This document shows, piece by piece, positions 1 to 64,000 of a stretch of 64,000 nt of DNA. The position numbers and the translations under genes are program-made. Position 1 is the stretch's first letter, and each line of letters opens with the position of its first letter. This DNA is from Boswellia sacra (taxonomy: Eukaryota; Streptophyta; Magnoliopsida; Sapindales; Burseraceae), in the NCBI GenBank assembly GCA_013180625.2, contig SNVD02016092.1:1215411-1279410 (forward strand), written 5' to 3'. Below the pieces are notes generated by a model that was given only the letters and a program-made list of their open reading frames with translations, ran no database searches and had not been told where the DNA came from.

Positions 1-25
1 TGAAGGAGATGACACCACTTCCACC

Positions 26-1161
26 ATGAACAAAACACTGACTTCTCAGGTAAATCCTATAACTCCCATTCCTTCATATGTTTCTCCTCCACTTTTTCCT
101 AGTAGATTTGCAAAATCGAAGGAGGAACAAGAACAAGAAATCCTGGAAACTTCTCACAAAATCGAGGTAAATATACCACTTCTGGATGCTATCGAGCAAG
201 TACCTCATTATACAAAATGTCTCAAGGAGTTATGCACCAGCAAAAGAAAGTTAAAAAGAAATGAGAAAGTAAGTGTGGGGGAAGATGTTTCAGCTGTATT
301 GCAAAGGAAAATTCCTCCAAAGTGCAAAGATCCAGGTACGTTCACCATGCCATGCACCATTGGTAAAACCAAGTTTGAAAGAGTTATGTTAGATTTAGAA
401 GCATCTATTAACATCATGCCATATTCTATTTATGCTTCTTTAAATCTTGGACCTTTTACGGAAATTGGTATTACCATTCAAATTGCTGATCATTTTAATG
501 CATATCCAAAAGAGTTGTGGAAGATGTGCTTGTGCAGGTGAATCAATTGGTTTTTCCAGCAGACTTCTATGTCCTTAAAATAGAGGATGAGACATCTCCT
601 AATCCAACACCGATTCTTTTAGGGAGGCCATTCTCGAAAACTGCTAGAATCAAGATTGATGTTCATTATGGCACTTTGACCATAGAGTTTGATGGCAAGG
701 TGATATGTTTTAATATTTTTGAGGAAATGAGGTACTCTAATGACTTACATTCTGTTTTTGCAGTTGACGTTATTGATTATTTGCCACAACAATGTTTTGA
801 GTTAACTCGCAAGAATGGAGTGGATGTTGCTATTAGTGAACACATAAGGATAGAAAGTTTCAAAGAACCAAGAAAGCTGATACAAGTGTCTAAAGAAGTG
901 GAGGAAGCTGTGACAAGCTTGGATGAGACTATAGCTATCACCACAAATAGGTATGATGTTTCGTACATTGAATTGCCTTTATCTAATGAGAAACTTCTTC
1001 CTTCTGTGATGAAAGCCAATACCTTGGAGCTTAAGTCACTTCCAGATCATTTGAATCATGGATTCTTGGTGAGAATGATACTTTGCGAGTTACAATGGAA
1101 ATGGGCCTTGCACGAATACAAGAAGATAAACTCGTCCGAATACTTACAGATCACAAAATAG
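26..1161 (+). pseudogene. Gag-Pol protease region (retropepsin), frameshifted
   Basis: Retropepsins are aspartic proteases that cut the Gag-Pol polyprotein. Two overlapping reading frames (26-541 and 517-1161) together cover a protease-like region. The active-site segment reads MLDLEASINIMPYSIY, where the family has D-[LT]-G-A; the glycine is replaced by glutamate, which should abolish activity. The second frame carries the flap and C-terminal part, with the ILLGRPF segment expected late in the domain. The frame changes near 520-530, within AAAAGAGTTGTGG, consistent with a lost base. Element B has a matching region at 14612-15457 whose active site is intact (DLGAS). The ORF at 26 begins inside the polyprotein, so its ATG is not a natural start. 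Confidence 0.85.
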
Positions 1162-1298
1162 CTATTGAGTGGACAATTGTTGAAATCCAAGGCCCATCCA
1201 TATGCATTGACCGTATCTTGTTAGAAGAGGGATCCAAGCCCATTAGAGAAGCACAACAGAAATTGGATCCTCCCATGATGGAACCAACGTCGGGCTGA
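1083..1298 (+). pseudogene. RT N-terminal fragment at the edge of a large pol deletion
   Basis: The segment contains a short stretch (CIDRILLEEGSKPIREAQQK) that matches the region just before the RT fingers in Athila-type Pol; element B has the corresponding residues near 14220-14160. It lies in a third frame relative to the protease pieces. After the MM residues near 1277 the sequence jumps to a short tail (EPTSG, stop) and the post-pol motif GGGAGGCAACCC. RT palm, RNase H and integrase are therefore missing, a deletion of about 2.7 kb compared with B. Other elements would have to supply these functions. Confidence 0.8.
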
Positions 1299-1742
1299 GG
1301 ACGTTAAACCAAGCGCTTATTGGGAGGCAACCCAATGTTTTTGAAAAATAAAAAAAAAGAAGAAAAGAAAAATAAAATGAGGTAATAATGATCGATTTTT
1401 GTGTCTCAAGGAGATTCCTTTCGTAGGCCATCAAATTGATCAGGTTTTATCTCTCTTTGCCATCTGTCTCATTTGTTTTTATATTTTTTTACTTGTTTTT
1501 GACTTTTGTTTGCTATTGTGTTGTTATCTCTTTTATGTGTCTGTAGTTTCGTTTTTGCTCTTTTCTTTTCCTTTCTTTTGTTTAATTTGATTACTCTATG
1601 CTTTGAGCTCATTTGTGCAGCAGCTTGTGGAAACATCCAAACGGAAGTTAAAGTCATTCGCCAAAGGTTTGAAACGTGCATATCTTGGAGAAAAACAAAC
1701 CCGATCGCATTATCGGTAATATCTCTTCTTTTCTCCTCTTCA
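1299..1742 (+). other. Leader between pol remnant and cysteine-rich gene, with hairpin and putative 3' splice acceptor
   Basis: The inverted repeat TTGGG-AGGCAA-CCCAA spans 1320-1335. From about 1440 to 1610 the + strand is strongly pyrimidine-rich and ends in TTTGTGCAG at 1612-1620, a good match to a plant 3' splice site. A spliced subgenomic RNA, as used for env genes, would give the downstream ORF a short leader. Splicing is inferred; the donor would lie outside the window. No ORF in this interval resembles a protein I know. Confidence 0.5.
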
Positions 1743-2292
1743 ATGGATGCCGATATCTTTCTGTCGAACCTTCGTAAATATTTTCCTTCACTTCCTCAAA
1801 ATGCTGTGTTTAAAATTTATAAAGTACGGATGACTAGACTTTGGGTTGATGCTCTTAAATGTGCCTGCTGATATCCGATGGCTTATCGAAGCCAAGGTGA
1901 GATTGTCCGGTGAGCCGGACATTAATCTCGCAAAATACATGCCTGGTCTAGGAAAGAGCTACTACGCCAAGAGGCGAAGAGCGAAAAGGTTACAAGTATG
2001 TTATAAATGTGCTAGATGGAATTGTAACCAGACTTGTCGTTCATTAGGTTTTGCGTCCAGGAATAGAGAAGATAAACTTTCATTTATTAAGAATGGTTTG
2101 AGTAATGAGTCGCTGGATAATGTTTTGTTAACTATCGAGACACATTCTTGTGGACTTGTTCAGCGTGAATTGCTTAATCTATGGACACAATTTCGTGATG
2201 AATTGCAATATTATCGTCTAGGGAATCTGACTAAAAACGACCCTGTTTGCCAGTTTATAAGAAAACTGGATGGGACGCAAATCCCCGACTAA
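1743..2292 (+). pseudogene. Cysteine-rich basic protein, viral nucleic-acid-binding-protein-like (element A copy, one frameshift)
   Basis: The ATG at 1743 opens MDADIFLSNLRKYFPSLPQN, matching the start of the B copy. A net one-base frameshift near 1840 moves the rest to the frame starting MLLNVPADIRW. The length from ATG to stop is 550 bp, against 549 in B. The core has a helix-like segment (PADIRWLIEAKVR), a basic stretch with Y-A-K-R-R-R-A-K-R-L, and cysteines spaced CX2CX4CX3C, followed by F-I-K-N-G and a tail with HSCGLVQ and FIRKLDG. Basic S-x-Y-A-[KR]2-x-R-A followed directly by C-x2-C-x-R is the hallmark I associate with the cysteine-rich nucleic-acid-binding proteins of carla-/allexi-type plant RNA viruses (Pfam Viral_NABP), several of which affect RNA silencing. 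That link rests on motif resemblance only. A CCHC nucleocapsid is less likely because no histidine sits in the finger. Confidence 0.55.
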
Positions 2293-2524
2293 TAGAAGGC
2301 GTTTCAGCCGTTACTGGACGTAAAACCAGAGGAAGATGTGAGCCACAATCACAACTACTTGTATATTTGAATGTGGGTTGTTGTTGTCGAATTTTATTTC
2401 TTTCTTGTTTCGTTTGATCTGATTATCAATGTTGTTTTTGTGTTGTTGGTGTTTGTTGATTTTGTTTGTTTTAATTTCAAGTTTTCTTTTTGACAAACCA
2501 TATGACTACCCTATGGCATAAGTA
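2293..2524 (+). other. Spacer after the cysteine-rich gene
   Basis: The block at 2300-2370, containing GGACGTAAAACCAGAGGAAG and TGTGAGCCACAATCACAACT, is conserved on the minus strand in B at about 10710-10785, so the non-coding spacer is also shared between the elements. A T-rich tract follows at 2385-2490. No ORF is recognised. Confidence 0.5.
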
Positions 2525-2725
2525 CACGTGGGAGACAAGTGTGGAGGTTTTGTCAACCTCCACCGAAAGTGTATCTCTATTTTTTATGCTTCACGTGGGA
2601 GACAAATGTGGGGGTTTTGTCAACCCCCGCCGAAAGTGTATCTCCATTTTCCATGCTTCACGTGGGAGACAAGTGTGTAGGTTTTGTCAAACCTCGCCGA
2701 AAGCATATCTCATTTTTTCAAATGT
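2525..2725 (+). repeat. Three tandem 67-bp units, each with a short hairpin
   Basis: Units start at CACGTGGGAG at 2525, 2592 and 2659, exactly 67 bp apart. Each contains a stem-loop with loop TTGTC or TGTC: 2541-2563 (9-bp stem GTGGAGGTT/AACCTCCAC), 2608-2630 (GTGGGGGTT/AACCCCCGC, with one T-G wobble) and 2679-2694 (6-bp stem AGGTTT/AAACCT). Between units 1 and 2 an A-T pair becomes G-C, a compensatory change. The array sits between the cysteine-rich gene and LOG and is absent from B. Small open frames here merely read through the repeat. Confidence 0.8.
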
Positions 2726-2947
2726 TGGGGCGATAAATCTGCATCGAGCAACCTTCCGCTCCCCCCCCCCTCACGAAATTATGTCCCAGTTGTTTACTTC
2801 TTTTTTGTCAAATTCGAGAGTTTTACGTGTGTATTATCCATTTTTGCATATTCTCAAATGTCATTTATAACTGTCTTGCACTTGAATGCATAGACCTAAC
2901 GTTTTTTTTTACATCATTTCTTGTACAAGATTAGAGCACTTGTAGAA

Positions 2948-3599
2948 ATGGAGAAAAACACCAATTCGGCGATTCCGCAATATATGCGTATTTTGCGGAT
3001 CGCAATTTGGTAAAGATGGAGAGTTTTCCACAGCAGCTCTTGATCTTGGTAGGACATTAGCTGCGAGGGGTATTAATTTGATTTATGGAGGGGGTAGTCT
3101 TGGGTTAATGGGGTGTGTGTCAACAGCTGCATCCCTAGGAGGGAGCAAAGTTCTCGGCATTATCCCGAAACCATTAGCTGTACGAGATATCATAGGCAAC
3201 ACAATCGGGGAAGAGTTACAGGTCTCTAGTATGCATGAGCGTATTGCAAATATGGTTGTCAGTCTGATTGCATTTAAGCTTTACCCGACGTGGTTATGGT
3301 ACATTAGAGGAGATATTTCAAATCACTCTTGGGCACAGCTAAACATCCATCGGAAACCCATTGGTTTGTTAAATGTCAATAATTTTTTTGATGGTTTGTT
3401 GTCTTTTCTTGATCAAGCTGTAGAAAAAAATTTTATATCACCATCAGCGAGGCAAATCCTTGTTACAGCTTCAACGGCAGGGGAGTTAATTGACAAACTA
3501 CAAGAATTCGTCTATTCGCCTGACCCAACAACAGCTCGGATTGATTGGTTTGGAGAAGGCAATAAGAGGCGTAAACTGGATTTAACACTCCATCTGTAA
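2948..3599 (+). pseudogene. LOG: LONELY GUY-type cytokinin phosphoribohydrolase (element A copy), frameshifted in the catalytic loop
   Basis: LOG enzymes release free-base cytokinin from cytokinin riboside 5'-monophosphate. The frame from 2979 reads NICVFCGSQFGKDG, then YGGGSLGLMGCVS, the SSMHER segment with the conserved arginine, SWAQLNIHRKPIGLLN and a C-terminal PDPTTARIDW tail. The hallmark PGGxGTxEE loop is out of frame: about 3282-3332 is read in a shifted frame by compensating indels, though the codons for YGTLEE are visible in another frame. The probable ATG at 2948 is also out of frame with the body, and an in-frame TAG lies at 2943. No introns interrupt it, whereas plant LOG genes have several, so it was copied from spliced RNA. 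The C-terminal tail recalls a LOGL10-like paralogue, a weak assignment. As it stands it cannot encode an active enzyme. Confidence 0.9.
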
Positions 3600-5590
3600 T
3601 CTCTAAGCCTGCTACGTTGCTTCATTTTGTTTGCTTTTCCTTCATTGTGGTTATTTGAGTTGAGTTTTTTTCAGGTTGTTCACTTTCACCCCAGGTAATA
3701 TTGTTTTACCTAATCACTTGGATTTTAGGTGATGGCTTAAAAAAGTCAAGTTTCTGAAAAGCATCTCGGATTTTCTTGTTAACTCCATAATTGGCTGAAT
3801 AGGAGGCTAACGTCTAACTTTTTTAGACTCAATTCTAACTGACTTGTTTGTGTTTGCTGATTTGTTGGACTTTATTATTTTCTGAGTAAGTTTAGTTTTA
3901 TGTAATTTCGAGTTGTTGTGTGTTTTTGTCTTTATCAGTTTCGATTCGAAAAATAAAAAAACATTGTGGAAAAACCTGAGAATGGCAGAATATGGGCGTC
4001 GTATCGTAACTCTGAAACGAATTCTCTTCTCAGTAAATATGAGTTGTTAATGTCATGTGTTGCAGGTGTCTGTTTCTTGTTTTGTTCTTTCATAATAAAG
4101 GTATATAGGCTGGAAACCTTAAGTCTGCGGGCTACTGGTCCTAAGGACTGTTGAAATATACAATCTTGACTCAGGTGTAACAACGCCACGTACCTCTTTT
4201 CTTGCATTTTGTGGGTCGATGATAAGATAATGATGAATTAAGAATAACTCTTGGAAAATGATAAATGATGCATGGATCTGTGTGCTTGAAATGTTTATTG
4301 GTTTTCGCTTTGCTTTTGAATCCTTGCGCAACATTGAGCACTGAGCTATTATCACTGAGTTATTTGTTCACTTAGAGAAAGTTTATGTAATTTAAATGTT
4401 TCTTCAGATTTCAATGAATTCTAGAACTTGTTTGATGGTCACTCGAGGCGAAATCCTAGACTGTGCAACATTGGGGCAATGATTTAGGCCATCTTTGGAC
4501 CGTTTGAGCCTTAATAGCCAACCTTGACTAAAATTGATCCCTAGGTACCCCTTTGAGCCTTTGTAAGCCTTTTTCTTTGTTAACTCACTAAAAGATTTCC
4601 TAACCTCAAAAGAATTTATTCCAAACAGTTTATCCCTTACCTATGAGCATGTAGATCATGTCACAAATGTAATATGTCTGAGCTCATGTTCTGGTTTTGG
4701 GTAAGTAGATGAGGTTGGGATGTGTCATGCACGCAATGCAAGTGACCCGTTTTATTTATGTTTGTAAACAAAAAAACAAAAAGCAAAAAAAAAAGCAATT
4801 CTGTACCTTATAGTCCACGGTAGCTACACATTGAGGAATGTGTTGTTTAAGTGTGGGGGAGGGGAAGTGTTAATAAACAAAATGAAAAAATCGAAAAAAA
4901 AGGAAAAAAAAGATACACAAAAGAGAAGAATAAGATGATCTATACCCTTAAAGTCTTCTTGTAAAAAGGAATGAATAACAACAAAGCGTGGGGTGTAGTT
5001 TTTCTTGGTTGTCTACCGCTAACAACAAAAAGATTGAGTCGTTATAAATAAGTTGGGGGAGTAACATGGTGAATTGAAATAAAGTTGTGTTATAGGGTTG
5101 AGCTCTACATATTCTTGAATGATTTATGTGTTTGTGGGTGATTTGAGCCAAATTATTATCCTTTATCATACCTTCACCCAAGCCAAACGTTACAAGCTTA
5201 ATAAAGCCCTACTTGATCCTTGGTGTTGTGCATGTCTACATTAATGGAGAGTGACTTGAAAAGCAGGCCTATGGAGTTTATTTATACACACATCTTCAAT
5301 ATTAAATATGATTCATTTTTATGCATAAACTCATCCGGGTTACAAGTGATTAGTTGAGAATGGCTCTACACACACACACTTGAGGAATTGAAATGAAGCG
5401 AAACTAATCTTTAAGATAAAATTCTTGATCAAGTGCATTATTTTGAAGTTTTCCTTGGGGTTATAATTAAGTACAATCTTTGAGGCCTATTTGCAAGATG
5501 AAGCATTTGTGTGTTTTAATTTTTTGTTGATTCTGTTTCGGTTTAGTTTGATTTCATATTGTCGTAGTTGCTCGAGGACTAGCAAAGTCT
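3600..5590 (+). other. Element A 3' untranslated region
   Basis: No protein is recognised. TTTTTTTCAG at 3667-3676 resembles a splice acceptor and CAGGTAAT at 3693-3700 a donor. AATAAAG at 4093-4099 could be a poly(A) signal. The stem-loop ACACATT-GAGG-AATGTGT lies at 4826-4843, with a counterpart in B at 9676-9695. A purine-rich run GTGTGGGGGAGGGGAAG at 4851-4867 looks like a second PPT. Parts of 4480-5400 are similar to 56060-56830 inside element D2. Confidence 0.6.
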
Positions 5591-5605
5591 AAGTGTGGGG
5601 GAATT
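5591..5605 (+). other. Polypurine tract of element A
   Basis: AAGTGTGGGGGAATT lies directly before the LTR start TGATAAG, the position of the primer for plus-strand DNA synthesis. It defines the 5' edge of the LTR at 5606. Confidence 0.85.
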
Positions 5606-7059
5606 TGATAAGTGTCTATTTATATATCATTTTCATATCAATTCGTCCATGTTTCTTTGCTATTTTCCTTGGTATTTTATGTTTTTGTGTGGTTTTGATG
5701 TTTGTAGGAGTTTTGGAGCAACTTGCACAAAAATGGAGTAAAACCCTTCATTTTCACCTCTGCTAGTCAACCATCTTCTCGGATTTAATTGTATTGATAT
5801 ACAATGAACCCGATGACATATCATATACCGTTGAAAAGCTCTCGAAGTCTACTTTTTGGAGAAATTTACGGTTTATGAATCCATTCAGTGTACCGAAAGT
5901 TGTAATCAAAACAGTGGGAGAAGTATAGAAATGTAATTCCACACATCACTGTAGCATGTATAATACGGGACACTGTAGCACGTTACTGTAGCAGAGTATT
6001 TAAACACATTTTAGGGTTTTATTTTCATAACTGAAAGAGGGGAGAACGTGGTGGAGGCTGCAGCTCTGGAATTCTTTCATCTCCTGGAGTTCTTGAAGGA
6101 GAAAGGAAGCTTGGAAAGAGGAAGAACTACAATCCAAAGAGAAATACATCAAATTTGCTAAGTTTTTCCCTTCCCTTTCATTTTCTGGAATGTCTCCATG
6201 TGTATTGTATTTACACGTTCTTTTAAACTAGTTGCTAACTGACATCTGATGTGGTTGAGGTGATTTCTAAGCCCCTGTATTAGGTTTTTGTAGTAGATTG
6301 TGTAAGGGAACTTGTTCATCCAATTCTTCATTGAAAGTTGCTGTATTCTACCTATATTTAAAGCTTATGATTGCTTGCTGGATTGTATTTGGGTGGCCAA
6401 CTGAATATAATCTGGATATTGTCTATTGCTAGACTAGAAAATCTTGATCCGTAATTGTCTTGAATTTCTAATCATTAGTAGCAAAATTGTGATCAGAGAT
6501 TGCAATTGGAGAATACAACCTAAGTTAAATAATCCGAGCTTGTGTGTTTATTGCTTAGATAAACCTATCTTTCTTATTGTAATGCATCCATTGAATTAAA
6601 TTTAGAGAGCTTGTTCTAGGTTGTTTAATGGATAGAGATTAAATAAAGAGCTTGTTTTATTTAACAACAAGTAAGGAAAGATTGGGGTAATAGAGCTTGT
6701 TATTATCTACGGTTGATAACTTCAATGCTGTAATTAGATGACAATTCTACAATTAATTCGCAAAATCCATATCTTGTGGTAAAGAAGGATTCCTTAACCA
6801 GCTTTCTCCCATTGATTTTTCATTCAAATTTACTTTCTGTTTTGTTATTCTTTACTTGCATTCTTATTTCATTTAGTAAATCAATCAACAAAAATCTACA
6901 AAAAAATTTATATTTTCCCTTTCCCCCTGTTTAGTTTATATCTGTTGCCTGTGGGAAATCATACACAATTCAATTAGAATCAATCCTTGTGGGAACGATA
7001 TCTTACTTATCACTTTATTACTTGTGCGACTAGTATACTTGCTAGTTTCGAACGCATCA
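5606..7059 (+). repeat. 3' LTR of element A (about 1454 bp)
   Basis: The LTR starts TGATAAGTGTCTATTT after the PPT and ends ...GAACGCATCA, giving TG...CA ends. GTATTTAAAC at 5997-6006 is a possible TATA box, followed by TTTTAGGGTTTTATTTTC. The partner LTR is outside the window, so age and target duplication cannot be read. Only 18 bp (7060-7077) separate it from the LTR of element B. The right end is chosen from the CA dinucleotide and could be off by a few bases. Confidence 0.8.
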
Positions 7060-7077
7060 AGGTACAAGTAGTATACC

Positions 7078-8433
7078 TAACACATCCAAAAATAGGATTG
7101 TCTCCCAAGTATAGGAGTGTCGAAGTAATAAACTCGGTGAGACCGGGGTCGATCCACGAGGAAGGAGATTTTAGCGCTACAAATTATAAGCTAAGCAAAT
7201 ACGATATGATGATTCAAAGATATGACAAGATATTAATAGATGAGAATAATTAAAATACGCAAGAAATTAACGTAATAATAATGATAGCTAAGGTTAGGAG
7301 ATCCGCCCTTGATAATTCAAATAAGGATAAACAACCCATTTTAGTTATATGAATTATATTTGCTTCGTTACCAATATTTATACCACTTCTTGTAAATGGG
7401 TTCAAGCATCAAATGTGTCAATCACCATATGTCTACAACAAATCAAGGTTCCTAACTAGATTCATGTTGGTAAGGAAGAACCATACGACATCTAGAAAGG
7501 ATCCAAGCATTTGATGTGCCAAAGATTGTCGACAATGGATCAAGACCTCCACTTTACGAGTGGTGTCAAGATTGATTAAGAAATTAAATATAAATCATAT
7601 AGAATAAACATTATAAGATTAAGATTATTAAGCACATATTAAGGGTTAGAGAATCCTTATTCTCATATCAAAGGTTTCACCCTTTCACCTTAGCAAAAGA
7701 GAAATTAGAAGAACATTATAATAGAAAGAAAATAAAATGTAAGAAAAAGGAAATTCATTAATAACATAAACACACAAAAAAAACAATACAAGATCCTAGC
7801 CAAAGCCAAAATGTTCCAGCCAAGGCCAAGATGCCCTAATGGGTCACAAGGCACCTCTATTTATAGATACATCCGGGGCAAACTTGTCAAATTACAAGGG
7901 CATAATTGTCAAATATTAGTTGTAAATATCTTTGACAATTGGGATCATTAGGCACCGACTTTGACCATCAATTTTGGCATTGAAATGTTGAGAATTTTAA
8001 TCACATATCTTCATGAAAGTTGTAGATATTTCTCTCAGCTTTCTAGAACATATTGATTTGCACAATTTGGATACGTATTTTGAGAGATACGGTCCAAATA
8101 CTGAGGCCTGGTCAGACTGGGCTGAGACTATAGATGGGTTCACTTCAAGCCCAATTTTAGTCCACTAAGAGCCCGAATTTGATTATGCTTGTGAAATGCA
8201 ATCTTGTAGACAATTGAATCAGCTTTCCAAAACATTAAGAATTGCACCATTCTGATCTATAAATAGGGAGTTATGCCCATTTTACCGAACCTGTAACAAA
8301 ACCAAAATTAAGAGAAATTAATTCCAAAGATGCAAATGCTACAAATATGCTTAAGTTGAGGACTTTAATGACACTATTAATGCAATATGATGAACTAAAC
8401 TCTTATTAAACATGCATATTTAAGTGTTCATCA
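7078..8433 (-). repeat. 3' LTR of element B (1356 bp, short form)
   Basis: The LTR is bounded by TAACACATCC (7078, where the other copies have TGACACATCC or a variant) and GTGTTCATCA (8433). It matches 17042-24269 (minus F) and 61505-63033 over its length but lacks about 170 bp present in both after position 7230. CTATTTATAG at 7857-7866 gives CTATAAATAG on the minus strand, a TATA box followed by transcription toward 7078. Confidence 0.9.
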
Positions 8434-8443
8434 CACCCCCCAA
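8434..8443 (-). other. Polypurine tract of element B
   Basis: On the minus strand TTGGGGGGTG abuts the LTR start TGATGAACAC. Element C has the same arrangement at 63034-63043. Confidence 0.85.
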
Positions 8444-9871
8444 CTAGCTCATTGCTAGTCCCTAGCAATTAAAGCGTTATTATTTAGAAGTGATTTATAG
8501 AATTTCACATCCAAGGTGGTCATTATTACACTCTCCTTGATTTTATCCAAATAAACAAACTCTCAACCAATTATTATTATTATCTTTTTATGATCGAGTG
8601 TACCCCTTCGGCTCAAGATACTATAAAAACTTACTTTTTGTGCTACAGGTCCAACACATTGACTATAAGGCTTATAGAAAGGAAGCAGTATGGTGTCTAA
8701 GTATACTTCGTTAAGGCTAAAAACCTTAGTAAGGGAGCATTTATTCATTACATAGCATATATCTATATATCTATATACATTATATATTCTCTCTCTTTTT
8801 TTCTTTTTTTTGAAAAGAATGATCTTTAACCCATGTACTGGGCCTTTAGGCTGATGACCCCCAGACCAGCTGGCATACGGGCATTAGGTGTATACGACAA
8901 CCCTTCGAGAAACTTAACAATCGCGTTGCCGATGCTTTATTTTGCTTAAAAACTTGTGGATAGTGCAATGTTCAATCCCATTAAGCTTTCTCCTTAATCC
9001 ATGTAGCGAGCTTTGGGCCAATAGCTCCCAAACTAGTTGGTCTTAGGGTATTAGGTGTTGAGGCACCCCTCGGGCTTAATTGCCCGTATTAAGGAGGCTA
9101 CGAGACCAAACTTATCCACAATTGCTTTCTCTTCCTTTTTTTTTTTGCTTTTATTTTTCATATTTTCATTCATTTTTTTTAACTTTCCCATTCCTTTTGT
9201 TGTTATCCTAAACAAAACAAAAGAACTCAAATATTGCAATATTTCATTTCGCCGCCCACAATCATGCATCAAGGTATGTGTGTGTGTGAAGAAAGGTTCA
9301 ACAATACTTACTTAATGAGCACATAAGCACATTGTTTATTAAATGATGAGGTTGTGAGAGTTCATAGATTTGAATAATTCAAAGTGAAATGAATAAGACC
9401 TCCTTGTTATAAAATTCAAAAATCAAGACTAAATAATATCAAGTTAGCTAAAATGAGTTCACAAAATCAAAGTAAAATGACAAATTGGTTAGAATGGGTT
9501 ACAAGAGTTCAAACTGGTCCTCCATTCTCTGCCATTCCTGACCCAGAATGCGTCTCGAGAGGATTTAAACTCCTTACGCCGCACTCTGAATCTAATTACT
9601 AACTCGGTTTTTTTTTTAAGAAAAAGAAAATTCAAGACACACTTATTTCTAATATCCTTCCCTCCCAACAAAATGAAACATTGTCCTCAATGTTTAAATG
9701 TAGAGAGATAAAGTATAAGAGACATTACCTGAAGCTTTTGTTATTCAAGAGAGATGACCTGAAAGACTCATAAAATAAAATAAAATAAAATAAAGGACAA
9801 GAAAAAAAAAATTACAAACGGAGATTCAGATCCAATTTGCACTTTTTGTTTTGCCCTCCTACCCAATTAAT
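8444..9871 (-). other. Element B 3' untranslated region with internal duplication and hairpin
   Basis: No protein is recognised. A block resembling CCATGTAGCGAGC(C/T)TT with the AGACCAG(C/T)TGG and ATTAGGTGT motifs occurs twice, at about 8830-8940 and 8998-9110; C has the same pair at 63390-63490 and 63558-63660. AAACATTG-TCCT-CAATGTTT at 9676-9695 is a perfect 8-bp stem; on the minus strand its loop is AGGA, like the ACATTGAGG hairpin of A. A short (TAAAA)n run lies at 9771-9796. Confidence 0.65.
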
Positions 9872-10462
9872 TTAAGTACTAGTTGGGTCAGGTTCATACT
9901 CAACTTCTTGTAATATGTCAAGTAACTCACCAGCAGAAGTGGCAGAAACAAGGATCTTTCTCGCTGAATGAGGGATAAAATTTTGTTCCACAGCTGCATC
10001 AACAAAACTTATCAAAGGATCAAAGAAATTTTTAACATTCAACAAACCTATGGGTTTTTCGTGGAGATTCAGTTGGGCCCAAGAGGCAATTCGAAAAATT
10101 TCTTCAAGAGTGCCAAAGCCACCTGGTAAAGCAATAAAGGCATCTGAATTGATGAGAATATGTGCCATGCGTTCATGCATAGAGGAGACCTGTAACTCTA
10201 TCCCAACCGTTTTTCCAACGATGCTTTCTATGGCCAAAGCTCTAGGAATAATTCCTAAAACTTGACTACCTCCTATATGTGCGGCTGTTGACACACAACC
10301 CATTAACCCGAGGCTACCTCCCCCATAAACCACATGAATCTTTCTTTCAGCCAGTAGCCTACCAAGATAGTTTGCTACTTCTACAAACTCCTCACTTTTA
10401 CCCGGTCGAGATCTGCAGAATACACATATCCTTTGGATTCAACGTTGTGAAGTTCCCTCCAT
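9872..10462 (-). pseudogene. LOG: LONELY GUY-type cytokinin riboside 5'-monophosphate phosphoribohydrolase (element B copy), one premature stop
   Basis: From the ATG at 10462 the frame runs 196 codons to a stop at 9872, close to the usual LOG length of about 180-230 aa. It is open except for TGA at codon 8 (10441-10439). Domain landmarks on the single frame are ICVFCRS near residue 12 (the family has CGS, so G to R), YGGGSLGLMG near 45-55, SSMHERM with the conserved arginine, and DAFIALPGGFGTLEEIFRI with the complete PGGxGTxEE loop that binds the nucleotide and holds the catalytic glutamate. SWAQLNLHEKPIGLLN follows. There are no introns, unlike nuclear LOG genes, so capture was through RNA. 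A start downstream of the TGA would lose only the N-terminal strand. It lies between the cysteine-rich gene and the PPT, so it belongs to the retroelement rather than being a host locus. Confidence 0.92.
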
Positions 10463-10777
10463 GTCTATGCAACACTCTAACTATGTGTGAAGAAGAGAAC
10501 AAGACATGTGGTATTTATGGACTGCAAAAAGTTATGCTAATGATGATATCTATCTAGGTAGCTCAGTTGTTTGTTGAAAAAGTTGACAATAATGCATAAA
10601 AATTCAAAAGATGATGAAATAAGACACCATAAGTCAGACAAAAAATACAAATTAAAAAATGACAGCTATGAGGTATTAAAATTCAAAAATGATGGCACCC
10701 ATGCATATGTACAGGTAGTTGTGACTGTGGCTCACATCTTCCTCTGGTTTTATGTCCAGAAACGGCTTAAACACCTT
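10463..10777 (-). other. Spacer between cysteine-rich gene and LOG in element B
   Basis: The 315-bp spacer shares the block containing GGACATAAAACCAGAGGAAG (minus strand, about 10735-10765) with A. It lacks the 67-bp hairpin repeats of A and is otherwise A-rich. No ORF is recognised. Confidence 0.5.
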
Positions 10778-11326
10778 CTATGAGTTGGGGATATGCTTCC
10801 CATCTGGTTTTCTTATAAACTGGCAAACAGGGTCGTTTTGAGTCAGATTCCCAAGATTATAGCGTTCCTGCTCATCTCGGAATTGTGTCCACAAATTAAA
10901 ATTTTCACACTGCACAAGTCCACAAGAATGCATCTCAAGAGTCGTTCGGATATCATCTAAAGACTCCTTACTCAGTCCATTCTTGATGAATTGTAGTTTA
11001 TCCTCTCGATTGTTAGACAAATATCCTAAGGAGCGGCAACACTTGTTACAAGTCCATCTTGCACATCTGGGACAAACTTTTAACCTTTTCGCTCTTTGCT
11101 TTTTGGCGTAAGAGCTTTTTCCCATACCTGGCATGTGAGAAACAAGATTATCTGAAAATTCATAAGAAAATCGAACCTTGGCTTCAATTAACCATCTTAC
11201 TTCAACGGGCATACCCTTATGCATCAACATCCTTATTCATTCTGCGCGAGCTTTGTAAATTTTAAGCAAATCATTTGGAGGAAGAGAGGGAAAATGTTTG
11301 TGTAGATTTGAAAGAATGGTGTCCAT
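10778..11326 (-). pseudogene. Cysteine-rich basic protein, viral nucleic-acid-binding-protein-like (element B copy), one premature stop
   Basis: The ATG at 11326 starts MDTILSNLHKHFPSLPPN and the frame continues 182 codons to 10778, broken only by TGA at codon 30 (11239-11237). After the break come MPVEVRWLIEAKVRFS, GKSSYAKKQRAKRLKVCPRC and a CX2CX4CX2CC finger, then LQFIKNGLSKESLDD, an HSCGLVQ motif and an NLGNLTQNDPVCQFIRK tail. Against copy A, the first three finger cysteines, the YAK...RAKRL stretch and the FIKNGLS segment are invariant, and length differs by one base. The basic patch running into a zinc-finger-like cluster resembles viral cysteine-rich nucleic-acid-binding proteins, and KKQRAKRLK could be a nuclear signal. 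The C-terminal 50 residues match nothing I know. It lies 124 bp downstream of the pol stop and 315 bp before LOG. Confidence 0.55.
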
Positions 11327-11450
11327 GTGAAAATGCGAGAAAAGAAAAGAAATTGAATGCAAGGTGAGCAACAGTTTTTAGGGAACTGAAAAACTGACTT
11401 TAATAGTCACGGAGTACCGTATCCGCCACTTGACTGGGAAAAATCAATCC

Positions 11451-12640
11451 CTAAAAAGGATCGACTAAAGCAATGGACTCTTTATTTTGGTCAAAATTTT
11501 CAAAGAATGGTTTTAACCGTTGTCCATTAACTTTAAACACATGACCATTCTTTGGGTTCTCAATTTCAACTGCTCCACGAGGGAAAACATTTTTAACAAT
11601 GAAAGGCCCAGTCCAACGTGACCGAAGTTTACTAGGAAATAAGTGCAACCTTGAATCATACAAAAGAACTTTTTGTGAAGGTTCAAAAGATTTTCTAATA
11701 ATAAATTTGTCATGAAAAACCTTCATTTTTTCTTTGTAGATTTCAGAATTTTCATAAGCCTCATTCTTGATTTCTTCAAGTTCACTCAGTTAGAGTTTTC
11801 GTAACTTGCAAGCATCATTCAAGTTTGTGTTAAATGTTTTAATGGCCCAATAAGCTTTATGTTCAATTTCCACCGGCAAGTGACAAGGTTTTCCATAAAC
11901 TAGTCTATAAGGAGACATTCCCAATGATGTTTTAAAAGCAGTTCGATAAGCCCATAGTGCATCATTAAGTCTTAAAGACCAATCTTTACGATTTGGGTTA
12001 ACCGTTTTTTCTAAGATCTGTTTTTTCTCCCTATTAGCTAATTCAACTTGTCCACTTGTTTGTGGGTGATAAGGTGTAGAAATTTTATGGGTATTCCATA
12101 TTTCTTCATTAAAGTTTCAAATGGTTTGTTACAAAAATGTGTACCCCCATCACTAATAATGGCTCGAGGAATTCCAAATCTACACAAGATATTCTCTTTC
12201 AAGAATTTGATAACTATTTTGTGGTCATTGTTTCGACACGGAATTGCCTCGACCCATTTGAAACATAGTCTACTGCAACAAGAATGTACACAAAACCAAA
12301 TGATGATGGAAAAGGTCCCATAAAATCAATACGCCCAACAATCAAAGGATTTTCTACAACTTGAGGAGATAGAATTGGCTTGTGTATTCAAAGGGGTCAT
12401 TTATCATTCGTCTTCATATGCCTTGACTTTCCACCATCTGTTCTTGTATCAGTACCAACTTAATATCCTTGTTGATCAATTTTCTCACACTCCGTCTCTC
12501 GTGGACAACATGCATGTGCCTTATCTTCCTTAAATAAGGTGGGCCAATAAAATCCACATTGTAAGATCTTAGCAGCTGTTTATCTAGATGAAAAATGTCC
12601 TCCACATGCTTCAGAATGACAAAAGTTAATGACACTACTT
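11451..12640 (-). pseudogene. Integrase of element B, decayed
   Basis: Integrase joins the cDNA to the chromosome. The frame at 12635-12414 holds a degraded zinc-binding region (HVEDIFHL, then LRKIRHMHVVH where the CxxC should be). Between about 12400 and 11730 the minus strand can be read in pieces as the DDE core: IDFMGPFPS, a GIPRAIISDGG segment and [18 protein letters not shown]. The frame at 11726-11451 is the C-terminal part, with [21 protein letters not shown] and the closing NGQRLKPF typical of Athila-type Pol. Frameshifts and stops separate the parts, so no active enzyme is encoded. Confidence 0.85.
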
Positions 12641-13148
12641 ACCTCATTGTCGGGTATGCATCTTCTTATTATTTGGTCCGGACAATATTTTAACAGATAT
12701 GGGTCATCCCAATAAAAATTTTTCACCTCGGTTAAAAATTTCCTTTTGTCTTGAGCATTCCAATGAGGTGGCATTTTTTCTGTTGCAAGAAAATTTACAA
12801 TGTTAGCAAACCAAGGTATAGTAGCAACGGAAAATAAAAACTCATCAGGAAAAGAATCATTGATAGGTGAAGTTTCAATTAATGTCTCTGTCGTTAGTCT
12901 TGAAAGATGATCAGCAACGACATTTTCGGCTCCTTTCTTATCCTTTATTGTAATGTTAAATTCTTGGAGCAATAAGATCCACCGTATCAATCTAGGTTTT
13001 GCATCCTGTTTAGACATTAAATATCTCACAGCTGCATGGTCAGTGTAAACAATCGTGGGAGAACCAATTAAAGAAGAACGAAATTTGTCCAATCGCAAAT
13101 ACTACTGCAAGTAGTATTTTTCAGTGTGGGTGAATTCATTTGCGCTCA
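12580..13148 (-). pseudogene. RNase H and connection domain of element B
   Basis: RNase H removes the RNA strand during reverse transcription. The frame at 13098-12580 shows the domain end: [20 protein letters not shown], then [33 protein letters not shown], the junction common to Ty3/gypsy RNase H. The rest of the frame leads into the integrase N-terminus, ending in [12 protein letters not shown] with a histidine pair. The early part of RNase H lies in the preceding ORF (DASDYAVGAVLGQRKEGK). A frame break separates the two near 13100-13150. Confidence 0.85.
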
Positions 13149-14274
13149 TTAAAGTCCTACTTGCATAGTATATGGAACATAAGGCTTACCTTCCTTTCTT
13201 TGTCCTAAGACAGCACCAACGGCATAGTCACTTGCATCACACATCAATTCAAAACGCAAGGACCAATCAGGAGATTGCATAATTGGAGCAGTTGTTAAAA
13301 GTCCAATTAGTGTATCAAAGGCATTTTGACATTCTTGAGTCCATTCAAATGAAGTATCTTTTATTAAGAGGTTACAAAGAGGTTTAGATATAGCACTGAA
13401 ATTTCTTATGAACCTCCTATAAAATCCAGCATGCCCTAAGAATGAACAAATCTCTTTAACTGTTTTTGGTGGAGGCAAATGAGAAATTAATTCCACTTTT
13501 GCTTTATCCACTTCAATTCCTTTAGAAGACACCACATGACCTAAAACAATTCTCGAAGTGACCATATAATGACATTTTTCCCAATTCAAAATAAGACCTT
13601 TTTCTACACACCTTTTTAGGACTTTTTTCTAAATTTTCAAGACAATTATCAAAAGAGTTTTCAAAGACAGTTAAATCATCCATGAAAACTTCTAAACAAT
13701 GCTCAACCATGTCACTGAAAATGCTTAACATGCATCTTTGAAAAGTGGCTGGGGCATTACAAAGTCCAAAAGGCATTCTCCTAAATGCAAAAGTGCCAAA
13801 GGGGCACGTGAATGTGGTCTTTTATTGGTCTTCAAGTGCAATGGGAATTTGATAGTAGCCTGAGTATCCATCAAGAAAGCAGTAGTAAGGGTTTCCTGCT
13901 ACTCTTTCAAGAATTTGGTCAAGGAAAGGTAAGGGAAAATGATCTTTTCTAATGACAGCATTTAATTTTCTATAATCAGTGCACATCCTCCAACTAGATG
14001 AGACACGAGTTGGCAATGATTCCCCCTTTTCATTTTTAACAACTATAATGCCAGATTTTTTAGGTACTACTTGTGTAGAGCTTACCCACTTACTATCAGA
14101 AATAGGATAGATAATTCCCACATCAAGTAGTTTGAGAACTTCAGCCCTAATGACCTCTTTCATGTGTGGATTTAATCTCCTTTGAGGTTGTTGAGATGTT
14201 TTGGCATTTTCCTCTAAATGTATTCTATGTGTGCAAATTAAGGGGTTAATGCATTTTATATCTTTAAAGTCCAC
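13149..14274 (-). pseudogene. Reverse transcriptase of element B, with stops and a frameshift
   Basis: Three ORFs cover RT. 14274-13822 holds the fingers: HRIHLEENAK, KWVSSTQVVPKKSG, the SSWRMCTDYRKLNAVIRKDHF motif and FLDGYSGYYQIPIALEDQ with the first catalytic aspartate. A stop at 13819-13821 interrupts it; the same frame resumes at 13776 with MPFGLCNAPATFQRCM and the catalytic FMDDLTVF box. The frame then shifts near 13600, and 13589-13149 carries the thumb (LGHVVSSKGIEVDKAKVELI, then the FLGHAGFYRRFIRNFS segment) and the start of RNase H. Despite its decay, this is the best-preserved pol domain of element B. Confidence 0.9.
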
Positions 14275-14611
14275 CCAATTGCATTTTTATGCCTTTTAAT
14301 CACTTCTAGCAACTTACCTTGTTGCTCGCATGTGAGGGATGAAGAAATTACCACCGAATATGTTTGATTCTCCCCAAGATATGCATATTTCAGTCTTTCA
14401 GGCAAGGGCTTCAATTCTAACTTGGGGAGCTTCATTTTCCTTGCTTTTTCCTTTGCCCCAATTCTTCAAAATCTTGATTGGATTTGAGCTTTTCCATCAC
14501 CTGTGCACAATCCAATAAAGAACATATATCAGAAAGATCAGACTCTAGTTCTATGCTTGATTCTAATGAATTCACTAGACAAGTTTCCAAAGGGTCAGAA
14601 GAACTCCCTTT
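14275..14611 (-). other. Protease-RT linker of element B
   Basis: Short fragments corresponding to the linker before RT are visible on the minus strand, but several stops make a continuous reading impossible. No separate gene is seen. Confidence 0.5.
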
Positions 14612-15457
14612 TTAGATGTGACCTTCCACAATAGATTCGATCATATTAGCCTCCTCAATTTCATCTTCTTCTTCATGTGGTTGTTTGCACATATTGAAAA
14701 CATTAAGTTCCAATGTCATGTTCCCAAAAGATAGCTTCATGACTCCATTCCTGCAATTAATCAAAGCATTAGAGGTAGCTAGAAATGGACGCCCTAAAAT
14801 GACAGGAATTGAATTACATACTTCCACTGGTTGTGTGTCCAAGACAATAAAATCCACTAGGTAAATGAATTTATCGACTTGAACTAACACATCTTCTACT
14901 ACCCCTCTTGGTACTTTAATTGATCTATCAACAAGCAAAAGAGTCACAGAAGTCGGTTTTAACTCACCTAAATTGAGTTTCTGAAAAATCGAATATGGAA
15001 GCAAATTCACACTAGCACCAAGATCAAGTAAAGCTTGTTCAATTTTATGGTCTCCAATAACACATAAAATTGTAGGACAACCTGGATCCTTATATTTCAC
15101 TGTATTATTGTTTTGAAGAATAGCACTTACTTGCTCGGCTAGAAAGGCCTTCTTTTTCACATTCAGTTTTCTTTTCACAGTGCACAAGTCTTTCAAAAAT
15201 TTTGCATAAGAAGGTACCTGTTTGATCACATCAAGCAAGGGAATGTTGACCTTTACCTGTTTGAAAATTTCAAAGATTTTAGAATTGTGAGTTGGCTTCT
15301 TTTGTGTGGCTAATGCTTGAGGAAATGGAGGCACAGATGAGGATTTGGTTTCCTCTTCGCTAGGTGTTGGTTTGGCAACCTCTTCCTGCCCTTTAGAGAT
15401 CGATTCTTCTTTCTTTCTCACAAGGGTTAGGAATATGTTTTTCAACAACCTTACCAT
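14612..15457 (-). pseudogene. Protease region of element B Gag-Pol
   Basis: The 281-residue frame begins with a hydrophilic linker, then a segment IFKQVKVNIPLLDVIKQVPS shared with A (EVNIPLLDAIEQVP). The retropepsin active site follows at about residues 142-150 (ALLDLGASVNLLPYSI), intact here but mutated in A. PVILGRPFLATSNALI marks the late part of the fold. The C-terminus is acidic (EEEDEIEEANMIE). It is in a different frame from the upstream gag piece at 15683-15393, so a frameshift separates gag from protease. Confidence 0.88.
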
Positions 15458-16943
15458 TGCGAAGGGTCATGACTGACTTAGCTTGGTCAAAATAATGGTT
15501 ATTTGAACTCCCTGCATTTGAGTTAGATTGATCTTTGGGGTTTTGCAATGTTTGAGAAGGAAATTTTCCCTTGTCTTGGATGCTAAATGTAGATGCAAAT
15601 TTTGCAAGAGTTTCTGACAAATTTGCTAATGTTTGAGCAGTTTGGCTATTGAAAGTCTCTTGCTTTGTAATGAATGAATGCAATGTTTCTTAAAGGTCAT
15701 TCCTAGGAGGAGGAGCATATGCATGATCATGAGAATTTTGAAAATTTTGTTGTGCTTGAAAAGGGACTTGTGAAGATTGTGCATGATTGTCATTTTTCCA
15801 GCTAAAATTTGGATGATTTCTCCAACCAGGAATGTAGGTTTGTGAATATGGATTGTGATTTGGCCTTTTGAAAGTGTTCAAGGCATTGGCTTCTTCATGG
15901 AGACATTCTCTAAAGGCAGGCAAAGTTGGGCAATCATCAGTAGAATGGTCATTGTCATCACAGATGTTACAGACATTTTCTTGAATAGATTTCAATTTAC
16001 CACTCTTTTTCATCTCTAAAGCCTCGACTTTTCTACCTAGGGATGCAAATTTGGCTTGAAGGTCATGGTCTTCCCTAAGGTTGTAAATGCCTCTATTGGA
16101 TGTCGAGGCTGGGGCCTTGCCTGGTACCTCATAGGTGCTAGCAGTGTCCCAATTTTGTGCCTTTTTTGCCAAGGAATCTAGGAAGTCAAGTGCTTTCTCA
16201 GGGTCTTTTTCTTTAAATTCTCCATTACACATTAATTCCACTAGTTGTCTATCTTGAGGTGTTAACCCTTCATAGAAGTGTGCAACTATTCTCCAAGTTT
16301 CAAACCCATGGTGAGGACAGGTATTAAGTAGTTCCTTATACTTATCCCAACATTGGTAAAGGGTTTCTCCTTGTTTTTGAGAGAAATCAGTAATTTGTCT
16401 TTTAAGAGAATTTGTTCTATGGGTAGGAAAAATTTTTTTTCAAAAATTGTTGTTTCATCTCATCCCATGAACTGATGGAATTTGACCTCAAATTTTGTAG
16501 CCATGTTCTAGCTTTATCTTTTAAAGAAAAAGGAAAAAGCTTTAATCTAATGGTGTTTATGCTACAATTTGGGTCAGTGTAGGAGCTACATACCTCTTCA
16601 AAGAGTTTCAAGTGTGAATATGGGTTCTCCATGTCAAGGCCATGAAAAGTGGGTATAAGTCGAACAAAACTTGGTTTGAAATTGAAATGGATTGAATCTG
16701 GAGGAGAAACTACACAAGATGGTGCACTAGTCCTTACCGGATTCATGTAGTCTTTGAGGGTTCTTCGTTGGTTTTGATCATTTTGTTGCGAACGGTTGTC
16801 CCCTTCATCCGTGAATATTTCCTCATGATTGTCGCCATGTTTTCTAAGGAAGATGATGTTTTTCTAACAAGTCTACCACTAGATGTTCGTGACCAAATTT
16901 TCATGCAAGAAAGAGAGAAGAAGGGAGAGGAAAAGATGAACAC
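15393..16943 (-). pseudogene. Gag of element B, broken into several frames
   Basis: Gag forms the particle and binds the RNA. Continuing from RTLKDYM upstream, 16746-16417 carries NPVRTSAPSCVV, the FHGLDMENPYSHLKLFEEVC segment and LKLFPFSLKDKARTWLQNL, the conserved gypsy Gag core. A frameshift follows in the T9 run at 16432-16440. The frame at 16241-15690 holds a zinc-knuckle-like segment with cysteines and histidine (CNICDDNDHSTDDC), then a Q/N/P-rich stretch. A stop near 15687 separates 15683-15393, which ends in a region leading to protease. The true start is unclear because the N-terminal frame is interrupted upstream of 16850. Confidence 0.85.
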
Positions 16944-17018
16944 TCAAAAAAATAAAAAAATTTAGATCTAAGATGAGAAAAGAGAATACTTACAATTTTG
17001 CACGCCAATTTTTACCTT

Positions 17019-17035
17019 CCCCGGCAACGGCGCCA
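17019..17035 (-). other. Primer-binding site of element B (tRNA-Asp)
   Basis: The minus strand reads TGGCGCCGTTGCCGGGG, complementary to the 3' end of plant tRNA-Asp(GUC), which includes CCCCGGCAACGGCGCCA. It lies 6 bases inside the 5' LTR. A tRNA-Asp primer is typical of Athila-type elements. Confidence 0.9.
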
Positions 17036-17041
17036 AAAACT

Positions 17042-18472
17042 TGACACATCCGAAAAAGGATTGTCTCCCAAGTATAGGAGTGTCGAAGTAATAAACCCGG
17101 TAAGACCGGGGTCGATCCACAAGGAAGGGAATTTAAGCGTTACAAATTATAAGATAAGCAAATGTGATATGAATGATTCAAAGAAATAACAAGAGAATAT
17201 CAATAAATATGTAAGATGGTAGGCGGTATTACCGACCATTCAAATATAAAACAAAAAGCAAGAGGAGGTAAAACCATCCATGGAAATAGGTGGTATAACC
17301 AACCATAGTAAATTAAAGAACAATTTCATAAGGTGGTAGAACCTACCATAGTAAATAAAATAAAAAGTTCATAAACAATAGAATAATTAAAATACAAGAG
17401 GAACTAACACAATAACAATGAAGGCTAAGGTTAGGGGATCCGCCCTTGATAATTCAAATAAGGATACTTAACCCATTTTAGTTATATGAGTTATATTTGT
17501 TTCATCACCAATATTTATACCACTTCTTGTAAATGGGTTCAAGCATCCAATGTGTCAATAATCATATGTCTACAACAAATCAAGGTTCCTAACTAGATTC
17601 GTGTCGGTAAGGAAGAACCATACATCATCTAGAAAGGATCCAAGCATTTGATGTGCCAAGGATTGTCGAAAATGGATCAAGACCTCCACTTTACGAGTGG
17701 TGTCAAGATTGATTAAGAAATTAAATATAATCATATTGAATAAACATTATAAGATTAAGATTATTAAGCACATATTAAGGGTTAGAGAATCCTTATTCTC
17801 ATATCAAGGGTTTCACCCTTTCACCTTAGCAAAAGAGAAATTAGAAGAACATTATAATAGAAAGAAAATAAAATGCAAGAAAAAGGAAATTCATTAATAA
17901 CATAAACACACAAAACACAATACAAGATCCTAGCCAAAGCCAAAATGTTCCAGCCAAGGCCAAGATGCCCTAATGGGTCACAAGGCACCTCTATTTATAG
18001 ATACATCCAGGGGCAAACTTGTCAAATTACAAGGGCATAATTGTCAAATATTAGTTGTAAATATCTTTGACAATTGGGATCATTAGGCACCGACTTTGAC
18101 CATCAATTTTGACATCGAAATGTTGTGAATTTTAATCACATGTCTTCATGAAAGTTGTAGATATTTCTCTCAGCTTTCTAGAACATATTGATTTGCATAA
18201 TTTGGATACATATTTTGAGAGATACGGTCTAAATACTGAGGCCTGGTCAGACTAGGCCGAGACTGTAGATGGGTTCATTTCAAGCCTAATTTTGGTCCGC
18301 TAAGAGCCCGAAGTTGATGATGCTTGTGAAATGCAATCTTGTAAAAAATTGAATCAGCTTTTCAAAACATTAGGAATTGCACTATTTTGATCTATAAATA
18401 GAGAGTTATGCCCATTTTACCGAACCTGTAACAAAACCAAAATTAAGAGGAATTAATTCCAAAGATGCAAAT
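17042..18472 (-). repeat. 5' LTR of element B, left part (long form)
   Basis: The LTR starts TGACACATCCG at 17042 and is interrupted at 18472 by element F; it resumes at 24174. It carries an extra block at about 17213-17380 made of 43-bp imperfect repeats, each with a GGTGGTA...ACC(A/T)ACC inverted motif. This block is shared with element C but missing from B's own 3' LTR. CTATTTATAG at 17991-18000 is a minus-strand TATA box. Confidence 0.9.
18469..18472. other. Target-site duplication of element F (AAAT), left copy
   Basis: AAAT precedes the left LTR of F and is repeated at 24170-24173 after the right LTR. The uninterrupted site GATGCAAATGCTAC is preserved in the other LTR copies near 8331-8341 and 62932-62942. 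Four bases are shared; a fifth does not match. Confidence 0.8.
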
Positions 18473-18992
18473 TGTCACGAGCTTAGAGTTTTGCGCAGCT
18501 GCTCGTGCGGCACTTAGGCAACTTGAACCCGAAAGTTGCTAAGTAAGCCTTGTAGTTTGCTTCTCTCTCAAGGAGAAGTTAGGACCGTTGAGCTAAAGAG
18601 CTTTAGAGGCTAGAAGAAGAGATGGCACTTAGAGGCAAGTATTGCTAATGCAAATGAGCTTTGTATTACACAAGAGAACTCTTACAATGCTTTGTGTTGT
18701 AATTGCTTGGATGCCTTACAAATGAGCCATGGAGGGGTATTTATACTAATCCACCTCCCAAATGAATGGCTAGGATTTAATACATCCAATGGCCATAAAT
18801 GAGTCCTACCTAATTTAGGTGTGGTAGGTGAACTACCTTTGACAATGCATATTTACATGTGATAGTTGTACATATTTGACTTGTTAGAGTTTCTAGAAAA
18901 TGGGCTTAGATTTGCATGCCTTCTAGAAATCGGGCCAAGCCTTTGTGCACATTTTGGGCCATTCTAGCAAGCAAATTGGGCGGGCTGTGACA
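18473..18992 (-). repeat. 3' LTR of element F (520 bp)
   Basis: The LTR is bounded by TGTCACGAGC (18473) and GGGCTGTGACA (18992), so the ends form the inverted repeat TGTCAC/GTGACA. GTATTTATA at 18738-18746 gives TATAAATAC on the minus strand, a TATA box. It is identical in length to the 5' copy. Confidence 0.96.
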
Positions 18993-19006
18993 TCCTCCCC
19001 CACTTA
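18993..19006 (-). other. Polypurine tract of element F
   Basis: On the minus strand AAGTGGGGGAGGA lies directly before the 3' LTR (TGTCACAGCC). It primes plus-strand DNA synthesis. Confidence 0.9.
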
Positions 19007-19531
19007 TTTCCGCGACGTCCTCGGCGCGCTCTCGTCCTTGTAGCGTTGGATGTGCTCGCCAAATTGCCACAAGAGATCCTCGCGTTCCCAACTCGACTCG
19101 CTGTCCGGAAGGTTTTTCCACTTCACCAAGTATTCGGTGTATGGTGGAACTCCTCTCCTTCGAATCACTCGATCCGCAAGGATGTACTCTACGTCCTTGT
19201 CGAATGAGGTGACGACGGCTGTGGGTGCTCGTTTGGACTCGCTTCGACTTGGATCCTCCTTGTCCTCATGATAGGGCTTGAGGAAGCTCACATGGAAGAC
19301 CGGATGGATCTTGAGGTTAGGGGGCAAGCGTACCTTGTAAGAGACTTCCCCCACTTGCTTGATAATTGGGAAAGGACCCTCGTATCTTCGCACCAACCCC
19401 TTGTGCACTTTGCGAAGTGATTTGAATTGTTGGGGTAGGAGCTTGACGAGTACTAAGTCCCCCTCTTGGAATGCGAGGTTTCGTCTCTTTGTATCCGCCC
19501 ATTTCTTCATCTTCTTGGCGGCCTTGTCCAA
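19004..19531 (-). pseudogene. Integrase C-terminus and chromodomain of element F (frameshifted from the core)
   Basis: The 175-residue frame starts in the integrase C-terminal region (KKMKKWADTKRRNLAFQEGD, then VLVKLLPQQFKSLRKVHKGLVRRYEGPF), followed by a segment ending HPVFHVSFLKPYHED. Residues about 115-165 form a chromodomain: VEYILADRVIRRRGVPPYTE, then YLVKWKNLPDSESSWE with the aromatic residues expected for binding methylated histone tails. In chromoviruses this module steers integration toward heterochromatin. The frame differs from the integrase core ORF; the break maps to a run of five G (plus strand) at 19587-19591, consistent with a one-base indel. The PPT overlaps the last codons. 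Confidence 0.93.
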
Positions 19532-20538
19532 GCATGCACGTGTGATGTCGGCTTGTTCATGCCACTCTTTTGCAAGCTTGTAGGCCGGGGGCTCTTTCCT
19601 CCATATGTCGAGGCTATGGCATGTGGAGTCATTGGTTGTTGTCCCGTCACAATCTCGAAGGGACTCTTGCCCGTTGCCTCACTCCTTTGGAGGTTATAAG
19701 AGAATTGGGCAACATCAAGCAACTTTGCCCAATCATGTTGGTGAGCGCTCACGTAATGCCTCAAGTATAGCTCAAGCAAGGCATTTATGAGCTCGGTTTG
19801 TCCATCGGTTTGGGGATGAAAGCTTGTAGAGAAGCTTAAGTCGGTCCCCAACAATTTAAAGAGTTCTCCCCAAAATCGATCAGTGAAGCGAGGGTCACGA
19901 TCACTTACAATGTTTTGTGGAACTCCCCAAAGCTTCACTACATGTTTGAGGAATGCTCGAGCGGCTTCGTCCGCAGTGCAATCCATGGAGACGGGTATGA
20001 AGGTGGCATATTTGCTAAAGCGATCGACTACCACCATGATGCTTCCATACCCTTCAGATTTTGGTAAGGCCACGATGAAGTCCATCGACACACTTTGCCA
20101 TGGCCTTTCCGCAATTGGTAGGGGTTCAAGCAACCCCGCTGGACGTTGGTGCTCAACCTTGTCTTGTTGGCACACAAGGCAAGTTCTTACATAGCCTTCC
20201 ACATCTTCCCGCATTTGAGGCCAATAATAAGAATCTTGCACGAGTGCAAGGGTTCGTGCCATACGTGGGTGACCAGCCCACTTGGAATCGTGGCACTCTT
20301 TGATGATTTCCTTTCGCAAGTTCCCATGTCTTGGTACAAACAAGCGATTCCCGGTTGTGAGGAGTAGGCCTTCATCAAGCCAAAAGCGTCGTGTTTTCCC
20401 CTCACTTGCCAACTTCAAGAGATTCTTGGCTAAGGGATCGTGCTCTAGGCCTTGTTTGATGCGGTCAATGAGCACACTTTGTGGACGACTTGCGCTTAAG
20501 GTGGCGAGTTCTGCCTTACGACTTAGGGCATCGGTCAC
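19507..20538 (-). pseudogene. Integrase core and end of RNase H of element F
   Basis: The 343-residue frame opens with [10 protein letters not shown], the conserved end of RNase H. The zinc-binding H2C2 domain follows at about residues 83-130 (HDSKWAGHPRMARTL ... CLVCQQDK). The catalytic core has the first Asp near 153 (SMDFIVALPKSEGYG), the second near 215 (IVSDRDPRFTDRF) and the Glu in SFHPQTDGQTE near 250, so the DDE triad is complete. The last 35 residues are out of frame after the homopolymer at 19587-19591. Upstream it overlaps the Gag-Pol ORF by 23 bp in a different frame. Confidence 0.94.
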
Positions 20539-23500
20539 AACGTTTGCCTTGCGCTTTATACTCGAGCCTATAATCGAACTCGGCCAAGAAATCTTGCCAT
20601 TTTGCTTGCTTGGGGCTAAGCTTCTTTTGAGTTTGGAAGTAGCTTGTTGTCACATTGTCGGTTTTGATGACAAAGTGGGAACCAAGCAAGTAGTGTCGCC
20701 AAACCCGTAGGCAATGGATGATGGCCGTCATTTCCTTCTCTTGGACCGTGTATCGACGCTCCGTGTCATTAAGCTTGCGGCTCTCGTATGCAATGGGGTG
20801 CCCTTCTTGCATGAGAACTCCGCCTATGGCAAAGTCTGATGCATCCGTGTGTAATTCAAAAGGCTTGGTGTGGTCGGGTAGCACCAACACCGGTTCTTCA
20901 CATATGGCCTTCTTTAGTTCCTTGAAGGCAAGTTGGCACTTTTCGGACCAGTGCCATGAGCGGTTCTTCTTGAGAAGATCCGTGAGAGGGGTGGCCTTGG
21001 CTGAGTAGCCCATGATAAACCGCCGATAATAATTAACCAACCCAAGAAAAGATCTAAGCTCTGGTACCTTGGTTGGAGGCTCCCACTCTTGTATGGCCTT
21101 CACCTTTGCTTTGTCCATCATGAGCTTTCCATCTCGTATCCGGTGGCCAAGGAACTCTACCTCTCGTTGGGCAAATGAACATTTCTCCTTCTTGACGTAG
21201 AGTTCGTTGTCGCGTAGCACTTGGAAGACTTGTTGGAGGTGTTGCACGTGCTCTTCAAGAGTAGTGCTATAGACCACAATATCATCCAAGTATACCACCA
21301 TAAATCGATCGAGATATGGATGGAATAACTTGTTCATGAGGGTGCAAAATATGGCGGGTGCATTGGTGAGACCGAATGGCATGACTAGAAATTCGTAAGC
21401 ACCGTACCTTGTTACACATGCGGTCTTTGGCTCGTCGCCTTTGGCAATGCGTACTTGGTAGTACCCCGATCTCAAGTCAAGCTTTGTGAAGTATCGAGCC
21501 TTCCCAAGTTGATCGAACAACTCCGCAATGAGTGGAATCGGGTACTTGTCCTTGATTGTTATCTTGTTAAGTGCCCGATAGTCGATACACATGCGGAGGG
21601 ATCCATCCTTCTTCTTTTGGAAGAGGACGGGTGCACTGTATGGAGCTTTGGAGGGTTGGATGTAACCTGCATCAAGTAAATCTTGGAGTTGCTTCTTCAA
21701 CTCCGCAAGTTTGGGCAGCGCCATGCGGTAAGGCGCCATGGCTGGAGGTTTTGCACCGGGCTCCAACTTGATCTCATGATCCACTTCCCGTCGTGGAGGC
21801 AACTTCTTTGGAAGTTCTTGGGGCATGACATCCTTGTATTTCTCAAGGATGGCTTGAATTTGCCTTGGCGTTGGGTCCTTGGCAATGGCAACGTCCTCTC
21901 CATCGTTTAGTTCTCGAACGGTGGCAAGGAAACTTGGATCCTTCTTCATTCCCCGTTTGAATTGTAGTGCGGAGAGCATTTTGCCTTCAACTTTTGTTGC
22001 ACGCTCCGCCATCACCATGTATGAATGACTCCCGTCGAGTATGTTGAGGGAGTTGGAAGATGGTATGGGGAAAGCATGGACTTGGTCGAAGAATTCCATG
22101 CCAAGCACTACTTGAAAATCATCCATGGGAATAATGGAGAAATCAAGCTTACCGTTCCATGTGCCAAGTTGTACCGTTGTTGCCTTGGACACTCCCAAGA
22201 TTGCCTTGGCGGGTGAGTTTACTGCCTTGATGGTCCCTCCTCCATTGGTATATTTGAGGCCCAACCGTTTGGCCTCATCTTCCGAAATGAAGTTGTGCGT
22301 GGCTCCCGTGTCAAGCATCGCACGCACGTCTTTGCCATTGATCGTGGCGCTCACATACATAAGACCCTTTTGCATAGGTGTAGGTCTTTTGAGTGCGCCA
22401 CTCGTGCGGAGAGAACCCATCCCCGCTTGTGGCTCTTCATTGTTTACGCCCTCATGTTGAGCGGCAAGGGCATTAAGAGTCTTCCTCTTTGGGCAATCCC
22501 GAACCCAATGAGGACCATCACATATAAAGCAAGGACTTTTAGGTTTAGGGGCTTCGAACTTACCTTTGTTAGGCGTGTCTCGTTTGTCCCCTCCGAAAGC
22601 CTTGCTTGCACCACCATCCTTTCGATCATGTCCTTTCTTGGTGTTTCGTTCTCCCCCACCTTTGCCATGGTTGGGCTTTCTTTCCTTCAATTGGGATGTG
22701 TAGTCGACAAGAGATTCGGCTATGGCTATGGCGTCATCAAGGTTTTGCACGCCACGCCTCTCAAGCTCAACCCTTGCCCAATCTTTTAACCCATCAAGGA
22801 AGTAGAAGAGGGAGTCTTTTTCGGACATACCTTCAATTTCAAGGATGATTGTGGTGAAGTCTTTGATGTACTCACGAATGGTGCCGCTTTGCTTCAAACG
22901 GCGGAGGCGACCCCTTGCCTCCTTTTCCGCATTGCTTGGAGAGAAATGCTTCCGTAGCTCTCTCTTAAAGTCCTCCCATGTGCGAAGGACGACGATGCCT
23001 TTGCCCGCGTCGTCATGTTTACGATGCCACCATAGTTGGGCTGCATCGCGAAGGAAAGTAGGCGCAATGCCTATTCTCGAAGCATCATCATAGACACCTT
23101 TCGCCTCAAAGTATTGCTCCAAGCCAAATAGGAAGTTTTCTACTTCTGTGGCGTTGCAAGTGCCATGGTATGTGGCGGGAGTTGGCACTTGCATGTTGCT
23201 TAGCCCACTAGGACTTGAGTAGGAGAGGCTAGCACGTTCACAACGGTGCTTCTCCCATTCCGTGCGTGATTCCTCCACTTCCGCACGAATTGCCCGCAAC
23301 TCACGCTCCACAAAGCTTCGTAAGCTAGCGAGCTCTCGTGTGAGGTTTTCACTAAACTCGAGTATTGTGGACTTTGTTGCTTGGGTGATCTCTCCATAAT
23401 CCGTCTCTAGGCCTTCGAGACGATCGGAGAGGCCCTCGATAGTATTGTCCATACTCGAAAGAGATTGCTCTATGCTAGCAACACGAGGCTCTAAGGATTC

Positions 23501-23614
23501 CGAGGAGAGAGCTTTGGACTTACCTCGTTTTCCTTGTGGGCGTGGTTGAGGTTGAGGTTGTTCCTCGCGTCCGCGGACTTGCTCCTCCATGGTCACTTCG
23601 ATATCGGATGCCAT
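20516..23614 (-). CDS. Gag-Pol polyprotein of element F: Gag, protease, RT, RNase H (1032-codon ORF)
   Basis: One open frame begins with [15 protein letters not shown] only 22 bases inside the PBS. Residues 40-125 look like a coiled coil; about 150-320 form the gypsy Gag core ([50 protein letters not shown]). A zinc knuckle CX2CX3HX4C ([13 protein letters not shown]) is near residue 360. Protease has the intact [12 protein letters not shown] site near 433. RT carries [39 protein letters not shown] and the catalytic [11 protein letters not shown] near 773. RNase H includes [16 protein letters not shown] near 920 and [11 protein letters not shown]. The frame ends abnormally ([10 protein letters not shown]) near 20520-20545, where a small indel moves the conserved continuation to the next ORF. 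Catalytic residues of all domains are present. Confidence 0.95.
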
Positions 23615-23635
23615 TTGCTCTTGTGCTCGAACCGT

Positions 23636-23647
23636 GCTCTGATACCA
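23636..23647 (-). other. Primer-binding site of element F (initiator tRNA-Met)
   Basis: The minus strand reads TGGTATCAGAGC, a perfect 12-base complement to the 3' end of plant initiator tRNA-Met, two bases inside the 5' LTR. Confidence 0.95.
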
Positions 23648-23649
23648 AC

Positions 23650-24169
23650 TGTCACGAGCTTAGAGTTTTGCGCAGCTGCTCGTGCGGCACTTAGGCAACT
23701 TAAACCCGAAAGTTGCTAAGTAAGCCTTGTAGTTTACTTCTCGCTCAAGGAGAAGTTAGGACCGTTGAGCTAAAGAGCTTTAGAGACTAGAAGAAGAGAT
23801 GGCACTTAGAGGCAAGTATTGCTAATGTAAATGAGCTTTGTATTACACAAGAGAACTCTTACAATGCTTTGTGTTGTAATTGCTTGGATGCCTTACAAAT
23901 GAGCCATGGAGGGGTATTTATACTAATCCACCTCCCAAATGAATGGCTAGGATTTAATACATCCAATGGCCATAAATGAGTCCTACCTAATTTAGGTGTG
24001 GTAGATGAACTACCTTTGACAATGCATATTTACATGTGATAGTTGTACATATTTGACTTGCTAGAGTTTCTAGAAAATAGGCTTGGATTTGCATGCCTTC
24101 TAGAAATTGGGCCAAGCCTTTCTGCACATTTTGGGCCATTCTAACAAGCAAATTGGGCGGGCTGTGACA
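23650..24169 (-). repeat. 5' LTR of element F (520 bp)
   Basis: Bounded by TGTCACGAGC (23650) and GGGCTGTGACA (24169). GTATTTATA at 23914-23922 gives the minus-strand TATA box TATAAATAC that would drive Gag-Pol. Twelve substitutions separate it from the 3' copy. Confidence 0.96.
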
Positions 24170-24173
24170 AAAT

Positions 24174-24269
24174 GCTACAAATATGCTTAAGTTGAGGAAT
24201 TTAATGACACTATTAATGCAATATGATGAACTAAACTCTTATTAAACATGCATATTTAAGTGTTCATCA
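24174..24269 (-). repeat. 5' LTR of element B, right part after the F insertion
   Basis: GCTACAAATATGCTTAAG onward continues the LTR broken at 18472 and ends GTGTTCATCA at 24269. Together the two parts give 1527 bp, close to the 1529 bp of element C. Confidence 0.92.
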
Positions 24270-25140
24270 CTGAGACAACTATATGTGATACACAACATTC
24301 ATTCTTTTTTCATCCAAAAGTGCCAGATGGTCACAGCAATCCTGGTCCCATTTGTCTTAGGGGATCCCTCCTTCTGTCATGACCCTTGCTGACCGTATTC
24401 TTACTTTATAGGTAACATTGCTTTAGTCCTATAGACCAAAGAGAATACGGTTGCTCTTGTTGAACTTCTAGCGGTGGTTTTATATCCCCATAACATGAAT
24501 GGTAGCTTCTTGGCCTAGTCTTGATAAGTTTAAACCGTCTTTGCAAGCTTCTTCTTAATGTTCTTATTTACTGGCTCAACTGCACCATTAGCTTGTGGGC
24601 AGTATGGGGTTGATTTGTGATGCCCAATCTTGAGCATCTAAATAGATCCCTTATTTCCTTTCGGAACTGGACATCGTTACACCCTATATCTACAAATAAT
24701 GTGTCTTTCAATAAATCTGACCATTTATTTTGCCCCTAATTTATTGAAAGACTCAGCTTCTATCCACTTCTAGAAGTAGTCTATTGCTACAAACACATAT
24801 TGGTGTCTATTTAAGGCTGACAACTTTATTTCTTCGATGATATCAATTCCCAACATTGCGAAGGCCCAAGGCGATGTCATGCTCTACAATTCTATCTGTG
24901 GTTGGTGAGTTGAATCCCTAAGAATCTGACACTGATGACATGTTTCATAAACTTCACACAATCAGTCCTATGGTCAACAAGAAAAACCCTTGTCTCATGA
25001 TCTTCTTTGCTAAAGCTAGCCTATTCATTTAAGGCCCACAAACTCCTGTGTGAACTTCATCCATAATCTGCTGAGCCTTCCTCTGATCTACACATCTCAT
25101 ATGCAGACCATCTAACATCCTCTTATACATCATTCCTTCC
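24270..25140 (-). pseudogene. Integrase fragment of element E
   Basis: Read on the minus strand in pieces, the region shows a GQANGAVE-like core segment followed by NKNIKKKLAKTV, then LPFMLWGYKTTARSST and FSLVYRT. These match the integrase core of element D (NGGVEAANKNVKKILAKTV, LLFVLWCYRTTPES). TAA and TAG stops interrupt it several times. The reading stops at the B junction after LALLDEKRMN, a segment equivalent to LALIDEKKMK in D. Confidence 0.8.
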
Positions 25141-25151
25141 TAACATGTGAA

Positions 25152-25880
25152 TTATTGGGCTAACCGCCTTAAGGCTTTCCTATCCTTTTCATCTGCTTCC
25201 TTAGGAAAAGCTTTTCCTTCCAAATATCTCTTCAGGTCATAAGACCAAGGCTTTTCTTCGGCATCAACTTCCATCAACCAATCCTCTTGGTAACATGATG
25301 ACGAGCATATGTTACCACTAACAGCTTCATCATCATTTTCTCTGGATTCTACCAAATAGAGGCTAATCTCGCCAAAGCATTTGTAATTTGATTCTCTTCT
25401 CGAGACACATGCTTAAAGATACATTTGGTAAACTTTGTCATCAACTTCTTCACCTATTCTAGATACGGTTTGAGTTTCTCCTCCTTTACATCCCACTCTT
25501 CTTTTACCTGTAGGACAACCAGCTGTGAGTCTTTTATTACCTCAATTTCTTCAACACCCATTGCTACTACTATCCTTGACCCGAACACGCATGGCCTCAC
25601 ACTCTAGCATGTTGTTGATAGCTTTAAATCCCAATTTCTTGGCAAATGGTAGTATCTTTCCAATAGGCAAAATAATGACAACTCCTACTCCTGCTCTATT
25701 TTTGTTTATCGCTCTATCAAAATAAAGCTATCATCCTATCATTGCGATGGGCCCTAAGTGTTCATCAGAAACTCCAACTCCTAAGGTTCATCATTATCTA
25801 TTGAATTCATCACTAAAAATTCTACCAGTATTATTCCTTTCACCACTTTCTTACTAAAATATTCAATATCGAACTCTGAC
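25152..25880 (-). pseudogene. Second RNase H/spacer region of element E
   Basis: The frame 25355-25152 contains EVDAEEKPWSYDLKRYLEGK, equivalent to the DEKPWFYDFKRYLEER segment of D at 50420-50470 that links the second RNase H to integrase. Between 25360 and 25880 short minus-strand pieces would correspond to the extra (archaeal-like) RNase H typical of Tat elements, but stops make them hard to follow. The extra domain is better seen in D. Confidence 0.6.
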
Positions 25881-25882
25881 AA

Positions 25883-26302
25883 CTATATCAACCATCTTGC
25901 CAGTGTTCCTACCAACAATGATGCTTCACACAGATACTTCATCGGGTCCATTTTGGAGATTACTTGTACCTTGTTTGATTGAAAATAGTGCCTTAGCTTT
26001 TTTGAGGCCCACACCATTACTAAGTAGGTCTTTTCCATTTGAGTGGACTTATGCTCATATCCCAACAACTTCTTACTCAAGTAGTAGATTGCATGTTCCA
26101 TACCATTCTTATCAGCTTTTACCAGCATGGCTCCTACTGCCTCTTCTTCAATTGCCAAATATAGGATCAATGGCTTTCCTAGCTTTGGGGATCTCAATAG
26201 TGGCGAGTTAGTCAAATATTCTTTTACTTTCTCGAAGGCCTTCTGGCACTGTTCATTCCATTCTACTAGCTGATTCTTCCTTAATAGTTTTAAAATTAGC
26301 AT
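25883..26302 (-). pseudogene. RNase H of element E
   Basis: The 139-residue frame carries VEWNEQCQKAFEKVKEYLTN, a PLILYLAIEEEAVGAMLV segment, HAIYYLSKKLLGYEHKSTQ and KKLRHYFQSNKVQVISKMDP. This is the standard RT-linked RNase H of Ty3/gypsy Pol. At HYFQ it has CAA where D has TAG (49728). It is separated from RT by a frame break near 26310. Confidence 0.85.
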
Positions 26303-26328
26303 ACATATAGCTGTGTGTTAGCAATAAG

Positions 26329-27299
26329 CTAGTTTATGTATTGGATTTTTTCCAAAAATCCACCAGCCTCTTCCTCTGTTTTCGGCATTGGTATCTCTAT
26401 GATAGCTTTTACCTTATCCCAATTAACCTCTATGCCCCGTACTCCAACTATAAATCCAAACAAATTTCCCGATGTCATTCTGAACATGCACTTCTTCGGG
26501 TTCAAATGTAATTGCCACTTCTCTACCCTCTCTAGAAATTTCTCTAAAGCTCCTTTCTGATGTATCAAACTTGACCATCATGTCATCCACATAAACCTCA
26601 ATCTCCTTATGGATCATGTCATGAAAGAGGGTTGTGGCCATCCTTTGATAAGTCGGTCTAGCGTTTTCCAACTCAAATGGCATCACTTTATGGCAATAAG
26701 TCCCCCATTTTGTGATAAAGGTAATTTTCATCTTGTCTTCAACCACCATCATGCTCTAATTGTAGCCTGAGAACCCATCAACAATGAAAACATTTTGCTT
26801 GAGGTTGCACTGTCCACCAATACATCTATATGAGGCAAAGGGAAATCGTCCTTTGGTAAGGCTTTGTTCAAATCCCAATAGTCCAAACACATCCTTACTC
26901 TTTCATCCTTCTTTGGGATCGAGACTATGTTAGTTGGCCACTGATGGTAGTTGACCATGTCTAAGAACCTTGCGTCTATCTACTTAGTGACGTCTTCCTT
27001 GATCTTTTGTGCCCATTTTGGCCTTATCATTCTCAATTTTTGTTTAACTAACCTCATGTGTAGATAAGTGGGGATGATATGTTCTGCTATCTCTGATCAA
27101 CTCCAGGCATGTTGTCGTAGGACCAAACGAATTCCTTCTCATGTTCTTTTAATATTTTTTTTTTCAAATCTCTCTCTTTCCTCAAAGTTGCATCGTGAGT
27201 AATGCATATGTTCTTTGGATTATCAGTTGCACCAAGATTAACATTATGAGTGTTCATTAGACAAATGTCGAATATGCTATTAAAATGAAATTCATGCAA
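26329..27299 (-). pseudogene. Reverse transcriptase of element E
   Basis: Four short frames cover RT. 27299-27087 matches the N-terminal region of D's Pol (NSIFDICLMNTHNVNLG vs TSKFDIHTIQTHDINLG). 26958-26749 has QWPTNIVSIPKKDERVRMCL and DYWDLNKALPKDDFPLPHID. 26752-26423 has MPFELENARPTYQRMA and the catalytic EVYVDDMMVK. 26568-26329 has the thumb with NPKKCMFRMTSG and VNWDKVKAIIEIPMP. The first aspartate region is decayed (FSLLMGSQA). Confidence 0.88.
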
Positions 27300-27635
27300 G
27301 CTACCGTCAAGAAAAACATCTTATAAATAAGCAAGGTTAGATTTCATTTCATTAAATTTATTTACAAACAAAGCATCCTCAAACAAATCAGGAACAAAAA
27401 CATCCTCATAACAAGTATCAACCATTTCTTCAACGAGGGTGACCAAGTTCATCTGAGTGTGCTACTTCTTTCACCAGTTATTCTCCCAGCATCAGCTTTT
27501 CCATCTCTTTGTCGTGCTCACTAATCTCCTGAGCCTTGAAATTCATCACATCCTTGAAGATTTCAAATTATGGCTTCAAGATCCCATTATAGGTGCATGG
27601 CTTAGCTTCTCTAACATATATGACATCCTCAGCTT

Positions 27636-28260
27636 TTACAAACTTAATGGGCCCTTTACCCTCAATTGGGCACATGTTTTTATTAGAGTCATAACCCAGT
27701 CTTCTCTTATTGGTTTGCCCCTAAATTTCAAGGAAAGTGGGACTCCAACAAAGCTCTTTCCAAGCCCTGTCTTGGGTATGTACTCTTGTTTCTTAATGAT
27801 CTCAACGACCACTAGGTTAATCTGATCTATCATTGACACTTGGTATCCTCCCACATAGGGTATCTCCCCCTCTTTTGTGCTTAAGGTTGCAACTGCAGGT
27901 GAGGAATTTGTTTGAATTGTTATCTCTTCTCCCTCAGAGTTAAAGTGGATGGCTTGATGCATAGTAGACGACACACCTCTTAAGGGATGGAACCATGCAC
28001 GTCTTAGTAATGTTGCAAAGGTTACTAGGATATCTAGTACAGTAAACCCCACCATCACTTCAATTGGACTTGTTTTCACCAAGGCCTTGAAAGTTTCAAC
28101 TGCGCTTCTTTTTGTGTCATTATAAGCTTTGATGACGACCTAGGATGATTCCAATTCATCCTGCTCAATCCTGAATTTGCTCAAGAGCCTCAACAGTACT
28201 AGATTGATCCTCAATTCATCGTTTACCATAACATATGAGGTCTTCTTCCCTTAAATCTTG
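27636..28260 (-). pseudogene. Protease region of element E
   Basis: Frame 28082-27636 contains MVGFTVLDILVTFATLLRRA and WFHPLRGVSSTMHQ, matching the late protease segment of D (TKFTILDIQVTFAILLGQ, AWFHPLVGVLS). It then runs into GEIPYVGGYQVSMIDQINLV, the linker before RT. The catalytic D-[DT]-G part should lie at 28090-28260, where the reading is broken by stops and could not be confirmed. Confidence 0.75.
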
Positions 28261-28560
28261 GCTCCTATGAAGAGCGATTTGTTCTGATTCCTTCCTTCTA
28301 AGGGTAGATCAACATCGGAGAAACTAATAAAGCCTCAGGTCTTTCTTCACCTTCTTTAGAGTAACCACTGTAATCATCTCCTCAGGGCTAGAGACAAGGG
28401 AGATTTGTATTCCGGCTAAGGCTTTAGCCATTGCTTCTCGGTGTTTTTGGGACGAAATGAGCAAGTACCAAATGCTTGCATTAGCTTATGTCTTCTTTAA
28501 CTATTTGAGGAGCAAGTCATCCTTCTTTCTCTTCTTTTCGTCATCCTATCCTTCTTTCTT

Positions 28561-29712
28561 TTATTCTCCTTCGATTTCCTTGGCTTTTTGGTTCTCATAG
28601 AACCTCCTACTCTGGGTTAAGCCTTGAACCTCTTCCTCCTTCTTATTGGCTACCCTCATGCTCTCACTCTTTAGTCTTTCTCCCTCGATCTGTGTTCTTT
28701 CTTCATTAGTAAAGCTATCCCAAAAATCATCCTTCTTTCTATTATCTCCACTATTCTCAAAATTATCCCAAAAGTCTTCTATGATTTCTTTCTTATTTCT
28801 TGGTTTTATCCCTTCTCCGTCACGAAAGTCTTCCCAGAAGTCATGAAGGGTTTTGTCATTATCCCAGATTCCCAGAACTATATTGCTCTCTTCTTTGTCC
28901 TCATTATTGCTAACAGACATGTCAACTTCCATCCATCTAGCACTTTAGGAGTATACCTCTATTGTCATGAATGTGATGTCAAATGATTTCTCGACAATCG
29001 ACATCTATTCCTTGAATTATGTTAAAGTCATTTCTACCCATCTTCGTTGGATTTGGATCTTGACCTTTGTCAGTGTTCTGTGGTCATCCTTAAAGGACTT
29101 TTGGATTTCTTCTTCCATATGTCCAAACCCAATCATAAGGACCTTTTCTTCACTTTAATCATTGTCACTATTGCTAATCCAAATTGGTTGTGACCCTGTC
29201 CCTTCTTTCATCTATCTCCCTATTTTCTCAAGTGACTCCACCTCGAGAGTAGACCTCAAATGCTAAAGTTGTTACATAAACAGTTTCTTCCCTTTCTTAC
29301 ATCTATCCTGTTCTTCCTTCTCTTTCAACCACCCTTTGGATTGTGGCATGGTCAACTCCATCTGTTTTCCCTAAATTTGGACTGTGACTAGCAATGGAGT
29401 CACGTGGATTAGCCCATTTGTATCTTCCTACTTCCCTTCTTCAAAAGATCTCAGTATCTCTACCTTTGTAATTCTTGAGCTAATCACAAAGACCTTTTGT
29501 AAGTGCCTATTAAGATCTTCTTCCTCACTCAGTGACGTGTATTCGCTCTTACTACCCGTGCCACTGAGCGGTGTGTACTCATCATCTCCATTATCAAATA
29601 GGGTGTATTCAACCTTATCCTCCCCTATAAAGGTATGTATGTACTTTTCCTCATCATTGCTAGGTGGACTATACTTGTCTTCTCCCCCAAGTGGCTTATA
29701 TTTACATAGCAC
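28561..29712 (-). pseudogene. Acidic Gag-protease linker of element E with repeated short motifs
   Basis: Two open frames stand out. 28932-28561 is strongly acidic and contains three spaced copies of a D-F-W-[DE]-x-F motif (DFWEDF, DFWDNF, DFWDSF). 29712-29428 has about six units of 10-12 residues with tyrosines: YKPL, YSPP, YIHT, YTLF, YTPL and YTSL, each followed by an acidic run. Element D has a differently composed K/E-rich segment at the same place. No enzymatic domain is recognised. The open frames may partly reflect biased composition, but the repeats are real. Confidence 0.55.
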
Positions 29713-30784
29713 CTTTCATTCACTTTCCTCATCTTCGCTCGGACACACCCATTCAACTTCCAAGCATTGTTTGGCCCCTTTTCTAGCCATCTATTTCTTT
29801 ATGAAGGGGTTCTCTTCGTTCACCTTTATCCTTCGTCTAGGCAGCCTTGCTTGGCTCCCTTTCTTGACATCTAGTCTCTCTTGAAGGTGCTCAATATTCT
29901 AGCCTTTTCTCTTTCTTCCTACCTCCTATAGGAGCAATTTTACACATTTGCCCTAATCCATTTCTCCTTGAAGGCACTCAAAATTCTGGCCTTCCTTTCT
30001 TCTTCCTCATTCTTCTCAAAGGTCCTTAGAATTTCTTCCTTAGTAACTCTTGAATCTATCATGTTTACATTTGGCTGACACATTTATGAGGCTAGGCAAT
30101 GGGTTGTTACGAGTGTTGGGCTACTGTTTCCTAGGATCTGGTATTCGACTGTTATCGATGAGATCTTCTATCTCACTTGAAGCTGTGTACAATGATCAGT
30201 AAGGTGGTCAGTGGTTTGGTGGAAGTAACAGTGTTCATCAAACTTATGAATGGGTAGAGAAGGACCCTACTAGTCCTTCTTTGGCAATAACAGCAACTCA
30301 GAAAGTGCATGCAGCTTCTAAAAAATCTTGGACAATAGCTGCCGTAGATTGTTGAACTTCTTCTGTGGTCGAACCGCATTCACTTCAACACTTTTGGAGG
30401 TTGATCCTCCTCATCCTCCTCTTTCTCCTTCTTAGAAGAAATTCCTTCTTGGGAAATTATTCTTTTGTTCAACCTCAGAAACCTCAATGTAGATGCCAAA
30501 ATAGTATAAATATTTGAAAATCCTTAATAGAAACCTAGTCAGTCCGTCCCAGATAGGAGTAAGAGCTTCCTTCACGGTTATCCCTACTTGGTCTTTCTTT
30601 GAGGGCCTTGAAACCATATGTGTGGCCTTTCCTCTTCAGCAAAATAGATACTCTGAAAATGTGTCACCTTACTTCTATTGGGTTGTCTCTAGGCCTTGCA
30701 ATGTCACAACAGGTGGGTGTTGATGGAGTACTGATCAATAAACCTCTCAGATAGCTCAGTCCAATCTTCTTTTATTATGTCCTC

Positions 30785-31303
30785 CTATTTAAGATACCAC
30801 TCCAGTGCTTGTCCCTCTAATGAGTGAATAAGGAATTTGAGAGTCAACTCCCTTGATAGGCCTGTCATGCCAATCACAGCAGCATAATGTTGGAGGTGAG
30901 ACCTCATATTCCCATCCCCTGTGAACTTTACCAGATTTGGCGTCTTAAACTTGGAAGGTAACCCTTCAATCTGCATATCCGAAAGGTCTTCTATTTTCTC
31001 TAGTCCCTTCTTTTTCATCATCACTTAAAGCTTCTCTAGGTCCCTTTTCATGGCTTCTATCTGTTTGGCCTCCTTGGCCTTAAGGTACTCCTCTTTATCA
31101 TGGAACCCCTCCTTAGTGTGTTGGTTTACCTGGCCTTCTTTAGTGTTTCCATCCTTCGATCTATTAGACAAATCATTGTTGAAACCCTCTCTATTTAGTG
31201 TTGTCATAGGTCCCATACCTGATGGAAGCCTGGTAGCTATCAGATTCATCATTTCTAGCATCTGTTGTCTCATGACATCCATGTATATCCTCATTTGATC
31301 CAT
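30785..31303 (-). pseudogene. Gag of element E
   Basis: 31303-31025 is an N-terminal region (MDQMRIYMDVMRQQMLEMMN, then a hydrophilic KEGFHDKEEYLKAKEAKQ part). A TAA at 31024-31022 interrupts it, and the same frame continues at 31024-30785 with GLPSKFKTPNLVKFTGDGN, RSHLQHYAAVIGMTGLS and FLIHSLEGQALEWYLK. That is the Tat-type Gag core, matching LPKFNGEGNPKTYLRQYA in D. The remainder (30784-29720) is broken by stops. Confidence 0.85.
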
Positions 31304-32300
31304 ACCACTTGAAGGGTTCTGTTCGGGTATTCTTATGATTTCCTCTTCTTTTGATTCTGCTGTGTCCTCTTTTAGCTCCAGTCTGCGTAATCAGGCTTCC
31401 CGCCTGACCTAAACTATGATGACCATAGGCACAAGGGGTCAGCATGATGTGTGGATGCATGCTCATTCAAAGCATAGAAGCACAGTCACAACATAGTTAT
31501 CCTTCCAACTTATTCCTCCCACACATTGGTGAAGTCATCTCCCTAGGATTTTTAGCTTTTGTCTCCCCATCAGTTGGGGATAAAGAGCTGACAAATATTC
31601 TCTCAAGACTAGGTCCTTTCTTATGAGTGCACATGATTTCCAAGATCCCATACTTAACTACTGTTTGACTATTTTTCAAATCACAACCACGACCCTATGA
31701 TATGCTCGTACCGATTTCCAGACATGTGCTTATCACAAAATCCCTAGTGATTAATTACAAGACAATCTAACGGTGGTTACTTATGGTTTTGAGGTGTGCA
31801 AACCCCCTCCAAAGAGGTGAAAACATTATGTAACTAAGACTGATACCTTAACTGCTATGATAATGATTCGACAATAACTGGGTATCGTCTAGTTAATATG
31901 GAAACATAATTAGAAATTCTGTGCTTGGTTATAGAAGGCTCTCACCCTTCTCTAAGAGATTTGTGGTTTTCATATGTCTTAAAGGATTCATGCAAACAAT
32001 CAAAGATTTTGAGGTACTCCTAGGGATAGTAATGAAGCTTAGGGTCCCTTTGAGCGAGAGGTACCTTCGAGTGGAAGGTAGCCCATTTTTATACCACCTT
32101 AATGGTACATGCTCAAGGTGGTGATTATCAGTGATATGGGTCTCCAAGGCTCGAGTAGAACTTAAGGAATCCCTATACCAAAGCCACCTATCAAATAAAA
32201 GGCAGTTGTGCAGTGTGTGAAAATGTAGTGATGCATTAGGATTACATAAATAGCAAAGAACAGAAGAACTCAATATTCCTAATGGAATTAACGTCTTTAG
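31304..32300 (-). other. Element E 5' untranslated region
   Basis: About 1 kb between PBS and Gag with no recognisable coding. It resembles in layout the leaders of X (41444-42480), D (44355-45140) and D2 (55466-56060). Several small ORFs on both strands have no recognisable content. Confidence 0.6.
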
Positions 32301-32319
32301 GTCCCCAGCGGAGTCACCA
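32301..32319 (-). other. Primer-binding site of element E (tRNA-Arg type)
   Basis: The minus strand reads TGGTGACTCCGCTGGGGAC. Tat/Ogre elements typically have TGGCGACTC(C/T)(A/G)CTGGGGA, complementary to a tRNA-Arg; here the fourth base is T instead of C. It fixes the inner edge of the 5' LTR at 32320. Confidence 0.75.
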
Positions 32320-33950
32320 CTTTGAGCGAGGCTTCCATCCAGCTTCAAGCGCTTGCGATCTCGAAACTACTTTTTTGAAGCTCTTTTCGGATGCCTTGAG
32401 GGCTTTACAGGCCAAGTTATGAAGACAAGACCCTGAGAATTGATGGAGTTGCCACTTGGGTAATTACCCACTAGAAAAATTGGATGACGGCAGCTGATCC
32501 CTTGCTTATCTGAACCTAACTACCCATCACTCCTTCAGAACTGAGTTTAGGAAGTTAGCCACGGGTTACACCTGCTTGGACATTAATTTGGCCTCCACTA
32601 AAGGTCTACTGAGTTCTAAGTTCTAAGCCACTAATATTATCCTATCTTGATCCTATGTTTTATTATGCAAACAACTGCTTTTTTCTTATTATTACATATG
32701 AGGTGTCAATAGTTTACATACATTCATCGAAAGAGATAGGAGAATTAATTACATTTCTATCAAACATGGGGGAAGGGATTAAGGATTACATCATGCTTTG
32801 ATAATAATAATGGCAATAAAGTAATTTAAACAATTATAGACCAAAGGACTTTCAAGCTCAATTCTCCATCATTGAATAAAGGCATTAGTAATAATAGGCA
32901 TGATTAAAATAAATATTAATCTAAACATACAATCTCTATACTAATTATAACATCATTAATCAACTATTCTAAATGTGCGTAATTAACTACTAAATAACCA
33001 CTAATCATACTTAATTAACTACTAATTAATCACATAATTAACTACTAATTACCAACTGAATATCAGTTAAGTAACTACGTAATGAACTACTAAACATGCT
33101 TAATAATCATGGTGATTAATCTAATAATCAACTACCAATAATCCTAAGCTAAACATGACAATTAACTACTAATTAATTAAACTAATCCTAACTAAACATG
33201 GCATAATTATTTCTACTTATACCTAACCATGGCAAGCTAATCTAAATAAAATATTTAACCTAAAGAGGAGGCCCTCATAAAACTTACGAAACTTTGAATT
33301 TAATCGAAAGCCGAACCTTTGACAAGTGCTGACACGTTAGCGGATGCTGAGAACACCAAAAGAATATTAAACTGAAGAGGGTTTTTAGGTATTTTTGCAC
33401 CCAAAATTCCCTACCTTGAATCAAGAGCCAGATGCCTTTATGTAGAGCCCTAGCCCTCCAAAAAATGAGCTCTTTTCCCGATGTAGGACTGTAGACTAAA
33501 GGTGTATGATCATATTTAAAGTCATATGCCCCTAATTATTGGCGCCAGTAGGGTTTCTAGATGCTTCTAAGGCACGAGCATCTAAGGCCGTGCACCTTAG
33601 ATGCCGAAGGCAGTTATGTGCCGCCTGTGGCAACTACAGGCGCTCGTGCGCTGCCTGTACCTAAAGGCATATGCCTTTAGGCATTAGCCCTAATCAATAG
33701 GCAATGACCCTATTTGCACTATTTTCGTACTAATCTTGCATCGATTTGGCAAAAATCTTGCACTATTTTCAATAATCACTTTTCCTAAGGTCAGAACTAT
33801 TTTTCACCAGTCCCAAGCCTTTTTGGCTATTTTTTACCCTGTTCTTGATGTTTGATTCTTGATGTCCTTGCTCGTCTAGGAAGGACTTCTGATCACTATC
33901 TCTGATTATCATCATCGGGCCTCTAACCATAAGTAATATTTCAATGCTTA
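32320..33950 (-). repeat. 5' LTR of element E (outer edge uncertain)
   Basis: The part next to the PBS matches on the minus strand the U5 region of fragment X before 41426 (AAAAAAGTAGT(T/G)TCGAG, CTGG(A/C)...GGATGGAAGCC). A perfect 20-bp palindrome lies at 33661-33680, in a U3 segment rich in AGGCGC/GCGCCT-like motifs. No second LTR copy is present, so the outer end near 33950 is an estimate. Confidence 0.6.
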
Positions 33951-35918
33951 CAATCAGTAAACCTCATCATCTTATTATCTCGTAATAGCAATCAATTTAA
34001 ATTTTTTACTCCTTATGGTTGGATTCATGCATGTTTTTTCCTCCTATCAATGTGCCACTTGTAGGTTGTGGGTTTGATGATTTTTCTTCCCAGAGCCAAA
34101 GATAAGTGAAAGAGATACAAAGCAAATTACATGCGGTAGCTTACAAAGCTAAGAGAAATATAACACCTTTATCCAATGGAACACACCAAGGGCGAGGATG
34201 ATGGATCTCAAATGATGGTTATACAGATTGTCAAGTCACGAACTCTAACCATTGCCATTTGTTGATGAAAGAATTCTGACCAACATCAATAGACACATGG
34301 CCCAAAATCGGACCTTGTATCTAATGAGAAAATACTAGCTAACCTCTTGAAGCTTAGAGTCCACAACTTGGATTCAACATTTACCTCTGTGGATTTTAGA
34401 GCAATTTGATTGTTACTTAGCTGGTCTCCATGCATTCGAGTTTTTTCAAGGCATCAGACAATGGTTTTGAAATTCATGACCGTCTAACTTCTTTTCCTCT
34501 TGCGATTAATCATGCTCGGTTGCTCATGAAATCCTCCACAAGTCATGCCCTTTTCTATAATAAAATTAGGGTCAAAGTGCGCTGAAATTTTTTTGGCACT
34601 AACCCTCCATCAATCAAATCAAGTAAAAATCTCAGATTAGAGAAGAGAATGAGATAATAGGAAAACAAATAGAAAGGGTTGGGATCATTTCAAGTGATCT
34701 CTTTTTCATTGATCCCCTCATTCAGTCAACATATTACCGCTCTTTATAGGCAAATCAATATTGCCATACTTTAAATCTTAACCATTCATCGTGGTTCACA
34801 ATTTCAGGTGGAATATAAGGTAGTGGTCTATTAGGCTTCGTGTTTTCTGGTGGAGAGCAAGGCTACCCCACTATTGTGACAATATACTTAGAATATTTTC
34901 AAATCTTCACCAATCTCTTTTTTATGAGCCATTGTCTAGAACATAATATTTTCAGAGTGCTTCTTCGCCTAAACTCTTGATACATAGTATATTCAGTGCG
35001 CTTTTTTAGCTAAACTTCCCTTTTGATTACTCAAAAATTTTTATGAGCACATTTATAAGGCAACAAGACCTTTCAAGTCAAAAAAGACCTTTCAAGGCAA
35101 ACAAGACTTTCCAAGACAAACAAGACTTTTCAATGTTGATTTATTTTTATCCATAACACCATTGTAGCTTGAACACCAACCATTCACTACTGTCAAGCCA
35201 TGAATTCTAGCTATTGCCACTGTAAATTTATTTTCAAATCTCCTTCCAATGCCATCCCGTACACCACCATTTATGCATTCCTTTATTATTTACCTATAGA
35301 TTTATTAGGATTTTAGGTTTTGTGATTGCTTAAGATGATTCAATTTGGTGATTGCTTGAGATGATTTAGTTTGCTGATCGGTTGATGCGTTGATGATTAT
35401 GGGTTTTTGGTTTGGGACTTGTTCTAGGTTTGAAATGATTCTTGGAGTTGTTTGTTTGGTAAGAAAAGGAAAGAAAATGGTTTTGAAATTTACTCATTTG
35501 ATAAGTTATGAAGGATATAACAGACATTTCATAGTTTGACGTTTAACTTAACGAAAATCTTTCATGGCTTGGGGCTTAACTGAATATTTTTGAAAAGGTA
35601 AGAGGGGTTGTGATGTTTCAGCTAGCAATAAGGGTTGTGTGATAATTGTCCTAAATTTTTTATATGGTTTATTACAACATGTCAGGATTTAGTGTTTTAA
35701 AGAAAGAGCTTTTTCATTTTTTAAATACCAAAAAACTGGAATGTCTATAATACCTTTGTGAACATTGATTTTAAATTGATCATTCCTCGTTCTAAATATT
35801 GTAAATAGCACCTTCAATTAAAATTTTGGTCAACAAATTTAAAGGTGTAAGGATAAAATGGTAATCTTATTTACTTAATTTTAACACATCTTCAATACTT
35901 ATAGTTAAACAGTAGTGC
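33950..35918. other. Non-coding stretch without recognised genes
   Basis: No ORF of note. The sentence-like block GTCAAG(C/T)CA(T/C)GAA(T/C)TCTA occurs at about 34228 and 35196, suggesting an old duplication. Four 19-bp tandem units of the type GACCTTTCAAG(T/G)CAAA lie at 35062-35137. Two 26-bp units with GGTGATTGCTT(A/G)AGATGATT lie at 35325-35385. Confidence 0.5.
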
Positions 35919-36086
35919 TAGACTTACAACCTACATAAAATCCAAACTCTAGAATAGCAAAAATTCACATGTAGAGGAGGAAAAAATAAAAAAGAATGAG
36001 GTAATTTGCATCTCAAATTGGATTTTTTCTATGTAGACTGCTACATCAGGTTGTAAAGTTTGGATTATATGTAGGTTGTAAGTCTA
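35919..36086. mobile_element. MITE-like inverted-repeat element
   Basis: TAGACTTACAACCTACATA at the left is matched by the reverse complement of TATGTAGGTTGTAAGTCTA at the right, and the match continues inward through ATCCAAACT/AGTTTGGAT, giving about 30 bp of terminal inverted repeat around a 168-bp element. No coding. The element at 37072 shares the outer motif TAGACTTACAAC. Confidence 0.75.
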
Positions 36087-36256
36087 ATAATATTGACAGT
36101 TAAATGAGTAAACAAAGGTTTCAAAATCAAATTAATTATCAATAATAATTTAGATAATATTAACTAATATATTAACCCTATCATCACCTTATGCTCTGCA
36201 TCATCTCCATCTGTCCATCATCCCCTGCCTTGTTGTCCATTTTAGCTCACGACTTT

Positions 36257-36258
<2 letters not shown>

Positions 36259-36299
<41 letters not shown>
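36259..36299. repeat. (TA)n microsatellite
   Basis: About 20 uninterrupted TA units, followed by a degenerate TATGTATG run. Confidence 0.95.
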
Positions 36300-36301
<2 letters not shown>

Positions 36302-36329
36302 GTATGTATTTATATGTATGTATCGAGTT

Positions 36330-37940
36330 TTGACTTAATCTTACTTAGAGAACAACTATGCAACAACTATGCACTTTTAATCAATAACACTCCTAAACTT
36401 GTGTAAAAGTCTTCATCTGAAGTTTTCCATTAAGATTTAGACTAACGGACAAGGGTACTCCAATTAAAAATAATTTTTTGTTAAGATTCATGCTAAATAA
36501 TTTGTATTTCGATTCAAAATTCCTAAATTAAATAACAAAATCAATTAAAAAAATCTGAAAAATTTTAAGAACCAAAACACCCAGTAACACACCTAGCACC
36601 ACCCATCACCATTGGCTACCACCACCCCAAAAAAATTAGCCATAGCCACCCCACCCATGCAAACCCAACTGCTTCACCCACCATGCCAAAATCCCTAAAC
36701 TAATTTTTTTTTTTTTAAAAAAGAAAAAAATTCCAGCTGTCACATAACACCACCACACACAACACCACCATACATAAGTGCTCCATCCACCACCATCAAA
36801 CAAAAAAAATCAAGAAATGCAAAAGGAGAAGAGCAGAGATGGAAAGCATTAAACAAAAAAAAATTCCATACAATAAAATAGAAAATTAGTATATAACTAA
36901 TAATGGAATTAATTAGATGTATCACATAACAATTCTATGGAGTTTATTAAATACAATGACAATATTATTCAAAAAATAAAAATAAAATTTCACTTCAATT
37001 TTATGAGTGCAGATAAGGTAAAAAAAAAAGTTCAATTTTGATGATCATGAAACCCTTCAAAGGGAAAAGAATAATACTAGACTTACAACTCATTTATAAC
37101 TAAGATTTTATACAACCTGAGTTGGCAAGACAGTATTAGATGAGTATTTATCATTCATTTAATTTAACATCTTTTATTTATTTTTTTATTTTTACCCATC
37201 CAGTGATAGCTTGCCAACTTAGGTTATATGAAAACTTGGTTGTAAATGAGCTATGAGTCTAGCATTACCCAAAAGAAAATCAATCATCGGCATCCATTAC
37301 ATCGTGGAACGTTGAGCTCTCCATCGTCTTTTTCTAGAGCTGCTTCGCCTTCTTCTCCGTGAAACTTCTCCATGAAGCAACTGAACACAAACCTAAATCT
37401 AGCTCAACCTGAGACAGGCTTCCTGTCTGAGTCCATTGTCATCCCTTGTTGTCTCCTTCCTATCACATTATTTATGTAGTCAAGATCAGAGGACTATCCG
37501 AAGAGTGGTGCCTACCATTTGGCAGAAGAGGAGGAAGTTGTAGTAGGCCTTTAATGAGAATAAGCATAATTTCATTTAGATTTGGAGATGGTAGAAGAGA
37601 TTCGAGGAGATGAAGATGGCAGAGGAGATTTAAGGATATATAGATGGCAAAGGAGATGGGAGGCAATGGAGATGGGAAGTGATAGAGATGGCGGAGGCGG
37701 TGGAAGGTGATGAAAATGAGATAAAGATTTGGGAATTAGATTTATGAACGAATTCTAAAAATTAGCGTCTTTTTATATTTGGATTATTTGAGAGTTTGGG
37801 CATAATAGACATTTCAATCTTCTATTTGTGTCCAAGTTAACAGAAAATGTTAAATGATGAATTTTATGGAAGTTTAGGGGTGTTATTGGTTAAAAACGCA
37901 TAGTCGTTCTCCGAGTGAGATTAAAACAAAACTTAAAGGT
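36330..37940. mobile_element. 1.6-kb DNA-transposon-like element with long terminal inverted repeats
   Basis: The left end (36328-36400: TTGACTTAATCTTACTTAGA, GAACAACTATGC, CAATAACACTCCTAAACTT) is inverted at the right end (37830-37930), where the reverse complement reads TTTTAATCTCACTCGGAGAA, CGACTATGCG, CCAATAACACCCCTAAACTT. The repeats are about 70 bp and diverged. The interior is AT-rich with no transposase ORF, and a MITE has inserted at 37072. Long TIRs without coding suggest a non-autonomous, perhaps Mutator-like element; the superfamily is a guess. Confidence 0.6.
37072..37267. mobile_element. MITE-like element nested in the 1.6-kb element
   Basis: TAATACTAGACTTACAACTC at the left and the reverse complement TAATGCTAGACTCATAGCTC at the right begin arms of about 55-60 bp that also pair through ACCTGAGTTGGCAAG/CTTGCCAACTTAGGT. 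Total length is 196 bp. The outer motif is shared with the element at 35919. Confidence 0.8.
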
Positions 37941-39890
37941 ATTTATTAATATTGTTTTATATATGTATATATAAAAGATAACATCAAACACCTCCTAAAC
38001 TATGCCTTATTATCAGATGAAAAGCCTCATTTGGGTTAATATCAGCACAATCTCTAACCTTATGATTTTGGTATCATCCTGGTTCACCTAAAGAATTCCA
38101 TATACTTTTCTATCCTTAAAAAATTGAAAGACTATTTTACCCATATTTTTCTATTCTTCCTCTTCTCTACCCCATGAGTCATAAATCCCCAAATCATTAA
38201 TGGAACCATGAAACCCATAACTTGTTTCACTTCTATTCTCTATACATTTTTATTCGTTGCATTGAACTCAAAGTGAGATTGATGATCCGGTTCTCCTGCT
38301 CGTTTCGCGTCTCTTTTTTATGCCTTCTTGCTTCTATTCCTGCCTATCCACCATAACCGATGAGTTGTACATCTGTCGATTTCAATGCTCACTTTTGCTC
38401 ACCATCTCCCTCTCTTCTCTCATTCCTTCTCCTAATCAAACCTCGAGCCCATATGACCAGCACGCATACAAAACCCTTCTCTATCAACACACCTATTAGT
38501 CTTTACAAAATTTCAAGATTCCCATGATTCTCCCTAAAAAAAAGTGGTATGATTTGTTATGGACTATGGTAGTGTTAAGCGTTCTTAGTTTTAAGGAGGT
38601 GATAGACTATGGTGAGATACATTGATGTTGGTGGTGATAAGACCAGTGCTAGTAGGTTTGTGTAGGCTTTTTTTATTTAATTTTTTTCATAGAGAGATGT
38701 AGCTGATAGTGGTGGTTTGTGACATTGGACCTGTAGTGACAAAATTAGTGCTGGTGATGAAGAAGGGGTGATGGTGATGTAGAGGAGATGCAATAATGGT
38801 GGTGATGCAAAGGTAATGGTGAAATTTTGGTGGCTGGTGACTTGGCCAATGAACACTACAGGCTTCTTAAAATTTTTCGAAGGTTCATGAGTAACTTCTT
38901 TCTCTCAGTCTTTTGATATGATTATTGCTTTGCTAGTCGGATTTTTTCCCCTAATTTTCTGGTGTTAGTATAGACATTGCTCTGTAGGTTGACTTTGGTG
39001 GTGGTGGCGGTGACGGTGATATGATAATAATTGTGATGTAGAGGAGATGGAAATTGTGGTGGTGATGAGGCTGGTGTTGTTGGTTTATGGATTTTTTTTC
39101 TTCAATTTTTTGATTACTTGCTGGTCTCTAGGTTGGCTTTGGTAATTATGGTGATCAAGAAGTGGTGTGTCTGTGATTGTGATGTAGAGGTGACAGAGCT
39201 ATGGTGGTGATGATGAAGGGGTAATGGTAATACAGTGTTGGCATTTATGTAGGTGATGGATGGGTTTGGTGGTGATGCTTGAAGGGGTTTGAAGAGGTCG
39301 TAGAGGGAATTTAGGAAGACTTTGAGGAAGGTGAAGAGGGGTGGCTTGGAGTCAAACTCAAGTAAGACGACTCGTCGATCGTTAAAGACAGGGATTAGAT
39401 CTAAGGGAAGAGGGAGTTGAAACATTTGGAGATAGCATAGCAGTGGATCAGGGTCTGGATATAGGAAAGGAGTTGAACATAAGGATGATGAAGGAGTTAA
39501 GGAGCCTATCAAAGCTTTCCATTCTAGTCTTCACCTTTAACACACGTGCACTTGTTATTTTACAAAAATGTCTCGATTTGGATTTTGTTCAGTGGACTTG
39601 GATGATACCAAGTCGTAAGGTTAGAGACCTCTATAGGATTATATTTGCCTATGATTTGAGCCCGATAATGAGACATGGTGCCATCGTTAAAGGCATTTGC
39701 CTCTCAGCCAAGGCTTATGAACTTCCTGAAAGCTATCAAAAACAAAAAAAATGGCCAGAATTAGAAATGCAGTACAAAAGTCAGGAAGAGGCCAAGTAGG
39801 CCAAGTGCAAAGGTAGAATAGGCACCTGCTTTGGAAGCTTTTAGATAAAAGCCACCTAGAGTAGGTGCGACACCTACACAACAAGGCGTA
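37941..39890. other. Non-coding stretch with GGTGATG-rich DNA; ORFs not recognised
   Basis: 38570-39260 is rich in GGTGGTGATG-like runs. The frames 39512-39114 (minus, 132 codons, with a His/Ser-rich tail) and 39443-39799 (plus, 118 codons) overlap each other in antisense and resemble no family I know. The minus frame contains LIPVFNDRRVVLLEFDSKPP, which looks protein-like and could be a scrap of a host gene, but there is no supporting context. Confidence 0.4.
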
Positions 39891-39899
39891 TGCCTCTAT

Positions 39900-42541
39900 G
39901 GCAAGCAGGCGCATGCCTACTCTTAGGATCCTACGTTGAAAAAATACATTTCTAGCACTACTATAGTTTACCTATATAAACATTTATGATTTTTGTTGTT
40001 AAGCACGGAAGACGTACAAGGAATTGGTGGAGCACACTTAAAATTAATCCCTAAACACTTTGTCGTAGTCAAGGTTTTCTCTAAAAAAACCTTGGCAATC
40101 TAGTTTTCTTCATGTTCAACCTTTGGAAGTCAGGTAATTATCCTTGAAAAGTGTGCAGAACTGAGGGTCTAGTTTTTTAATTCTTTTCTTAGTTATTTGT
40201 TGATGTTTTGTTAGTAGCATGTTTAGGTTATTTGCTATTTTTAGAAGCATGTTTTAGGAGTAATGTTTAGTTTAGTTTCTTAAATTATTCCTTTATTGCC
40301 ATGTTTAGTTAGTAGTTAATTAGCTTGCTAATTGCTTAGTTAAGTTAGTTAATTAGTTAGGTTGTTAATTAATTAGTTTGCTTGCTAGTCAAGCATGATT
40401 AGGGTAGGATTAGTTACATTTTGGTTGAGTCGAGGCATGTTTAATTTAGAAATGCATGTTTAACAAATCAGGATTATGCCATATCAGTAATTAGTGTCCT
40501 AATTAAAGCATGAATGTCTAAAATTATAATGATGATGGTTAATCATAACACTTTGTTATATATTTAGTTTAAACCCTTTGCTAGAATAAGGTTTTGAAGT
40601 GTTTCTGCTTAGTTAAATTTCAATAAAATCCCATTAGTCATGTGAGAAAATTGATTATGGCCATGAACAGGTGTGCACCTATTCTTGCTCTAGCAGAGGC
40701 GCAAGCCTCTTCTAAGAGTAGGCCCATACCCATTCGAGGTTAAATCATGAATTTTTCTCCCTAATTATAAAATGTTTTCCTCTTGTTTTGCCTAAATAAT
40801 GCATAACCATAATATAGATTTAATCCTTTCATTATGATTTGTTTAAAGCCAATAATTTTATTTTTGCGATAAATTGTCCTATTTGTATGGATTATGAAGT
40901 GTTGAATCTATCAATTTATCACTTACTTTTATGCAATATTTGGATAATTGTTGTAATCCCACCCTCAAAATCCCTTATGTTTGAAAGGCAAATGTAACTC
41001 TATTTTCCTCTCTCTTTCTATCGATGCATGTAAACTGTCTCACCAACATGTAATTAAAAAGATAAAATTTGATGATGTGCAAAATGAATTTAGTATCATG
41101 ACGGATAAAATTGATGACTTAGAAAATCTCAACACAGTAAACCCTAGTAAAGGCTAGATTTTGTCCAGGCGGACTGAAAGTCTGTACCTAATTTCCCAAA
41201 CCCAACTCTGAAGGGGTGATAGGTAGTTACATCCAGAAGCAAGAGATCGGCTGCCATCACTCACATTTTTCCTATGGTTAATTTCCTGGGTGGCGACTCT
41301 ATTTTGTTTCCCCAAACTTGCTTATGTGGCTTGGTCTGATGACCATCTAAGTCTCTTCACAAAACTTAAAAAAGTAGTGTCGAGGTTGCCACAACTCTGG
41401 CAGGATGGAAGCCCTGTCCATAGTTTAGCGACTTCATTGGGAACAGAAGAGAAGTTGATTCCAATGGAAATACTGGGTTGTTAGTTTCTTTTTCATCAAT
41501 AATATCCAATGCATTATTACACTTACACATAATGCACAAATTGCCTTTATTTGACCTGATAGCTTCGGTATGACAAGTCTTTAGACGAACTATATCGTTG
41601 ATAGCTACAACTTTGAGCACATACTAAAACGTATAAGAAGGGACCAGCCCAAGGGGGCATCTTTCGCTTAAAGGGATTCTCAGACATGAAACACAGTCCA
41701 AAGTCCTTATAGATAACCTAGTTATTTCCCTACAGGATTATCAAAATTTTGGTGTGATTTCATTCAAAGTTAAATAGAAGTGGAAGTAAACATGACATAG
41801 ACCGCAAGGCTGTTTTATCACGTGTGAACATTCTATGACCATTGTTTTAGAACATTCTGATTAGTTGACCATGATTTCGTGGTAGTTGTAAAACAGTTGC
41901 CAAGAATCACTATCATAACTAATCTTGATGAGGATATAGACTGTTCACATGACTAGATACTTGCGGCTTACACAGTATAATACCGTAGTTAACATTACCT
42001 CGATCACTTGATGATAGTCAGTCTAGATTGTATGATGTTTGAATGCCGCATTATTCAAATGTTAAGGGATCATGATTGCAAAGCATGAGTAACTGAGTAC
42101 GTAATAACTTTGATATTATCACTAAATCTTTGTCAAAATTATAACCATAAATGTATGACAATAAAGAAATCACGCCAATTTTGCATTGAGAGCCTTCTAT
42201 AAAATCCCGTGTCCCTTGTTGACGATTTTTTGGGGATTAAAAGCCAAAAATACTAGGACAAGGACTTCACCACTATGTAGGAGAAATAAGGTTGGAAGGA
42301 AGATCTTGTTCTGATTGGTTGTGACTGTGTGATATACCTATCTATGCATTGCATACATGCATGCATCTTGTTAACCCCCTCGTTTTGTAGTCATAAAAGC
42401 TTGGGTTAGGTGAAGCAAAAGATTGGAAGCAAAGAAAAGAAAGGTGAGAAGGAATCGACGGGAGGATAAACAAGATGTGGGGTAGACATAGAAGCCATGA
42501 GGCAACAACTTATGGAAACGATGGCCACAATTATCGCTAGG
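39900..42541 (+). mobile_element. Fragment X: LTR, PBS, leader and gag start of a Tat-like element, truncated by D
   Basis: An LTR with unclear left edge (about 39900) ends at 41425, followed by a tRNA-Arg-type PBS (TTAGCGACTTCATTGGG, 41425-41441, one or two bases decayed). The leader 41444-42430 is related to those of D and D2. Around 42480-42540 a Gag N-terminal piece is readable (VDIEAMRQQLMETMATIIAR), related to VMRQQMLEMMNLIATR in E. It ends abruptly at the LTR of D. CTATATAAAC at 39972-39981 is a possible TATA box. Confidence 0.7.
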
Positions 42542-44335
42542 TGTAGACACTGGATTTTTAGGCTCGATGATAAAATAAAGATGAATGTTGAGTAATAAAA
42601 ATGATCAAAATGCCCCTAGAAGCCAAGAAAAGAAAGGTGAGAAGGAATCGATGAAAGGTCTCAAAAATTGAACAATGACTTCAAAAAATCACAGAAATTA
42701 ATGTAGAAGGAGTCTGTTGATTAGTCATATACCATTGTGAAGCTACAGATGTCTAGTTTTTATAGAAATTTATGAATCATAAATCGGAGTTGAACTCAAA
42801 AAAGTCATGCATGATCAAACATATGAAGGTCAGAAGGGCCTGCACTGTAAAGTGCCAAAATAGGAAGGACTGAAAGAGAACAGCTACCTAGCGGTTTGCC
42901 AACAACCGCCCTGCAGTTCTCCTTCTAATTTTGAAAAATCTCATTATAAACTTCCTATTTTGATTTTTTATTCCTTTTCAAGCTTCAACCTTCAATTATA
43001 TAAACCCCCACTTGGCTCACTTTACAAGGGAAAATGATTATTGAGAATAATTATCTCTTCTCCCTCTTGAAGACACGCTCAAAAATTCGACAAGTCTTTT
43101 CCAGCTTAAAGATTTTTGGATGTTCTATTACTCCAAATCCAGAAAGGGTACATCTTGAGAGCAGTCCTCTCTTCTCCCTCATATTTTCTTGTTTACTTTT
43201 CTTGGTTAAAATTAAGCATGATTAGGGTTTATTTTGCTTAGAATAAGCATGTTTCGATTTAATTTAATGGTTAGAAGCATGTTTAGGGTTTTATCAAATT
43301 TTTAACCATTTTGTTTGTTTTGCGAGATGGATAAACGTGTCGAGATAAGTCTACTTCCCCTTCTTTATTAGAAGCATATTTAGGAAATTATTTTCTTCGC
43401 GAATGCTTAGAATCATGCTTAGGAGCACATGTCTAGAATCATGCTTAAGATCACATGATTAGAATCATTGAAGAGAACTTATAATTGCTTTGAATTATAA
43501 TGCTTTGATTGGGATAAAAGAGCCTTGTTTAATTTCAACTGTTTGAATTAGGCTAGAAATGCCATGATTAGGCTAGAATATGCCATGCTTAGGCTAGAAC
43601 TGCCATTATCCCTAATGAATTGATACGATTTATGCTACAGTAGCAATTGTCATGATAGAATTATTGAATCCAGGTCGAAGTGCCATGATATTAGATTATG
43701 GCCTTGTATTGAATTTTAATTAATTAATTTATTATTGATTATATCATGATAAGAAGTGCCATTGTATGATGCTATGAAATGGCGGTGGACTCACATTAAT
43801 GGTGGGGGACCATCACTTATAATTGGATGAACGTATACTTTATAGAACCTATTTTATTGTTGAAGAACAAAGCAATATGATTCTAATCCCCTACCCCCAT
43901 GTTTGAAGGAAATGTAATATATGCTTCTCCTTCTTTCTATGTATGAATATATAACTGCTATGATTGAATAATCACCGCACATGTCTAAATAAAGATAGAA
44001 ATGGAATGTGTGTATAAAACTAACAACTTAAGTGGACTGTATGTCAATATAAGATATTTTTATTTGGTATACCCTAGTGAAGGCCGGATTTTGATCCGGA
44101 CAACTCGAACAACTCATACCTAACTTCTTAAACCCATCTCTGAAAGGATAAGGGTAGTTTAGGTCCTAAAGCAAGGGTTCGGATTGCCCCCATTCATTCT
44201 CAATTGAATAATTAAGTGGCAACTCTATTTCTCCAGACGTGTCCATGGCTCGTTTTTGTTCCTTTAAGTCTCAAAAGAGGCTTTGACATAGTGTCATGGT
44301 CGCAAACGCTCTGGCGGGATGAAAACCTGTTTACG
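42542..44335 (+). repeat. 5' LTR of element D (about 1.79 kb)
   Basis: The start matches 51779 and 61044. TATATAAA at 42997-43004 is a probable TATA box. The R/U5 part has TTAGAAGCATGTTTAGG-like repeats and ends just before the PBS at 44337. A block rich in ATGATTAGGCTAGAA(T/C) lies at 43550-43610. Confidence 0.85.
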
Positions 44336-44336
44336 G

Positions 44337-44354
44337 TGGCGACTTCATTGGGGG
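44337..44354 (+). other. Primer-binding site of element D (tRNA-Arg type)
   Basis: TGGCGACTTCATTGGGGG lies after the LTR. D2 has TGGCGACTCCACTAGGGA at the same place; both are variants of the tRNA-Arg complement used by Tat/Ogre elements. Confidence 0.8.
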
Positions 44355-45141
44355 TAAGAGAATTTGATTCTGATTGGGATACCAAATTCTAATAGCTCAT
44401 ATTGATATTTTGGGTCTTTGCATCACCATAATTTTGCACACAATGAGCACAAACTGCCTAAACTAGTTGTGTGTCATTGGCATGAGAAGTCTTTGACTCT
44501 ATTCGACCCTTAGACGACTCATGTTGGTGTCACCACCTTTGAACACGTACCATGGAATTGGTATAGAAAAAGATCAGCCCAAGGGAGCATCTCCTGCTTG
44601 AAGAAGCCCAGACCATTTCACCCTTGAGACTCAAGCCCATGTACACGACTCTAAAAATTTTCAATAGGATTAATATCCAAAACCTATGTTGAAATGCATG
44701 CCTATGGATGTAAATTCTCCATGATTAGAATATCATGGAACCATGAACGAATGCCATATGTCGAGTCACCCATAAGAATAAAATGAGGACATGTGCCATG
44801 AGTTAAGGCTATCATGACATTTAGAAAGCCATGTTATGATAATCATAGGAATCCAACATCAACATGTTTGTTAGAAATAGGTGAGAGAATCTTGCAATCA
44901 CACATCCCATGATGATGACTTGGGAATAAGGCCAAAAATCTAGGGAAAAGAGACTCAACCTCACATGTATAGGAGAAATAAGGTTGGAAGGCTGAAAGAA
45001 TGTCTATGCCCTTGTATGACCATACATCATATCACGTATACATGCATGCATGCATGGCATTAACATCTTTGCTTTACAGCCATCATAACTTAGGTTAGAT
45101 GACGTGGCCATTTGATAAAGCAGGAGGAAGCAGTTAACGAA
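44355..45141 (+). other. Element D leader
   Basis: Untranslated leader of about 790 bp, clearly similar to 55466-56060 in D2 (shared CACACAATGAGCAC and GGCATGAGAAGT motifs). No ORF is recognised before the Gag ATG at 45142. Confidence 0.7.
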
Positions 45142-46190
45142 ATGGCTGAACCTAACAGCAACAATGCTGAAATGGCTTAAGTTTAGGCTGACATCACTGC
45201 TCTTCAACAACAAATTGCTCAACTCATTGAAGGTTTACAAAATGGGCCTAACCACATGAACCAGCCGCTATTTGAGGATAATGGTGATGGTGAGACTAGC
45301 CAAGGTAGAGATAGGGGGAAAAGCCCAATCAATCAAGAAGAGCCCGAATCGATCAAGTAGTTGGCCAAGGAGATGGAGAAAGTCCAATCCTTCTTGAAGA
45401 AGAAAAGGTTAAAAGGGGTCAAAGAGCAAGACGATATCCTGCTCATTGCAGACAATGATTTGTGGCCAAAGTTTTTCCTACCAGACTTACCCAAATTCAA
45501 TGGAGAGGGCAACCCCAAGACATACTTGAGACAGTATGCAGTTATTGTAGCCACCACTCCTTTGTAAAAAGAGTACATCATGAAGTACTTCATGCTATCC
45601 TAAGAAGATGATGCTGCAGTATGGTACCACGACCTCTCGAAGAGTGTTCAAGAAGATTGGGAGGACCTATCCGAGTAGTTTGTGGAGTAATATCGATATA
45701 ATACCTAACTAGGGGTAACTTTGAGGGATTTGGAGACGGTGCACCAAAAGCCCAATGAGACCTGCTCAAAATATCTAGTCCGTTGGAGGGTCAAGGTCGC
45801 CAAGATGACCACCAAGCTTATAAAGAAGGACCAAGTCTGCATGATAATCAATGGAGCCCATGCCTTTATTAGTGATAGGTTTGTAGGCTTCGCTATCAAA
45901 ACATTTGAAGACTTGTATGGCTGGAGCATTCAAATAAAAGATTTGGAGGCCAGGTAGAAAAGAAGCAACAATAGCTACCCTAAAAGAAGTCAGGGGCAGT
46001 ATCACCAAGCTAATGGGTCTAGCACAAAACATATAGAGGTGAAAAAGGTTGCCCTACAAACGAAGTTCAATCATTTGGGGAGACTGTTATCCAAGATCTT
46101 TGCAAGATTGAGATCCGAATGGATCTTGTAGCCATTGCCACTAAGAGAGCTTCCAAATCCATTGCTAACGAATTGAAGGCATCACGAGAA
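45142..46190 (+). pseudogene. Gag of element D, many stops
   Basis: The ATG at 45142 opens MAEPNSNNAEMA and is followed at once by TAA (45178) and TAG (45184). Further on, 45361-45567 carries FFLPDLPKFNGEGNPKTYLR, the Tat Gag core, and 45721-45957 has LETVHQKPNETCSKYLVRWR and INGAHAFISDRFVGFAIKTF. Stops at 45358, 45676, 45688 and 45706 lie within otherwise conserved Gag sequence. No zinc knuckle is seen. Confidence 0.85.
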
Positions 46191-46395
46191 GTGTGAATTC
46201 CATCAAGTGGCTAGGCATAAGACTAATGATTGCAGTCGTCTTCATCACAAGATCGAAGATTTGATCGACAAGGGCCAGATTCCTGACCCAAAGACGCATG
46301 AGCCCAATACGAGAAGCAATCCACTACCCAGTTGTAATCGAGTACCTCCTCTAATGACTAACACGATTGGGTCAGGCTTGACTGAGGAGTGAGTT

Positions 46396-46893
46396 ATGAA
46401 CTCCTTTAAAGAAAGTAGATCGAGCAAGGCTGAGAGAGCCAAAAGGAGGGAGAAGTCAAAGCTTGAACAAAAAGAAGGGTCCATCAGAAAGGTGGTCGTA
46501 AAGAATAAGCCTAAGATTGAGAAACTCAAGGTCGAAGAGCCCAAGGCTGAAGAGCCCAAAGAAGAAGAGCCCAAGGAGATCATTGAGAGGGCAGAAGATG
46601 AGCTCGTTCCTTTGGTAGCCAAGATCTACACTAAGAAGGATGGGTCGGCCAACATTGTAATGAAGGGAGCCAAACAAAATTTGGAACCTAAATTTGTGTG
46701 CCTTAATGAGCAAGAGGAGGAAAAGCCACAAGAAGAAGAAGAAGAAGAAGTTAAGATGACCTCTACCAAGAAGAAGTCCACATCATCGAGTGCCCTTGCC
46801 AAGAAGTGGACGGCTAGAAAAGGGGCTAGAAGAGGCCTACCACCTAGAAGACTCAAAGTGAAGAAGGGTAGCAAAGTTAGGAAAGGGAAGTGA
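46396..46893 (+). pseudogene. Charged Gag-protease linker of element D
   Basis: The 165-residue frame is Lys/Glu-rich: SKAERAKRREKSKLEQKEGS, a run of EEPKAEEPKEEEPKE repeats, and a basic end (KKWTARKGARRGLPPRR, KVKKGSKVRKGK). It sits where E has its acidic linker. The low-complexity composition suggests a disordered RNA-binding or spacer segment, not an independent protein. The basic C-terminal third could act in RNA packaging in the absence of a zinc knuckle. Confidence 0.6.
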
Positions 46894-47286
46894 GTTGAAA
46901 ACCTTGTGAGAAGGAAGAGTTTACCTAGAAGGTGCAAAGAAGTGAGAGTTATGGATATTTGGGATGACATTCCTAAAGTCAAGACCCTACGAAACTTTTA
47001 GGTTGACTTTAGCAGTGATAAAGAAAAAGAATGAGTGAGAGTTGAGGAAGAAACACTTAAGGGCGAGAGTGAAAATGTTCAAGGAGTAACAAGGAGTGGT
47101 AGATTTTAACATGAGAGTGAGAAGGAAAAGTCAATCGAGAAGGAGAAGACTATTGAGAAAGGAAAAAAGGTTGCCAAGAAAGAAACTAGAGAAGAAGAGG
47201 ATCAAGTAATCAAGCAATTAAAGAAGACCCAAGCAAATGCTAGCATTTAGGACTTGTTAATTTCGTCCTAAAAGCATAGAGAAGCC

Positions 47287-47790
47287 ATGGCAAAGGCAGA
47301 GATATCAATGGCTTGTACTCCAAATGAGTTGATATCTACTATGACCAGAGGAGTGCCCAAGGAGGTAAATGAGAAGGGTGTAATCACCTTCACCAATGAA
47401 GATCTACCTTATGAAGGAAGGAATCATAATAGGATGTTGTTCATCACCACAGAGATTGGTGGGAAGACATCTCCTTACATCATGTTCGATGATGGCTCCG
47501 CCATTAATATTGTGCTTATGAAGATATTGCATAAGTATGGGGTCAATGAAGATGAGCTTGAGCCTTGTGAGATGGTGATCAGGGCCTATGATGACTCGAA
47601 GAGGAGTGCCATTAGGATCTTCAATGCATTAGTGAAGACTAGGCTGACTGAAGTTATGACAAAATTCACTATCCTCGATATTCAAGTCACATTTGCTATT
47701 TTGTTGGGACAAGCATGGTTCCATCCACTTGTTGGAGTTCTTTCCATACTATATCAAAGATCCGATTCAATGTGGATGGGGAGATTGTGA
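47287..47790 (+). pseudogene. Protease of element D
   Basis: The 167-residue frame starts with a leader, then FTNEDLPYEGRNHNRMLFIT and the active site YIMFDDGSAINIVLMKIL, where D-D-G-S is the Tat-type variant of D-T-G. The later part has VTFAILLGQAWFHPLVGV. The frame shifts at about 47770 and the linker continues at 47856-48371 with a MGGFHVSMIDEVNLIV segment matched in E. Confidence 0.85.
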
Positions 47791-47855
47791 CCATTCATGC
47801 GGCTTTAACTATTGCACCATCTGCTCTAAGTGTGAAGGTTGGATAGATACCCTAC

Positions 47856-48371
47856 ATGGGAGGCTTTCATGTATCAATGATTGACGAAGTCAATCTAATT
47901 GTCACTGGGGTAATGAAGAAACAAGGATATTTGTCAGGAACTAGGCTTGAGAGGAATGGACGTTGTTTACCATCCCTTCTAGATTTTAAAGGCCAAACTT
48001 CTAGAAGAGGTTTAGGTTATGAGTTCGATGAGGAAGAAGAAGACTTTGAGCCCAAGAAGGGGAGATTCGTCAAGTTTGTTAAGGCCCAAGATATGAAGTA
48101 TATGAAAGCAGCTAAACCATGGGTTTTCAAGGGAATCTTGAAGCTTGGATTTGAGATTTTCAAGGGTATCCTTCAAGCAAAAATCTTCAAGGGGAATAAC
48201 TTGGTTGAGGAAATGGAGAAGACGGCCATCCAGGAGGAGAAGCCTCAAGATCAGGCGGCTCCATTGACCTTGCCGCCTTCATCAAGGAAGGAATTAAAGA
48301 TGTATTTTATGAGGATGTATTCGTGCCAAACCTCTTTGAAGAAGAGGACTTGTTTATATTTCAAAATTTGA
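47856..48371 (+). pseudogene. Protease-RT linker of element D
   Basis: The 171-residue frame begins with MGGFHVSMIDEVNLIVTGVM, homologous to GYQVSMIDQINLVVVEII in E, then a lysine-rich stretch (FVKFVKAQDMKYMKAAKPWV, FKGILKLGFEIFKGILQAKI). No enzymatic motif is present. It is colinear with Pol but in its own frame because of indels. Confidence 0.65.
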
Positions 48372-48422
48372 TGCAATAAAGAATCAGTTTGCTTACTTGT
48401 GTGATGCTTTCCTAATGGCATT

Positions 48423-49388
48423 GTGCATCATAATTTGCATTTCACTAGCAAATTTGATATTCACACCATTCAAACTCATGACATTAATCTTGGTATAATA
48501 AAAAAACTCAAGAACATATGTGTTGCACTTGATACAACTCCTGAAGAGAGAGAGAAATTTAAAAAATTATTAAAGAGACATGAAGTAGTCTTCGCTTGTT
48601 CCTATGATGACATGCTTGGAAATAAAAAAAGTGTTGCTGAGCACACGATTCCAACATATCCACACATGAAGCTGGTCAAGCAGAAGTTGAGAAGGTTAAG
48701 ACTAGAATGGGCTTAGAAAATCATAGAAGAAGTTCCCAAGCAGATTGAAGCCAATTTTTTAACGGTGAAATATCCAGAATGGTTAGCCAATATCGTGCCA
48801 GTGTCAAAGAAGGATGAAAGGGTCCAAATTTGTGTTGATTATCGAGACTTGGATAAGGCCTCGCTGAAGGATGATTTTCCTTTGCCTTATATTAATGTGT
48901 TAGTAGACAGCACTATCGCCAGGATGATGTTTTCCTTCATAGATGGGCTTTCGGGATACATCCAGATAATGATGGCCAATGAAGACAAGATAAAAACAAC
49001 CTTTATTACAGAATAAGGAATCTACTGTTACAAGATGATGCCCTTGAGGTTGAAAAATGCAGAGGCAACTTACCAACCAATGGTGACGACACTGTTTCAT
49101 GACATGATGTACAAGGAGATAGAAGTCTATGTCGATGACATGGTGGTGAAATCTAAGACCGGAGAAGGTCACTTTGAAGCTTTAGATAGATTCCTAGAAA
49201 AGGTGAAGAAGTACAAGCTACAGTTGAATCCAAAGAGGTGTGTCTTTGTAGTCACCTCAGGGAAGCTATTGGGGTTTGTAGGTGGCAAGAACGAGATAGA
49301 AGTAGATCGAGACAAGGTTAAGGCAATTACAAAAATGCCATCACCCAAGATAGAAAAAGAAGTTAGAGGGTTTCTTGGGAAGATCTAG
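48423..49388 (+). pseudogene. Reverse transcriptase of element D
   Basis: 48423-48716 is the N-terminal part (FKKLLKRHEVVFACSYDDM, AEHTIPTYPHMKLVKQKLRR). 48765-49016 has EWLANIVPVSKKDERVQICV, DYRDLDKASLKDDFPLPYIN and FSFIDGLSGYIQIMM with the first catalytic aspartate. 49035-49388 has MPLRLKNAEATYQPMVTTLF, the catalytic EVYVDDMVVKSK and the thumb (LNPKRCVFVVTSGKLLGFV). Stops lie at 48715 and 49015, and TAG at 49386 replaces a Gln codon that E retains as CAA. Both YVDD residues survive. Confidence 0.9.
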
Positions 49389-49826
49389 TACATCAGTAAG
49401 TTCATTGCCTAATTGATGATAGTTTGTACACTGATCTTTAGGCTTCTAAAGAAGGATCAGTGCCAAGAGGCATTTGAGAAGATTAAGAAGTACTTGCAAA
49501 ATCTGCTAGTTTTAAGACTACCAAAACTTGGCAAGAATTTGATTCTCTACTTGGCTCTTGAGGAGGAGGTCATGGGTGCTATGTTGGCACAAGAAGACGA
49601 GAATGGCATAAAACATGCCATCTACCATCTTAGCAAGAAGTTGCTACCATACGAGGTGAAATACAGTTACATAGAGAAGACGTGCTTCGCCATGGTGTGG
49701 CTCTTAAAGAAGTTGAGGCATTACTTTTAGTCTTATAAGATTAAGGTTATCTCGAATGAGGATCCAATCAAGTATCTTTACGAAGCACCATCATTGGTGA
49801 GGAAGCTAGTAGTATGGCTGGTCTAA
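49389..49826 (+). pseudogene. RNase H of element D
   Basis: The frame 49413-49730 contains CQEAFEKIKKYLQNLLVLRL, LILYLALEEEVMGAMLAQED and KHAIYHLSKKLLPYEVKYSY, ending at LRHYF followed by TAG (49728), where E has CAA. About 97 more bases in the same frame show a continuation with YEAPSLVRKLV, interrupted by another stop. Confidence 0.85.
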
Positions 49827-50400
49827 TTGTCAGAATTTGACATTGAGTATGTCACCAAGAAGGTGGTGAAAGGAAGAGTAGTAGCAGAGTTTTTTGCCAT
49901 GAATTCGATCGACGATGATTATCCATGGGATGGAGAATGTTATAAGATTAAGGATTTCCCAGATGAACGTCTGGGGGTAATCTTAATAGTGGGATGGAGA
50001 ATGTTCTTTGACAGAGCTATCAATAGAAATGATGTCGGAATAAGAGTTGTTCTGGTCTTAGAGTCACCAATAATATGGCTCAGTAAGAAGCTTGTGCCTT
50101 TGATTTAGAAGTTGTGATTGCAATGGGTATCGATGAAATAGAAGTTTTGGGAGATTCAAAACTAGTCATCTCTCAAGCCAATGAAGATTGGGATCTATAG
50201 GAAGGAAGGTTGAAACCGTATCTTGAGCACATCAGAAGGTTGATAAGGAGGTTCAAGCAGTGTACTTTCACCTATCTCCCCAGAAATAAGAATCAGATGG
50301 TTAACGCTTTAGTCTCTTTGGCATCAGTTTGGATAAGTACCCAAGAGTTTTTTGTGAGACCAATAGTGATATCACAAGCATAGGGTCCTTGTTATATAGA
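49827..50400 (+). pseudogene. Second (archaeal-like) RNase H domain of element D
   Basis: Frame 49827-50108 starts with the connection segment EFDIEYVTKKVVKGRVVAEF, then ILIVGWRMFFDRAINRNDVG with the W-x-[ML]-[FY]-[FV]-D-G-A pattern of the extra RNase H (here D-R-A). After a stop the reading continues with MGIDEIEVLGDSKLVISQAN, which includes the G-D-S motif, and NKNQMVNALVSLAS. Position between the RT-linked RNase H and integrase is diagnostic of Tat elements. Confidence 0.8.
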
Positions 50401-51670
50401 ACCTCATGTAATGACGGCCAAAGTGGATGAGAAGCCATGGTTCTATGACTTCAAGAGATACCTGGAAGAAAGGATTCTACCAGATAAGGCCAGCAAGAAT
50501 GATGGGTTGTACTATGAAGGTTGGCTTAACAATTTACTTGTCATTAAGGAGTGATGTACAAAAGAATGCCAGAAGGGATGTAATTGAGGTGTGTCGATGG
50601 GAAAGACACTAGAAGGCTCATGAAGGAAATCCATCGTGGTGTATGTGGACCATATATGAATGGGCTAATGCTTGCAAAGAAGATAATGAGACAAGGCTTT
50701 TACTGGCTAACCATAGAGATAAATTGTGTCCAATTTGTGAAAAGGTGTCACCAGTGTCAGATCAATGGAAATTTGATTCACCAACCACCCTTGGATTTAT
50801 AAGGGATGACAGCATTATGGCCCTTTGCTGAATAGGGAATTGACATTATAGGTGAGATAAGGCCGTTAGCCTCAATGGGTATAGATATGTGGTGATAGCG
50901 ATTGACTACTTCACCAAGTAAATAGAAGCTAAGTCCTACAATAAACTGGGGGCAAAGCAGATGGCGAAGTTCATTGAGAAAAACATTATATGTAGATTTG
51001 GAGTGCCACATCACGTCGTGACTGACAATAGGGTTCATTTCTTGGTTGAGACTAAAGTCTTATTTGAGAAGTATAGAATTGAACATCATAACTCGTCTCT
51101 ATTTCGGTGACAAGCAAATGGAGGAGTAGAAGCAGCCAATAAAAACGTCAAGAAGATATTGGCCAAGACAGTACAGACATGCAAAGATTAGGCGGAGAAG
51201 CTGTTATTTGTGTTATGGTGTTATAGAACAACACCCGAAAGTTTGACAGGCACGACACCCTTCTCGTTGGTGTATGGTTTAGAAGCGGTTCTACCAATTA
51301 AGATAGAAATAAAATCAACGAGAGTTCTAATGGACGCAAAAATTCCTGAAGGGGAGTGGATTGACAATAGATGTGAACAATTGGCCTTGATTGATGAGAA
51401 AAAAATGAAGGCCAGATATCACAAGCAACTATATCATAAACGGATTCCTCGAGCCTTTAACAAAGGAATAAATGCAAGGAAGTTCAAGGAAAGGGAATTG
51501 GTCTTTAAATAAGCTAAGACAATAGTGTTTGATCTGAGAGGAAAGTTCAAACCCAACTGGGAGGGCTCATTCATTGTGACGAAGGTCATGTCTGGTGGAG
51601 CCGTTATCCTCTCAAATATAGAAGGAAATGAATTCACTGAGCCCATCAATATGGCCAGGCTGAAGAAGTA
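50401..51670 (+). pseudogene. Integrase of element D
   Basis: EKPWFYDFKRYLEER near 50430 leads in. Zinc-binding: 50584-50802 includes EIHRGVCGPYMNGLMLAKKI and CVQFVKRCHQCQINGNLIHQ, so HHCC is largely preserved. The core shows GIDIIGEIRP-like remnants, VTDNRVHFLVE and NGGVEAANKNVKKILAKT for the DDE motif, then LWCYRTTPESLTGTTPFSLV. The C-terminal part (51525 on) has FKPNWEGSFIVTKVMSGGAV and NMARLKKYY. TAG at 50198 and 51189, TAA near 50919 and frameshifts break it. An A-rich tail follows to the LTR. Confidence 0.88.
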
Positions 51671-53292
51671 TTATGTATGGAAAAAAAAAAGAAAAAAAAA
51701 ACAAAGAAGTGTGAGGCGAAAAATAATTAATCTGAAAATCAGAAATGACTTATTAATGATAGGAGTTGTCCCATTATATGTAGACACTGAATTTTTTAGG
51801 CTCGATAATGAATATGAAGCAGAAAAAATGACCAAAATGCCCTTAGAGGCCAAAAAAGGAAAGGTGAGACATAGTTGGTGAAAGGTCTCGAAAACTAACA
51901 TATAATTTCAAAAAATCACAGAAATTAATCTACGAGGAATCAGATGATAACTCATATACCGTCGTGAAGCTACGAATGTCTAATTTTCATAAAAATTTAC
52001 GGATCATGAATCGGAGTTGAACTCGAAAAGATATAAGTAATTGAATAGACAAAGATCAGAACAGACTACATTGTAAAATTATAAAATAGGAAGGGCCAAA
52101 CAACAAGTGCACTGTTTATGCAATACTGTTCATCTGAATCTCACATTGGTTTTTTATCACCTTTTCACTCCAAGGAAAGCCTTTATAAGCACACATTGGG
52201 CACACTTCTCAAGGCATCTAGAAATCCTCTCTCTCTCTCCCTCTAGGACACATTTGTGAGAATTCCTAGAAGTCCTTTCTAGTCTAATATTTTTCGAGGG
52301 TTTTATATTGCTCTAAACCCAAAAGGGTACGTCCTGAGAGCAGTTTATTCTTCTCCCCCCTATCTTCTCTTTTATTTTCCTTGCTTAGAATAAGTATGTT
52401 TAGGGTGTGATTTTATGCTTAGAAGCATATTTAGGATTTTATCAATTGTCTAACCCTTATTTGTTCTGCGAGATGAATAAGCGTGTCAAGGTAAGTCCAC
52501 TATCTCTCATTTATTAAAACCATGCTTAGGAGTTTAATTTCTTTCCGAATGCTTAGAAACATGTCTAGGAGCACATGATTAGAATCATGCTAGGATAATT
52601 TATTTGCTTTTATGAATGTTAGGGAATAGCATAGAATAGGTAAGAATTACCAATTTATCCTTGAATATTATGATCAATGTTGATTGTTTGAATTAGGCTA
52701 GAAATGCGATGAAATTATGAATTAATATGAATTATGCTAGAATAGCGCTACATAGGATGCCATGATAGAAGTTATCAAATCTAGACTAGAATGCCATGAT
52801 ATTGGATTATGGCTTTGTATGATTCATGAATGTATGAATGCTTGTATATTAAGAAGTGTAATTATGTGATGCCATGAAGTGATGGTATACTCACATTGAT
52901 GGTGAGGGATCATCACAAAGAATGAATGCCTTAGTAAACTATGTTTGGATGGACATGTAAGTGTTGACCCAGGTATGGCAACCCAAGAGGGGGGGTGAAT
53001 TGGGTTTTTATTTATCAAAACGGATTTAGAAAACTTTTCTTGAAAGATCAAAATTATTTAACTCTTTCTTTGAGAATAAAGGTGAAGAAGATGAAATTAG
53101 AATTTATCAAAGATGCAATCAAAAGATTAATAATAATGAACAATCACAAGTGCAAGTAAATGTAAAGAGGAAAAGGATAGAGAGAGTGCAAACTCAATTT
53201 ACATGGTTCGGCAAACCTTGCCTACGTCCACGGGCTCCTAGCTTCACGAGCTAAGCTTTCCACTAAGTTGTAGAAATCTTTACAACTTGCTT

Positions 53293-53640
53293 GATGAACA
53301 ACCTCACCAAGACTTTTTCTTCAACTCTTGATAACACCACACCAAGAGTTCTTCTTGATGAACAACCTCACCAAGGCAACTTCCTTCAACTCTTGATAAC
53401 ACCACACCAAGAGTTCTTCTTGATGAACAACCTCACCAAGGCAACTTCTTCAACCCTTGATAACACCACACCAAGAGTTCTTCTTGATGAACAACCTCAC
53501 CAAGGCAACTTCCTTCAACTCTTGATAACACCACACCAAGAGTTCTTCTTGATGAACAACCTCACCAAGGCAACTTTCCTTCAACTCCTTGATAACACCA
53601 CACCAAGAGTTCTTCTTGATGAACAACCTCACCAAGGAAA
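53293..53640. repeat. About 65-bp tandem repeat, five copies
   Basis: Units start GATGAACAACCTCACCAAGG at 53293, 53358, 53422, 53486, 53551 and (partial) 53618; spacing is 64-67 bp. Open frames across it on both strands are products of the repeat. Confidence 0.92.
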
Positions 53641-53959
53641 GAGTTCTCTCAAGGATAACTTTTTATCCTTTACAAGAATATCTCACTCTCACCAAAATAC
53701 AAGAACAAAGATAAATTTTTACAACAAAAGTACAACTCTCTTCAAAGAGTAGATAAAGAATATAAAAGCTCTCTAGACTTGATATTTCTCTTGTTTTTTG
53801 TTTGATAGATGCTTCTCTTACTCTTGCTGAATGCATGGGAGAAGGGCTCCTTTTATAGGCAAATGGGAAGAACTTAATCAAGTGAAGACACTAACTCCAA
53901 ATTTTCTGCCCACCATAAAAACTGTAATCTTGTCTGTCATTTTTGTCAATGTTCCGTTT

Positions 53960-54660
53960 GAAATTTGAAAATCTGTAAAACATAAAAGATCTGTACATTT
54001 GAATAAGCTTTCCAACTCATCAAGAATCAAGTCATTTGGATATCTGTAGCTCAAGATATGGCCAAAACACCATTCGGTGCTCATGTGACTTGATTTTTCT
54101 TCCTTGTGTCAGTCCACCGAATTGAATGATAATTCTGTCAGCATTCTGTTTGAAATTTGAATTTCTTCAAAACATAAAAGATCTGTATATTTGAATAATA
54201 TTTCCAAAAAATTAAGAATCAAAGCATTTGGATATCTCTATCTTAAGATATGGCCAAAACACCATTCGGTGCTCATGTGAGTTGATTTTTCTTCCTTGTG
54301 TCAGTCCACCGAATTGCATGTCAATTATGTCGGCCTTCCATTTGAAATTTGAATTTCTTCAAAACATATGAAATGTGCCTCATTATGTCATCTTTCCAAT
54401 TCCATAAGAATCAAGTCATTTTGATTTTTCTAGCTCAAGATATGTCCAAAAGAGTATTCGGTGCTCATGTCAGCTGCTTCCATTTGTCTTTCAACTTGCA
54501 TGATGATTTGGACAACCTTACACTTGAAATTTGAATTTTTTTAAAACATATGAAATGTTATAAATTGAGTAAGCTTTCCAAAGGCTCAAGAATCACGTCA
54601 TTTGGACATCTGTAGGGAAATATATGACCAATTGATTGAACATTGCTTATGTGTCACATT
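53960..54660. repeat. 192-bp imperfect tandem repeat, about 3.5 copies
   Basis: (C/T)ATTCGGTGCTCATGT occurs at 54071, 54263 and 54455, each 192 bp apart, with a degenerate fourth copy after 54600. The units also share TTTGAAATTTGAA and AAAACATA. Confidence 0.9.
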
Positions 54661-56059
54661 CCTTGAATCAAACCTTGTTCTTAAACTTTGGTGCCTTTAA
54701 CATGTAGTCTTCTCCTTAGCTTCAACACTTCATTTTAATAAGCCTCTTCTTGATTTTACAATTATTTCAATGATATTACTCTTGCACATAAATAAACATG
54801 TTAGTAAATCACAATGAATCAATGTGTATTGTTATCATCAAAATTATCATGTAGCCTTAGGGCTAACAGTAAGAAGCTTAATAGACGTTTGACAGACTCA
54901 CATATGATGGTAAGGAATTCATCATCTATTGATTTTTGAATGTACATGAATGTATAAAATATTTTTATTGTTGAATAACAATTGTTGTAATATTCTCCCC
55001 TTCCCCCATATTTGAAAGGAAATGTAATCTATTATCCTCCCTTTTTCTTTGTATGAATATACAATTGCTATGAAAGAATTCACCTCACATGTCTAATAAA
55101 GATAAAAAATGGAAATGTGTGCATAAAACGAACAACGGTAAGTGGGCTAAGTGACAATACGAGCTATTCTTATTTGGTATTTCCTTAATGGAGGTCAAAT
55201 TTATATCCGGGCGGGTCAAATGACTTGTACTTAACTTCCCAAACCCATATTTGAAGGGATGAAGGTAATTTAGGTCCCGAAGCGAGGGATCAGATTGCCC
55301 CCATTCATTCGCAGTTGAATAATTGGGTGGCAACTCTATTCTCTAGACGTGCCTATGGCTCTTTTGTGTTCCCATAAGTCTCGAAAGAGGCTTTGACACA
55401 ATGTCGTGGTCGCAAAAGCTCTAACGGGATGAAAGTCCTATTTGTAGTGGCGACTCCACTAGGGATAAGAGAAGTTCATTCCGATGGGAATACTAAATTC
55501 TAATAGCTCATGTCGGTGTAATGAGTCCTTGCATCACAACACTTCCGCACACAATGAGCACGAACTGCCTAAACTAGCCTGTGGCATTGGCATGAGAAGT
55601 TGTTGGCTCCATTTGACCCCTAGACGACTCATGTTGGTGTCACCATCTTTGAGCACGTACCATTAAATTGGTATAAAAAGAGATTGGCCCAAAAGGACAT
55701 CTCTCGCTCGAAGGAGCCCAGATTATTGAACCCTTGAGACTCATGCCCATATAGACAACTCTAGAAATTTTCAATATGATGAATATCCAAAACCCATGTT
55801 GAAAAGCATGTCATGGATGTAAATTGCCTATGATTAGAATAACATCAACTCAAACCTCATAGAACCATGAATGAATGTCACATGTCAAGTCACCCATAAG
55901 AATAAAATGGGGACATATGCCACAAGTTAAGGTTATCATGATGTTTAGTAGCCATGTTATGATAATCATGGAGAATTCAAACACCAACATGAATGTTAGA
56001 AATAAGAGAAAGAATCTGGCATTCCCACATCCTATGATGATGTGTTGGGAATGAAGCAA

Positions 56060-56830
56060 AAAATCCTAGGCTTTACAACATAAGGAAAGTGTTTTAGGCC
56101 TTTTTTGGATCGATTGAGCCTTTCAAGCCCACCTAATCATGATTTATTATTCCTAGTGTACCCCACTGAGCCTAATCAAACCTTTTCTTTGTCAAACCAT
56201 AAACTTTATCCTAACCTTGAAATTTTTTTTCCTACATAGTACCCTTCACTCATAGCATATGAACATTCTAGAAAAGAACATTGAGGACCATGCTTATGGG
56301 AGAATGAAAGGAAGTTGACAAGTTTTTGTGCAATTCTGAGCTCAAAGAAAAAAAAAAAGAAAAAAGGAAGAGAACAAAAAAACAAAAGTAAGAAGAAGAA
56401 GAAAAAGAAAAAGAAGAGTGCTAATCCCATTCCTCGTAAAGTGTAGGGATGTAGGCACTCAAAATCAAAAACAAAGTAGAAACTCAAAGTTTGGGGGTAC
56501 AAAAGGAAGAAGTTAACGCTCTCAATTAAAACCTAGAATGGTTGTATGACTATGGGTAAGATAACTTTATAGTTTCCTTTATCATACCTTGATGTTATGA
56601 AGAGCCTACATTAGTAGAGAGTGGTGTGAAAAGTGGGTTTATGGTAGTTCTTCTATCTTTAGAGATTAATCATTAGTTTCTATTTGCATAAAGCTATCCA
56701 GTCTTACCAAGTGAAGTATGATTGGCTATACACACATAAACAGAGAATCTTGAATGAAGTGATTCTAGCATTAGAGTTGAAATTGTGAATAATCACAATG
56801 TCAATGTATTACCTTTGAGCTATTGAACTT
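56060..56830 (+). other. Athila-like 3' UTR fragment inside D2
   Basis: TTTTAGGCC...GATCGATTGAGCC, TACCCC(A/T)...GAGCCT, CTTTTTCTTTGT and CCTTTATCATACCTT follow in the same order as at 4480-5180 in element A. This places Athila 3' sequence within a Tat-type leader, so D2 is a mosaic or carries a degraded insertion; the edges are not sharp. Confidence 0.55.
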
Positions 56831-57289
56831 GAGAAATTTTGAAGAATTTGAATGTGAATCAAATTAATACACAACTCACATTCAGCATTTCAACTTATTG
56901 TTGGAAGATATTGGGTGTGTTGAAAACGTGTCAAGAAGAAGAAAATCTGCCAACAGTTCCCATCAACGTTATTAAAGAAATCAACTTTAGTGAAGAAGCA
57001 AGATATATGGAAGAAGTTAGTCATTTCATCTAGCATGGATGCCTTTAAGGCTAGATGAAGAAATTCGTCAAGATAATACCAGTCTCTTCATACAGGGGGT
57101 AAGGAATTACCTATTCATCTCGAGGAGTGAAATGAAGCAACGGAGAAAGAGTTGGTCAATTATCTTGAGAAAAAAATGAAGCAAGGGGGCAAAGAATTAC
57201 CCTAACTGTTTTGAAAATCAAGTTAGATAAAATTATCTTAATCATCTTGAAGGAAATGTAAGAAATGGTGCTAGAATAGGCAGCCTCTC

Positions 57290-57640
57290 TTGTAGCCAAA
57301 TGTGAAGAAGAAAAGAAAAATACGAAAAAGCTTGCTAAGTCAAAAACCTTGAAAAGGAGGCTTAGGTAAAAATTAAGGCAAGCCCGCTCAGCTGAAAACT
57401 TGAAAGAGCAACTTAGGCAAAAGTTAAGGCAAGAAAGAAAAGAAGAAAAAGCCCGCTAAGTTAAAAACCCAAAAAAGGTGGCTCAAACAATGGTTAGGGC
57501 AAGCTTGCTAAGTCGAAAACCTGAAGAGGGCAGCTTAGGCAAAAATTAGAGCACAAAAAAAAAAGGAATGAAAAATGATTGAAGCTCCTAAGTTGAAAAA
57601 CCGAAAAGACGGCTTAGGCAAAATTTAGGGTTAAAAGGAA
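57290..57640 (+). repeat. Tandem repeats of the CGCTAAGTTGAAAACC type
   Basis: About five units of 53-80 bp with C(C/T)GCTAAGT(T/C)(G/A)AAAAC and GGCTTAGGCAAAAATTA. Such arrays are common in the 3' region of Tat elements. The sequence is not coding. Confidence 0.8.
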
Positions 57641-58597
57641 AAATACTTGAAGAAGTAGAAAATTACCACTGAATCTCTAACTTAAATCCATCCTGACACG
57701 ATCTAGTCTAATAACTATCTCAGCCAAAATCAAGGGATCAGCTGTGAAACTTAGGCCCATCTGAGGAATGATGATCACAAAATAAAGGTCACCAAGACCA
57801 TCCAGAGAGAAACTACGTAAGAAGGAAGAACTGAAGAAGGCGAAGCCAATCGGATGACCTCTTATCCATCATCTCAAGCAAAGACATGATAGAAGACAAT
57901 GTCATTGTACCACTTCTAGTGTAAATGCTCATGGTAGAAATTAAAAGTCGAACAAGATGTCGATGGCGTTATAATTGAATGAATGAGAAACGAATATGGT
58001 AGAGAATTCCTCATACAAGGGGTAAAGCTCTTACCCATTGAAGCGAAAGACATGATCATGAGACTCCCAGAAGGTCATGCAATCCTTAAGAAAGGGGATG
58101 TCGAGCTGTACATGTTGAAGGAATTTCAAATTACAAAGACCGCTGGATTTGAGCTGCTTCTAGTTGTCATCCTTTAAAAGCCTCAATAGAGGCTGGAGAG
58201 TCTTGGAATAAACCTCAAACATATTGAAATACGAGAAGAGCCATTGGAAGGTGTGAAGTGAAGTAGAAGGGAAAAAGAATAGCTGATGATGACAGTCCTC
58301 ACTCATCATCACCATTATCATCAGCATCAAGAAGCAGCGACCTGAGCATGAATACATTTGATCCCTCGCTCTAAACGAGCATTCTCTTGACCACTTGTCT
58401 AACCCAAGCAAGTAGCACATAGTTGGAAAAGATAATTAAGATAGACATCATGCATACATGAAACATAACAAGTTTTCTTACAGGAAACACGATTCAGGAT
58501 GGTATAAATCCGGAAGTAATCGAGTAGAATTAAAATGCAGCATGAAATACTGGAGGTAACCGCAAAAGAAACAGGCTCAACACTTCAAGGAGACGTA
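57641..58597 (+). other. Non-coding interval of D2
   Basis: Two small frames (57983-58177 and the antisense 58420-58160) show no recognisable domain. The plus frame has an IEAKDMIMRLPEGHAILKKG stretch that may be an eroded Pol or linker remnant. No other feature is seen. Confidence 0.4.
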
Positions 58598-59425
58598 ATA
58601 GAAGCAACACGATATGCAAGTTATTCTCAATGAGACCCAATTAAAGCGGCACGATATGCAAGTCAATCTTGATAAGACCCAATGGAAGCGGTATGATGTG
58701 CAAGTTAGTTTTGATAAGACCAAATCGAAGCGGCACGATGTGTAAGTCAGTCTCGATGAGATCCAATAGAACTACACGATATGCAAGTTAGTCTTAATAA
58801 GACACAATCGAAGTGAAATGATGTACAAGTCAGTCTCGATAAGATCCAATAGAAGCTGCACGATGTGCAAGTCAGTCTCAATGAGATCCAGTGGAAGCAG
58901 CATGATGTGAAAGTCAGTCTTGAAAAGATCCAGTGGAAGCAGCATGATGTGCAAGTCAGTCTCGATAAGAACTAATAGAAGTAGCACGATGTGCAAGTCA
59001 TTCTCGATAAGACCCAATCAAAGTAGCATGATGTGCAAGTCAGTCTCCATGAGAACTTATCGAAGCAACATGATGTACAAGTCACTCTGGATGAGACCCA
59101 ATCAAAGTAGCATGATATGCAAGTCAGTCTTGATGAGACTCAATAGAAATACCATGATGTGCGAGTCAGTCTTGATGAGACCTGACAGAAGTAGCATGAT
59201 GTGCAAGTTAGTCTTAATAAGACCTAACAGAAGTAGCACAATGCGCATGTAAGTTCTCATGAAACCCAACAGAAGTAGCATAATGTGTGAGTTAGTCTCA
59301 ATAAGACCTAACAAAAGCAGCATGATGTATAAGTCAATCTCGATGATGCCCAATTAAAGTAGCACAATGTGCAAGCCGCCTAGATTAGGCTCCTTAATTC
59401 AGGATGATGTGCAAGCTGCATGAAT
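58598..59425. repeat. 42-bp minisatellite, about 19 copies
   Basis: Unit: GATGTGCAAGTCAGTCTCGA followed by TGAGACCCAATAGAAGCAGCA, 42 bp, with moderate divergence. Because 42 is a multiple of three, both strands stay open as 14-residue repeat frames; they are not genes. Confidence 0.93.
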
Positions 59426-59639
59426 CAGGTAGTTCAATTTTGATGAGACTTCTCTTAAACAGCATGATGTACAAAGGCATCTACCTTGAAAAAGGAATCT
59501 CCCTCGAAGAAGAAAGTATCTCTTTTGAAGAAGAAATTTGAATTCTATTCTAAAGAAAGGATTTTGAAGAAGAAATTTGTCGTTTATCCGTGTAAAAGAT
59601 GAAAGGTCATCTTAAAGAAAGGATTTGAAAAATAGAAGA

Positions 59640-59870
59640 AGATTTATAGTCGGACAGTTAGAAAGTTAAATGGGTAAACATGTCAAAGAAAGAAAGGGAG
59701 GAGAAAGAAAGAAAAAGAAAGAAGGAAAAGAAAAAACAAAGAGAAGAGAAGAGAGAAAAGAAAAGAAAGAGGAAAAGAGAGAAAGAAAAATAAGAGAGAA
59801 AAGAGAGAGAGAAATAGAAAGATAGAAGAGAAAAGAAAGAAAAAGAGAAAATGAAAGAAAGACTCTTCAT
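59640..59870 (+). repeat. Purine-rich (GAAA/GGAAAG) tract
   Basis: About 200 bp almost entirely of A and G on the plus strand. Such tracts can adopt triplex DNA and make open frames on the minus strand. Confidence 0.9.
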
Positions 59871-60439
59871 TGGCCTTAAGATACTAAACGAATTTTCAAA
59901 CAAAACTGGTGACAAGCATTAGGCCATGGCAATAGTTTAGCAACTCACAACAAAAGAAGAGTAACATCAATCGATAAAATCTTTGACCAGAATCACATGG
60001 AAGAATTCCTCCAAATACTAGAAAGAAATTTGTTAAAGAACACACTGAAAAAGGTAAAAATTTAAATTGATTTTACATTGTCGAGAAACGTCTAAATCTT
60101 GCAGGAATTTGCAAAGACAATGGAAAAATCCCCAGTGAGTCAGATAATGAACAATATGATTCTCAAGTAAAAAGCATGATGAATGCAAGAATGAAGGATG
60201 TCAGAACTCAAGAGATTTCCCTAGTGGATCAGAAGAAATCAAGAATAGAAACAAGAATACCTGAAAGAGGGGCACGAGACCAAATGAGTTCAAAGACTGG
60301 AAGAAGCATGAAGAATACTTAGAACGGGCATAAAACCAAGCAAATGCAAAATCTGAAGAAATAAAAAAAAGGTATGAATGATACTTAGCCGAAGGCACGA
60401 AGAATGAGAAGGTCTAAAGACCATGAAGCAGTGCATGAT

Positions 60440-60890
60440 AGAAATTTTTCAATGGGCGTGCATTAGAAGGAAACCCTAAGAAGTAGGTGCACTGAAGAGT
60501 GTTTTAAGCCCTTAAAATATGCACAAGCCCTAAGAAGAGGCATACTGAAGACTATTCAAAACCCTAAGGCACTTAAGAGTCTTTTAAGCCTCTGAATAGG
60601 CATAAGGCCACAAGAAGAGGCAATAATGAAGAGCGTTAGAAATCCTAAGAAGTAGGTGCACTGAAGAGTGTTGAAAACCCTAAGTAGGTGCACTAAAGAG
60701 TGTTAGAAACCCTAAGAAGTAGGTGCACTGAAGAATGCTTTATCATAGCATCATAAGGATTCTTTCTAGCCCCTAAATGGGCATATTAGCCCTTGAATGG
60801 GCACGTTCGCCCTTAGATGGACACATCCACCCTTGAATAGGTACCTTAGTGCTTAGATGGGTGCACTAGTCCTTGAATGGACACAGCTTT
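60440..60890 (+). repeat. Short tandem repeats near the 3' end of D2
   Basis: Units with CCCTAAGAAGTAGGTGCACT and GAAGAGTGTT (60470-60740, roughly 35-40 bp), then shorter units with CCTTGAATGGGCAC or TTAGATGG(G/A)(C/T)(G/A)CA every 21-22 bp (60770-60890). Confidence 0.8.
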
Positions 60891-61043
60891 TTGTAGGAGT
60901 AGAAGAAGAGAGAGAGATGATGAGAAAGTCTTATAGAATAAGAATAAGGATGAAGATGTCGAGAAGGAAGAAAGCAAGCCGAAGCAAGAGTACTTTGTCG
61001 ACTTTTGTGTCTCACAAACCTCTCCAAAGTAGGGGGTAAGCTA

Positions 61044-61504
61044 TGGACACTAAATTTTTTAGGCTCGATGAAAGAATGGAGATAAATGTTGAGCAAAAAA
61101 AATGACCAAAATGCCCTTGGAGGCCAAGAAAGGAAAGGTTAGACAGAGTTGGTAAAAGGTCTCAAAAACTAACATATGACTTCAAAAAATCACAAAAATT
61201 AATCCAAGAGGAATCTGATGATGAGTCATATACCGTTGTGCAGCTACGGATGTCTAATTTTCATATAAATTTATGGATAATGAATCGGATTTGAAGTCGA
61301 AAAGTTATAAGCAATTAAATAGACAAAGGTCAGAAGGGACTACATTGCAAAATTGTAAAATAGGAAAGGCCACATGTTATTTTGTCACTTTTTCACTCTA
61401 AGGAAAGCCTATATAAGCACACATTGGACACACTTCTCAAGGCATCGAGAAATCCTCTCTCTCTCCCTCTAGGGCACATTTGTGAGAATTTCGAGGAGTC
61501 CTTT
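61044..61504 (+). repeat. LTR start of D2, truncated by element C
   Basis: TGGACACTAAATTTTTTAGG begins an LTR related to 51779 and 42542. CTATATAAGC at about 61410-61419 is a TATA box. At 61504 the LTR stops at the border of C; the matching continuation in D is at about 52270. Confidence 0.85.
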
Positions 61505-63033
61505 TTACACATCCGAAAAAGGATTGTCTCCCAAGTATAGGAGTGTCGAAGTAATAAAACCCGGTGAGACCGGGGTCGATCCACGAGGAAGGGAATTTTA
61601 GCGTTACAAATTATAAGATAAGCAAACGTGATATGGATGATTCGAAGAGGTGACAAGATAATATCAATAAATATGTAAAATGGTAGGCGGTATTACCGAC
61701 CATTCAAATATAAAACAAAAAGCAAGAGGAGGTAAAACCATCCATGAAAATAGGTGGTATAACCAACCATAGTAAATTAAAGAACAATTTCATAAGGTGG
61801 TAGAACCTACCATAGTAAATAAAATAAAAAGTTCATAAACAATAGAATAATTAAAATACAAGAGGAATTAACACAATAACAATGAAGGCTAAGGTTAGGG
61901 GATCCGCCCTTGATATTTCAAATAAGGATAATTAACCCATTTTAGTTATATGAATTATATTTGTTTCATTACCAATATTTATACCACTTCTTGTAAATGG
62001 GTTCAAGCATCCAATGTGCCAATCACCATATGTCTACAACAAATCAAGGTTCCTAACTAGATTCGTGTCGGTAAGGAAGAACCATACATCATCTAGAAAG
62101 GATCCAAGCATTTGATGTGCCAAGGATTGTCGACAATGGATCAAGACCTCCACTTTACGAGTGGTGTCAAGATTGATTAAGAAATTAAATATAAATCATA
62201 TTGAATAAACATTATAAGATTAAGATTATTAAGCACATATTAAGGGTTAGAGAATCCTTATTCTCATATCAAGAGTTTCACCCTTTCACCTTAGCAAAAG
62301 AGAAATTAGAAGAACATTATAATAGAAAGAAAATAAAATGCAAGAAAAAGGAAATTCATTAATAACATAAACACACAAAACACAATACAAGATCCTAGCC
62401 AAAGCCAAAATGTTCCAGCCAAGGCCAAGATGCCCTAATGGGTCACAAGGCACCTCTATTTATAGATACATCCAGGGGCAAACTTGTCAAATTACAAGGG
62501 CATAATTGTCAAATATTAGTTGTAAATATCTTTGACAATTGGGATCATTAGGCACCGACTTTGACCATCAATTTTGACATCGAAATGTTGTGAATTTTAA
62601 TCACATGTCTTCATGAAAGTTGTAGATATTTCTCTCAGCTTTCTAGAACATATTGATTTGCACAATTTGGATACGTATTTTGAGAGATACGGTCCAAATA
62701 CTGAGGCCTGGTCAGACTGGGCCGAGACTGTAGATGGGTTCACTTCAAGCCCAATTTTGGTCCACTAAGAGCCCGAATTTGATGATGCTTATGAAATACA
62801 ATCTTGTAGATAATTGAATCAGATTTCCAAAACATTACGATTTGCACCATTCTGATCTATAGATAGAATGTTATGCTCATTTTACCAAACCTACAACAAA
62901 ACCAAAATTAAGAGAAATTAATTCCAAAGATGCAAATGCTACAAATATGCTTAAGTTGAGGAATTTAATGACACTATTAATGCAATATGATGAACTAGAC
63001 TCTTATTAAACATGCATATTTAAGTGTTCATCA
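61505..63033 (-). repeat. 3' LTR of element C (1529 bp, long form)
   Basis: Bounded by TTACACATCC (61505) and GTGTTCATCA (63033). It includes the 43-bp repeat block (about 61680-61850) found in B's 5' LTR. CTATTTATAG at about 62455-62464 gives the minus-strand TATA box. Confidence 0.9.
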
Positions 63034-64000
63034 CATCCCCCAACTAGCTTATTGCTAGTCCCTAGCAATTAAAGCGTTATTATTTAGAAGTGATTTATAG
63101 AATTTTCCATCCAAGGTGGTCATTATTGCACTCTCCTTGATTTTATCCAAATAAACAAACTCTCAACCAATTATTATTATTATTATTTTTTTTTTATGAC
63201 TCATGTACCCTTCAGTCAAGATATCAATAAACCTCTTTTTTGTGCTTAGTCAACACATGACTATGGGGCTTATTAGAAAGAAGCCATATCGGTTCTAATA
63301 TTTGTTAAGGCTAACAACTTTAGGTAGGGGGCATTCATTTATTTTATATATATATGTGTTTTTTTTTTTTTGAAAGAATGCATCTTTGACCCATGTAGCG
63401 AGCCTTAGGCTAATGGCTCCCAGACCAGTTGGCCTTAGGGCATTAGGTGTTAAGACACCCCTTCGAGCTTAACGACTCGGGTTGCCGATGCTTTATTTTT
63501 TGCTTAGAAACTTATGGATAGTGCAATGTTCAATCCCATTAAGCTTTCTCCTTAATCCATGTAGCGAGCTTTGGGCCAATAGCTCCCAAACCAGTTGGTC
63601 TTAGGATATTAGGTGTTAAGGCACCCCTCGGCTTAATTGCTCGAATTAAGGAGGCTACGAGACCAAACTTTATCCACAATTGCTATTTTTTTCTTCTTTT
63701 TTCTTTCCTTTTTTTTGTGCTTTTTTTTTTTTAACTTTCCCCTTCCTTTGTGTTGTTATCCTAAACAAAACAAAAGAACTCAACTATTACAACATTTCAT
63801 TTTGCTCACCCACAATCATGCATCAAGGTATGTGTGTGTGTGTAAAGAAAGGTTCATGAATACTTGCTTAATGAGTACATAAGCACACAATTTTTTTTTT
63901 TAAATGATAAGGTTATGAGAGTTCATAGATTTGAAAAATTCAAAGTGAAATGAATAAGATCTCCTTGTTATAAAAATCAAAAATCAAGTCTAAATAATAT
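63034..64000 (-). other. PPT and 3' UTR part of element C
   Basis: TTGGGGGATG on the minus strand abuts the LTR as PPT (63034-63043). The duplicated CCATGTAGCGAGC block occurs at about 63390 and 63558 as in B. The visible stretch has no ORF of interest. Confidence 0.8.

What the first reader, a model, noticed from the sequence alone, without database searches (positions are those of the whole stretch)
1743..3599. A two-gene cassette (viral-type cysteine-rich protein + LOG) carried by an Athila-like retrotransposon
Seen: between the pol scar and PPT of A lie a 182-aa cysteine-rich ORF and an intronless LOG ORF; B has the same pair at 11326-10778 and 10462-9872, in the same order and orientation relative to its own PPT. 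The spacer between them is also partly conserved. Known: Athila elements usually have an env-like ORF here; LOG activates cytokinins. Inference: one capture in a common ancestor produced a retroelement lineage with an accessory module that may modify host physiology (cytokinin) and defence (silencing). I know of no description of such a combination.
Basis: partly seen in the sequence, partly recalled or inferred. Interest (0 to 1): 0.93.

Follow-up and report, generated by a model that had tools for sequence, protein, structure and literature searches.

The report
Retrotransposons carrying two accessory genes
Several families of plant retrotransposons in this genome carry, behind their own genes, a gene resembling a small RNA-virus protein and a plant gene for switching on the hormone cytokinin; both look kept by selection, so the elements may manipulate their host, which remains to be tested.

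Summary
Elements A and B share, by blastn, only the pair CRP (cysteine-rich protein) plus LOG; their LTRs do not match. In the window all four genes are broken, but in the window's own genome two CRP queries each scored 150 places (their cap), mostly with open frames. The cassette lies inside Athila-type elements: INT-CRP-LOG, with LTRs 99.3% alike and 5-bp target duplications in the two copies examined to both ends (one of these has lost most of CRP). CRP falls in the Pfam families of carlavirus nucleic-acid-binding proteins. LOG keeps its catalytic motifs in most homologues. dN/dS between families is well below 1 for both.

(2) CRP also occurs without LOG. (3) CRP and integrase histories conflict, so the 3' module seems to be swapped between families. 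(4) Two A-type copies read lack RT/INT yet keep CRP. (5) A near-invariant 72-nt folded RNA element follows CRP.

Best explanation: an accessory module that blunts host silencing (CRP) and raises active cytokinin (LOG). This function is inferred, not shown.

The parts
26..1161 (+). Element A: protease-region remnant (two overlapping open frames) ahead of the pol deletion
   Evidence: ORFs; same region in sister copy L070; no Pfam match for 517-1161, so 'protease' rests on reading the sequence
1743..2292 (+). Element A: CRP gene, viral-NABP-like, one frameshift (open part 1846-2292)
   Evidence: Viral_NABP 4.2e-10, Carla_C4 3e-5; tblastn; 150 of 150 scored own-genome places without a stop in the 148 aa
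2293..2372 (+). Element A: conserved noncoding element behind CRP, three predicted hairpins
   Evidence: alignment A3 of 9 sequences, 17 pairs, none broken; motif only twice in window
2525..2725 (+). Element A: three 67-bp tandem repeats in the CRP-LOG spacer
   Evidence: overlapping repeat hits in L070/L071
2948..3599 (+). Element A: LOG gene, intronless, damaged (open part 3078-3599)
   Evidence: Lysine_decarbox 4.9e-20; tblastn 2952-3572
5590..5605 (+). Element A: polypurine tract
   Evidence: read, next to the LTR start
5606..7059 (+). Element A: 3' LTR (TG...CA)
   Evidence: read; its end matches the stretches in front of sister copies L070/L071
7078..8433 (-). Element B: 3' LTR
   Evidence: 94.6% over 1096 bp and 88.0% over 166 bp to its 5' LTR; 89-96% to LTRs of the copy on contig C4756
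8436..8450 (-). Element B: polypurine tract
   Evidence: read
9815..10462 (-). Element B: LOG gene, intronless, stop near the start and premature stop at 9872
   Evidence: Lysine_decarbox 2.1e-36; At2g37210 6.3e-48; tblastn 10462-9815
10700..10777 (-). Element B: conserved noncoding element behind CRP
10778..11326 (-). Element B: CRP gene with one in-frame TGA (open part 11230-10778)
   Evidence: Carla_C4 4e-6, Viral_NABP 5.5e-5; tblastn 11326-10784
11451..12921 (-). Element B: RNase H end and integrase region, frames broken
   Evidence: tblastn with the L001 protein; RT_RNaseH 2.3e-10 on 12580-13098
13822..16241 (-). Element B: gag (by position, not tested with Pfam), protease and start of reverse transcriptase, in pieces
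   Evidence: ORFs; Asp_protease_2 3.8e-4 and RVT_1 4.9e-5, both below Pfam's cut-off
17018..17035 (-). Element B: primer binding site TGGCGCCGTTGCCGGGGA
   Evidence: read; same type in three sister elements
17042..18472 (-). Element B: main part of the 5' LTR; its first part lies at about 24170-24269, split off by a later element

Best explanation
Several Athila-type LTR retrotransposon families of this plant carry a 3' accessory module: CRP, then a short folded RNA element, then LOG. SHOWN: it is a standing part of LTR elements, some recently inserted; it is high-copy; both genes show purifying selection between families; CRP occurs without LOG in an element of another genome; CRP and integrase histories conflict. 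INFERRED: CRP was acquired first (from, or sharing a source with, a flexivirus nucleic-acid-binding protein); LOG was added later from a spliced host transcript; the module then moved between families by recombination of co-packaged RNAs. INFERRED mechanism: CRP, a basic zinc-finger-like protein, dampens small-RNA silencing of the element and/or acts in the nucleus as a transcription activator, as shown for a carlavirus relative; LOG raises active cytokinin in the cell and favours dividing, meristem-like tissue where new insertions reach the germ line. The folded element probably helps express or select the 3' part of the RNA. My probabilities: anatomy above 0.95; CRP acts against silencing about 0.45; LOG is an active cytokinin enzyme about 0.6; both serve the element together about 0.35.
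For: Anatomy. Copies and frames (hand counts from the tables; each search scored only its best 150, which favours intact copies): CRP query 133 of 150 places without a stop, A-type CRP 150 of 150, LOG query 118 of 150. Selection: CRP dN/dS 0.12-0.29 in the comparisons between families (A-B 0.21, 95% 0.12-0.34), LOG 0.11-0.38 (L009-L015 0.36, 0.26-0.56), all upper limits below 1. CRP family: 36 of 37 members of A1 match Viral_NABP and 33 of 37 Carla_C4 at E 0.01; of 39 Foldseek hits of the better model 28 are flexivirus proteins (virus grouping recalled) named as nucleic-acid- or RNA-binding, silencing suppressor, '15kDa' or hypothetical, each weak on its own. A carlavirus relative, CVB p12, is a nuclear transcription activator and a cytoplasmic silencing suppressor; with it GFP siRNAs fall and 21 nt replaces 24 nt as the main size (PMC7588395, part 1 of 3 read). 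LOG motifs: PGGxGTxxE in 107 of 120 homologues, [MI]xxR before it in 102 of 120. Module swap: integrase puts L001 nearest the B family in 1000 of 1000 bootstraps in 4 of 4 triples; CRP supports that in 0-5 of 1000. g1-g2 synonymous difference is 0.78-0.85 for INT but 0.40-0.46 for CRP and 0.43-0.49 for LOG, while g1-g3 (L073) differ alike: 0.12-0.13, 0.14-0.16, 0.10; an open stretch of 289 INT codons gives 0.83 for g1-g2. RNA element: A-B 6 of 72 and A-L001 5 of 72 differences while CRP synonymous sites differ by 0.57-0.60.
Against: No expression, enzyme or silencing data. Open frames can reflect youth of the copies. Within family g2, LOG ratios are higher (0.40-0.77; L022-L017 0.77, 0.47-1.24) and so are CRP ratios with window B (0.33-0.43), though CRP pairs without B stay at 0.08-0.23. 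LOG is broken more often than CRP: 17 of 30 loci L002-L031 have a LOG frame of 211-216 aa against 28 of 30 with a CRP frame of 181-182 aa (the loci were chosen for high CRP scores). CRP is not always kept: the young copy on C1912 has lost all but its last 34 residues and keeps a LOG without a stop. CRP's cysteine spacing (C-x2-C-x4-C-x3-C in 111 of 120) is not that reported for a carlavirus (C-X2-C-X9-C-X4-C, PMC3689765, passages). Models of CRP are poor (pTM 0.29 and 0.41); no viral Foldseek hit reaches E 0.001 and the PDB gives nothing. CRP-LOG distances correlate over 8 pairs (r 0.80, 94 of 5000 permutations) but not without one outlier (r 0.36, 735 of 5000). INT columns of L015, L017 and window B include damaged stretches, which inflates their distances. 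g1's CRP groups with unnamed proteins P0001/P0003, not with B's, so where the swap took place is open.
Confidence: 0.5

Rival explanations
1. CRP serves the element's own particle or RNA (nucleocapsid-like chaperone, packaging or movement), not host silencing; LOG is a hormone enzyme or a passenger.
For: CRP sits in the env-like 3' place (recalled); it is basic with a cysteine cluster; it is followed in all 9 sequences aligned by a near-invariant folded RNA element; it is kept in two A-type copies that lack pol. A listed abstract says that a plant-virus CRP interacts with the coat protein in virion assembly (PMC11213338, search listing only).
Against: The closest Pfam and fold relatives are silencing suppressors or nucleic-acid-binding proteins of flexiviruses. 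Sister elements still have long gag-like and pol frames.
Confidence: 0.3
2. Neutral passengers: transduced sequences carried along, intact only because the copies are young.
For: Two copies have LTRs 99.3% alike; A-type CRP places are nearly identical (95-99%); LOG is often broken (32 of 150 with stops; 64 of 150 A-type frames shorter than 216 aa); one young copy lost most of CRP.
Against: dN/dS below 1 between families whose CRP dS is 0.5-1.5; 73 of the 120 listed CRP homologues are 181-184 aa long, some in named plants of several orders (orders recalled).
Confidence: 0.15
3. The pair is a host or integrated-virus locus into which two elements inserted by chance.
For: Nothing beyond the viral and host look of the two genes.
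Against: 29 of 30 CRP loci have LOG, 27 of 30 INT; 30 of 30 LOG loci have CRP; matching LTRs and 5-bp duplications outside the cassette in two copies.
Confidence: 0.02
4. No module swapping: CRP and LOG simply have slower synonymous change than integrase, and the INT/CRP conflict has another cause.
For: Only three INT lineages (g1/g3, g2, L001) were compared; the RNA element next to CRP shows that RNA-level constraint exists here.
Against: g1-g3 pairs change alike in INT, CRP and LOG; bootstraps are near-unanimous in opposite directions.
Confidence: 0.2

Closest known systems
Gypsy elements with LOG-like extra ORFs (YgdH/LONELY GUY; Citrus, Populus; Steinbauerova et al. 2011 as cited in PMC9289625)
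   Same: Gypsy-type element with an extra LOG-type domain (PMC9289625 section 12). That the 2011 elements are Athila-like with a LOGL4-like 3' ORF is recalled; I did not see that paper
   Different: In PMC9289625 'nucleic acid binding' and 'carlavirus' occur 0 times; sections other than 12, the abstract and found passages were not read
Carlavirus/flexivirus cysteine-rich nucleic-acid-binding proteins (Pfam Viral_NABP PF05515, Carla_C4 PF01623; e.g. CVB p12)
   Same: Pfam scores above cut-off, basic run before a cysteine cluster, 3'-proximal gene
   Different: About 182 aa against 62-225 aa, mostly 91-144 aa, of the named viral fold hits, other cysteine spacing, in an integrating retroelement; function untested
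Phalaenopsis Ty3/gypsy elements with a captured AlkB RNA demethylase (PMC9289625)
   Same: Plant gypsy element that fixed an extra protein proposed to matter in host surveillance of TEs (abstract)
   Different: Different protein, orchid genus Phalaenopsis, demethylase activity shown in vitro; here two genes in several families, nothing shown in vitro
Env-like ORF of Athila elements
   Same: Same place between pol and the 3' LTR (recalled)
   Different: CRP is a small protein with a cysteine cluster; membrane segments were not looked for

Membership tests
Athila-lineage LTR retrotransposon | Two LTRs with 5-bp target-site duplication | tested here: met
   Copies on contigs C1912 and C5674: LTRs 99.3% alike, ATGGT/ATGGT and GGTGG/GGTGG. 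Window copy B: LTRs 94.6% alike but no matching duplication
Athila-lineage LTR retrotransposon | Primer site TGGCGCC... of the tRNA-Asp type (type recalled) | tested here: met
   B 17035-17018; C4756 and C1912 the same; C5674 one base different
Athila-lineage LTR retrotransposon | gag-PR-RT-RH-INT order | tested here: met
   ORFs and Pfam for B, protease and RT below Pfam's cut-off; long frames in L063 and L067 with INT. Not met for A-type copies L070/L071, which lack RT/RH/INT
Athila-lineage LTR retrotransposon | RT/INT tree placement within Athila | not tested
   No reference set of lineage proteins was used, so 'Athila-like' rests on primer site and layout
Viral_NABP / Carla_C4 (Pfam) | Profile score above Pfam's own cut-off | tested here: met
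   A 40.4 against 23 and 24.3 against 20.9; B 23.7 against 23 and 27.1 against 20.9
Viral_NABP / Carla_C4 (Pfam) | Basic motif beside a zinc-finger-like cysteine motif | tested here: met
   107 of 120 and 111 of 120 homologues; viral motif as described in PMC3689765 (passages)
Carlavirus CRP proper | Cysteine spacing C-X2-C-X9-C-X4-C as given for potato virus H | tested here: not met
   Here C-x2-C-x4-C-x3-C, so it is filed as a relative, not as a carlavirus CRP
Viral silencing suppressor | Suppresses RNA silencing | not testable with these tools
   Needs a leaf assay
LOG (cytokinin phosphoribohydrolase) | Lysine_decarbox profile with PGGxGTxxE and the upstream arginine | tested here: met
   107 and 102 of 120 homologues; 14 and 16 of 17 long-frame own-genome LOGs
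LOG (cytokinin phosphoribohydrolase) | Releases cytokinin base from its nucleotide | not testable with these tools
   Needs purified protein
Host LOG gene | Groups with plant host LOGs | tested here: inconclusive
   40 LOGs (35 of the 120 database hits, 4 own-genome, window B) fall on one side of Arabidopsis chains 2a33 and 1ydh (SH-aLRT 91), but only these two host LOGs were in the tree; the search for the plant's own LOGs did not complete

The most novel reading that the evidence does not exclude
Plant LTR retrotransposons of the Athila type have assembled, and trade among themselves, a virus-like accessory module: an RNA-virus-type silencing suppressor / transcription activator plus a cytokinin-activating enzyme behind a structured RNA signal. 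With it an endogenous element fights small-RNA control and steers host cells toward division, as a virus or gall-former does, and even copies that lost their own polymerase keep the suppressor gene.
Probability: 0.3. Interest if true: 0.94.

Novelty: new variant of a known kind. Interest (0 to 1): 0.8.

Why it matters
Extra genes in plant retrotransposons are common but mostly unexplained. Here one extra gene belongs to a protein family with known anti-silencing and transcription-activating members and the other to a known hormone enzyme, both conserved across element families and present in young insertions. That makes the question 'do plant retrotransposons actively counter silencing or reprogram their host?' directly testable with two small proteins. 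It also points to gene sharing between RNA viruses and retrotransposons (direction unknown), and warns that some database LOG genes (Populus 'LOGL10', Primulina 'LOG3-like') group with element LOGs.

Tried and rejected
Viral contigs: three scans (CRP protein, CRP alignment, RNA-element motif) gave no relatives. Trimmed CRP core search for viral homologues: 120 of 590 hits are listed and none bears a virus name, so no virus sequence could be put into a tree. Rfam: no match in window 1250-3000. First CRP model too poor to use. Foldseek against PDB: four hits, best E 8. CRP-LOG co-divergence: not robust to dropping one pair. Target duplication of B: not found. The idea that database LOG hits include host LOGs: the highest identity to At2g37210 is 57.5%, so they look element-type, but only the Rhamnella pair (consecutive gene numbers) and four pairs of equal contig length tie a CRP to a LOG outside this genome. 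Not answered: the plant's own LOG genes and the genome-wide count of the RNA-element motif.
Full report
WHAT IS THERE. The window holds two Athila-like elements next to each other: A on the + strand (its 5' part lies outside the window) and B on the - strand. Both carry the same pair of genes in front of the 3' LTR. By blastn A and B match only over CRP with the stretch behind it and over LOG; their LTRs do not match. So two different families carry one module. In the window all four genes are broken (frameshift in A's CRP, damage in A's LOG, stops in B's CRP and LOG).

IT BELONGS TO ELEMENTS. The window's genome is held (638.6 Mb, 7431 contigs). A CRP query scored its 150 best places, 133 without a stop (hand count); a LOG query 118 of 150; the A-type CRP 150 of 150 over its 148 aa; the A-type LOG (first 127 aa as query) 144 of 150, with frames of 216 aa or more in 86 of 150 rows, four of which hold a stop. 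These are best-scoring subsets, so the shares are biased upward and totals are lower bounds. Of the 30 CRP loci cut out, 29 have a LOG match behind CRP and 27 integrase before it (L025 has neither, L018 and L031 no INT within 1.5 kb). In the same 30 loci 28 have a CRP frame of 181-182 aa and 17 a LOG frame of 211-216 aa. Of 30 LOG loci, 30 have CRP before LOG and 29 the integrase end (not L053).

LTRS. I fetched pieces before and behind four copies. C5674: LTRs 99.3% alike over 1415 bp, duplication GGTGG/GGTGG, primer site with one base different; CRP open, LOG with one stop. C1912: LTRs 99.3% alike over 1618 bp, duplication ATGGT/ATGGT, primer site; LOG full length without a stop, but of CRP only the last 34 residues are left, which speaks against CRP being always needed. 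With a rate of 1.3e-8 per site and year (recalled) both insertions are about 0.3 million years old. C4756 belongs to B's family (89-96% to B's LTR); its similarity behind the 3' LTR runs on into internal sequence, so it may be a tandem arrangement. C4250: the upstream piece was too short, only a 188-bp repeat was seen. I name four groups: g1 (e.g. L009), g3 (C1912, L073; near g1), g2 (L015, L017, L022 and window B) and A.

CRP. It matches the Pfam families Viral_NABP and Carla_C4 above their cut-offs in both window copies and, at E 0.01, in 36 and 33 of the 37 members of alignment A1. C-x2-C-x4-C-x3-C is found in 111 of 120 listed homologues and a basic run before it in 107. AlphaFold models are weak. 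Even so, of 39 Foldseek hits among viral proteins 28 are flexivirus proteins named nucleic-acid- or RNA-binding, silencing suppressor, '15kDa' or hypothetical, five have no name, one is closterovirus p23 and five are unrelated; the best E is 0.039. Homologues number 301 at E 0.001, 120 listed. Named hosts in the lists are Xanthoceras, Acer, Rhamnella, Populus, Striga and Parasponia. I saw no monocot among the named rows of these two lists; unlisted rows were not seen.

LOG. B's LOG is closest to plant LOGs in the PDB (At2g37210). Element LOGs are full-length in one exon in the genome search, so a spliced transcript is the likely source (inference). In a quick tree 40 LOGs of element type (35 of 120 database hits, four own-genome copies, window B) stand apart from two Arabidopsis LOGs (SH-aLRT 91); with so few host LOGs the exact origin is open. 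Rhamnella CRP and LOG have consecutive gene numbers, and four contigs of 2.1-8.7 kb have the same length in both homologue lists, which suggests but does not prove the pair there.

SELECTION. NG86 dN/dS between families is 0.12-0.29 for CRP and 0.11-0.38 for LOG with all upper limits below 1. Integrase as a control is 0.12 (g1-g3) and 0.08 (L001-g2, dS 2.15); its other comparisons are saturated in synonymous sites. Within g2 LOG rises to 0.40-0.77 and CRP with window B to 0.33-0.43, as expected for decaying copies, while CRP among L015, L017 and L022 stays at 0.08-0.23.

HISTORY. L001, a plant contig hidden in a bacterial MAG, has an intact integrase and CRP, then directly the 3' region, and no LOG. 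So CRP can stand alone and LOG is probably a later addition (loss of LOG in L001 is not excluded). Integrase places L001 nearest to B's family in 4 of 4 triples (1000 of 1000 bootstraps), while CRP places g1 (or g3) nearest to B's family (995-1000 of 1000). Synonymous differences between g1 and g2 are 0.78-0.85 in INT but 0.40-0.46 in CRP and 0.43-0.49 in LOG, whereas g1 and g3 (L073) differ alike in all three, 0.10-0.16. Some g2 integrase columns come from damaged stretches; an open stretch of 289 codons gives 0.83. DNA similarity of g1 and g2 runs from about 140 bp before CRP to at least 430 bp past LOG, with a gap between the integrase end and that point. I read this as exchange of the 3' module between families. 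The CRP tree is poorly resolved and puts g1 beside unnamed P0001 and P0003, so I do not claim where the exchange happened.

NON-AUTONOMOUS COPIES. L070 and L071, two A-type copies, run from the LTR end through a gag piece (and the protease in L070) straight to an intact 184-aa CRP; RT, RNase H and integrase are missing. A itself has the same gap. Their LOG is frameshifted (L070) or stops after 127 aa (L071). Only 2 of the 150 scored A-type places were read, so I cannot say how general this is.

RNA ELEMENT. Directly behind the CRP stop lies a stretch with 0-9 differences in 71-72 columns among 9 sequences of four own-genome groups and L001. RNAalifold gives three hairpins, 17 pairs; none is broken in any sequence, one pair changes on both sides in one sequence and three change on one side; 13 pairs never vary and say nothing. 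Rfam has no match in window 1250-3000. It is present without LOG (L001), so it belongs to CRP or to the 3' end of the RNA.

FUNCTION. Inferred only. CVB p12, a carlavirus cysteine-rich protein, activates transcription in the nucleus, suppresses silencing in the cytoplasm and lowers and shifts siRNAs (PMC7588395, part 1 of 3 read). [quoted passage not shown] the paper is not held). LONELY GUY proteins regulate cytokinin activity (PMC9289625); the reaction is recalled. Together they suggest resistance to silencing plus a push toward cell division. The main rival is a structural or packaging role of CRP.

NOVELTY. LOG domains in LTR retrotransposon consensuses of Citrus and Populus are in print. 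For the CRP half six searches and for LOG or extra ORFs four of the open library gave no paper on CRP in a retrotransposon by title, abstract start or the passages read; most subscription papers are not held, so this is no proof of absence.

Noticed in passing
61504-64000: A third element of B's family begins here (LTR 96.4% to B's 5' LTR, and 61844-64000 is 89.8% to 7243-9439) and runs out of the window; its cassette would lie just beyond the end.
   Followed up: partly
18464-24169: Another gypsy-type element with 97% identical 529-bp LTRs and long gag-pol frames (e.g. 20516-23614, 1032 aa) sits inside B's 5' LTR.
   Followed up: partly
2293-2372 and 10700-10777: Near-invariant noncoding element with three hairpins behind each CRP; one compensatory pair change in L001.
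   Followed up: yes
2525-2725: 67-bp tandem repeats in A's CRP-LOG spacer, also hit in sister copies L070/L071.
   Followed up: no
L001 1-3330: A plant retrotransposon contig is filed in a Candidatus Nomurabacteria MAG (DAIEQH010000041.1): contamination.
   Followed up: yes
L064/L065 (contig C4756): Similarity behind the 3' LTR of this B-family copy continues into internal sequence, as in a tandem or recombined element.
   Followed up: no
58591-59375 and 53290-53640: Overlapping self-similar stretches (72-96%), apparently tandem arrays.
   Followed up: no
P0182, P0219, P0185: Database proteins named LOGL10 (Populus) and LOG3-like (Primulina) group with element LOGs, so they may be retrotransposon genes annotated as host genes.
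   Followed up: no
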